From: Chloroflexota bacterium | GTDB lineage: Bacteria; Chloroflexota; Anaerolineae; JAAEKA01 | DNA length: 35,928 nt | Assembly (NCBI GenBank): GCA_034717495.1 | Contig: JAYELL010000019.1 | Location: forward strand, 1-35,928 | Direction of reading: 5' to 3' | The notes under the pieces: generated by a model | What the model was told of the DNA's origin: nothing | Database searches by the model: none | Seen by the model: the letters and a program-made list of their open reading frames with translations, nothing else | Shown here: in pieces, positions 1 through 35,928 of the stretch | Numbering within the stretch: the stretch's first letter is position 1 | How the letters are laid out: each line of letters begins with the position of its first letter | Made by a program: the position numbers and the translations under genes

Positions 1-1961
1 GCACCGAAATACTGGACGCCGCCGGGCGTAAGGTGACAGAGGTGGGAGGGAGACAGAAAACGCTGTTCTCGACCGTCCTCGATTCCTTTCCCAGCGGCCT
101 GATCCACGACGAAAAGACCAACATGGACTACGCTGTGGAGAACTTCACCCTGGCCCCTGGCGAGGCGATCTACGGTTTCGGCGAGCAATTCTCGACCCTG
201 AACAAGCGCGGGCAGACGGTGGGACTTTGGGCCATCGACGGCATGGGCAACACCAGCGGTCGCAGCTACAAAAATATCCCCTTCTTCATGAGCACCGCCG
301 GCTACGGCGTCTTCGTCAACCACGTTCTGCCCATGACCTTTTTCGTCGGCAGCCGATCCTTCGTCCACAACCTGCTCGTGGCCGAGGGGGATAGCCTCGA
401 CTACTACTTTTTCTACGGGCCAACGCTCAAAAAGATCGCCGGCGCCTACACCGATCTGACCGGCAAATCGCCCGTGCCGCCCAAGTGGACGTTCGGGCTG
501 TGGGTCTCGCGCATCAGCTACGACAGCCAGGAGGAAGTGCTGGAAACGGCCTGTCGCCTGCGCGCCGAACGTTATCCCGCCGATGTGATCAACGTGGACA
601 CCAACTGGTTCGAGGGGGAATGGCAGTGCGATTGGCGCTTCGGCCCGCGCTTCCCCGACCCCGCTGCCATGTTCCAGAAACTGCGCGAGCAGCACCTGCG
701 CGTCTGCCTGTGGCAATGGCCCTACATCTGCGAGCATCTGGACATTTTCGAGGAGGCGCAGGAGAAGGGCGTGTTGGCCGAGGGGGGCAATTTCGACATG
801 CTGCTTTTCAAGGTGCGCACCATCGACATGTCCAACCCGGAAGCGGCGCAATGGTATCAGGCGCAATTGCGGCGGCTCTTCGACCTGGGCGCAGCCGTGA
901 TCAAGGTGGATTTTGGCGAACATGTGCGCGACTATGAGCGTTACCAGGGTTACTCAGGCCGGGAGATGCACAATCTCTACCCGCTGCTCTACAACCAGGC
1001 CGCCTTCGAGGTCACGCAGGAATATTTTGGGCAGGGCGTGATCTGGGCGCGCAGCGCTTACGCCGGATCGCAGCGCTATCCGCTGCACTGGTCGGGGGAC
1101 AATTCCTCCACTTTCGAGAACATGCTCTGCTCCCTGCGCGGGGGTCTCAGTTTTGGCCTGAGCGGCTTCACTTTCTGGAGCAACGACGTGGGCGGCTTCA
1201 CCGGCACACCCAGTGACCGGCTCTACGCTCGCTGGACTCAGTTCGGCATCTTCAACTCGCACATGCGCCTGCACGGTGGCGGGCCGCGCTACCGCGAGCC
1301 CTGGAACTACGAGCCGGAGACGCAGGATATCTTCCGTCGCATGATCGAACTGCGTTATCGTTTCCTGCCCTACCTCTACAGCGAATCCCACCACAGTGCC
1401 CGCTCCGGCCTGCCCCTGCTCCGTCCCCTGGTCTACGAGTTCCAGGATGACCCGACCACCTTCAATATCGAAGATGAGTTTCTCTTCGGCCAGGCCGTGC
1501 TGGTGGCCCCGATCCTGACCGAGGAGGACGAACGCAAGATCTACCTGCCGGCCGGGCTGTGGGCCGATGGCTGGACGGGCGACCTCCTGACCGGTCCCTG
1601 CTGGATCGATTACCGGGCCGATTTAGACCGGGTCCCTTTCTTCTACCGCGGCGGCTACGCCGTACCTCAGGGCCCGGCCATGCAATACGTGGACGAACTT
1701 CCGCTTGATCCCCTCACCCTGCACATCGTCCCCGACGAGGCCGGCCGCGTCGCCTACACCATGATAGATGACGACGAAACTATAGCTGTCTCGGGCCAAC
1801 TCCGCGATGGCATGCTCGATTTGCAGGTGGAATCCAGCCCGCGCGGGCTGGCGCTACACATCTACACCGCCGAAGAGATCGAGCGGGTGATGTGCAACGG
1901 GCAAGATGTAACGCCACGGCAGGTCAGCCCCCACCACTGCACCGCCGAGGCAAAAACATAA
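1..1961 (+). CDS. GH31 family glycoside hydrolase (alpha-xylosidase/alpha-glucosidase type), 5' end outside window
   Basis: Retaining alpha-glycosidase, expected to remove alpha-xylosyl or alpha-glucosyl residues from oligosaccharides. The protein follows E. coli YicI (alpha-xylosidase) closely: an N-terminal beta-sandwich ending in a YGFGEQF block, the (beta/alpha)8 barrel opening with PPKWTFGLW, the nucleophile Asp in KVDFGE (codon 909-911), the acid/base Asp in HWSGD (codon 1098-1100), and LRGGLSFGLSGFTFWSNDVGGF further on. The reading frame is open to the left edge and the first visible residues already match an internal part of the sandwich; YicI has about 770 residues against about 650 here, so the true start lies upstream. 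No signal peptide is visible because the start is missing. YicI-like specificity is more likely than sulfoquinovosidase, but the substrate is an inference. Confidence 0.93.
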   Translation, partial: TEILDAAGRKVTEVGGRQKTLFSTVLDSFPSGLIHDEKTNMDYAVENFTLAPGEAIYGFGEQFSTLNKRGQTVGLWAIDGMGNTSGRSYKNIPFFMSTAGYGVFVNHVLPMTFFVGSRSFVHNLLVAEGDSLDYYFFYGPTLKKIAGAYTDLTGKSPVPPKWTFGLWVSRISYDSQEEVLETACRLRAERYPADVINVDTNWFEGEWQCDWRFGPRFPDPAAMFQKLREQHLRVCLWQWPYICEHLDIFEEAQEKGVLAEGGNFDMLLFKVRTIDMSNPEAAQWYQAQLRRLFDLGAAVIKVDFGEHVRDYERYQGYSGREMHNLYPLLYNQAAFEVTQEYFGQGVIWARSAYAGSQRYPLHWSGDNSSTFENMLCSLRGGLSFGLSGFTFWSNDVGGFTGTPSDRLYARWTQFGIFNSHMRLHGGGPRYREPWNYEPETQDIFRRMIELRYRFLPYLYSESHHSARSGLPLLRPLVYEFQDDPTTFNIEDEFLFGQAVLVAPILTEEDERKIYLPAGLWADGWTGDLLTGPCWIDYRADLDRVPFFYRGGYAVPQGPAMQYVDELPLDPLTLHIVPDEAGRVAYTMIDDDETIAVSGQLRDGMLDLQVESSPRGLALHIYTAEEIERVMCNGQDVTPRQVSPHHCTAEAKT

Positions 1962-2060
1962 GGAGCGATCAACTTCGTCATACTTGACCGAACCGCCGGA
2001 TGCGGCCCCGCTTGTCCGGTGGTGTGGGAGGGAGCGGTCAGGCCGTCCCCTTATCCCGAT

Positions 2061-2468
2061 TCAATACATATCCGGTTGCCATTTCGTCAAAACCAGGGCT
2101 ATCAGTAAACCGATATCAATCAGGACGCCCATCACCAACCACGGATGCCAGAAGAGGATCAGCAGCAGCAACGACAGGTAGGAGGAAACCACAGCAACCG
2201 TTCGCCAGATCGTGTTTGGCCCGGGCACCCCCAATACGCCCAGGCCAGCGAGGACAAAGCCGAATGTGGTCAGAACAACCAGAATAATGCCGATCCACTG
2301 AACAGCCGTAACACTCAATCCCAACCGAGGCAGCAGCCAACTTCGTTCAACCGTGGTGAAAAACGCGCCCGGTTTTTCGTTGGGATCAGCAGGATTGGGC
2401 GCGGCGGCCAGTCCGGCATGAACCAGTCCGTGAGCGATCAGAAAAATCGCGAACAGAATCTTCACCAT
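2061..2468 (-). CDS. Small four-helix integral membrane protein, function unknown
   Basis: The 135-residue product has about four hydrophobic segments: the N-terminal FAIFLIAHGLVHAGLAA stretch, a central GIILVVLTTFGFVLAGLGVL, a third VVSSYLSLLLLILFW, and a C-terminal VLIDIGLLIALVL. A conserved-looking loop (NPADPNEKPGAFFT, RSWLLP) follows helix 1. I do not recognise a characterised family. The start is placed at the ATG preceding VKILFAIF rather than 51 bases further upstream, because the extra 17 residues are cysteine-rich and are encoded by DNA belonging to the adjacent IS remnant. No good ribosome binding site precedes this ATG; an 18-bp palindrome and an IS630 remnant lie where one would be, so the gene may have lost its native promoter. 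Confidence 0.6.
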   Translation of the reverse strand: MVKILFAIFLIAHGLVHAGLAAAPNPADPNEKPGAFFTTVERSWLLPRLGLSVTAVQWIGIILVVLTTFGFVLAGLGVLGVPGPNTIWRTVAVVSSYLSLLLLILFWHPWLVMGVLIDIGLLIALVLTKWQPDMY

Positions 2469-2469
2469 T

Positions 2470-2487
2470 TTGCTTCTGCAGAAGCAA
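2470..2487. repeat. Perfect 18-bp palindrome next to an IS630 remnant
   Basis: TTGCTTCTGCAGAAGCAA reads identically on both strands (two 9-bp arms, no spacer). It lies between the start of the small membrane protein gene (minus strand) and the Shine-Dalgarno AGGAGG of the transposase remnant (plus strand). It could be an operator, an insertion target or part of an IS end; the sequence alone does not decide. Confidence 0.6.
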
Positions 2488-2504
2488 CATACAGGAGGTG
2501 CAAA

Positions 2505-2951
2505 ATGGCAAGGAAACAAACATACCAGGTCAAGTTGTCGCAGTCAGAACGAGACCATCTAAAGAATCTGGTGTCTACAGGTGAGGAGAAAGCGCGAAAG
2601 CTGACGCGAGCGCGGATTCTGCTCAAAGCGAATGAGGGCTGAACCGATGACCAAATTGCGGAAGCGCTGGATGTGGGTCGAGCGACAGTGGGACGGATAC
2701 GGACACTGTATGCAAAAGAAGGGCTGAGCAGGGCACTCAATCGAAAAGCACCAGATCGGGAATACGAGCGCAAGATGGACGGGAAAACAGAAGCGTATCT
2801 GTTGGCGATGCTCCGCGAAAAGCCGCCAGAGGGACATGCTCGCTGGACATTGCGCTTGCTGGCTGAGCGTTTGGTGACCTTGGAGCAGGTAGAAATCGAG
2901 TTGCTTACCGCTAAGTTCAATGAGCAGAAATCAATAACTGATGAATGGTAG
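2505..2951 (+). pseudogene. IS630-type transposase N-terminal remnant with in-frame stop
   Basis: The frame starts MARKQTYQVKLSQSERDHL, preceded by AGGAGG at good spacing, and encodes the helix-turn-helix half of an IS630-family transposase (DDQIAEALDVGRATVGRIR; RWTLRLLAERLVTLEQVEIE). A TGA at 2640-2642 interrupts it after NEG, where this type of protein would be expected to carry Trp, so a TGG-to-TGA change is likely. The frame resumes in phase and runs to 2951, but transposase-like sequence ends near 2898, before the DDE catalytic domain. The last residues are foreign and run into the 3' end of the convergent kinase gene. This is a dead, truncated element. Confidence 0.85.
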
Positions 2952-3477
2952 CCAGGGTTTCATCTACTGATCGATACGTGTCAATCACAAAATAGCCTTC
3001 TTCCGACGCTGGCTGCTCAAATGCAGCACAAATACGCTCGTATAGGTCATCCAAAGTGATGTCGATCTTTGCGCCGCTTCGTCCGCCCTCACCGATTTCC
3101 TCTATCCGCGTCCTGTGGCGCTGTTGCAGAGCCTCGTCATCATCACAACGGCACCAGATCGGGATCACTTTGTAGCCATGCTCGTTGCACCAACGAACGA
3201 GTTCGGCCCGTGGCTCTGCTAACATTGTGCCCAGTTCGACAAAAAAACACTCATTCGCTGATTGCTTGATGATTGTCTTTATACGCCTCACCAGGCAAGA
3301 ACCTTCCTGGAACCACCGATTCAGGCTGATCTGGGATGGGGGTACAGAGCGGGTGAAAATTGCGTCAGCGAAGATGGCGTCCCCGGGACATACCTCCTGT
3401 AGGCGCTGAATGAGTGTGGTCTTCCCGGTGTAAGGAAGGCCGATGAAGATGACGACGGTTTTTATCCTCACGCTCAT
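2917..3477 (-). CDS. P-loop kinase-like ATPase (AAA_33 type)
   Basis: The 186-residue protein begins with a beta strand and a Walker A motif, GLPYTGKTT (about residues 13-21), followed by features of small-molecule or polynucleotide kinase-like P-loop proteins: an ELGTMLAEP segment where such kinases carry their second motif, a conserved IPIWCRCDDDEALQQRHRTR lid-like helix with basic residues, and a C-terminal VIDT strand. It probably phosphorylates a small molecule or nucleic acid end, but the substrate is unknown. Its ATG overlaps the stop of the upstream E2 gene (ATGA-type overlap at 3474-3477), so the two are translationally coupled. The 3' end abuts the IS630 remnant but looks intact. 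Confidence 0.75.
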   Translation of the reverse strand: MSVRIKTVVIFIGLPYTGKTTLIQRLQEVCPGDAIFADAIFTRSVPPSQISLNRWFQEGSCLVRRIKTIIKQSANECFFVELGTMLAEPRAELVRWCNEHGYKVIPIWCRCDDDEALQQRHRTRIEEIGEGGRSGAKIDITLDDLYERICAAFEQPASEEGYFVIDTYRSVDETLATIHQLLISAH

Positions 3478-4664
3478 GAAACTGCGCTCTCCAAGAGCAG
3501 ATCTGGATTCTGCATGATCTCGTCCATCCGGTTAAGAAAGCGACCGATCGGTTCGGCGTCTACCACCCGGTGGTCGGAACTGATACAGAAATAGCACATG
3601 GTGCGGACGGCAAATTCACCATCTACGACAACGGCACGCTGGCGACCGCGCCCCACACCCAGCGCACCGACCTGAGGCGGATAAAGCAAGGCTTGGAAAA
3701 AATCGATGCCCAAAGGGCCGGCATTGGAGATGGTGAAGGTCCCGCCTTCCATCTCAGCCAGGGTCAAACGGCCTGCTCGCGCTCGCTGCGTCAGTTCGTT
3801 CAGCTCGGTTGCGATTTCGAACAACGATTTTTGGTTTGCCTCGAGAATGACCGGCACAACGATGCCATCCTCGATGGCAACCACTATGCCGATGTGAACA
3901 TTGTCGTCCAACCAGATGCTTTCGTCCTTCAGACGAGCATTAAGGATCGGCGCTTCTGCCAATGCCAGGGCCGAGGCTTTAGCCAGGATTGCCGTAAATG
4001 TAGGTGGTTTGTTTTGTGGCCAGTTCGACTCCGTTAGACCTTGACGAAAACGCAGAACAGAAGTTATGTCAATTTCTCGACAGAGAGCTGCCTGGGGGGA
4101 CTGAATACTCTCCAGTGTGCGCCGGGCAATGGCCTGGCGCATCGGGCTCAGAGGAATGCGTTTACCCATCGTCGATGCAGTTTGCGCCGTCTCGATAGCT
4201 CGCAATACATCCTTGCGTTCGATGCGACCTCGCGGCCCCGTGCCTTCCAAATTTTGCCAGTCGATGCCTTTGTCCTCGGCCATACGCCTCGCTGCCGGCG
4301 AGATCTTCACCCGCCGAGGCTTGGGCATGGAGGATGGTGGAGCAGAAGTCGGCGATGGAGGAGGGTCAACTGCCGGGTGCGGGGCACTTTGTTCCATGAG
4401 GGCTTCGATGGCTGTGGCAGGTTCATCGGTGCTGGCGATGATGGCCAGCACTGCTCCCACAGCGGCATTCTCGCCAGCCGGCACAACGATAACCCTCAAT
4501 ACACCCGTAGCCGGGGCTGCAACCTCATCGTCAACCTTCTCCGACTGCACGATCAATATGGGATCATCGATCACTACCTCGTCCCCCTCCTTTTTCAGCC
4601 ATTCGACGATCCGGCCTTCCTCCATGATCATGCCCCAGCGAGGCATGTAAACTGCGGTTGCCAT
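3474..4664 (-). CDS. 2-oxoacid dehydrogenase E2 component (dihydrolipoamide acyltransferase)
   Basis: E2 core of a pyruvate, branched-chain or acetoin dehydrogenase-type complex, which transfers acyl groups from lipoyl-lysine to CoA. Domains in order: a lipoyl domain (residues 1-80) with the lipoylated Lys in VQSEKVDDEV; a Pro/Ala/Ser linker; a peripheral subunit-binding domain (about 115-155, KISPAARRMAEDKGID...GTGPRGRIERKDV); and the catalytic domain (about 165-396) with TISNAGPLGIDFFQALLYPP and the acyltransferase motif DHRVVDAE carrying the catalytic His and Asp. One lipoyl domain and 396 residues are normal for a short E2. No E1 or E3 gene is adjacent: upstream, only 10 bp away, sits a transposase remnant, so the operon appears to have been cut. 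Acyl specificity cannot be assigned. Confidence 0.93.
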   Translation of the reverse strand: MATAVYMPRWGMIMEEGRIVEWLKKEGDEVVIDDPILIVQSEKVDDEVAAPATGVLRVIVVPAGENAAVGAVLAIIASTDEPATAIEALMEQSAPHPAVDPPPSPTSAPPSSMPKPRRVKISPAARRMAEDKGIDWQNLEGTGPRGRIERKDVLRAIETAQTASTMGKRIPLSPMRQAIARRTLESIQSPQAALCREIDITSVLRFRQGLTESNWPQNKPPTFTAILAKASALALAEAPILNARLKDESIWLDDNVHIGIVVAIEDGIVVPVILEANQKSLFEIATELNELTQRARAGRLTLAEMEGGTFTISNAGPLGIDFFQALLYPPQVGALGVGRGRQRAVVVDGEFAVRTMCYFCISSDHRVVDAEPIGRFLNRMDEIMQNPDLLLESAVS

Positions 4665-4674
4665 TGCTCACTAG

Positions 4675-5229
4675 ATGTGGTGGGTGGCGAATGGCATTTG
4701 TGGCAAGCGTCTGGTGCCACTACTGCCCACATTGGTAGAGGCCCTGGAACGCCATGGCGAACTGGATCTGGATGGTGAAACTCGGGAGTTGCTTCTGGAG
4801 ATGAGTCCATCCACAGCTGATCGGTTGTTGCAACGGGCTCGAGAGCGAGCGGGGCGACACCGAGGTCACACCGGCACCAAGCCAGGTACGTTGCTCACGC
4901 AGAACATTCCCATCCGCACCTTCGCTGACTGGGGTGATGCCCAACCAGGGTTCACGGAAGTGGACCTGGTCCATCACAGCGGTTCATCCAGCCAAGGCGA
5001 GTATGTGCACAGTCTGGACATGGTCGATGTAGCCACCCGCTGGAGCGAATGCGTCGCCATTCCCAACCGCAGCCAGATCGCCGTTACCGACGCTATGGAG
5101 AGCGGCCGTCAGCGCCTACCTTTTCCCCTGCTTGGGATGGACTCCGACAACGGCACGGCAGCAGCCGATCCGAGAGGTAGCGAGTTTATCAACGTCAATT
5201 TGATGCAGTTGCTTCAGCCCGCAGCTTAA
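4675..5229 (+). pseudogene. Transposase/integrase-core remnant (ISNCY-like, rve domain)
   Basis: This fragment of a DDE transposase has a WWVANGICGKRLVPLLPTLV block, a TKPGTLL...IPIRTFADWGD block and the integrase core (GFTEVDLVHHSG with the first Asp; DMVDVATRWSE; LLGMDSDNG with the second Asp). The N-terminal DNA-binding part is missing, with a stop codon directly before the ATG. Eight extra codons (TAAADPRG) separate DSDNG from SEFIN, which are normally continuous, and the protein ends in a stop soon after, losing the final Glu region. The element is therefore inactive. It ends in the degraded interval before the truncated LAL gene and starts 10 bp from the E2 start codon. Confidence 0.8.
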
Positions 5230-5447
5230 TGCCCTGCATCATTTTGCGCTCCATCACAAAGGTGATTGGATCTACGAACACACGCCATCCCAGGATATTT
5301 CCAAAGTTTGGCTCTAGTCACACTGTGATTATAGGGGAAAGAGCATCGAAGGGGAACCTCCCTATTCACCGAGTTGTTTGACTTCTTACACATCGAAACC
5401 CCAGATAAGCTAAGCTGAGTTGCTTTGCTCTCGGCCACACCTTCCCA
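5230..5447. other. Degraded intergenic interval between IS remnant and truncated regulator
   Basis: There is no supportable gene. The interval joins the broken 3' end of the transposase remnant to the broken 3' end of the LAL regulator gene and is the likely scar of the event that truncated both. Confidence 0.4.
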
Positions 5448-6197
5448 TCATAGACAATAGCTGGTGGCGTCTTCGTGTCCTTGAATTGAAATTGCAGCCA
5501 GTTGCAGGCCGGCAATCCAGCCTTCGGTGCGTCTTTCCAGCGCGGCGATATTCTCCGCCGAAAGTTCCAGGCCCATCACCTGGTTGAGGAATTCCGCGGC
5601 CTCGGAGGAGGTAAAACGCAAGTCAGCGGCGCGCAGTTCGGTCAATTGACCCCGAGCGCGCAAACGAGCCAGGGGCAATTGTGGGTCATCGCGGGTGGAG
5701 ATGACCAGATGCATCTGCGGCGGCAGGTGTTCGAGCAGGAAGGTGAGGGCATCATCGACCGGCGACGATTCTATGATGTGGTAGTCGTCGAGGATGAGGG
5801 TAATTCCATCGGGTATGGCGGAAACCTCGTTGATCAGAGAGGTCAGAACGATCTCGACATTCACCTCCCCTGGAGATTGCAGGGCTCTCAAGACACCCTG
5901 CCCGACGCTGCTTTCAATAGTTTGCAGTGCGGCTACAAAATAGGTAAGGAAGCGCGTGAGGTCGTTGTCACCTCCATCCAACGAGAGCCAGGCAACGCAG
6001 GCCCTGGGGTTAAGCTGTTCGCTGTCAACGATCCACTCACTCAGAAGCGTGGTCTTACCGAAACCTGCTGGAGCGGAGAGGATGGTTAGCTTATTGTGTC
6101 GGCCGGCGTTTAACCGTTGAACAAGGCGCGGGCGTGAGACCACATTGCGGCGGACACGGGGTAGATTGAGCTTTGTCCTCAGTAGAGGCGCAGACAT
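5448..6197 (-). pseudogene. Truncated MalT/LAL-family (LuxR-type) ATP-dependent regulator, N-terminal part only
   Basis: The 249 residues match the NTPase domain of large ATP-binding LuxR regulators: the opening LLRTKLNLPRVRRNVVSRPRL, Walker A SAPAGFGKTTL, Walker B LILDDYH, the STRDDPQLPLARLRARGQL block and RTEGWIAGLQLAA. Full-length relatives have roughly 850-950 residues with TPR-like repeats and a C-terminal LuxR helix-turn-helix. Here the reading frame leaves the family after GHEDAT and stops, so the sensor and DNA-binding domains are absent. The ribosome site (GGAAGG) and start look intact, so an isolated ATPase domain could still be made, but regulation of DNA is not expected. Nearby IS debris suggests an insertion/deletion cause. 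Confidence 0.8.
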
Positions 6198-6458
6198 GAC
6201 ATCCTTCCTGGTCGGAGTTGGCAGAACCTGCAGACGAGATCGTGCATGTCACCACAATAATCTTACCACGTTTTCTGTTTATCCGCAGGCCTGCATGTCA
6301 TATCCGGGGCGATTCTATTCGGCCTGTTGAATAGGATCGCCCAAACTGTGACTTTGCCGCCATTCGCTTATCATTCAGCCAGGCCCCCACGTTGCCAGCG
6401 TGAGGGCAGACGCCAGACCAACACGAATCGCCCCTGCAGCGCCACAGGAAGTACAAAG
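6198..6458. other. Intergenic region upstream of LAL remnant and GRE fragment
   Basis: No gene is supportable. It holds the ribosome site of the LAL remnant at its left end and a weak inverted repeat around CCCCCACG...CGTGAGGG near 6386-6408. The 3' end leads without a clear boundary into the copy of the GRE 5' end. Confidence 0.35.
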
Positions 6459-6578
6459 ATGTCCATCGACACGTGTGAAATCTCAACCCCACCAGCCCTC
6501 TGGTCCCCCGCCGACAACCTCAGTCCCTGCGTCCGCCAATTGCGCGGGCAGTTCTGGGATTTTTACAATCGGGATTAG
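6459..6578 (+). pseudogene. 119-bp duplicate of the 5' end of the glycyl radical enzyme gene
   Basis: From ATG to GATTA this segment equals 22214-22332 with four substitutions (at the codons AAC/AGC, AGT/AGC, TGC/CGC and GGG/GAG), about 97% identity. The homology starts essentially at the start codon (only a few upstream bases, GTACAAAG versus ATACAAAA, resemble each other) and ends abruptly where TAC of the intact gene becomes a TAG stop. It would encode a 39-residue peptide, MSIDTCEISTPPALW and onward. It lacks the whole catalytic domain. The copy lies at the edge of the IS-rich interval, 33 bp from the sulfatase stop codon. Confidence 0.92.
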
Positions 6579-6611
6579 TTTTTACACGGTTCAGGTGGGA
6601 TTATTATGGTT

Positions 6612-8018
6612 TCACTTCCACGGATCTCGCCATCTCCGTTTTATCCCCTCATTCACTTCCACATAGTGCGTGAGGCCATCCCGTTCGAGGTATATCCGAC
6701 CATCTAAAAACTCGTCGCCCAGGTCATCCAGGCGTTGTTGCAAGCGAATTTCCAACGTTGCCTGAAGTTCCGAGTAGGCTGGATTGTTGATCAGGTTTTT
6801 CATCTGGTAGGGATCAGTTTCATTGTCGTACAGCAACCAGGGGCCATCGAAATTGCGGACGTAAGTGTAGCGGATGGTGCGCAGACCGCGATAGGCGTTC
6901 ATGCCCGTGTACAACAGTTCGGTGAATTCGGCGGGCATGTTCAGAAACGCCGCTTCGCAACCATCTGGTTGGGTTTCATCACGGAAGTAGGGCGACCAGT
7001 CACGGCCTTCGACGGTGTCGGGGATGGGCAGACCGCACAGGCCCAGCAGGGTCGGCATCATGTCGGGCGTGTCCAAGGGGATGGAAAGCCTGCTGCCTTC
7101 GTTTCCATGCAGCTGGGGCCAGCGCAGCAGGAACGGCACGCGGATCGATTCATCCCACGGAAAGAGCTTGGTCTCCAGACCCTGCGAACTGCGCATGTCT
7201 CCGTGATCAGAGGTCCAGACCAGAATCGTATTCTCTTCGATCCCGGCCTCGCGGATGGCGTCGAGCAGGATCGCCAGGCAGTCGTCGAGGGCGGCGATGT
7301 GGGCGTAGTAGCCGCGTAGATCTTTTACCGCCTGCTCACGGAATTCGGGCGGCACATTGGCGCGCAACTCGATCTCGCGTTCAGCATATCGCTCCCGATA
7401 TTCGGGCGGGGCGGTGTGCAAGGGAAAGTGCGGGGGCCCCCAGGATAGCATCAGGAGAAATGGATTCTCATTTTCCGAGTGATTTTGGATGTAGTCGGCA
7501 GCATCACGGCTCTGGGCAAAGGCATCATAGCCTTCCCATTTGCGCGGCGTGGGATCATCGTTGAAGAAATAGGTGGAATCGTTATAGTCGTGATTGCACT
7601 CAAAGCCTTTCCAGTACTCAAAGCCCAACTGATACGCCCTGGGCACATAAGATTTCCGTCTTTCAAAGTGTCCTTCAGGACTTCCATAAATGTGCCACTT
7701 GCCGATATAAGCCGTGTCGTAGCCGCCATCGTTGAAGGCGCGGGCGATGGAGTCGCAGTTCGGATTCAGCTCAGTGTCATTGATGTAGACGCCGTGTGTG
7801 AGCGGATACTGGCCGGTCATCAGACTAGCGCGGGAGGGGCAGCACACCGAGCAACCCGCCACGGTGTGTGTGACATCGATACTTTGCGAAGCAAGTTCGT
7901 CGAGAACAGGCGTTTCGCAATTGGCGTCGCCGTTGTATCCGGTTGCCTGCGCTCGCCACTCGTCGGCAAAGATGTAGATGATGTTGGGACGTCTTACTGA
8001 AGGTTCGTGTTCAGTCAT
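6612..8018 (-). CDS. Type I sulfatase (formylglycine-dependent arylsulfatase family)
   Basis: Hydrolyses sulfate esters, here probably on sulfated sugars. The 468-residue protein opens with RRPNIIYIFADEWR, carrying a metal-binding Asp. Its sulfatase signature is CCPSRASLMTG (Cys59-x-Pro-Ser-Arg), in which Cys59 is the residue converted to formylglycine. The second signature GGYDTAYIGKWH follows, then ILVWTSDHGDM, the second metal site. Size is normal for a cytoplasmic or secreted sulfatase, and no signal peptide is visible, so it probably acts in the cytoplasm on imported sulfated oligosaccharides. It is the last gene of the ABC transporter operon, 21 bp after permease 2. No sulfatase-maturing enzyme is in the window; it would be needed elsewhere in the genome. 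Exact substrate unknown. Confidence 0.94.
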   Translation of the reverse strand: MTEHEPSVRRPNIIYIFADEWRAQATGYNGDANCETPVLDELASQSIDVTHTVAGCSVCCPSRASLMTGQYPLTHGVYINDTELNPNCDSIARAFNDGGYDTAYIGKWHIYGSPEGHFERRKSYVPRAYQLGFEYWKGFECNHDYNDSTYFFNDDPTPRKWEGYDAFAQSRDAADYIQNHSENENPFLLMLSWGPPHFPLHTAPPEYRERYAEREIELRANVPPEFREQAVKDLRGYYAHIAALDDCLAILLDAIREAGIEENTILVWTSDHGDMRSSQGLETKLFPWDESIRVPFLLRWPQLHGNEGSRLSIPLDTPDMMPTLLGLCGLPIPDTVEGRDWSPYFRDETQPDGCEAAFLNMPAEFTELLYTGMNAYRGLRTIRYTYVRNFDGPWLLYDNETDPYQMKNLINNPAYSELQATLEIRLQQRLDDLGDEFLDGRIYLERDGLTHYVEVNEGIKRRWRDPWK

Positions 8019-8039
8019 GATTTGATAAGAGCTTCGGGA

Positions 8040-8879
8040 TCACATCTTCACCGCGCCCGATGTCAGCCCCGCAATAAACGTGCGCATCGAGAATATAAAT
8101 AGCAGCACGAGTGGTATCGAGGCGATGACCGAGGCTGCCATGGCTTGCCCAGGCTCGGGGCGGACATTGATCTGAGCGTCAGTGAATGCCACGAGCCTCT
8201 GCGCCACGGTCTGCAAATCGGGGTCACTGAGAACAAGAGAGGGCCAGGCGTAATCATTCCAGTGGAACCATACTTCAAAAATCGCCATAGCGCTCATGAT
8301 GGGCCAGGAGAGGGGCAGAACAATGTGTGCATAGATCGACAGATGCCCGGCCCCATCCAAGCGGGCGGATTCAAACATCTCCTCGGGGAGTGTTGCGAAA
8401 AATGTGGTCAGGACGAAAATGACGAAACTTTGTTGAGCGGCGTAGGGGAGGATCACCGCCCACAGCGTATTTAGCACGCCCAATTTCACGATCAGCATAA
8501 AGCTTGGGACCAGGATCACCGCAGACGGGATAGCAAGCACCCCCAGGACAAAGAAGAAAAGCAGTTGACGCCCAGGAAAGACATAGCGCGAAAGTGCGTA
8601 AGCGGTGAGGGAGCCAAATAAGAGAATAGCAAAGGTTGAGATACCGATGATAATGAGATTGTTGAGAAAAGATTGGGCCATCACCCCCCAGGCAACTTCA
8701 TAATTATCGAAGTGAAAGGGTAGACTGGGCGCCAGGGGATTCATCATGTACTGGTTGAAATCTTTTCCCGAAATAATCAGCATGATCAGGATGGGCAATG
8801 CTGTGGGAATGGCCAGAAGCAAGAGCGCCAGATAGGAAAGATAGTAGCCGCGCCAGTGTCTGTGTAGTCGGTGCATCAT
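8040..8879 (-). CDS. Sugar ABC transporter permease (CUT1, MalG-like)
   Basis: Inner-membrane subunit of a carbohydrate importer. It has about six hydrophobic segments (YYLSYLALLLLAIPTALPIL, LNNLIIIGISTFAILLFGSL, LLFFFVLGVLAIPSAVILVP, LWAVILPYAAQQSFVIFVLT, then two more) and the cytoplasmic EAA loop (EMFESARLDGAGHLSIYAHI...LPLSWP) that docks on the ATPase. It ends in GLTSGAVKM, typical of MalG homologues (GLTAGAVKG). The start is preceded by AGGAG; two consecutive ATG codons allow either. It lies 7 bp after permease 1. No ATP-binding subunit is in this operon, so a shared MsmK/UgpC-type ATPase elsewhere is likely. Confidence 0.95.
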   Translation of the reverse strand: MMHRLHRHWRGYYLSYLALLLLAIPTALPILIMLIISGKDFNQYMMNPLAPSLPFHFDNYEVAWGVMAQSFLNNLIIIGISTFAILLFGSLTAYALSRYVFPGRQLLFFFVLGVLAIPSAVILVPSFMLIVKLGVLNTLWAVILPYAAQQSFVIFVLTTFFATLPEEMFESARLDGAGHLSIYAHIVLPLSWPIMSAMAIFEVWFHWNDYAWPSLVLSDPDLQTVAQRLVAFTDAQINVRPEPGQAMAASVIASIPLVLLFIFSMRTFIAGLTSGAVKM

Positions 8880-8886
8880 ATCACTC

Positions 8887-9828
8887 CTACAAAGCCTCGT
8901 TTGATTCGCGTGTCACACGCATCTGTATCATTGTCACCAAGAAGACAACGAAAAACAGAACAACGCCGATAGCGGATCCATAGCCGAGATTGAAATCACG
9001 TGAGATCGTATGGTACATCCTTAGTCCGGGCAGCATACTGGCCCAACCTGGCCCACCATCCGTCATAATCAGGGGTAACTCAAAACTGCGGAGCCAGAAG
9101 ATGATCGTGAGCATTACCAGCAAACGAATCTGGCCGCGCACCAGAGGCAGTTCGATACGAAAGAAGCGATTGATGCTGCTGGCCCCATCGACAACCGCCG
9201 CATCCAGCAATTCCTGGGGGATGCTTTGCAGGCCGGCCAGGTAAATCAGGAAATTGAGACCCGCCACCCAGGGGAATCCGACAAAAGCCAGAGCGCCCAA
9301 CACGGTGTTGCGATCGCCTAGCCATGCTCGGGTAATACTCTCCAATCCGATAGCGTCGAGCATGATGTTGATTCCCCCATCAACGGAGTACAGCCACCGC
9401 CAAACCAAAATTGTAACGACGACCGGCACGATCATCGGGAACACAAAATACACGCGCAGCCAATATTTGATGCGCTGGTGGGGCAGATGGAAAATCAAAG
9501 CCGCCGCCGCAAGAGGCATTGTGATCACCACGCCCACATTGAACAAGGTCAGGAAAAGCAGGTTTCCGGCTGATGCGATTAGCCGTTTATCGTGGATAAG
9601 TTTGTCGTAATTGGCCAGGCCTGCCCAACTGATATTCTTGACATCCCAGTAAGTGAACGAGTATACAAAGCCGGAAATGGCAGGATAATAGAAGAAAACG
9701 AGAATCAGGACAATGGTGGGAAAAGCAATAAAGTAGAGGGGCCAATGGCGTTTGATCTGGCGGACAGGAGAACGCCGTGGCCTGGTTGGCGCCTGGGGAA
9801 TCGGTTCGGGAGGCAGTTGCACAGCCAT
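8887..9828 (-). CDS. Sugar ABC transporter permease (CUT1, MalF/UgpA-like)
   Basis: Partner permease of the same importer. The 313 residues begin with a basic Pro-rich cytoplasmic tail (PPEPIPQAPTRPRRSPVRQIKRH), then WPLYFIAFPTIVLILVFFYYPAISGFVYSF, a typical first helix plus periplasmic start for this family, and further helices. The EAA loop reads ELLDAAVVDGASSINRFFRIELPLVRGQI. The C-terminal helix is GSAIGVVLFFVVFLVTMIQM. It follows the binding-protein gene after a 117-bp gap containing a strong stem-loop. Substrate follows from the operon: probably an oligosaccharide, with no finer call possible. Confidence 0.95.
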   Translation of the reverse strand: MAVQLPPEPIPQAPTRPRRSPVRQIKRHWPLYFIAFPTIVLILVFFYYPAISGFVYSFTYWDVKNISWAGLANYDKLIHDKRLIASAGNLLFLTLFNVGVVITMPLAAAALIFHLPHQRIKYWLRVYFVFPMIVPVVVTILVWRWLYSVDGGINIMLDAIGLESITRAWLGDRNTVLGALAFVGFPWVAGLNFLIYLAGLQSIPQELLDAAVVDGASSINRFFRIELPLVRGQIRLLVMLTIIFWLRSFELPLIMTDGGPGWASMLPGLRMYHTISRDFNLGYGSAIGVVLFFVVFLVTMIQMRVTRESNEAL

Positions 9829-9857
9829 AACACCAGCTCGTGTCCCTAAATAGGTGA

Positions 9858-9894
9858 GGGGGTAGCAGGTTATAAAACGAGACCCGCTACCCCC
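9858..9894 (-). promoter_or_regulatory. Strong stem-loop between binding-protein and permease genes
   Basis: GGGGGTAGCAGGT (9858-9870) pairs with ACCCGCTACCCCC (9882-9894) over 13 positions with one mismatch and an 11-base A/T-rich loop. No T-run follows on the minus strand, so it is not a classical terminator. In sugar ABC operons such intercistronic hairpins commonly protect the 5' transcript and keep binding-protein mRNA in excess over permease mRNA; that role is inferred here. Confidence 0.75.
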
Positions 9895-9945
9895 ATGTTG
9901 CTTCAGTCAATCTGTCAGGATATCATCACGTAAGCGAACCATCCA

Positions 9946-11550
9946 TTACCATTCATCGGCATTCCATTCAGGATGTTCTCGAATCAGTTTCTCTACATCC
10001 TCATCCATGATAACCTGCAACTCTTCCATGGCTTCTTCCAGAGTAAGGGCGTCGCCCATGTAGTCCTGTAATAGCTTGCTGGTCAGCGCTCCGACGTCCT
10101 GGCCAAGCGTATGGACGTAGAAGGCGCGGATGCCATTCTTGAAAGCGCCCGGCTCGAAGAAACCACGCATTTGTTGCCAAGTCTGTGGCTGGTCGGGATA
10201 CACTTCCTCGATGGAGGTGCCAGGCTCGAAACAGGGTACAGGCTGATGGTCGCACCAGTACTGGAGTTGTTCCGGCGCTGTTGTGTATTGGACCAGGTCT
10301 TTCGCTACGTCCAGCTTTCCATCCTCCACCGTGGTCGCGGGAATCATGAGGAATTGGCTGCCGCTGGCGGCGGCGCCAGTGTTACCCACGCGGCGGATAA
10401 AGACATCGTCAACCAGGTCACTGGTTTCCGTTGTCAATGGCGGCTGGTAGAAGGTGCCCCATTCGAAATCAATGTCAGGGTTGCCTGCGACGCGGCCGAT
10501 CCAGAGATTCATCATATGTTTCATGGCCACTTCACCCTGAACCCAGGGATCTCCTTCTGCCGGGGGCGCCAGGAAGCCCTCTTGCCACATAGGCGACCAG
10601 TCTTTGACGATCTTCCAGCTTTCCATGAAACGTGGATCATCTGCCCGGAATTTGCCGGTCTTGATGCAACGGGTCATCTCTTTCTGGCTGATGTTGTCGA
10701 AAGGCTCATCAGTATCACATTCCCGGATCACATCATCCATGAGCTGATCGACGAAGGCATAAATCGGCCAGTCGATTAGCCATCCCAATGGCCCCGCCAT
10801 CGGCTGATTGAACGGCGTGTATCCGGCATCCTTGATCTTTTGCTGGATGTCCATGAATTCGGCCCAGGTTGCAGGTGGCTCCACACCGACTTCGTCGAAA
10901 ATGTCTTTGTTGTACAAGAACGTGGTTACGCCCGTATCGCCTGTGAGTGTCGGACCCACAAAGTACGTCTCACCGTCGGCTCCACTCCACTCCCGGAGGA
11001 GTTGCGCGTCCTGCGGGAAATCTTCCCACCAGGTGGCGTTGTCGCTGTAGGGGTTGGGCTGTTGCATGTCTTCGGCGAAGTCATAAACCAGCTCGGGGTC
11101 TTTGTAATCATCTCCGGGGAAATAGATCATAACGACATCAGGCAGGGTGCCGGCAAGCATGTGGGTCTTGATCCAGGTGAAGCGTTCGGGCACGCTGGCG
11201 CCGCCGATGAGTTCGTACTTGAGATCGATGTTGGGATGCATCTCGTTCCACTGTTGCAAGATCTCGTGATAGGAGTAGGCGGAATGCTGCGGATCGGCAT
11301 CGATCTGCCCCCAGATGGCCATGGAGAGTTCGCCCTCATACTCGTCGGCGGCTGACTTGGGCTCTTCTGGTTCGGGTGGCGCTTCGGGCTCGGCGATTGG
11401 CTCCGGCTCTGCTTCCGCTGGCGCTGCGGTTGGCTCGACCGCTGGCGCCTCTGTCGCCTGGCCGCCGCAAGCCGCCAGGCTAAGCGCCAGCACCGCTATC
11501 AACATCCCGATAGCCAAAATGGTGAAAAAGCGAGATTTCTGAGATGGCAT
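9946..11550 (-). CDS. Extracellular sugar-binding lipoprotein of ABC transporter (family 1 SBP)
   Basis: Captures the sugar outside the membrane and delivers it to the two permeases. The chosen ATG (MPSQKSRFFTILAIG) has AGGAGG at ideal distance; the longer frame adds 16 residues without a ribosome site. Residues 1-30 form a lipoprotein signal with lipobox LAAC followed by GGQ. A Pro/Glu/Ala-rich linker (about residues 32-65) tethers the protein. The mature domain starts at YEGELSMAIWGQ and shows family features such as PERFTWIKTHMLAGTLPDVVMIYFPGD and TTFLYNKDIFDEVGVEPPATWAEF. At 534 residues it is longer than the usual 420-460, which may reflect an oligosaccharide ligand. First gene of the minus-strand operon that continues to the sulfatase. 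Confidence 0.94.
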   Translation of the reverse strand: MPSQKSRFFTILAIGMLIAVLALSLAACGGQATEAPAVEPTAAPAEAEPEPIAEPEAPPEPEEPKSAADEYEGELSMAIWGQIDADPQHSAYSYHEILQQWNEMHPNIDLKYELIGGASVPERFTWIKTHMLAGTLPDVVMIYFPGDDYKDPELVYDFAEDMQQPNPYSDNATWWEDFPQDAQLLREWSGADGETYFVGPTLTGDTGVTTFLYNKDIFDEVGVEPPATWAEFMDIQQKIKDAGYTPFNQPMAGPLGWLIDWPIYAFVDQLMDDVIRECDTDEPFDNISQKEMTRCIKTGKFRADDPRFMESWKIVKDWSPMWQEGFLAPPAEGDPWVQGEVAMKHMMNLWIGRVAGNPDIDFEWGTFYQPPLTTETSDLVDDVFIRRVGNTGAAASGSQFLMIPATTVEDGKLDVAKDLVQYTTAPEQLQYWCDHQPVPCFEPGTSIEEVYPDQPQTWQQMRGFFEPGAFKNGIRAFYVHTLGQDVGALTSKLLQDYMGDALTLEEAMEELQVIMDEDVEKLIREHPEWNADEW

Positions 11551-11641
11551 GGTCAATCCTCCTGATTCTGGGGTTGTTCCTCGGGGCGAGGTAAACAAAT
11601 GGTTGGATATGAAATCATCATCCTTAAATTACATCAATACC

Positions 11642-11671
11642 ATCATAGCACAGTACAGACTCAGACGTCAA
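11642..11671 (-). promoter_or_regulatory. Sigma70-type promoter for the sugar ABC/sulfatase operon
   Basis: On the minus strand TTGACG (11671-11666) and TATGAT (11647-11642) are separated by 18 bases, giving a predicted start near 11635 and an untranslated leader of about 85 bases before the binding-protein ATG. Confidence 0.6.
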
Positions 11672-11675
11672 GCAA

Positions 11676-11706
11676 ATTTAGTTAAACTGAAAGCAAAACG
11701 AAAATA
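11676..11706. promoter_or_regulatory. Candidate DeoR operator between divergent promoters
   Basis: An A-rich interval with repeated AACTGAAAG / CAAAACGAAAAT words lies between the two -35 boxes. DeoR-family repressors often bind short repeats of a CGAAA or TTTCG core, and the repressor gene is adjacent and divergent, so this is the natural place for its operator. Assignment is inference only. Confidence 0.35.
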
Positions 11707-11718
11707 AATCTAATCCCA

Positions 11719-11747
11719 TTGACACAGAATCGAAAGCTCGTTATAAT
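11719..11747 (+). promoter_or_regulatory. Consensus sigma70 promoter for the DeoR gene
   Basis: TTGACA (11719-11724) and TATAAT (11742-11747) are both perfect consensus hexamers with the optimal 17-base spacer. The predicted start is near 11754, upstream of a small open frame at 11763 and the DeoR gene at 11900. Confidence 0.85.
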
Positions 11748-11762
11748 AAGCGACCAGTAGAT

Positions 11763-11906
11763 ATGCACGGCAATCCCCTCACCATCCCACTGGAATCGGA
11801 AACAGCTAGCTCCGTCACATTGGAGCGGTTGGAGCAGTACGACGTCATTCGCGTGCAGATAGTCGATCAAGATCAATTTAACACTGGAGACATAGAAAGA
11901 TGCTAG
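11763..11906 (+). CDS. Possible 47-residue leader/small protein overlapping the DeoR start
   Basis: An open frame of 47 codons begins at an ATG only about 9 bases after the predicted transcription start and ends in TAG 7 bases inside the DeoR gene. Its product (MHGNPLTIPLESETASSVTL then RLEQYDVIRVQIVDQD) is soluble, acidic and not low-complexity. I recognise no family. No Shine-Dalgarno is present, so it would be translated nearly leaderless, perhaps coupling to the repressor. It may equally be a chance frame in the leader, or a decayed fragment of a longer protein. Confidence 0.3.
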   Translation: MHGNPLTIPLESETASSVTLERLEQYDVIRVQIVDQDQFNTGDIERC

Positions 11907-12673
11907 CGCCTGAACGCCATAACCAAATCGAAGCGATACTTCGAGACAAACAAACGGCGAGCGTTGTCGAACTCAGTGAAAGGTTGAAGGTGTCGCCCGT
12001 GACCGTGCGCCATGACCTCAAGCAAATGGCGGAACAGAGGCGGTTGGCGAGAACCCACGGCGGCGCTACGGCTATTGATCTTCAGCTAAACGGCGAGTTC
12101 AGTTTCGGGCAGCGTAGGATGTTGAAGTCCACCGAAAAGCAGCGCATCGGTAAACTGGCTGCAAGCCTGATCCGCCCCGTGGAATCGATCCTGCTGGATT
12201 CCAGCACCACAGCGCTGGCGGTGGGAGCAGCCATCAAGCGCCACCCCGATTTGGGCGACCTGACCATCGTCACCACGGGTGTGCATACCGCGCTGGCTGT
12301 GACAGGAACGCCCGGCATCACCACCATTCTAGCGGGCGGCATTCTACGAGACGTGACCGGCTCCATCACCGGGTCGCTGGTGATCGATGTGCTGGAAAAG
12401 ATCAACATCCACAAATCCTTCCTCGGCGCCTGGGGCCTGACCTGCGAGGCCGGATTGACGGACACCAGTCTGGAGGAGGTGGAACTCAAGCAGCGCATCA
12501 TCGCCCGCTGCCCGGAAGTGATCATCGTCATCGATAGCAGCAAGTTGGGGCGAGTAGCGCTGGCAAGCTTCTCTTCAATCGAAGAAATCTCCCGGCTCGT
12601 GACGGATGATGGAGCACCACCGGAAATTATCCGAGAGATCGAAGCACGAGGCGTGGAAGTGCTCATTGCATGA
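11900..12673 (+). CDS. DeoR-family transcriptional repressor
   Basis: Sugar-phosphate-responsive repressor. Residues 1-57 form the DeoR winged helix-turn-helix (ERHNQIEAILRDKQTASVVEL, then SPVTVRHDLKQM and LARTHGGA). Residues about 75-235 form the sensor domain, with LDSSTTALAVGAAI and TTGVHTALAVTG matching the NagB-fold phosphate-binding loops, then the AGGILRDVTGSITG block and IVIDSSKLGRVALASF near the end. Length (257) is standard. GGAG lies about 10 bases upstream of the ATG. It is divergent from the sugar ABC/sulfatase operon and upstream of the rhamnosidase operon, so it probably controls one or both, lifted by a phosphorylated sugar intermediate. Confidence 0.95.
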   Translation: MLAPERHNQIEAILRDKQTASVVELSERLKVSPVTVRHDLKQMAEQRRLARTHGGATAIDLQLNGEFSFGQRRMLKSTEKQRIGKLAASLIRPVESILLDSSTTALAVGAAIKRHPDLGDLTIVTTGVHTALAVTGTPGITTILAGGILRDVTGSITGSLVIDVLEKINIHKSFLGAWGLTCEAGLTDTSLEEVELKQRIIARCPEVIIVIDSSKLGRVALASFSSIEEISRLVTDDGAPPEIIREIEARGVEVLIA

Positions 12674-12679
12674 TATCCC

Positions 12680-12708
12680 TTGACATTCTAATCGCAAACT
12701 GATAATAT
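12680..12708 (+). promoter_or_regulatory. Sigma70-type promoter for the rhamnosidase operon
   Basis: TTGACA (12680-12685), a 17-base spacer and TAATAT (12703-12708) lie just after the DeoR stop codon, about 140 bases before the alpha/beta hydrolase ATG. This suggests the downstream plus-strand genes have their own promoter rather than depending on DeoR read-through. Confidence 0.65.
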
Positions 12709-12848
12709 GGGATAATGAGCAAAATACGATGCAAGACCTGAATAGCCACAACGGTTGATGATCGAGGCTCACTCGGCGCCAACCCTGAATCTTTGATCCT
12801 CAATCCTTCATATCTCCCAAACCCGCTCCATGTCTCCGACTTTGCATC

Positions 12849-13652
12849 ATGCCAAACCTCCACCACATCCCTTCCGATAACTTGACCATCGTCGCCGAAA
12901 CCTTCGGTTCTGGCCCGCCCATCATCTTTGCGCACGGCTTGACCGGCAATCGCCATGTCACCCGCAAGCAGTTCACCCCCCTGGCCAACCACTACACCAT
13001 TGTCATATTCGACCAGCGGGGCCACTGCGACTCGACCGCTGTGACTGATCCCGCCCTGTATGATGCCGAACACATGGCCGCTGATATGGCGGCGGTGATG
13101 GATACGCTGGGCATCGAACGAGCTATCGTCGGGGGCGAGTCCATGGGCTCGGCTACCACGCTGATGTTCGCGCTGCGCTGGCCCGAGCGGGTCGAAAAGT
13201 TGCTGCTCACCGCCCCGGCCTTTGGTGATAAACCTAATCCGGCGGTGGCAGACATTCAGGCAATGGGAGAGGCCATTGAAGAAGTGGGCATCGACGCCTT
13301 CCTGGCCGCCTCCGCCGTCAGCCAACGCGATGAATTAGGCTGGCCGCCAGAGGTCATCCAGGCCGTGGCCGAGATGCAGGGATCGCACGAGACGCACAGC
13401 CTGGCCACCGCCTGCAAGGCCGTCATCGACTGGACGCTGTTCGACGATCTGAATGTGCTGTCCGCCCTCGCCATGCCCGTATGCATCATCGCCTGGGACG
13501 ACGACAACCTGCACCCGCTCTCGCTGGCTCAGCGCATGGCCGAAAGCTTCCCAAACGCCCGCCTGGAAATGCTGCCCTCGCTCATGGCCCTGTTCCTCAC
13601 GCCCGAAATCATCGGCGAGATTTACGGGCGGTTTCTGGAAAGCGTCGATTGA
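12849..13652 (+). CDS. Alpha/beta-hydrolase fold protein
   Basis: A 267-residue soluble hydrolase-fold protein, probably an esterase or lactonase acting on a sugar derivative, by context. Visible elements are the oxyanion-hole segment IIFAHGLTGNR, IVIFDQRGHCDST after strand 4, the nucleophile elbow VGGESMGSA (Ser near residue 100), and a late strand CIIAWDDDNLHPL that supplies the acid. The final segment, where the family normally carries the catalytic His in a GH pair, reads MLPSLMALFLTPEIIG and has no His; the only nearby candidate is the His of DDDNLHP. The protein may therefore be weakly active, use another His, or not be a hydrolase. First gene downstream of the 12680 promoter. Confidence 0.85.
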   Translation: MPNLHHIPSDNLTIVAETFGSGPPIIFAHGLTGNRHVTRKQFTPLANHYTIVIFDQRGHCDSTAVTDPALYDAEHMAADMAAVMDTLGIERAIVGGESMGSATTLMFALRWPERVEKLLLTAPAFGDKPNPAVADIQAMGEAIEEVGIDAFLAASAVSQRDELGWPPEVIQAVAEMQGSHETHSLATACKAVIDWTLFDDLNVLSALAMPVCIIAWDDDNLHPLSLAQRMAESFPNARLEMLPSLMALFLTPEIIGEIYGRFLESVD

Positions 13653-13718
13653 TACGGGAAACATGTTGCGTGTTGCGTTGAACGTTTTCCCCTCCGACCT
13701 CCGAACTCTGATCTCCGC

Positions 13719-13745
13719 AGGGCAACCGCAAGGTTGCGCCCCTAC
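13719..13745. repeat. Dispersed palindromic repeat unit
   Basis: GGGCAACC, a short centre, then GGTTGCGCCC form an imperfect dyad, followed by CTAC. It resembles dispersed intergenic palindromes common in Chloroflexota and other environmental genomes. It sits 15 bases upstream of the rhamnosidase ATG, following a run of degenerate CCGACCTCCGAACTCTGATC-type repeats. Confidence 0.5.
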
Positions 13746-13759
13746 CGAACTCCAATCTC

Positions 13760-16276
13760 ATGCCCCCTACCCGCTTCAAACCCCGCGCCGAATGGATCTG
13801 GCGAGAACGTGGCGTTCACGCTGTGCCTTTTGGAACGCCCGGATTCTCCGCTGAAGATGAGCGTAATCGCTACATCTATTTCCGGCGTGAATTCACCGTC
13901 GAAGACAATGTGCAGAGCGCCCAAGTCCACACTTCTGCTGATGGCCGCTATCAACTTTATGTCAATAGCAAATTGGTAGGTCGTGGTCCTGCCCGCTGCA
14001 ACACCACCGAGCAACAGGTGGACCCCTACGATTTACGCCCCTATCTTCAACCCGGTCCCAACGTCATCGCTGCACTCGTGCATTCGTATGGGCAGCCGAC
14101 CGCTTGGTACGAACCACCGTTGTGGGAACACAAACTCGCCTTTGGTTGCGGTGGCTTCTTCCTGCAGGGCGACGTGGTGATGCAGCAGGATGGTCGAGAA
14201 ACAGTACAGCGCCTGGACACAAATGCGTCCTGGCGGCATCTTGTTTCTGAGGCATGGAAACAAGATGCACCTTCTGGCAGTCTGGGCTTTCTGGAACTTT
14301 TCGATACTCGTTTAGCGCCGGTGGGCTGGAGCGGGATCGAGTTCAACGCCGCCGATTGGACGTCCGCCGAAGTGTTGCGGGTGCCAGGTCGCCATTTTGT
14401 CAACGACATCACACCCTTTACTCTCCTGACCGAGCGTGACATCCCGCCGCTGTTCGAGGAAGAACGTTGGCCGGAAGCAGTCCTACTGGTGGGAGAAGTG
14501 AAGAATGCAGCGGGCGTGAGGGGCATTGCCAGCCGCCTGGAGGCGGAGCCTCTGGTCGAGCCAGACGCCTGCCAGGTGCAGGAGATCGACCAGGCCATCG
14601 TTGCCGAGAGGCTGGCTGAGATCAGCACCACGCCGGGGCGCAGCGTTTCGGTCGTGTTGGATTTCGGTCGCACGGTCTCGGGACGAGTGCGTTTCGACGT
14701 AGATGCTCCGGCGGGAGCGATGGTCGATTTCACCTACAGCGAACGGCTGCAAGAAGATGGCCGGGTGCTGATGCACAAGGGCATTCCCGGTTTCGATGAA
14801 CGCCCGGCTCATCAGGTCATCCTGCGTGAGGGCCGACAAAGCTGGGAAGCGTTCGAGTGGGCGGGGTTCCGCTATCTCCAACTCACGTTCCGGCACTGCC
14901 TGCAACCCCTGCGAGTGCACGGCATCAGCCTCAATTTCACATCCTACCCGGTGCAAGAACGAGGCCGCTTCAGTTGCTCAGACGATCTGCTCAATCGCAT
15001 CTGGCAAACCGGCGCTTACACGCTGCAACTCTGCATGCAAGACGCTTACATCGATTGCCCCAGTCGCGAGCAGCGCCAGTGGATGGGCGATGCCTACGTG
15101 CAAGTCCTGATCAATTTCATGTCCTTTGGCGATGCCCGACTTGCCGCCCGCTTGCTGCGGCAGATCGCCCAGTCACAGCGACCGGATGGCATTTTGATGA
15201 TGTGCGCTCCCGGCGATTTCGCCATCGGCAAGTTCATTAACATCCCCGACTTCAGTTTGTACTGGCTGATGACGCTGGGCCGTTATGTCGAATACAGCGG
15301 AGACATCTCCCTGGCGTCTGATCTCTATCCCACCATTCTCAAACTCCTGTCCTGGTTCGAACAATTCCTGGATAATGACCTACTCACGGACATGCCCCAC
15401 TGGGTTTTCATCGATTGGTCAAACCTGGACAAGCAGGGCCAGGTAACGGCGCTGAACGCCCAGTTTGTCGCCGCCCTGCGCGCAGCCGCCCATCTGGCGA
15501 TCTTGCTCGACCATCCCGCTGACGCCGACCGTTGGCATGTCCTCGCTGATCGAGTGGCGACAGTTATCAACGAGCAGTTGTGGGACGATAAGCGGGGCGT
15601 TTACGTGGATGCCCGGCGACAGGATGGCCTGAGCCGCCGGGTCAGTCAGCAGACCAACGCCGCCGTCATCGCCTTCGATGTAGCCCCTCCCGAACGCTGG
15701 GAGCGCATCCTCAACACCATCATGGACACCGAGCGCCTGGTGTTGACTCGTGTGGGAGAGCACGATCTCAGCATAGTGGCTTTCGATGAAGAGCACGATG
15801 TCGTGCGGGCCCAGCCGTTCTACTCCCACCACCTGCACCGAGCACTGAGCAAAGCTGGCCGACAGATGCAAATGGTCGGGAATATCCGGCGACGGTGGGG
15901 TGAAATGATCGAGAAGGGGGCGCAGTCCTGGCGGGAGACATGGCAGATCGATGATCTTACCAGCCTGTCCCACGCCTGGGCCGGAACCCCGACCTTTGAT
16001 CTATCCACCGAAATTTTGGGCATAACCCCCACCAGTCCTGGTTTTTCGACCTTCCGTGTCGCCCCACGCCCCGTCGACCTGACCTGGGCGAAAGGCGCTG
16101 TCCCCACGCCACAAGGCGATATCGAAGTGGCATGGAGGAAAAAGGATGCAACATTCACGTTGAAGCTGAACGTCCCGACAAATACCAGAGCAGAGGTATT
16201 CTCTCCATTCGATGGCTCCAGCTTGATGTGTGAAGAGGGAACCCATGAGCTTGATTTCCCAAATGATAGATTATGA
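13760..16276 (+). CDS. GH78 alpha-L-rhamnosidase
   Basis: Inverting glycosidase releasing terminal L-rhamnose. The 838 residues show the GH78 layout: N-terminal carbohydrate-binding beta-sandwiches (EWIWRERG, YIYFRREFTV, ADGRYQLYVNSKLVGRGPAR), a second sandwich (VLDFGRTVSGRVRF, WAGFRYLQLTF), then the (alpha/alpha)6 barrel with DCPSREQRQWMGDAYV, whose Asp432 and Glu437 match the catalytic acid positions of Bacillus RhaB, and a C-terminal domain starting SLSHAWAGTPTFDLSTEILG. No signal peptide is present, so it acts on imported rhamnosides. The stop overlaps the next start codon as ATGA, showing translational coupling. Confidence 0.93.
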   Translation: MPPTRFKPRAEWIWRERGVHAVPFGTPGFSAEDERNRYIYFRREFTVEDNVQSAQVHTSADGRYQLYVNSKLVGRGPARCNTTEQQVDPYDLRPYLQPGPNVIAALVHSYGQPTAWYEPPLWEHKLAFGCGGFFLQGDVVMQQDGRETVQRLDTNASWRHLVSEAWKQDAPSGSLGFLELFDTRLAPVGWSGIEFNAADWTSAEVLRVPGRHFVNDITPFTLLTERDIPPLFEEERWPEAVLLVGEVKNAAGVRGIASRLEAEPLVEPDACQVQEIDQAIVAERLAEISTTPGRSVSVVLDFGRTVSGRVRFDVDAPAGAMVDFTYSERLQEDGRVLMHKGIPGFDERPAHQVILREGRQSWEAFEWAGFRYLQLTFRHCLQPLRVHGISLNFTSYPVQERGRFSCSDDLLNRIWQTGAYTLQLCMQDAYIDCPSREQRQWMGDAYVQVLINFMSFGDARLAARLLRQIAQSQRPDGILMMCAPGDFAIGKFINIPDFSLYWLMTLGRYVEYSGDISLASDLYPTILKLLSWFEQFLDNDLLTDMPHWVFIDWSNLDKQGQVTALNAQFVAALRAAAHLAILLDHPADADRWHVLADRVATVINEQLWDDKRGVYVDARRQDGLSRRVSQQTNAAVIAFDVAPPERWERILNTIMDTERLVLTRVGEHDLSIVAFDEEHDVVRAQPFYSHHLHRALSKAGRQMQMVGNIRRRWGEMIEKGAQSWRETWQIDDLTSLSHAWAGTPTFDLSTEILGITPTSPGFSTFRVAPRPVDLTWAKGAVPTPQGDIEVAWRKKDATFTLKLNVPTNTRAEVFSPFDGSSLMCEEGTHELDFPNDRL

Positions 16277-17565
16277 CAATTCAAACCCGACTGGCGCAAC
16301 ACATCCTGGAAACCCCACTGTGCGACACCCACGAACATCTGTGGAGCGAGCAGGAATTCGTCCGCCAGGAGCCTGACATCTTGCAGACCCTGTTTTCCGG
16401 AGGATACGTCACGGCCGATCTGGTTGTAGCGGGCGCATCCCCAGAAGATGTGGAGGCGCTGGTGGATAGTTCGGATCCCAACATTGGCGCGCGCTTTCAG
16501 CAGATCGAACGAGCCTGGAAAGCCGTTCAGCACACGGGCTACGGCGAAGCCGTCCGTATCACCGCCCAAAAGCTCTACGACATTGACGACATAAACTCAG
16601 AGACGCTGGAAGCCGCCCAAGTCATGCACACAACATATCTTGGTCCGGGTAAGCGTTTGCTGCTACTACGAGATGTCGCCAATCTCGATCATGTACAGAT
16701 CGATGATTTTACCTGGTCGTGTCTACCGGATGCAGCGGGGCCGGATTTCTTCTTTTCCGACATCTCATGGTGGAAATTCTGCTGCGGCACGCCTGAAATC
16801 GACCTTTTACAGGAGGAAATCGGTGTCGAAGTGGTTGGTCTGGCCTCCCTGCGACAAGCGATGGAAATCATTTTTGAACGATTCGCCAGCACGGCCATTG
16901 CGGTCAAGGCCCAGCACGCCTACAATCGAACGTTGCAGTGGAGAGAACGCAACGATGCCGAGGCATCCCGAGCGCTTTCCGTCTATCTTCAGAAAGGAGC
17001 TGAGTTCAGCACGGAAGATAGCCTTTGTCTGGGCGATTGGTGCTGGGCCAGAGGCGTCGAATTGGCGACCGATTACGATTTGCCGTTCAAGATACACACC
17101 GGATACTATGCCCATTACGGACATATGCAAACCAGCTACATCCAAAGTGGACACTTATCCGACCTGCTGATCAAGTATCCCGACCCCCGATTTGTGCTCA
17201 TGCACGCTGCCTATCCCTACAGCAACGAATTGGTGGCGCTGGCGAAGCATTTTCCCAATGTGTACGCCGACCTGTGTTGGGCATGGAGCATCGATCCATA
17301 CAGCGCCTCCGATTTTCTGCGGCGCTGCATCCATGCCGTGCCTGCAAACAAGATATTCGCTTTTGGCGGCGACACCCGGTGGCCCGGAACGGTGGTCGGC
17401 TATGCGGCCCAGGCCCGCATCTGCCTCACGCGAGCGCTCCAAGCCGAAATCGACGATGGTTTCCTGAGCGAAGATGACGCCATCGCCCTTGCCAACCGAT
17501 TCATGAGAGATAATCAGTATGACTGCTTTCGGTTGGACGAGAAAAGAGCTACGATGCAAACGTGA
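16273..17565 (+). CDS. Amidohydrolase-superfamily (amidohydrolase 2) metal-dependent hydrolase
   Basis: A TIM-barrel hydrolase or isomerase/lyase of 430 residues. Metal-binding elements are visible in order: CDTHEHLW after strand 1 (HxH), KIHTGYYAHYGH in the middle, FVLMHAAYPYSNELV later, and FAFGGDTRWPG carrying the Asp after strand 8. Such proteins hydrolyse lactones or amides or decarboxylate aromatic acids; the length and fused helical N-terminal insert also recall uronate-isomerase relatives. By position (ATGA-coupled to the rhamnosidase) it probably acts on a sugar-derived lactone or acid, an inference only. Its 3' end is 52 bp before the cyclodeaminase homologue. Confidence 0.85.
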   Translation: MTIQTRLAQHILETPLCDTHEHLWSEQEFVRQEPDILQTLFSGGYVTADLVVAGASPEDVEALVDSSDPNIGARFQQIERAWKAVQHTGYGEAVRITAQKLYDIDDINSETLEAAQVMHTTYLGPGKRLLLLRDVANLDHVQIDDFTWSCLPDAAGPDFFFSDISWWKFCCGTPEIDLLQEEIGVEVVGLASLRQAMEIIFERFASTAIAVKAQHAYNRTLQWRERNDAEASRALSVYLQKGAEFSTEDSLCLGDWCWARGVELATDYDLPFKIHTGYYAHYGHMQTSYIQSGHLSDLLIKYPDPRFVLMHAAYPYSNELVALAKHFPNVYADLCWAWSIDPYSASDFLRRCIHAVPANKIFAFGGDTRWPGTVVGYAAQARICLTRALQAEIDDGFLSEDDAIALANRFMRDNQYDCFRLDEKRATMQT

Positions 17566-17582
17566 CCTAAGTTCTCTTGACA

Positions 17583-17604
17583 TTCACAATTCACAATTCA
17601 CCAT
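17583..17604 (+). repeat. Short tandem repeat (ATTCACA-type, 7-bp unit)
   Basis: ATTCACAATTCACAATTCAC is three tandem copies of a 7-base unit, located just upstream of the cyclodeaminase homologue. It is one of several intergenic micro-arrays in the window, each with its own unit. Confidence 0.6.
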
Positions 17605-17617
17605 CAGGAAAACGCCC

Positions 17618-18598
17618 ATGTCCCTCTGGCTCAACCAAAATGATGTCCAATCTCTACTCACCATGCCCGACGCTATCGACGCTGTGGAAGAGGCTTTCCG
17701 CCAACTGGCTGAAGGTGACGCCATGCTGCCCCAGCGGGTCGGTGTTGGCGTAGCCAAACATGGCGGCGGCGGTGCGGCCATGCCCGCCTACGTTGGTGGC
17801 GAAGTCGACGGTCTTGGCGTCAAAGTCGTCACTCTGTTCGTGAACAACGCCAGGCTCGGCCTACCGGTCGTCAATGCCACCATTTTGTTGCTCGACCCCG
17901 CCACCGGCCAACTCCGGGCTGTCATGGATGGCGGCTACCTGACGGCAGTGCGCACCGGGGCGGTTAGCGGTGTGGCCACCAACTATCTGGCCCGTGCGGA
18001 CGCCTCGATTGTCACCATTTTCGGCGCGGGGGTGCAGGCCCGCAAGCAACTGGAGGCCATGTGCGCCGTTAGGCCAATCGCCAAAGCGCTCGTGGTCAAT
18101 GTGCAGCCCGAAACCGCCAAACGTTTTGCCGATGAGATGAGCGCTTCTCTTGGCGTCGGCGTACGACCCGCCGCCGATACCCGCAATGCCGTCGAGGCTG
18201 CCGACATCATCATCACCGCCACTAGCGCCCACGACCCGATTTTCGACGGAAGTTGGGTGCAGCCGGGAACTCATATCAATGCCATCGGTTCGCATGCCCC
18301 GGCCTGGCGAGAACTGGACACCACCACGCTTCAGCGCGCCAAGGTCATCGCCGACCAAGCCACCGCCTGCCTTGCCGAAGCGGGCGACCTGATCATCCCC
18401 ATCCAGAAGGGAGCGATCACGGAAGAGCACATCTACGCCGAACTTGGCGAGATCGTGGCCGGGAGCAAACCAGGTCGGGAGGGTGACGACGAAATCACCT
18501 TGTTCAAATCAGTCGGTCTTGCCATCCAGGATGTGGCGGTCGCCGCTCTGGTGTATCGAAGGGCGCAAGAAGCAGGCGTCGGCCAGATACTTGGCTGA
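17618..18598 (+). CDS. Ornithine cyclodeaminase/mu-crystallin family protein
   Basis: NAD(P)-dependent imine-forming or imine-reducing enzyme. The ATG giving MSLWLNQNDVQSLLTMPDAI is chosen because it restores the family's 320-330-residue length (326 here); the longer frame translates an intergenic repeat. Family signatures are LPQRV near residue 45, GLGVKVVTLFVNNARLGLPV, MDGGYLTAVRTGAVSGVATN (substrate-binding Arg-Thr-Gly-Ala) and the Rossmann loop FGAGVQARKQLEAM. Members include ornithine cyclodeaminase, alanine dehydrogenase and delta1-pyrroline-2-carboxylate reductase, and specificity cannot be read here. With RidA and a dipeptidase homologue downstream, handling of a reactive imine or enamine from amino acid catabolism is a reasonable inference. 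Confidence 0.92.
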   Translation: MSLWLNQNDVQSLLTMPDAIDAVEEAFRQLAEGDAMLPQRVGVGVAKHGGGGAAMPAYVGGEVDGLGVKVVTLFVNNARLGLPVVNATILLLDPATGQLRAVMDGGYLTAVRTGAVSGVATNYLARADASIVTIFGAGVQARKQLEAMCAVRPIAKALVVNVQPETAKRFADEMSASLGVGVRPAADTRNAVEAADIIITATSAHDPIFDGSWVQPGTHINAIGSHAPAWRELDTTTLQRAKVIADQATACLAEAGDLIIPIQKGAITEEHIYAELGEIVAGSKPGREGDDEITLFKSVGLAIQDVAVAALVYRRAQEAGVGQILG

Positions 18599-18642
18599 TA
18601 ATCGTTCGCTTGTTTTCTCACTCCAACAGGAGCCCCAGCCGT

Positions 18643-19059
18643 ATGGACAAACAACAAGTCGAACAGATTTTCGCCGCGTTTGAAGCCAAAGACATTGAGA
18701 CCGTCATGGCTCAGTTCGCCGATGATGCTGTCGTTACAGATCCCCACTATCCTATTCCAGAAATGGTCGGGAAGAAAGCCATCAGGCAGGGCTTTGAATG
18801 GGCGCTGGGGAATATGGAGCAGGCCGGATTCAAGGTGCTCCGCCTCTGGTCTGACGGCGATTCAGGTGCAGTCGAGATGGACACGCACCATGTGTTCAAG
18901 GGCGGGATGGAGATGAAATTTACGCAGGTCTTCGTGATCGAGATACGGGATGGCCTCATCACCCGCCTTCAATCCTTCGGCCCCTATCGTCCGGGCGGTG
19001 TAAGCGGCATGATGCTGAAGACAGTCGGTTTCTTCTGGCGACGGAAGGGGGAAGGATAA
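18643..19059 (+). CDS. NTF2-like (SnoaL-type) small protein
   Basis: The 138-residue alpha+beta cone-fold protein starts at MDKQQVEQIFAAFEAKDIET, preceded by CAGGAG. Typical SnoaL/NTF2 elements are MAQFADDAVVTDPHYP, VGKKAIRQGFEWAL and the beta strands GAVEMDTHHVFKGG, KFTQVFVIEIRDGLITRLQSF. Such proteins bind small hydrophobic ligands or catalyse isomerisation or dehydration. No catalytic residue set is recognisable. It sits between the cyclodeaminase homologue and RidA with short gaps (44 and 4 bp), so it is probably co-translated with them. Confidence 0.82.
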   Translation: MDKQQVEQIFAAFEAKDIETVMAQFADDAVVTDPHYPIPEMVGKKAIRQGFEWALGNMEQAGFKVLRLWSDGDSGAVEMDTHHVFKGGMEMKFTQVFVIEIRDGLITRLQSFGPYRPGGVSGMMLKTVGFFWRRKGEG

Positions 19060-19063
19060 GGCG

Positions 19064-19447
19064 ATGAAGCAATCCATCCAGACCGATCAGGCGCCGGCGC
19101 CCAGAGGTCCTTATTCACAGGGCATTGTAAGCGAAGGCCGGCTGCTGTTTGTTTCTATGCAAGGCCCATTTGATCCTGTCACTGGCGAAGTCAGCGGCGA
19201 GACTTTCGAAGAGCAGGCGACGCAAGTTTTCGCCAACATCCAGGCCATTGTGAAGGCTGCCGGTGCTTCGCTGGCGGATGTGGTCAGGGTGACGGTGTTT
19301 CTGGCCGATTGGCGGGATTTCGCTGCTATGAACGACATTTACTCGGCCATTTTTCCTTTACCCTACCCGGCGCGCACCCCCATCCCTGGCGTTCCTCCCG
19401 GCGTGCTCATCACTGCCGAGGCTATCGCCATCCTCCCCCTCCACTAA
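19064..19447 (+). CDS. RidA/YjgF family enamine/imine deaminase
   Basis: Hydrolyses reactive 2-aminoacrylate-type imines to keto acids. The 127 residues show APRGPYSQGIVSEGRLLFVS, TFEEQATQVFANIQAIVKAAGASLADVVRVTVFLADWRDFAAMND, and PARTPIPGV with the substrate-binding Arg of the family. Length matches typical RidA (about 128). It begins 4 bp after the NTF2-like gene stop. The neighbouring cyclodeaminase homologue would form or reduce an imine, so RidA may act on the same intermediate. Confidence 0.93.
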   Translation: MKQSIQTDQAPAPRGPYSQGIVSEGRLLFVSMQGPFDPVTGEVSGETFEEQATQVFANIQAIVKAAGASLADVVRVTVFLADWRDFAAMNDIYSAIFPLPYPARTPIPGVPPGVLITAEAIAILPLH

Positions 19448-19457
19448 TCAAGGAACC

Positions 19458-20450
19458 ATGACTATGTCCTCAAGTATTGCTTCGCAACTACATCAAGAAA
19501 GCATCATCATCGACGGCCTCAATGCCAGTTGGTTCCCCGATCCGCGCGTGCTCCAGCACTTGCACGAGGGCGGTGTCACAGCGGTGAACGCCACCATCGC
19601 CGCCTGGCACGACCCCCTGGAAACGCTCGACCTGTTCAGCGCCCTCCTGCCGCTGTTCGAGCAGCACAGCGACATCATCATGCAGGTCGAGTCGGTGGAA
19701 GACATCGCTGGGGCCAAGGAAAGCGGTCGGGTGGGCATGATCCTGGGCTTTCAGGACACTGCCCCCATTGCCGACAATTTGGGACTGCTCAGTGTTCACT
19801 ACAAGCTGGGCGTGCGTATCATCCAACTCACCTACAATCACGAAAATCTGGTGGGTTACGGATGCCAGGCCCCAGAAGATGGCGGGTTGACGGGCTTTGG
19901 CCGGGAGGTGGTGGCCGAGATGAATCGTCTGGGCATCTTGGTGGATGTATCACACTGCGGCCCGCGCACCACCCTGGAGGCCATCGAAACCTCAACAACA
20001 CCCATCGCCATCACCCACGCCAATCCACTCGCCCTGCTCGATATGCCCCGCAATAAAAGCGACGAGGTCATCCGGGCGCTGGCGGAACGGGGTGGCGTCA
20101 TCGGCGCGGTGCAATTTCCGGCTATGGTCACTCGCCAGTTTCCGGCCACGGTCGAGACTTACGTCGATGTCATCGACCACCTGGTGCGTGTGGCGGGAAT
20201 CGATCATGTGGGACTGGGGCCGGATTTCATGGAATACATGCCAGCGGAAGTAGCGGCGGCAGCACTAAAAGGACTGCCACCCGAGGCGATCAAGCAGTTT
20301 GCCGCCATCCCTCCCATGCAGGATTTCGAAACGGCTGCAAAGTTCCCCAACGTCACGGCTGAGCTACTCCGGCGGGGCTACGCCCCAGAGGACGTAAAGA
20401 AAATCATGGGTGGAAACTGGTTGCAATTGTATGAAGAAGTCTGGACTTAA
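19458..20450 (+). CDS. Membrane dipeptidase homologue (peptidase family M19) with altered metal site
   Basis: A 330-residue TIM barrel related to renal dipeptidase. It has GFQDTAPI, GVRIIQLTYNHENLVGYGC, GILVDVSHCGPRTT, ITHANPLALLDMPRNKSDE (His ligands) and DHVGLGPDF near the end. The usual first metal motif DGHxD reads DGLNAS, and the bridging acid segment carries Gln (GFQD) where renal dipeptidase has Glu, so at least one zinc site is missing. A known M19 subgroup with this change exists, and its substrates are not established. Last gene of the operon, 10 bp after RidA. It may cleave an amino acid amide, dipeptide or lactam; this is inferred. Confidence 0.85.
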   Translation: MTMSSSIASQLHQESIIIDGLNASWFPDPRVLQHLHEGGVTAVNATIAAWHDPLETLDLFSALLPLFEQHSDIIMQVESVEDIAGAKESGRVGMILGFQDTAPIADNLGLLSVHYKLGVRIIQLTYNHENLVGYGCQAPEDGGLTGFGREVVAEMNRLGILVDVSHCGPRTTLEAIETSTTPIAITHANPLALLDMPRNKSDEVIRALAERGGVIGAVQFPAMVTRQFPATVETYVDVIDHLVRVAGIDHVGLGPDFMEYMPAEVAAAALKGLPPEAIKQFAAIPPMQDFETAAKFPNVTAELLRRGYAPEDVKKIMGGNWLQLYEEVWT

Positions 20451-20457
20451 TGGAAGT

Positions 20458-20736
20458 TTACTGCAATTGACGGCACGAAGCACAGAAAATTGCGAAAGAG
20501 AGAGTTTTTACATGATACAGGTGTTGGTCGTTGGCAAGCGTGCCAAAACCTGGATACCAAGACCATGCAGAAGATGGTCCAGGCACTAAGAAAGAGACGT
20601 CTGCGCTGTCGCCAACACAAGCGACCACCCCCTCGACCAGCAGGCGATCAATTTCGATAATGTCATTGCCATCCTGGATGACGGACACATGTTCGTACTT
20701 GCCTATGTCGATTTGCGTTACAATATGCTCTGCCAT
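20458..20736 (-). CDS. Hypothetical protein, 92 residues
   Basis: A short frame on the opposite strand with AGGAGG ideally spaced before its ATG (MAEHIVTQIDIGKYEHVSVI). The first half looks like an ordinary folded domain with alternating beta-type residues (VSVIQDGNDIIEIDRLLVEG). The second half (FLVPGPSSAWSWYPGFGTLA onward) becomes irregular and ends in a Cys-containing tail, as if the gene had been truncated near residue 65. I do not recognise a family. It is convergent with the M19 gene, 7 bp apart, and borders the LacI/GH127 mosaic, so it may be a gene remnant. Confidence 0.45.
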   Translation of the reverse strand: MAEHIVTQIDIGKYEHVSVIQDGNDIIEIDRLLVEGVVACVGDSADVSFLVPGPSSAWSWYPGFGTLANDQHLYHVKTLSFAIFCASCRQLQ

Positions 20737-20964
20737 GGTTTGCCTCCTTTGGCTGATAGGGCCCGCGTCCTGTAGACACGGAATCGGTTTGGTGATCTAA
20801 CCCTATCTAACCAGATCTGGCGTACCATGGCAACAACCTACATTCGCCTGCTACCTTATATCACCAGCGTGACATTCCTAAAAGTGTCAGGTAGCTAAAT
20901 CAGGGATTGTAGTGTGAGTCACTGCCCAGATGAGCTTCCCGTAGCCAACCAGGAACGATTGCGC
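20737..20964. other. Intergenic region with TGACA...TGTCA dyad
   Basis: No gene is supportable. TGACATTCCTAAAAGTGTCA (20870-20889) has 5-bp inverted arms and resembles an IS terminus, but no transposase fragment was found beside it. Confidence 0.35.
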
Positions 20965-21437
20965 TCATATCCAGTGCGGAGCTTCACCGGCATCGCACAG
21001 CCAGATCAGCATATCCCCTTCGTCACGGTTATCCCAGGCGTAGTAGGGAACGGCCTTGAACGTAACAGGGGATGTGGCAGCCGGCGTGTTGCGGTAGAGA
21101 GCCCCTTCCCATCCAGTTTCTTCAGCTTGCAGCGCGTCCCCTGTGATTGTGACGACGGCACCCAGCAGGTCTTCCTCGAAGGCGTCTTGCAGGTGACCCT
21201 GTCCGGGCAGGCAAATGCCGTGGACGTTACCTGGGTTATCAGTGCCTTCGAGACAGTAAACGATAGGGCCGCGCTGTATGGCCACGCGCTTATTGTTCAT
21301 ACGTACCTGCGGATGCGCATAGACTCGTTCAACCGGCATCGCCAGTCGCAGGGTGATGTAGCATAGATATAGTTGCCCAAGGATGCAAACAAACGCACAA
21401 TATTGGGAGGGCAGCAGGCGCAATCATACCATTCCTG
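20965..21437 (-). pseudogene. GH127 beta-L-arabinofuranosidase fragments, internally deleted and frameshifted
   Basis: Reading on the minus strand, [20 protein letters not shown] (from 21437) is the diagnostic GH127 segment with the adjacent Cys pair, one of which is the nucleophile in Bifidobacterium HypBA1. After GNYIYA the frame is lost, and in another frame the C-terminal domain resumes with [37 protein letters not shown] and KAVPYYAWDNRDEGDMLIWL to a stop at 20965. Roughly 100-200 residues between the blocks, and the entire N-terminal barrel, are missing. The enzyme would have released L-arabinofuranose, consistent with the glycan theme of the region. It is certainly inactive. Confidence 0.85.
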
Positions 21438-21710
21438 CCGGTGCCCGGCCGTGAGTAAGTGGTCCTGGATGCCCCGGACAATCAAGGGGGCAAAGTTACT
21501 GGAGATATTGTCCACGATGATGCCGACCATGGAACTGTGTTTTGCGCGCAAGCCCCGCGCGAAGAGATTTGGATGGTAACCCATTTCTTGCGCTAGCTTG
21601 ATGATGCGTTGTTTGGTCTCTTCGCTGAGGGGAGGGTTGCTCCCTGTCAAGGAGCGAGATACGGTAGCCACAGAAACACCAGCGACGTCGGCTATTTCGG
21701 GATCGAGCAT
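21438..21710 (-). pseudogene. LacI-family regulator, N-terminal fragment fused in frame to GH127 debris
   Basis: The frame gives a LacI helix-turn-helix and hinge ([18 protein letters not shown], then [20 protein letters not shown]) and the first strand-helix of the sugar-binding domain ([20 protein letters not shown]). At LLTAGHR the expected effector domain ends and GH127 sequence follows without a stop. The normal residues before IADVAG are also replaced (MLDPE; upstream GRLDYDYLF). About 90 of the usual 330-340 residues remain. The fused protein keeps a DNA-binding domain but no effector domain. Whether it still binds DNA near the GRE promoter, 55 bp away, is unknown. Confidence 0.85.
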
Positions 21711-21764
21711 GAACAGATAGTCATAGTCCAACCGCCCCTGTACCCGCACCGCCGAGTCGCAACT

Positions 21765-21792
21765 TTGAAACTCGTGAACCCTCTGCTATAAT
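21765..21792 (+). promoter_or_regulatory. Sigma70-type promoter for the glycyl radical enzyme operon
   Basis: TTGAAA (21765-21770), a 16-base spacer and a perfect TATAAT (21787-21792), predicting a start near 21799 and a leader of about 415 bases. It is the only consensus-like promoter seen upstream of the gene at 22214. Confidence 0.65.
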
Positions 21793-21905
21793 CGAAATGG
21801 CTTTGCAGGCAGCCTTGTCTACTTATCCACTTGTCTACTGTCTTGAAAATAAGCGCTTTTGCGATAGGCGGACATCATCCCTGCGAAAGCGGCATTGATT
21901 CCTGG

Positions 21906-21925
21906 ACTCCCGCGTCCGCGGGAGT
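21906..21925. repeat. REP-like palindrome
   Basis: ACTCCCGCG, TC, CGCGGGAGT: perfect 9-bp arms with a 2-base centre, flanked by CCTGG and GACG. This matches the general form of dispersed palindromes found between genes in many environmental bacteria. In the GRE leader it could fold as a stable RNA hairpin. Confidence 0.6.
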
Positions 21926-22027
21926 GACGCGGCCGGGTGGCCTGTCTGAAAGACGCCCGAAAGGCCGGAGACGTGTTGGTGTCAACCGCATCTGCATTTT
22001 CATCATTGCTGGTGTGCCAACGATCAT

Positions 22028-22195
22028 GTTGACTTGTCTACTTGTTTACTTGTCTACTTGTCTACTTGTCTACTTGTCTACTTGTTGACTTGTCTACTTG
22101 TCTACTTGTTGACTTATCTACTTGTTTACTTGTCTACTTGTTTACTTGTTTACTTGTCTACTTATCCACTTGTCTACTTGTTTACTTATCTTCTT
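22028..22195 (+). repeat. 8-bp tandem array (CTTGTCTA)n in the GRE leader
   Basis: About 21 head-to-tail copies of CTTGTCTA and one- or two-base variants (CTTGTTTA, CTTGTTGA, CTTATCTA, CTTATCCA). Because 8 is not a multiple of 3, the translation repeats every 8 residues (STCLLVYL, LTCLLVYL, STYPLVYL), hydrophobic and without stops. One frame of the array is in phase with the GRE. A related imperfect stretch occurs 190 bases upstream. It is a minisatellite, not a CRISPR: there are no spacers. Confidence 0.92.
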
Positions 22196-22213
22196 CTTAT
22201 CGGAGATACAAAA

Positions 22214-24619
22214 ATGTCCATCGACACGTGTGAAATCTCAACCCCACCAGCCCTCTGGTCCCCCGCCGACAGCCTCAGCCCCCGCGTCCGCCAATTGCGC
22301 GAGCAGTTCTGGGATTTTTACAATCGGGATTACACCAACGAGGTGCGCTCTTTCAGTTCAGGCTCCGCCTGGGACCATGTCTACTCACCCTGGAACTGGA
22401 CCGGCGCTCCGGAGATGATGATGTTCTTCGCCGGCGCAAAGGCTTACTTGTTGGCCGATTCTACTCCGGTGGAACTGCCGTCCGCTTTCTGGGATCAGCC
22501 GCTGGTGGTGCGGAGAGCGATCTTTTTCAAGCGGGTGTTGGAGGAGTACTTGCCGGTGCAGATATTGGCCGGGGAACTCGTTGTCGGCTCTCACTTCTCG
22601 ACTGCCTTCTCCCGCACGCTGACCCGCGCCGAGGCCCGCCCCTTTGCCCGCATGGAAAAGCGCTTCATGGCGGAAGTGCAGCGGCTGGACCGGGTGGGCG
22701 TGGGCAACTGCGGCGCCATCCCCGGACACCTCATCCCCGACTATCCCCGCATCCTGCACCACGGCTGGCAGGCCATCCAGGCCGAAGCGGACGCCATCGC
22801 GGCCGACCCGGCTGCCACACAGGATAAACGAAACCTGGCCCGCGCCATCTCCATCTGCGCTGACGGCGTGCGGGAACTCACCAACCGTTACGCCGCGGAA
22901 GCCGAGCGCCTGGCCGTTCAGGAGACCGATCCCGCCCACCGGGCCGAACTCAACGAAATAGCCCGCATCTGCCGCAAAGTGCCCTGGAATCCGGCCGGGA
23001 CTTTCCCCGAGGCGCTTCAATCCCTCTGGCTGACCCACATGCTGGTGCTGATCGCCGAAAGCTATCCTGGCCCTGGCGTCTCGCCTGGCCGTATCGACCA
23101 GTATCTCTTCCCCTACTACCAGGCCGATCTCGAGGCCGGCCGTCTGACCCGGCAGCAAGCCAGGGAGTGGCTGCAATGCCTGTGGGTCAAACATAACTAC
23201 GCCTACGACTACCAGGGTTGGGTGGGAACCAATCAGGGCATCAACGCCTCCTTCGGCCAACTCATCACCCTGGGCGGCATCGACGAGCATGGCGAGGATG
23301 CCAGCAATGACCTCACTTACCTGCTCCTGGATGTGATCGAGGAGATGAACCTGCTGGAGCCCAAGCCCAACGTCCGGCTTCACGCCAAAACCCCCGACCG
23401 CCTGCTCGACCGGGTGGTGGACATGGTCGCCGAGGCCCAGGGCAGCCCCTTTTTGCTCAACTTCGATGAGAACTCGATGGCCGGACTGCGCTGGCAGGGC
23501 TTGCCTGAATCCGACCTGTGGGATTATGCCCCGGTCGGCTGCCTGGAGAACACCTTGCAGGGCAACGACCGCTCCGGCACGGTAGACGTCAACATGAACA
23601 TCGCCAAGGCCGTGGAACTTACCCTGCACGATGGCAAAGACACCACCAGCGGTGAACAGATCGGCCCCCGCACCGGCGACCCCCGATCCTTTGCCACCTT
23701 CGGGCAGTTCTTCGCCGCCTTCCAGACGCAATTGAAGGCAATCATGGAGCTGCTCATCGCCGCCAACGATATCGCTGACAGCGGCCGGGCGCGCTTCGAG
23801 CCGACGCCCTACGTCAGTGCGCTGGTGGATGGCTGCCTGGAGAACGGTGTGGACATCACCGCCGGTGGGGCGCGCCACAACTACCTCACTATCGAAGGGG
23901 TGGCTCTGGCGACCACGACCGACAGCGTGGCCGCGGTCAAGAAACTGGTCTACGATGAGGGATCAGTGACAATGGATGAATTGGTGCGGGCACTGGACGC
24001 CAACTTCGAGGGCTGCGAGTCGCTGCGCCAGACGCTGTTGAACAAGGCCCCCAAGTACGGCAACGACGACCCCTATGCCGACGATCTCGCCGGTGAGATC
24101 AGTCGCTTCTGGACAACAGAGGCCTTCCAACACGTCACGCCCGAGACCGGCAAGCGCTACCGGGGCGGTTATCTCTCCTGGAATTACTGGGTGGCCTACG
24201 CGCCCAAAACAGCGGCCACACCCGATGGCCGCAAGCGCGGCCAGTTCCTGAGCAACGGCGTCTGCCCGGTCAACGGCGCCGACCGTCTGGGCCCCACCGC
24301 TGTGGTCAAAAGTTCCGGCCGTCTGGGACTGGAGACCGCCCCCAACGGCAGTTCTCACACCATGAGTTTCTCGCCCAGCCTGTTGGCCAGTTCCGAGAAT
24401 CGTCGCAAAATGGCGGGGCTGCTGCGGGCCTATAACCTTGTCGGCGGCACCTGCTTGCAGATCAACGTCGTCAGTCCGGACACGCTGCGAGCCGCACAGC
24501 AGGATCCCGAGTCCTACAGCAACCTGCTGGTGCGCGTCACCGGCTACAACGCCTATTTTGTGATGTTGGGCAAGGAGATTCAGGACGAGATCATTGCCCG
24601 CGAGAGTCATGCGCTGTAG
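22214..24619 (+). CDS. Glycyl radical enzyme, eliminase-type, substrate unknown
   Basis: Anaerobic radical enzyme of 801 residues, the usual length. The start is the ATG of MSIDTCEISTPPALW; the frame continues upstream only through the tandem array. The PFL-type domain runs from about residue 60 (AYLLADSTPVELP, LAGELVVGSHFS). The thiyl-radical Cys443 lies in VGCLENT, with Glu445 two residues later, as in glycerol/diol dehydratases, choline and isethionate lyases; pyruvate formate-lyase instead has two adjacent cysteines. The radical Gly777 is in VRVTGYNAYF near the C terminus. LEPKPNVRLH and GGARHNYLTIEG are further conserved blocks. The activase follows after 8 bp. I cannot match it to a characterised substrate class. 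A decayed copy of its first 119 bases lies at 6459. Confidence 0.93.
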   Translation: MSIDTCEISTPPALWSPADSLSPRVRQLREQFWDFYNRDYTNEVRSFSSGSAWDHVYSPWNWTGAPEMMMFFAGAKAYLLADSTPVELPSAFWDQPLVVRRAIFFKRVLEEYLPVQILAGELVVGSHFSTAFSRTLTRAEARPFARMEKRFMAEVQRLDRVGVGNCGAIPGHLIPDYPRILHHGWQAIQAEADAIAADPAATQDKRNLARAISICADGVRELTNRYAAEAERLAVQETDPAHRAELNEIARICRKVPWNPAGTFPEALQSLWLTHMLVLIAESYPGPGVSPGRIDQYLFPYYQADLEAGRLTRQQAREWLQCLWVKHNYAYDYQGWVGTNQGINASFGQLITLGGIDEHGEDASNDLTYLLLDVIEEMNLLEPKPNVRLHAKTPDRLLDRVVDMVAEAQGSPFLLNFDENSMAGLRWQGLPESDLWDYAPVGCLENTLQGNDRSGTVDVNMNIAKAVELTLHDGKDTTSGEQIGPRTGDPRSFATFGQFFAAFQTQLKAIMELLIAANDIADSGRARFEPTPYVSALVDGCLENGVDITAGGARHNYLTIEGVALATTTDSVAAVKKLVYDEGSVTMDELVRALDANFEGCESLRQTLLNKAPKYGNDDPYADDLAGEISRFWTTEAFQHVTPETGKRYRGGYLSWNYWVAYAPKTAATPDGRKRGQFLSNGVCPVNGADRLGPTAVVKSSGRLGLETAPNGSSHTMSFSPSLLASSENRRKMAGLLRAYNLVGGTCLQINVVSPDTLRAAQQDPESYSNLLVRVTGYNAYFVMLGKEIQDEIIARESHAL

Positions 24620-24627
24620 AAATCGTG

Positions 24628-25563
24628 ATGCGTGCGATTAGCCTTACCGGCACAACCTTCAACATCCAACGCTTCAGCACCGAGGATGGCCCTGGCATTC
24701 GCACTACCCTCTTTTTCAAGGGCTGCCCGCTGCGTTGCGCCTGGTGCCACAACCCGGAAGGGATCTCTCCCCGGCCGGAGCTTATGTGGTATGACGTACG
24801 CTGCATCGGCGCCGGCGACTGTCTGCGCGTCTGCCCGGAGGATGCGCTGGAGCTGACTTCCCAGGGAATGCGCATTGATCGAGCCAGGTGCACTGTTTGC
24901 GGTGACTGCGCCGAAGCCTGTCCATCGGCTGCGCTGGAGATCATTGGCCGGGAGTGGACGCCGGAGGCTCTGTTCGCCGAAGTACAGAAGGACGCCATCT
25001 TCTACGAAACCTCTGACGGGGGGGTCACCCTCTCAGGCGGTGAGCCGATGGCCCAGGCCGACTTTATCCTGGACCTGGCCCGTCTGTGCCGCGGAGCGGG
25101 CATCCATGTGGTTCTGGACACTTGCGGGGCTGCAAGCTGGGCGCGCTACGAGCAGGCGCTATCCCTGGTGGATCTGGTATTCTTCGATCTCAAAATCTTT
25201 GACGGGAAGCGCCACCGGTCCGCCGCCGGCGCTGACAACGCCCACATCCTGGAAAACGCCCGCCGCATCGCCGCCGCCGGAATGCCGATGTGGATTCGCA
25301 CGCCTATCATCCCCGGCTTCACCTCCGACAAAGCCAACATCGCCGCCCTGGGCGACTTCATCGCCGCCGAACTGCCCACGGTCGAACGCTGGGACCTGCT
25401 GGCCTACACCAACCTGGGCCAGGCAAAATACCATCGCCTGGAGCGACCTTACGCCCTGGAGGGAGCCCCGCTCCTGACCCACACCGAAATGGAAGCGCTG
25501 CACGCCGTCGCCGTCCAACGGGTTCCCGTCGCCGTCTGGTCGGGAGCCACGCGTGACAAATAA
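24628..25563 (+). CDS. Glycyl radical enzyme activating enzyme (radical SAM)
   Basis: Generates the glycyl radical on the upstream enzyme using S-adenosylmethionine and an iron-sulfur cluster. Cluster Cys33, Cys37 and Cys40 lie in GCPLRCAWCHNPE, preceded by FSTEDGPGIRTTLFFK. The insert between residues 50 and 100 is ferredoxin-like, as in activases of dehydratase-type GREs: RCIGAGDCLRVCPEDAL and RCTVCGDCAEACPSAAL. In the first motif the second Cys is replaced by Ala (GCC codon 24811-24813); the second motif is complete. SAM-binding blocks GGVTLSGGEPMAQ and FFDLKIFDGKRHR follow. ATG is chosen, although a GTG 3 bases earlier is possible. 311 residues, typical size. Confidence 0.94.
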   Translation: MRAISLTGTTFNIQRFSTEDGPGIRTTLFFKGCPLRCAWCHNPEGISPRPELMWYDVRCIGAGDCLRVCPEDALELTSQGMRIDRARCTVCGDCAEACPSAALEIIGREWTPEALFAEVQKDAIFYETSDGGVTLSGGEPMAQADFILDLARLCRGAGIHVVLDTCGAASWARYEQALSLVDLVFFDLKIFDGKRHRSAAGADNAHILENARRIAAAGMPMWIRTPIIPGFTSDKANIAALGDFIAAELPTVERWDLLAYTNLGQAKYHRLERPYALEGAPLLTHTEMEALHAVAVQRVPVAVWSGATRDK

Positions 25564-25665
25564 CAATCAACAGTCAACGAAAAACGCCTCACGTTCATCC
25601 TGAGCCTGTCGAAGGGCACCACGTAGCACGCGTCACGTTTCACGTTTAACGCCTAAAGGTATCCC
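25564..25665 (+). repeat. Degenerate tandem repeats and dispersed repeat before the split-barrel gene
   Basis: TTCATCCTGAGCCTGTCGAA (from 25594) is a well-known type of dispersed intergenic repeat. It is flanked by AACAATCAACAGTCAACG and by CACG-T-type words (CACGTAGCACGCGTCACGTTTC), another locus-specific micro-array. No gene. Confidence 0.55.
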
Positions 25666-26484
25666 ATGTCCATCATCGAAGCACAGCCCGGACTGATGAA
25701 AGCGCTCTCCGACGAGATGACGCCCAAGTTCCTCGCCACCCGCTCCGCCAACGGCATTCCCAACATCGTACCATGCACCTCCACCATGCCCGCGGGCGAT
25801 GTGGAAGACCGTCTGATTTTCGGCAACTTCCTGCTGCGCAAGTCGATCGGCAACCTGGACAGCGACCCGCGCCTCGGCATCCTGGTCATCACCACTGATC
25901 TGGAGGGCTGGGTTCTGCAGGGGGATTTCGTGGGCTGGCAACGGGCGGGAGCCTATGTAGACCGCCTCAACAATACCGATCTCCTGCGCTACAACGCCTA
26001 CACCGGCGTCCGCAACGCCGGCATCATCCAGGTGCGGGCGGTCCTGCACCATTTCCGCATCTCAAAAATGCGCATCCTGGCAGATTACCTGCTGGCCCGC
26101 GCCGCTGCCCGGCCTCCTGACGAGTTGGGCGAAGCGACGACGATGCCCCCGCCAGTGCGCGAGAAATTCAGCCCGATCACGGCAGTGCGGATTTTGGCGT
26201 TTCTGGATGGCGAGGGATACCCGGTGACAGCGCCCGCGCTCTCCCTGCAACCCGCCGGAGACAGCGCTCTGGTCTGTGCAGAGGGATTGGCCGCTGACAT
26301 GCTGGAACCGCTGGCTGTTGGCGACCCCATCGCCGCCTCGCTGCTTACACTCGACATCGTCTCCTTCCAGGCCAAAGGACGATGGCTGGGCAGACGACAC
26401 CTGTTGGGAGCGCCTGTGGGGACGATGGCGGTAACCGCCGTTTACGCCGGGGGGCCGCCTATCCCTGGCCGGCAGGTGGCGTGA
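25666..26484 (+). CDS. FMN-binding split-barrel (PNPOx-like) protein
   Basis: The 272 residues begin with a pyridoxamine-5'-phosphate-oxidase-like split barrel (PKFLATRSANGIPNIVPCTS, RLIFGNFLLRKSIGNLDSDPRLGILVIT, EGWVLQGDFVGWQRAGAYVD). A second, less clear barrel-like part follows (KFSPITAVRILAFLDGEGYPVTAPALSL). Proteins of this fold bind FMN, F420 or heme and reduce or oxidise small molecules. It follows the activase by about 100 bp on the same strand and may be co-transcribed, perhaps supplying electrons or reducing a product of the GRE; that link is inferred. Reaction unknown. Confidence 0.8.
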   Translation: MSIIEAQPGLMKALSDEMTPKFLATRSANGIPNIVPCTSTMPAGDVEDRLIFGNFLLRKSIGNLDSDPRLGILVITTDLEGWVLQGDFVGWQRAGAYVDRLNNTDLLRYNAYTGVRNAGIIQVRAVLHHFRISKMRILADYLLARAAARPPDELGEATTMPPPVREKFSPITAVRILAFLDGEGYPVTAPALSLQPAGDSALVCAEGLAADMLEPLAVGDPIAASLLTLDIVSFQAKGRWLGRRHLLGAPVGTMAVTAVYAGGPPIPGRQVA

Positions 26485-26505
26485 AGTTGGTGATTCTTCA
26501 GGCAC

Positions 26506-27807
26506 CTAACTGAGATCAGCCCCGCACCACTGCAAAACAAAGACCAACAGACTCTCCCAAAACGAGAAAACACTCTCAAGTTCGACATATTCATCGGCGG
26601 CATGGGCATTGGCGCCGCTGGGGCCGAAGATGATGCCGGGCATGTCGAATATCTGGTGCAGGGCGAACATATCGCATGCATAAGGCGCACCGAGGATGTC
26701 GGGACGCGCCCCCGTCATCTGGGCGGCGCTCTCCGCCAGAAGCTGTACCGAGGGGTGATTGGGGTCCATTGCGGTGGGTACCATCCAACGCAAACGGAAG
26801 CGCATCTCGGGAATAGTGGCGAAGGCATCCGGATACCGGTCGATCACGCTCTGCAACCACCGCTTCAACTCTCCCAGAACATCCTCGCGGCGCTCTCCTG
26901 GCAGCACCTGGGCGATGAGTTCGATGCGGCCTTCGTTGGGAACGGCGATGGGTACGTTCGGCCCCCAACCGCCCGCGTACACCTTGGTAATCTGCACCGG
27001 CACAGGGTCGGGATAGCTCAGGTAGAGGGGATGGTCAGGATGGTTGCGCCGCACTGCCTGGAATTCATCGAGATGCGAAAGGAACAACGTCATCTGCTCT
27101 ACGGCGTCCGCGGACTGCGCGCCCGCCGTGCCTGCCTCTAACCAGGTTCCTTTGCTGCTGGTGAAGATGAAACTGGCGATCAGCGCGCCGCGGGCCGCCG
27201 GGTAGATCTGCAGATCTGTTACTTCCGGCAAGATAGCCGCATCCATCGCACCATCCCGCAGCCGCCCGGCAATGGTGGCGTTTACCCCGCCCTCCTCTTC
27301 ATCGACCACACACTCAAAGCTCAACGTCCCCTTCAGCGATAGTCCCTGCTCCCTGAGAGCCCTGTAAAGCACGGCCATCGCCCCCATCGGCCCCTTCATG
27401 TCAACCGAACCCAGGCCGTACAGCTTGCCATCATGGATTTCCGCGCCGAATGGCGGACGCGACCAGACGTTATCTCCCAAAGCCACCGTGTCCATGTGCC
27501 CGGTCAGCAACAGCGACCTGCCCCCGCCCCTGCCTGGCACAACGGATGAGAGATTGGGCCGATCTTCGTAGTTGCGGCCCGGCCAGTAGGCTTCATGCTC
27601 AAGCAGGCCGGGAACCTGATCCGGCTGGTAGAGGTCGACCGGCAGGCCTGCGCTCTGCAAATACTCCGCCAGATAGACCTGGCCCGCTTTCTCCTCGCCT
27701 GTCGGAGGCGTATTGCGGGTGGGAATGCGGATCAGGTCACGCATTACTTCCACAATCTCATCCTCGTAGCGGAGCCGCAGGTCATGGGCAAAACTGCTCA
27801 GGTTCAT
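26506..27807 (-). CDS. M20-family metallopeptidase (ArgE/DapE/carboxypeptidase G2-like)
   Basis: Zinc-dependent deacylase or peptidase of 433 residues. The ATG of MNLSSFAHDLRLRYEDEIVE follows AGGAA and gives the normal N terminus; 25 further upstream codons lack support. Metal ligands are seen in LLLTGHMDTV (His), GLGSVDMKGPMG (bridging Asp), VVDEEEGG (catalytic and ligand Glu), ILPEVTD and finally ANAHAADEYV (His). The central dimerisation domain is present. Likely substrates are N-acyl amino acids or small peptides. It is the last gene of the minus-strand series and is convergent with the split-barrel gene 21 bp away. Confidence 0.93.
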   Translation of the reverse strand: MNLSSFAHDLRLRYEDEIVEVMRDLIRIPTRNTPPTGEEKAGQVYLAEYLQSAGLPVDLYQPDQVPGLLEHEAYWPGRNYEDRPNLSSVVPGRGGGRSLLLTGHMDTVALGDNVWSRPPFGAEIHDGKLYGLGSVDMKGPMGAMAVLYRALREQGLSLKGTLSFECVVDEEEGGVNATIAGRLRDGAMDAAILPEVTDLQIYPAARGALIASFIFTSSKGTWLEAGTAGAQSADAVEQMTLFLSHLDEFQAVRRNHPDHPLYLSYPDPVPVQITKVYAGGWGPNVPIAVPNEGRIELIAQVLPGERREDVLGELKRWLQSVIDRYPDAFATIPEMRFRLRWMVPTAMDPNHPSVQLLAESAAQMTGARPDILGAPYACDMFALHQIFDMPGIIFGPSGANAHAADEYVELESVFSFWESLLVFVLQWCGADLS

Positions 27808-27871
27808 TGTTTCGTTCCTCGTGCCTTGCAGCGGGCTGAGAGCGGGGAGATCCTGCCTCTGCTTGCACCCA

Positions 27872-29038
27872 TTACAATTCAATGATCTCGCGGCGGTAAG
27901 ATGTCAATTCTTCGATCCCATCCTCCGTAACGATGATGCCATCTTCGTAACGCATGCCATACTCGCCATCACTGAGCCACACATCGATGTTGAACTGCAT
28001 GTTGGGCTGGATGACTGTCTCGCTGCCCGCGCCCAGCCACAATCCTTCGACCTCGGATGTGCCGGTCCCGTGGGCAGGGCCGTAGAGGGTAAATTCCTCG
28101 AAGCCATAGCGCGATAGCGTATCGTGGTAGTTCTGGAAGACCTCTTTGGCCGCCACGCCGGGCCGGATATCCCGCAAAGCGCCGTTGACACCTTCCAGGG
28201 CGACGGTCATCAATTCCAGCGCCCGCGGCGGGGCCGCGCCGATAGCAAAGGGGCGGCACATGTTTCCGCAATAGCCCATATACTTCGCGCCGAAGGTTAG
28301 CTGAACCAACTCATTGCGGCGGATGCGGCGATCGGTGGAGCGGCAGAGGCTCTGGCGGGTGTTGGGGCCGGAACAGACCCAGATGGGATAGGGTGTGCCT
28401 TCTGCACCGAGACGCTTCATCGTGATGTGGGCATTGGCTTCGATCTGCCATTCGGGCATACCCTCGCAGGCCGTAGTCATGGCGTCGATCATCGCCTGTT
28501 CGGTGATCCAGTAGACTTTGCGAATGACGGCCAACTCAAACGCCGATTTGATCGCCCGCACGCCCAGCAACAGATCGTCAGCAGGGATGATCTCGGCATT
28601 GGGGGCCGCGTCCTTCAGGTCTTCGAGGATGAGATAGGGAAAGATGTTCCAGTCGGTGACGCCGATGCGGGCCGGCGTTTGTTTGCAGACAGAGGAAAGG
28701 ATCGATTGAAAATCCTCATAGGTGACAGGCGGCACCCAGTCGGGCGCTGAGCTTTCGACAAAGGCGGGGTGAATACGGATATCTTTGATGCGGGAAAACT
28801 GTTTGGCGAACTCGTAGGACTCGGGCCCGCCGGTGACCAGGGCCGGTTCTCCCTGGCGCGGCACGACAATGCCGGCAAAGTCGAAAAAGGGCCAAAAATC
28901 GGCCAGGTAACGGCTGCTGGCCGATTCCGATTCGGAGGAGTAGGTTATGAGGACATCGATATCTGCTTCCTCCAGTGCCGTCTGCAAACGTGCTATTCGA
29001 TTGCGATAATCCGAATCCGGGATCATGGATGTGCGCAT
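27872..29038 (-). CDS. M24-fold (creatinase/Xaa-Pro peptidase-like) protein with incomplete metal site
   Basis: The start at MRTSMIPDSDYRNRI is fixed by AGGAGG 8 bases upstream. The 388 residues have an N-terminal creatinase domain (YSSESESASSRYLADFWPFF) and a pita-bread domain. Compared with aminopeptidase P, the two metal-binding Asp positions read Thr (LTFGAKY) and Asn (GYCGNMCRPF). The His is kept (GPAHGTG), the first Glu is Asp (FNIDVW) and the last Glu is kept (RYEDGIIVTEDG). This partial loss is like creatinase, which uses the fold without metal. A C-N hydrolase or lyase acting on a small substrate is therefore more likely than a peptidase. It precedes the M20 gene by 64 bp. Confidence 0.88.
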   Translation of the reverse strand: MRTSMIPDSDYRNRIARLQTALEEADIDVLITYSSESESASSRYLADFWPFFDFAGIVVPRQGEPALVTGGPESYEFAKQFSRIKDIRIHPAFVESSAPDWVPPVTYEDFQSILSSVCKQTPARIGVTDWNIFPYLILEDLKDAAPNAEIIPADDLLLGVRAIKSAFELAVIRKVYWITEQAMIDAMTTACEGMPEWQIEANAHITMKRLGAEGTPYPIWVCSGPNTRQSLCRSTDRRIRRNELVQLTFGAKYMGYCGNMCRPFAIGAAPPRALELMTVALEGVNGALRDIRPGVAAKEVFQNYHDTLSRYGFEEFTLYGPAHGTGTSEVEGLWLGAGSETVIQPNMQFNIDVWLSDGEYGMRYEDGIIVTEDGIEELTSYRREIIEL

Positions 29039-29197
29039 GGCATCGCCTCCTGAAATAGAGTTGTGGTTCGTTTTTTCCGCAGAGTTCCGCGAACCTCCGG
29101 CTCCGATCTTTTCTGATGTCTGATCAGCGTTCATCGACGTTTATCAGCGGTTCATTCAGGTCTGCGGTTACCTTTCGCGGCAGGGCTCATCGAATCT

Positions 29198-30115
29198 CTA
29201 CGACATGTGAATTTCAACGTCATTGGCCACCGGCCCCCAGATCGTGTACGTGCCGGGAACCGTCTGCAGCAATGAGCCGGGAACCAATGTATTTACGCGG
29301 CCATGGGCGCAGAGGCGGGCGATGAAGCGCTGCCAGCTCACGCCGCCGCCCAGATAGCCATCCAGCCAGAAGCTGCGATCGCGTGCGCCGACAATCTGGG
29401 CCGGGCCGATGGTGGCCGCTTTGGGCGGCACCCACGACCAGTCGCCGCCAAAGGAGTGCAAGGCGTTCTGCATGATCGTCATGGGCGTGAGTTCCACGAT
29501 GCGCGCGCCCGCCTGCTTGTAGGCTTCCAGGTCATCGCCGAATTCCTCACCCAGGTCCGATTCCCAGAAGGCAATGTGACCGCACCAGCCGATGCCGCCG
29601 TAACAAACATCTGCCCCGCCCAGGTCTTCGATCATTTTGCCGTAGCCGTTGATGTTTTCGGCGGTGGGGAAATGAATCTGCTCCGGCGGCGGCCTCAGTT
29701 CCGGATCGATCCGCAGAAAGAAGTTCTCCATCATCGCCCTTTTGAAGGAACCTGGCCATTCTTCCGGGGCAGTGTTGCCATCCTGATCCGCGTATTCATC
29801 CATGTTGAAAGTATGGACATGGTGCATCGGAATGCGCAGGTTGTTGATCATGCGGGTGGCGATAGCATATTGCGGCATGGGGCCGACGGGAAAAATGCCG
29901 ACGAAATGGCGATTCTCGTCCAACGCAAGCTTGATGCGGGTGACGATGTCGCTGGCGAAGGCGCCGTAGAACTCGCTGATATCGTCGACGACGCTGATCT
30001 GGAAATCGGGGTTTGGATGCGATGCGATGTCATCGCGCTTGATGGCGCGCACACGCGCACACTCTGCCACATCGCGAAAAGATATGAATTTTGCTAGATC
30101 ATAGGTGAAACTCAC
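29198..30115 (-). CDS. NagB-like sugar-phosphate deaminase/isomerase family protein
   Basis: Relative of glucosamine-6-phosphate deaminase. A GTG start (VSFTYDLAKFISF) is chosen because AAGGAG stands 7 bases upstream; the longer frame continues through an unlikely Cys/Pro-rich region. The 305 residues contain GIFPVGPMPQYAIATRMI, HTFNMDEYAD with the Asp equivalent to the NagB catalytic base, and GGIGWCGHIAFWE, where NagB has GVGNDGHIAFNE. The His and Glu of the ring-opening relay are kept, but its Asp is Cys and the neighbouring Asn is Trp. An insertion follows NMDEY. The substrate is probably not plain glucosamine-6-phosphate. The gene sits between a Gfo/Idh dehydrogenase and the M24 gene. 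Confidence 0.87.
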   Translation of the reverse strand: MSFTYDLAKFISFRDVAECARVRAIKRDDIASHPNPDFQISVVDDISEFYGAFASDIVTRIKLALDENRHFVGIFPVGPMPQYAIATRMINNLRIPMHHVHTFNMDEYADQDGNTAPEEWPGSFKRAMMENFFLRIDPELRPPPEQIHFPTAENINGYGKMIEDLGGADVCYGGIGWCGHIAFWESDLGEEFGDDLEAYKQAGARIVELTPMTIMQNALHSFGGDWSWVPPKAATIGPAQIVGARDRSFWLDGYLGGGVSWQRFIARLCAHGRVNTLVPGSLLQTVPGTYTIWGPVANDVEIHMS

Positions 30116-30465
30116 ATGCCTTCTCCTTGCAAGAACTGGACATCCAGGGTTACTACTACACGCGGGTGTAAATACTCCAACGGTTGTCACTCCTTCGACT
30201 TCGCCCCGTTCGGGAGGGATCGGGCAGCTCGGGGCACCGCTCAGGACAGGTCTGAGCGTGTCGATCGACCAGCTATCAAACCCTCGGTTTACTTACGCCC
30301 GGCTGTACCACATGGATCGCCGACCGACAGGTCCGGCGCGCTGACGTGGCGTTGCAGAGCGAGACCATCGCGAAGAGGAGGCTCCTTTTTCGTGGTTCTG
30401 GTGCTTCATGTCTTCGCGCGATTTCGCGGCTTCGTGATCCAAACGCCGGGTCTGGCAGTCACCAT
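30116..30465. other. Intergenic region with decayed repeats
   Basis: No gene is supportable. It contains the ribosome site of the NagB-like gene, a CCTTCGACTTCG...CTCAGGACAGG stretch (30195-30250) resembling decayed dispersed repeats, and degenerate CGCGAAG-type words on the minus strand at about 30395-30440. Confidence 0.4.
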
Positions 30466-31479
30466 TCAGGAAAAATCTGCCACAGGCACCGGCGCGCCGA
30501 TTTCGGCGGAGTGTTCGGCGGCCAGACAGGCTTGAACTGCGGCCAGCGATTCTTCGGGTGTGATAACGACAGGCGGCGTGCCATCGACGATGCAATTCAG
30601 GAAATAGCCCAGTTCTTCGGCCAGCGCGCCGCCGCGCACGCCGGGCCGGATTTCGGGCCAATAGGTGGGGTCAGGCGTATAGGAGCCATCCAGCCCCACA
30701 ACTTGCAGGCTGGGGTAGGTCTCCTGCAGATAGACGCCGCCCTCTGTGCCGATGATCTCCATGCGTTCGTCTGGGAAATAGCCCTTGTGATCAGGCATGC
30801 ACCACACGTTTTCGCACACCCCAATCGCGCCCGAATCGAAGCGATACATCGTCCAGCCAATATCGGGATACCTGTGGCCATTCACATTGAGCGTCTGCGC
30901 ATAGGCGGTTTCGATGCTGGCTCCGGTGTACCAAAGCATGATGTCGGTGTCGTGCACGCCATCGCCGATGATGGGGCCGATCTTGGGCAGCACCGCCGCG
31001 CCAATGGAGACAGGCACATTTCGCCGGGCATAGATTGAGACGATTTTGCCGATCTTGCCCGCCTCGATCTCACGCTTGACAGCAGCGTAGCGAGGGTTGA
31101 AGCGCACAATGTGGCCGACCATGAAGAACTTGTCGGAGGCATTGGCGGCATCGACGATGGCGCGGCAATCGACCAGAGTGGACGCCATCGGTTTCTCCAG
31201 AAAGACATGCTTGCCGGCCCGGAGAGCAGCCAGCGTGGGCCCGGTATGCTGGTCCCACATGGTGGTGATGCTGACCGCCTCCAGTTCGGGGTCTTCCAGC
31301 ATTTCATTGTAATCGGTGTAGAGATTGGTGACGCCGAATTTCTCGCCCAGTTGCTCCAGGCGGGATTCGGTGCGTGTACACAGCGAATGCAACTCCACGT
31401 TGGGCAACGAGGCCAGGGCTTCACCGTGGAATTCTCCGAACCAGCCCAGACCGATGATGCCATATTTGACTTTGTTCAT
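30466..31479 (-). CDS. Gfo/Idh/MocA-family NAD(P)-dependent oxidoreductase
   Basis: Sugar or cyclitol dehydrogenase, 337 residues. The N-terminal Rossmann domain has YGIIGLGWFGEFHG (GxGxxG), and the catalytic Lys lies in HVFLEKPMAST (EKP motif). The C-terminal substrate domain includes IIGDGVHDTDIMLWYTG, with an Asp and His typical of these enzymes. AGGAGG stands 9 bases before the ATG. Substrate unknown; family members oxidise inositols, scyllo-inosose, galactose, N-acetyl sugars and sulfo-sugars, among others. A 350-bp repeat-containing gap separates it from the NagB-like gene. Confidence 0.94.
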   Translation of the reverse strand: MNKVKYGIIGLGWFGEFHGEALASLPNVELHSLCTRTESRLEQLGEKFGVTNLYTDYNEMLEDPELEAVSITTMWDQHTGPTLAALRAGKHVFLEKPMASTLVDCRAIVDAANASDKFFMVGHIVRFNPRYAAVKREIEAGKIGKIVSIYARRNVPVSIGAAVLPKIGPIIGDGVHDTDIMLWYTGASIETAYAQTLNVNGHRYPDIGWTMYRFDSGAIGVCENVWCMPDHKGYFPDERMEIIGTEGGVYLQETYPSLQVVGLDGSYTPDPTYWPEIRPGVRGGALAEELGYFLNCIVDGTPPVVITPEESLAAVQACLAAEHSAEIGAPVPVADFS

Positions 31480-31621
31480 GCTGCAACACCTCCTTACTTA
31501 GTGGCTGTCTAAAGATAACTTCCCGTTTGTGTCATTGCAAGTAACCAAAAGGCGCTCCACACCTCTGCATGATGCGCGGAAACAACTTACCATAAAACTG
31601 TTTCGTTAGCAGGCCGATAGG

Positions 31622-31662
31622 CCGAAGCAATCTCCAACAAGCAAACTCGGGAATTGCTTCGG
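31622..31662. repeat. Inverted repeat CCGAAGCAAT / ATTGCTTCGG (MITE-like)
   Basis: Perfect 10-bp arms at 31622-31631 and 31653-31662 with a 21-base loop. The words (GTCATTGCAAG at about 31532, CCGAAGCAATCTCC, GAATTGCTTCGGGGCTGC) match the general form of the small dispersed 'GTCATTGCGAG...GAAGCAATC' elements of many bacterial genomes. Confidence 0.65.
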
Positions 31663-31714
31663 GGCTGCACCCGCTGCTTAGAAACTTGCGATTTTCGGAC
31701 CAACCGTGTGTCGT

Positions 31715-31730
31715 CCCCGCGAAGGCGGGG
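31715..31730. repeat. REP-like hairpin CCCCGC-GAAG-GCGGGG
   Basis: Perfect 6-bp arms around a GAAG loop, flanked by CGT and AACCAG, a common dispersed palindrome type. Related in style to the palindrome at 21906 but not identical. Confidence 0.6.
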
Positions 31731-31903
31731 AACCAGAGCGTGAACTCCTGGGCTCTCGCTAGAACTCACGCTAGAACGACCAATTTTGGCACGCGATATC
31801 GATGGACTCCCGCTTGCCTAGCTCTCGCACCGCTTGCCAGCGTGCTGGTGTGGCGTCCGCCTTCTCTTTTGAAACTCTGTCTGTGGGGGTTTAATTGCGG
31901 CAA

Positions 31904-32248
31904 TCAAACCTCTGCCTTATGCCAATCCTTGCCGACCTTGCTCTCCATATACTCGAACACCGCTCCATCTTTTGAGACGAAGACGACGCGCACATTGTCG
32001 TTGGCCTGGAATGGCCCGAGCAGTACCGGCGAGTCGCCCATGGCCTCCTCCAGGTTGGACACCTGAAACGCCATGTGCGGCAGATCGCGCACCGGACCGG
32101 TCACGGGCGAATCCGGCTCAAAGCGCAGGTATTCCACTTTGTATGGATGGTCGATCGGGTTGGTGACCCACACACGGGTCGCCTCCACCCACATTTCGCC
32201 TGCTTGTTTGTCGTCGGTTGGTATTCCAACATGATCGAAATCCCGCAT
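31904..32248 (-). CDS. VOC (glyoxalase/bleomycin-resistance fold) family protein
   Basis: Small metal-dependent isomerase, epimerase or dioxygenase-fold protein of 114 residues. The ATG of MRDFDHVGIPTDDKQAGE has AAGGAG 6-7 bases upstream; the longer frame translates repeats. Metal ligand candidates follow the family order: His in FDHVGI, His in LPHMAFQV and Glu in FEYMES. One VOC domain is normal for a dimeric enzyme. It lies between the two Gfo/Idh dehydrogenase genes, so an epimerase or ring-cleaving role on a sugar intermediate is plausible but unproven. Confidence 0.87.
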   Translation of the reverse strand: MRDFDHVGIPTDDKQAGEMWVEATRVWVTNPIDHPYKVEYLRFEPDSPVTGPVRDLPHMAFQVSNLEEAMGDSPVLLGPFQANDNVRVVFVSKDGAVFEYMESKVGKDWHKAEV

Positions 32249-32265
32249 ATCAACTCCTTTTTGGA

Positions 32266-32350
32266 CGATTACTGACCGAGGGCCGCCGACCACTGACCGC
32301 TGACCGCCGTCTTCTGGAAGCGGTCTGCCGTCCGTTGTCTGCGGTCTTCT
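32266..32350 (-). repeat. Degenerate CTGACCGC / GTCTGCCGTC-type tandem repeats
   Basis: ACCACTGACCGCTGACCGCC and GTCTGCCGTCCGTTGTCTGC runs fill the gap between the VOC gene and the upstream dehydrogenase. The units are 8-9 bases and imperfect. Another example of locus-specific intergenic micro-arrays. Confidence 0.55.
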
Positions 32351-32378
32351 GAGCATATTGTTACCTGCGCAACTCCAG

Positions 32379-33383
32379 TTACCAAAAGCGGATGACCTCA
32401 CCGGTTTCGATGGATTGGCGGGCGGCGAGCGCTGTTTTCACCGCCAGTCTGCCCTGGGCGCCTGTGCCAAACTGTGGGCGACTGCCTTCCTGCACGCATT
32501 TTGCGAAGTAGGCCACCTCATTCTGATAGCCATCGCCCGCTTCCATTTCCAGCACCCTGGGCGGTTGGCCCGGTTGGTAAACCATCAGGCTATTGATGCC
32601 GTCGGCGCTGGAGTCCACCTGTTCCCCTCCTGCGCGCAGCGTGTATTCCACATTGCCCAGCTCGCAGCGAACAGATAGCGTCATGGTAAAGGGATAGCCG
32701 GCAGGCATGATGGCGTTGCCCTCAGCGAAACACTTGACGCCGCCATAATCGATCATGGTCATGGCCTGATCCCAACCGCCATGCGCGCCCCGCCGGCCCT
32801 GGGCGTAGAGTGTGTCCGGCTCGCCAAACAGCCAGTTCAGCGTGTCCAGATCGTGGATATGCAAGTCGAGTACCTCGCCGCCGCTCAGGCTGGCATCTTT
32901 GAACCATTCGGCCCAGCCGGGCGGTTCACACAGCCGCGAAGCGACCGCCGAAATTGGCGCGCCCAATTCGCCGCTCTGCAACACTTCAGCCAAAGCCACA
33001 TATTCGGGCCAGAAACGCAGGACATGGGCGACCATGAGCAAACGATCCGCTTCGTCAGCGGCTGCGATCATGGCATCACAGTCTTCCACCGTCAGCGCCA
33101 TCGGTTTTTCCACCAACACATCTTTGCCGGCAGCGAAGGCAGCCAGGGTGGCATCCCTGTGCAGATGCGTGGGCAGCGTGATGCTCACTGCTTCGACGCG
33201 CGGATCATCGACCAACGCCATCGAGTCGGTTGTCCATTCACAGCCAAGCTCCTCCGCCAACGCCCTGGCTCTTTCTTCAGAGCGGGAAGAAACGGCGATG
33301 AGATTGACATCCTCCAGCCTGGCGAAAGCGCGGGCGTGCGCTCCGCCCATGAAACCGGCTCCAAGCACTGCTACATTGAGCAC
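32379..33383 (-). CDS. Second Gfo/Idh/MocA-family NAD(P)-dependent oxidoreductase
   Basis: The 334-residue paralogue of the gene at 30466 has Rossmann loop AVLGAGFMGGAHARAF, the EKP motif in DVLVEKPMALTVEDCDAM, and LSGGEVLDLHIHDLDTLNWL (catalytic His/Asp region) in the substrate domain. Overall identity to the other copy appears low outside these motifs, so they probably handle different steps. Two Gfo/Idh genes plus a TIM-barrel isomerase form the usual core of inositol- or keto-sugar catabolic loci. It begins 34 bp after the isomerase gene stop. Confidence 0.94.
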   Translation of the reverse strand: MLNVAVLGAGFMGGAHARAFARLEDVNLIAVSSRSEERARALAEELGCEWTTDSMALVDDPRVEAVSITLPTHLHRDATLAAFAAGKDVLVEKPMALTVEDCDAMIAAADEADRLLMVAHVLRFWPEYVALAEVLQSGELGAPISAVASRLCEPPGWAEWFKDASLSGGEVLDLHIHDLDTLNWLFGEPDTLYAQGRRGAHGGWDQAMTMIDYGGVKCFAEGNAIMPAGYPFTMTLSVRCELGNVEYTLRAGGEQVDSSADGINSLMVYQPGQPPRVLEMEAGDGYQNEVAYFAKCVQEGSRPQFGTGAQGRLAVKTALAARQSIETGEVIRFW

Positions 33384-33417
33384 AGCGGTTCTCCTCGTAT
33401 GATTATGAATGTGGACG

Positions 33418-34221
33418 TCAGGACAGGCCCAAGTTGCTTAGCGTTTCGTAGGAAACCTTCATCGAGCGATCCACTTCGGCAAGAGGTGGAAAGGGCTCGC
33501 CCTGGAATTCGATCTCCACACTGAAGGGACCGGTATAACCTTCCTCCTCCAGGAGGTTGAGAATGCCGGAGAAATCGACAAGTCCCTCGCCCACAGCAGG
33601 AAAGTTCCAAACGCCCTTGCCGCCGGCGCTGTCTTTCAGATGAACATGCACGAGATAGGGCACGGTTGCACTTATATCGTCGACGGCCTGTACATCGGCA
33701 TAAAAAACACAGTTGGCGGTGTCATAATTGATGCCCACGTTGTCGCGGCCGATCTCTTTGATGATGGGGATGGACAATGCTCCCGACGCCATGATGTCAC
33801 CATGCACTTCCAAACCGATTACGACATCTTGTTCGGCAGCATAATCGGCCAGTTCATGGACGTAGCCCATGAAAGCGTCTTTATCCTCGTCTTCGCTGTA
33901 ATGGCCGCCAATAGCCGTATTCATCAGAGAAACGCCGAGCTTCGTGCAGAGGTCGATGGCCTTCTTGCCAACCACCACCCCTTCAGCGGTGGTCAGATCG
34001 GAATGGCCGCTCAGGGCGGAGACCTTCAACCCCAATTGATCGAGTTTGCCTTTGATTTCGGCAATTTGTTCATCGGTGGCATCGATAGGCACGTGCTCTG
34101 TGTAGCCATCGACCGCCGAAAGTTCGACATATTCGAATCCGGCGGCGGCGATGCCCTGCAATGCTTCGTCCAAACCGTAGGTGTGATAGCTGTTGGTATG
34201 GCCAGCCAGAATGTTTTGCAT
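33418..34221 (-). CDS. Sugar phosphate isomerase/epimerase family (xylose isomerase-like TIM barrel)
   Basis: The 267-residue protein starts at MQNILAGHTNSYHTYGLDEA with AAGGAG 9 bases upstream. TIM-barrel signatures of the IolE/IolI/hydroxypyruvate-isomerase group are seen: AAAGFEYVELSAVDGYTEH, MNTAIGGHYSEDEDKDAF, VIGLEVHGDIMAS (metal Glu and His), NVGINYDTANCVFYADV (Asp), PYLVHVHLKDSAGG (His) and FSVEIEFQGE (final Glu). It probably isomerises, epimerises or dehydrates a keto-sugar or inosose. It sits between the ABC binding protein and a Gfo/Idh dehydrogenase, supporting a role right after uptake. Confidence 0.92.
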   Translation of the reverse strand: MQNILAGHTNSYHTYGLDEALQGIAAAGFEYVELSAVDGYTEHVPIDATDEQIAEIKGKLDQLGLKVSALSGHSDLTTAEGVVVGKKAIDLCTKLGVSLMNTAIGGHYSEDEDKDAFMGYVHELADYAAEQDVVIGLEVHGDIMASGALSIPIIKEIGRDNVGINYDTANCVFYADVQAVDDISATVPYLVHVHLKDSAGGKGVWNFPAVGEGLVDFSGILNLLEEEGYTGPFSVEIEFQGEPFPPLAEVDRSMKVSYETLSNLGLS

Positions 34222-34307
34222 ATCCGCTCTCCTTTGCGAGATGTCAATAAGGGCAGCGGGCGGGACGAGGCCGAAAGATCGACTCATCCCGCCCAAGAGA
34301 TAGCAGC

Positions 34308-35534
34308 CTAATCCATAGACCAGGGAACCTTATCGGTTGTAACCGCGGCCCACTCCTCGCTCAGTTCGCAAGCCTCGGCGTCTGCCATAATGCGTTCGAC
34401 ATCGAAGCTGTTGGCAACTTCGATCAAATCGTTATTGACCACCTGTCCCGCCTCATACTGATTCTGAATTTGCTCCAGATCATAGACGGTGTCGATGTAC
34501 TCCTGCCAGTTGTCCATATCATTGTAGCCATAGCCCAGTCCATCTTTGTAACTCTGGAAATACAGATCGGCCAATTCGACCATCGAGTCGAAGGCGAGCT
34601 GCGGTTCCATCTGTTCTTGGACGGCAGGGAACTGGTTGTAGGCAATCTGAGCAGCGCAGCGCGGGTTGCGCCGGGCGAGATCAAAGGCCATCGCATTGGC
34701 TGTGAAGAATCGCTCCCACGTATCACGCATCTCAGGGTCTTCCAGGTCCTCGGCACGGATGGAATAGCCGTTAGACGGATGGTTGGAGAAATCGGTGCCG
34801 ATGAGGTACTTCAGGTCCAGACCTTGCGCTCCCCACTGCGCTTCCAGGCCGCGCCATGCCAGGGCGGCATCAGCCTCACCCAGAGCCGCAGCCTGAGCCC
34901 ATTGGTTACCCGCGTTCAAATAGGTGACCGTGCTGGGATCAACGCCAGCCTCCACCAAGATGGGATCGACGATGACCGACCAGCCTCCCGAGCCGAGGGA
35001 AATGCTTTTTCCCTCGAGATCTTGCACAGTTTCGATGTCACTGTCAGGGGCCATAGCAAAGTTGAAAGTCTGGCCCAGCATCATCTCCCATGGTTGCACC
35101 AGCGGCATGCCGGCGTCGATACTCGCCAACAGCACACCGGGTGAGGGATAACCGATATCTGCTTGACCTTCAGCGACGAGTTTGGTGACCGCAAGCGCCT
35201 CCAGGGGGCCAGGCTGCAACTCAAGATCAATGCCCATCTCGTCGAAATAGCCCATTTCTCTGGCTACCCAAAGGTTGAAGTCGTCCATCACCTCCAGCGT
35301 CCCGCGGGGCGATACCCAGACAACCTTATCAGGTTCGGCTGCTGCTTCAGGCTCTTCAGCGACGGGTTCTTCAGCAACCGGTTCTTCCACGGCAGGTTCT
35401 TCAGCAACTGGTTGTTCAGCAACCGGCGCGGCGGGCGCAGCGGTTTGAGGGACGGCACAGGCTGCCAACAGGCCGCCAAAAGCAAGGATCACGATCAGCA
35501 GGAATAGGTTTCGGGTGACTGCGTGGCTTCTCAT
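34308..35534 (-). CDS. ABC transporter substrate-binding lipoprotein, NMT1/SsuA-like (nitrate/sulfonate/taurine type)
   Basis: Extracellular receptor of an importer. Residues 1-26 are a lipoprotein signal (NLFLLIVILAFGGLLAAC, lipobox LAAC). A repetitive PVAEEP linker (about residues 35-67) follows. The mature domain opens WVSPRGTLEVMDDFNLWVA and continues with EMGYFDEMGIDLELQPGPL, VAEGQADIGYPSPGVLLASI and LEGKSISLGSGGWSVIVDPI, the pattern of NMT1/SsuA proteins, which bind sulfonates, taurine, nitrate, thiamine precursors or aromatic acids rather than CUT1 sugars. GGAG stands 8 bases before the ATG. 408 residues. Permease C terminus is upstream on the same strand. Confidence 0.92.
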   Translation of the reverse strand: MRSHAVTRNLFLLIVILAFGGLLAACAVPQTAAPAAPVAEQPVAEEPAVEEPVAEEPVAEEPEAAAEPDKVVWVSPRGTLEVMDDFNLWVAREMGYFDEMGIDLELQPGPLEALAVTKLVAEGQADIGYPSPGVLLASIDAGMPLVQPWEMMLGQTFNFAMAPDSDIETVQDLEGKSISLGSGGWSVIVDPILVEAGVDPSTVTYLNAGNQWAQAAALGEADAALAWRGLEAQWGAQGLDLKYLIGTDFSNHPSNGYSIRAEDLEDPEMRDTWERFFTANAMAFDLARRNPRCAAQIAYNQFPAVQEQMEPQLAFDSMVELADLYFQSYKDGLGYGYNDMDNWQEYIDTVYDLEQIQNQYEAGQVVNNDLIEVANSFDVERIMADAEACELSEEWAAVTTDKVPWSMD

Positions 35535-35611
35535 GGAGTCTTCTCCTTAAAGAGTGTTTGTGCCTGCCTGGCAGGCTGGTCAAGTAGCGGTAATTCGTCC
35601 TCATTCATCAT
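35531..35611 (-). CDS. Possible 26-residue leader peptide coupled to the binding-protein gene
   Basis: An ATG-ATG start preceded by TGAGGAT opens a 26-codon frame, MMNEDELPLLDQPARQAQTL and onward, whose TGA stop overlaps the binding-protein ATG as ATGA. The frame carries the GCCTGCC/GGCAGGC dyad and, near its end, the AAGGAG ribosome site of the binding protein. Exact stop/start overlap suggests translational coupling, but a frame this short can occur by chance. Confidence 0.3.
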   Translation of the reverse strand: MMNEDELPLLDQPARQAQTLFKEKTP

Positions 35612-35812
35612 TTATCCTCAGATGTATTTGTTGATTTTCACCTCCTTGGTGCATCCAGCACCCTGACTGTTGGAGTCGACCATTTGACACGCGGAGTGAG
35701 CATCCTGTGCGAAACCTCCCGCAGGGGCAGATGCGAACAGGTTCACATCCACACAAGCAGGCCCTCACCCGCCGTAGTGCGCCAGGTCCAGAGGGAGCGT
35801 AGTGTAGACAAT
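35612..35812. other. Intergenic region between ABC permease and binding protein
   Basis: No gene seen. It has GGTGC-ATCCA-GCACC (35648-35662) and, at its right end, the GTAGA-CAA-TCTAC dyad (35803-35815) that overlaps the permease stop codon. Neither is followed by a T-run, so they are not intrinsic terminators. An intercistronic RNA-processing or stabilising role is conceivable. Confidence 0.35.
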
Positions 35813-35928
35813 CTACGCTTCCCAACTGGCCCATTTCTTGCCAACGAAGTAGAACAGCACGTAAAGACTGACGCCGATGACGGCAATGAGTATGATAACG
35901 GCAAAGAAGCTGGCCATGCGGGCCAGAG
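35813..35928 (-). CDS. ABC transporter permease C terminus (SsuC/TauC-like), 5' part outside window
   Basis: The last 37 codons read LARMASFFAVIILIAVIGVS followed by LYVLFYFVGKKWASWEA and a TAG stop. This is a final transmembrane helix and basic tail as in nitrate/sulfonate/taurine ABC permeases, matching the NMT1/SsuA-type binding protein downstream on the same strand. The frame is open to the window edge. Confidence 0.8.
   Translation of the reverse strand, partial: LARMASFFAVIILIAVIGVSLYVLFYFVGKKWASWEA

Follow-up and report, generated by a model that had tools for sequence, protein, structure and literature searches.

A conserved NTF2-like, RidA and M19 gene block beside a predicted alpha-L-rhamnosidase gene in a Chloroflexota bacterium

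Introduction

Why should a predicted alpha-L-rhamnosidase gene be followed by genes that suggest imine chemistry? The question is raised by a 35,928-nucleotide stretch of Chloroflexota DNA (the window; contig JAYELL010000019.1 of assembly GCA_034717495.1), in which a GH78 gene and an amidohydrolase gene precede genes for an ornithine cyclodeaminase/mu-crystallin family (OCD) protein, an NTF2-like protein, RidA and an M19 protein. An earlier note read the last four as a single module that links glycoside release to amino acid or lactam turnover, with a cyclodeaminase homologue as its first member. Here we compare the locus with those of relatives, with solved structures and with the literature.

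Results

Layout of the locus

The four genes all lie on the plus strand after the GH78 and amidohydrolase genes, separated by 44, 4 and 10 bases, just as first described (Table 1). The NTF2-like gene is counted from its ATG, the mechanical open reading frame beginning at 18610, and the amidohydrolase gene overlaps the GH78 gene by 4 bases. One transcript across the operon genes is likely, judging from the DNA. A pattern scan finds sigma-70-like plus-strand sites 5' of the DeoR gene (11719, 12/12) and of the alpha/beta hydrolase gene (12680, 10/12), an inner site at 19795 (9/12), and terminator-like plus-strand sites at 14122 and 16685, each within a gene, with totals close to the shuffled expectation (7 promoters versus 5.6 expected; 6 terminators versus 8.5 expected). 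A sulfatase gene lies downstream of the ABC importer.

Table 1. Features of the locus, with window coordinates
Feature	Position	Strand	Assignment
Divergent carbohydrate ABC importer	8040-11598	-	Permeases and solute-binding protein
Importer permeases	8040-8879, 8887-9828	-	Named by similarity and position, without domain scan
Importer solute-binding protein	9946-11598	-	SBP_bac_1, E 3e-13
DeoR-family regulator	11900-12673	+	PF00455/PF08220
Alpha/beta hydrolase, putative esterase/lactonase type	12849-13652	+	PF00561, E 2e-26
GH78 alpha-L-rhamnosidase (predicted)	13760-16276	+	Four Bac_rhamnosid models, PF17389/17390/05592/08531
PF04909 amidohydrolase	16273-17565	+	E 1.6e-20
OCD/mu-crystallin protein	17618-18598	+	PF02423, E 4e-89, 299 bits
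SnoaL_2/NTF2-like protein	18643-19059	+	PF12680 SnoaL_2, E 5e-20
RidA	19064-19447	+	PF01042, E 5e-30; TIGR00004, 115.8 vs cut-off 106.25
M19 (membrane dipeptidase family) protein, Q-type subfamily	19458-20450	+	PF01244, E 2.5e-81

Conservation of the gene order

Two other families of the class also have the order GH78-NTF2-RidA-M19, uninterrupted in genome G097 and in G154 with an AMP-ligase gene separating GH78 from NTF2, but the OCD and amidohydrolase genes are absent from all ten stretches around an M19 at least 54% identical to that of the window. The lack of linkage elsewhere that would have counted against the note is thus only partly seen. The proposed module therefore resolves into a conserved NTF2-RidA-M19 block and a local OCD gene, the full set of four occurring only in this window among the loci examined. 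In two named Chloroflexi MAGs (L080, L081) the arrangement is GH78-M19-FGGY kinase, with no NTF2 or RidA gene between GH78 and M19.

The cluster of G097 continues with a DeoR gene, a ribose/rhamnose-type ABC system and the L-rhamnose isomerase RhaA, and that of G154 includes a homologous ABC importer, a DeoR gene, an alpha-L-fucosidase, an alpha/beta hydrolase, an RhaEW-like aldolase-SDR fusion and an FGGY kinase; the FGGY kinases of the relatives' clusters are assigned by family and are at most candidate rhamnulokinases. No rha catabolic genes adjoin the window's cluster; elsewhere in the genome there are FGGY kinase genes of 50-51% identity, the one on contig C103 next to an SDR gene. Homologues of the window's importer (42-49% identity) stand beside the same cluster in G154 and L170, and its DeoR regulator has a 47% identical counterpart at the equivalent place in G154 and a 32% identical one adjoining M19 in G097. 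The alpha/beta hydrolase is found at E<=1e-50 in 3/199 genomes of the class, its own counted; homologues adjoin M19 in G168 and GH78 in L080, and one lies on the cluster contig in G154. The RhaR site of Chloroflexus consists of TCGAAA tandem repeats (PMC3870299, consulted in part), and G154 carries two exact sites of this type, 21 bases apart, 5' of its DeoR gene. The one exact site and several one-mismatch sites between importer and DeoR in the window were judged not beyond chance, with 15 plus-strand copies in the window.

A GH78 above 50% identity to the window's is encoded in 3 of the 199 genomes, its own included, the other two being G097 and G154; the remaining genomes of the window's taxonomic order, five in number, lack this type at E<=1e-150. 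A rival reading is that the locus is an ordinary rhamnose- or pectin-type oligosaccharide operon, in which RidA, the NTF2-like protein and M19 are metabolite-repair or housekeeping passengers with no dedicated nitrogen substrate. Such an operon would fit the L-rhamnose or sugar-kinase genes of the relatives, the fucosidase of G154, the sulfatase near the window's importer, the occurrence of RidA, NTF2 and M19 each on its own as well, and a RidA-OCD pair at a housekeeping-like place (L173). Passengers, however, would hardly be expected to keep their order across families, and a rare NTF2 and a rare GH78 come together in both of the other GH78 genomes; we consider this reading somewhat unlikely.

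The predicted rhamnosidase

The PF17389 catalytic (6-hairpin) domain is recognised in the window GH78 at 129.7 bits against a curated cut-off of 24.5, and the closest solved structure, though distant, is rhamnosidase B of Bacillus sp. GL1 (2okx). Residues D432, E437 and D444 align with the acids of the 2okx catalytic loop, while the base Glu, E726 in a WRETW motif, aligns ungapped with the WER Glu of 6i60 and gapped against 2okx (HMMER); the catalytic roles are those we take the site residues to have in 2okx. These motifs are kept in close relatives. Family, closest structure and site residues together point to an enzyme that would release L-rhamnose.

RidA and the NTF2-like protein

Aligned with E. 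coli RidA, the window protein keeps Arg105 and Tyr17 and has Thr in place of Glu120, a position occupied by Met in G097 and Glu in G154; R105 is present in 15 of 16 aligned rows, the window counted. Arg105 is essential, and alanine at Tyr17 or Glu120 of the S. enterica protein has little effect (PMC4433059, consulted in part). The idea that the window RidA lacks the catalytic Arg, which arose when it was sought in the E. coli 'ARLP' motif, was ruled out, R105 being the Arg of 'PAR' in the alignment. Of the ten non-self RidA loci at E<=1e-30, eight lack every other member of the set; in G097 all three partners are present, and G153 carries a 30% identical M19-family gene.

The NTF2-like protein belongs to a narrow subfamily marked by the motifs DPHYP ... 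HHV.KGGM in a 7-row alignment, for which we know of no reaction; its single-sequence model (mean pLDDT 57.6) is too weak for a fold search. At E<=1e-8 it occurs in 6/199 genomes, its own counted, and three of the five non-self loci (G011, G085, G184) have no RidA, M19 or GH78 gene within 1.5 kb. An NTF2-M19 pair adjoins an amidase in G325, apart from any rhamnosidase.

The M19 metal site

The suspicion of an altered metal site is borne out: with ligand roles and numbering that we take from renal dipeptidase, the His-x-Asp pair reads L21-x-A23 and the bridging Glu is Q99, while H166, H187 and D256 are kept. The protein thus has the fold and family of the canonical binuclear enzymes and lacks their HxD and bridging Glu ligands. 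The position of the bridging Glu is Gln in 59 of the 80 rows aligned, a count that includes some fragments or repeats; as a control, the D-x-H-x-D motif is present in 18 of 21 Glu-type rows and absent in 3, and eight chosen Glu-type rows align it with window L21-A23. R198, the PRN arginine, which binds the carboxylate in canonical enzymes, is kept in 79 of the 80 rows, the remaining row having a gap.

In the window protein's structure model (mean pLDDT 91.7), the nearest match by both sequence and fold is 2i5g (37% identity, Z 50.5), a Pseudomonas aeruginosa amidohydrolase whose DGLII and GFQ at the metal site place it in the same Q-type subfamily. All M19 structures score Z ~37-50 and the canonical ones ~37-41, whereas matches outside the family (phosphotriesterases and others, Z ~17) indicate for the model only the amidohydrolase-superfamily barrel. 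By its sequences the Q-type is a widespread subfamily, from Pseudomonas (2i5g) to Bathyarchaeota (L083), and to our knowledge no reaction is known for it. Relatives near dgcAB-type (dimethylglycine dehydrogenase) genes in L085 and L092 have L-x-I and Q at the site, and another adjoins a DAO-type oxidase gene (L158); both kinds of neighbour represent imine-forming chemistry. The window-type M19 is not tied to rhamnose, since it is present in G162 without the cluster and lies near a peptide-type ABC system in L082; in the M19 tree the GH78-linked rows group loosely (window and G097, 90/49).

Without the HxD and Glu ligands, the window M19 may have no activity or may catalyse something other than hydrolysis. 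One proposal is an isomerase or tautomerase with a single metal or none, akin to M19 homologues with a tailoring role such as PvdM; it would agree with the many Gln-bearing rows and with a fold match to PvdM (3b40) at Z 40.9. The canonical structures match about equally well, however, so that the fold expresses no preference, and H166, H187 and D256 persist; this proposal strikes us as unlikely.

The local OCD and amidohydrolase genes

Membership of the OCD family holds for the supposed cyclodeaminase homologue, but its closest solved structure is Delta1-pyrroline-2-carboxylate reductase (6t3e, E 2e-95, nearly full length), from which it differs after the GTHINxxG motif, with SHAP against WVGR. 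The window protein has His where alanine dehydrogenase (1omo) has Asp, 6t3e Val and CRYM Ser, no ornithine cyclodeaminase row being among those displayed. Ornithine cyclodeaminase, reportedly studied by Goodman (2004), carries a catalytic Asp after its GTHxNAxG motif. Because the window protein lacks the Asp of alanine dehydrogenase, ketimine reductase may be a better fit than cyclodeaminase. The PF04909 amidohydrolase is likewise a local addition; relatives are found with a sugar-type ABC system (L165) or with sulfatase-like and enolase-family genes (L166, L167).

A single imine pathway, in which OCD, NTF2, RidA and M19 together process an amino acid or lactam freed from the rhamnoside, would accord with the tight spacing, with the resemblance of OCD to a cyclic ketimine reductase, with the pairing of RidA and OCD at 3 of the 29 non-self OCD loci and with an OCD-M19 pair in 1 of 14 loci examined in genome contigs (L091). 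Against it, no OCD gene accompanies a close M19 in the ten stretches, and neither M19 nor NTF2 lies within 1.5 kb in any of the 29 OCD loci; the OCD homologues of G154 are on contigs other than that of the cluster, and G097 lies outside the 123/199 genomes in which OCD finds a match at E<=1e-40. We regard such a pathway as quite improbable. The RidA-OCD pair of L173 stands between a tRNA synthetase gene and an S1-domain gene.

Discussion

The explanation we favour, to which we would give an even chance, is a rhamnoside-utilisation operon whose accessory NTF2-RidA-M19 block would act on the part of the substrate left after rhamnose release. Its rhamnoside part is well supported, because among the relatives' loci there are genes for L-rhamnose isomerase, for sugar kinases and for an aldolase/dehydrogenase fusion, and one locus shares the importer and DeoR. 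Weighing against the explanation are the parts found alone elsewhere, the GH78-M19 pairs of L080 and L081, the M19 genes away from rhamnose loci, the absence of this GH78 from the other genomes of the window's taxonomic order, the lost M19 ligands, the family-level assignment of the FGGY kinases and the loose grouping in the M19 tree. That the rhamnoside is nitrogenous is plausible, and would be the likeliest reading of the company of RidA and M19. The link first proposed between glycoside release and amino acid or lactam turnover survives in part: the recurrent GH78-NTF2-RidA-M19 order, the imine-hydrolase Arg of RidA, the RidA-OCD, OCD-M19 and NTF2-M19 pairs and the Q-type M19 near dgcAB-type genes speak for it, but the relatives' clusters are L-rhamnose loci.

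In the favoured operon, the sugar ABC importer, under the DeoR regulator, would bring in a rhamnosylated compound, the alpha/beta hydrolase may contribute ester removal or lactone opening, and GH78 would release L-rhamnose. RidA would hydrolyse a reactive imine or enamine, the Q-type M19, binding no more than one metal through H166/H187, would process an intermediate that bears a carboxylate and is amide-, peptide- or imine-like, and the NTF2-like protein would be a small isomerase, hydratase or hydrolase. To these the window genome would add a ketimine reductase of the OCD family and an amidohydrolase of sugar type. A bolder proposal, and a speculative one that is probably wrong as a whole, makes the Q-type M19 a new class of enzyme, with one metal or none, that works alongside RidA on imine or N-acyl intermediates. 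Rhamnoside operons of this bacterial class would have taken it up together with a dedicated NTF2-like partner, giving a dedicated catabolism of natural products in which rhamnose is joined to an amino or amide compound.

Bacterial L-rhamnose utilisation (rha/rhm) operons, Chloroflexus included, have been described (Rodionova 2013, PMC3870299). With those operons, as far as that source was consulted, the window shares a DeoR-type regulator, ABC uptake and a rhamnosidase, and the relatives' clusters share RhaA, a kinase and the aldolase-dehydrogenase fusion, whereas the window's cluster differs in having no adjoining rha catabolic genes. The terms 'peptidase', 'L-PSP', 'NTF2', 'deaminase' and 'amidohydrolase' are absent from the main text of that paper, its supplements aside; in the open-licence literature we found no paper that combines rhamnosidase with RidA and dipeptidase or with peptidase M19, and a narrower literature search on RidA with ornithine cyclodeaminase gave none.

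We take 2i5g itself to be the gene before dgcAB. Our literature searches returned no demonstrated function for 2i5g or pepD at that position, and no paper on PA5396 with dimethylglycine or on a mononuclear M19. In the parts of these sources consulted, a pepD dipeptidase gene precedes dgcAB (PMC12093977) and the dipeptidase PP_0308 is listed near dgcA (PMC10963909). Dimethylglycine catabolism is thereby joined by a second genomic context for the uncharacterised Q-type M19. Partners that form or hydrolyse imines are common to the two and open its function to testing; should the rhamnoside contain nitrogen, the locus would represent a dedicated route for dismantling such natural products. The two systems differ in the company that M19 keeps, which in the 2i5g/pepD system is the dimethylglycine dehydrogenase genes and in the window a rhamnosidase.

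Gene order and conservation of the probable operon

We find that the imine-chemistry gene set described in the earlier note (OCD, NTF2-like, RidA and M19 genes after GH78 and an amidohydrolase) is present on the + strand with tight spacing, the intergenic distances downstream of GH78 being -4, 52, 44, 4 and 10 bases. The window spans positions 1-35928 of the 49225-base contig C19 in a 5.0-Mb assembly. A DeoR regulator precedes the run, and a carbohydrate ABC importer is oppositely oriented. The pattern scan would fit a single transcript starting at a site at 12680, but its totals are similar to those of shuffled sequence.

Features of the window and of two fetched amidase loci
Sequence	Positions	Strand	Feature
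Window	12849-20450	+	Co-directional run: alpha/beta hydrolase, GH78, PF04909 amidohydrolase, OCD-family, SnoaL/NTF2-like, RidA, M19
Window	2145-2920; 4675-5229		ORF pieces resembling transposase or integrase remnants (by eye only)
Window	20965-21749	-	GH127 C-terminal piece overlapping an ORF with LacI-regulator-like start and GH127-like end (by eye); resembles a disrupted or deleted GH127/regulator pair
Window	22032-22195		About 20 copies of the 8-base unit ACTTGTCT, immediately 5' of the glycyl radical enzyme gene; extends the N-terminus of the mechanical ORF
Window	22211-25563		Glycyl radical enzyme and its activating enzyme; enzyme under cut-off in 12/12 matched NCBIfam models (best PFL2-3, 518 bits vs 678; HypD, 482 vs 1100)
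Window	26506-29134	-	Adjacent M20 and M24 (creatinase/prolidase type) peptidase genes
Window	29198-30190		ORF after the M20/M24 genes, no Pfam match at E<=1e-4
L157 (G325)	598-4325		Amidase, NTF2, Q-type M19, ~195-aa protein without Pfam match
L156 (G206)	6779-10144		Amidase, Q-type M19, ~195-aa protein without Pfam match

Each cluster protein was queried separately against a class-level sample of 199 genomes. GH78 is found in 7 (E<=1e-100), at more than 50% identity in the source genome, G154 (54%) and G097 (56%) and at 33-36% in the remaining four; this GH78 is absent at E<=1e-150 from 5 other genomes of the same order, and the cluster is therefore patchy. The alpha/beta hydrolase occurs in 3 genomes (E<=1e-50), NTF2 in 6 (E<=1e-8), RidA in 11 (E<=1e-30, a cut under which the 46% identical G154 RidA falls), the amidohydrolase in 18 (E<=1e-40), M19 in 71 (E<=1e-30; at least 55% identity in the source genome, G097, G162, G154 and G168) and OCD in 123 (E<=1e-40). 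M19 is also present in 31 of 400 genomes of a phylum sample (E<=1e-60), including G206 and G325 at 60-61%, and a genome-contig scan gave 14 loci.

An M19 with 54% identity or more is encoded at ten non-self loci (G097, G162, G154, G168, G206, G325, L080, L081, L082 and partial L093). GH78 adjoins it in 4/10 fetched stretches, NTF2 in 3/10 and RidA in 2/10, with an alpha/beta hydrolase on the same contig in 3/10; the contigs of G097, G168, G325 and L081 are short or cut, and gene absence beyond their visible stretch is no proof. The GH78-to-M19 interval is visible in all four GH78-linked loci, and since the chance of one such adjacency is ≈0.002 (simple proportion for a pair of rare genes lying about 5 kb or less apart in a 5-Mb genome), we infer that the four are not due to chance. 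Checked as the earlier note suggested, the linkage is conserved in part: G097 has contiguous GH78-NTF2-RidA-M19 (its contig ends within GH78) and G154 has GH78-AMP ligase-NTF2-RidA-M19, both in families different from the window's, but OCD or amidohydrolase occurs in 0/10 stretches, and these two genes are local additions.

From the viewpoint of single genes, with partners counted within 1.5-kb flanks, non-self NTF2 loci have RidA and M19 in 2/5 cases and no set member in 3/5; non-self RidA loci have the NTF2-RidA-M19 block in 1/10, an M19-family gene (30% identity) in 1/10 and no set member in 8/10; non-self OCD loci have RidA in 3/29 and NTF2 or M19 in 0/29. The RidA-OCD pairs, in L173, L175 and L177 from three class genomes, are a separate recurring linkage, in L173 with a tRNA synthetase gene on one side and an S1-domain gene on the other. 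In L126 (G153), a RidA gene (46%) lies ~90 bases from a Glu-type M19-family gene (30%), so that RidA-M19 pairing is seen beyond the Q type.

Rhamnose genes in related clusters

In G097, M19 is followed by a DeoR gene, by an ABC system of ribose/rhamnose type and by the L-rhamnose isomerase RhaA. The G154 cluster has a DeoR (47%) and an importer homologous to that of the window (42-49%), together with alpha-L-fucosidase, a xylose-isomerase-like barrel, alpha/beta hydrolase, a URO-D-family protein, a class II aldolase-SDR fusion, consistent with bifunctional RhaEW as described in PMC3870299, and an FGGY kinase ahead of GH78. L080 combines alpha/beta hydrolase, GH78, M19, FGGY kinase and aldehyde ferredoxin oxidoreductase. 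On this gene content, the operon type is therefore most likely one of rhamnoside utilisation. FGGY kinases of 50-51% identity lie away from the cluster in the source genome, on contigs C85 and C103. What the genome comparison shows is an NTF2-RidA-M19 block that recurs within a rhamnoside-type operon.

Possible nitrogen chemistry and the M19 family

The window RidA retains Arg105 and Tyr17, with Glu120 substituted in the alignment, and would be competent as an imine hydrolase by the Arg criterion of Niehaus 2015 (PMC4433059). The OCD protein is nearest to the Delta1-pyrroline-2-carboxylate reductase 6t3e and has His at the column holding Asp in alanine dehydrogenase 1omo, and for these reasons is likelier a ketimine reductase than a cyclodeaminase, judged from sequence.

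Position 99 of M19 is Gln in 59/80 aligned rows and Glu in 21/80, some rows being overlapping copies or fragments. Of the Gln rows, 54 align at both columns of the His-x-Asp place and have L, T or V there, followed by a residue that is not acidic, and 5 further Gln rows are gapped at this place; D-x-H-x-D is present in 18/21 Glu rows and missing in 3/21. H166, H187, D256 and R198 are invariant across a 12-row alignment. A tree built from 28 selected rows puts the M19 of the window in a 10-row clade (100/98) that includes the other GH78-linked rows, and the predicted model of this protein (pLDDT 91.7) matches the Pseudomonas aeruginosa structure 2i5g with Z 50.5, vs about 37-41 for other M19 structures.

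The amidase loci L156 and L157 are a second, rhamnose-free context of this clade, with NTF2 only in G325. Q-type M19 relatives also lie near peptide-type ABC proteins (L082, L072) or adjoin a DAO-type oxidase gene (L158); for L084, the neighbour seen is a BCCT transporter about 5 kb away, and this locus is not counted as dgcAB-linked. By guilt by association, partners of Q-type M19 that make or break C-N bonds give the nitrogen idea its best support, and the interpretation in the earlier note is supported in part; the nitrogenous rhamnoside that it suggested as the true substrate is a plausible candidate. In L085 and L092, one small ORF separates the Q-type M19 from the dgcAB pair (Oxidored_FMN and DUF3483/CCG genes), an arrangement that matches the order of Vibrio natriegens and P. 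aeruginosa, where pepD precedes dgcAB according to PMC12093977.
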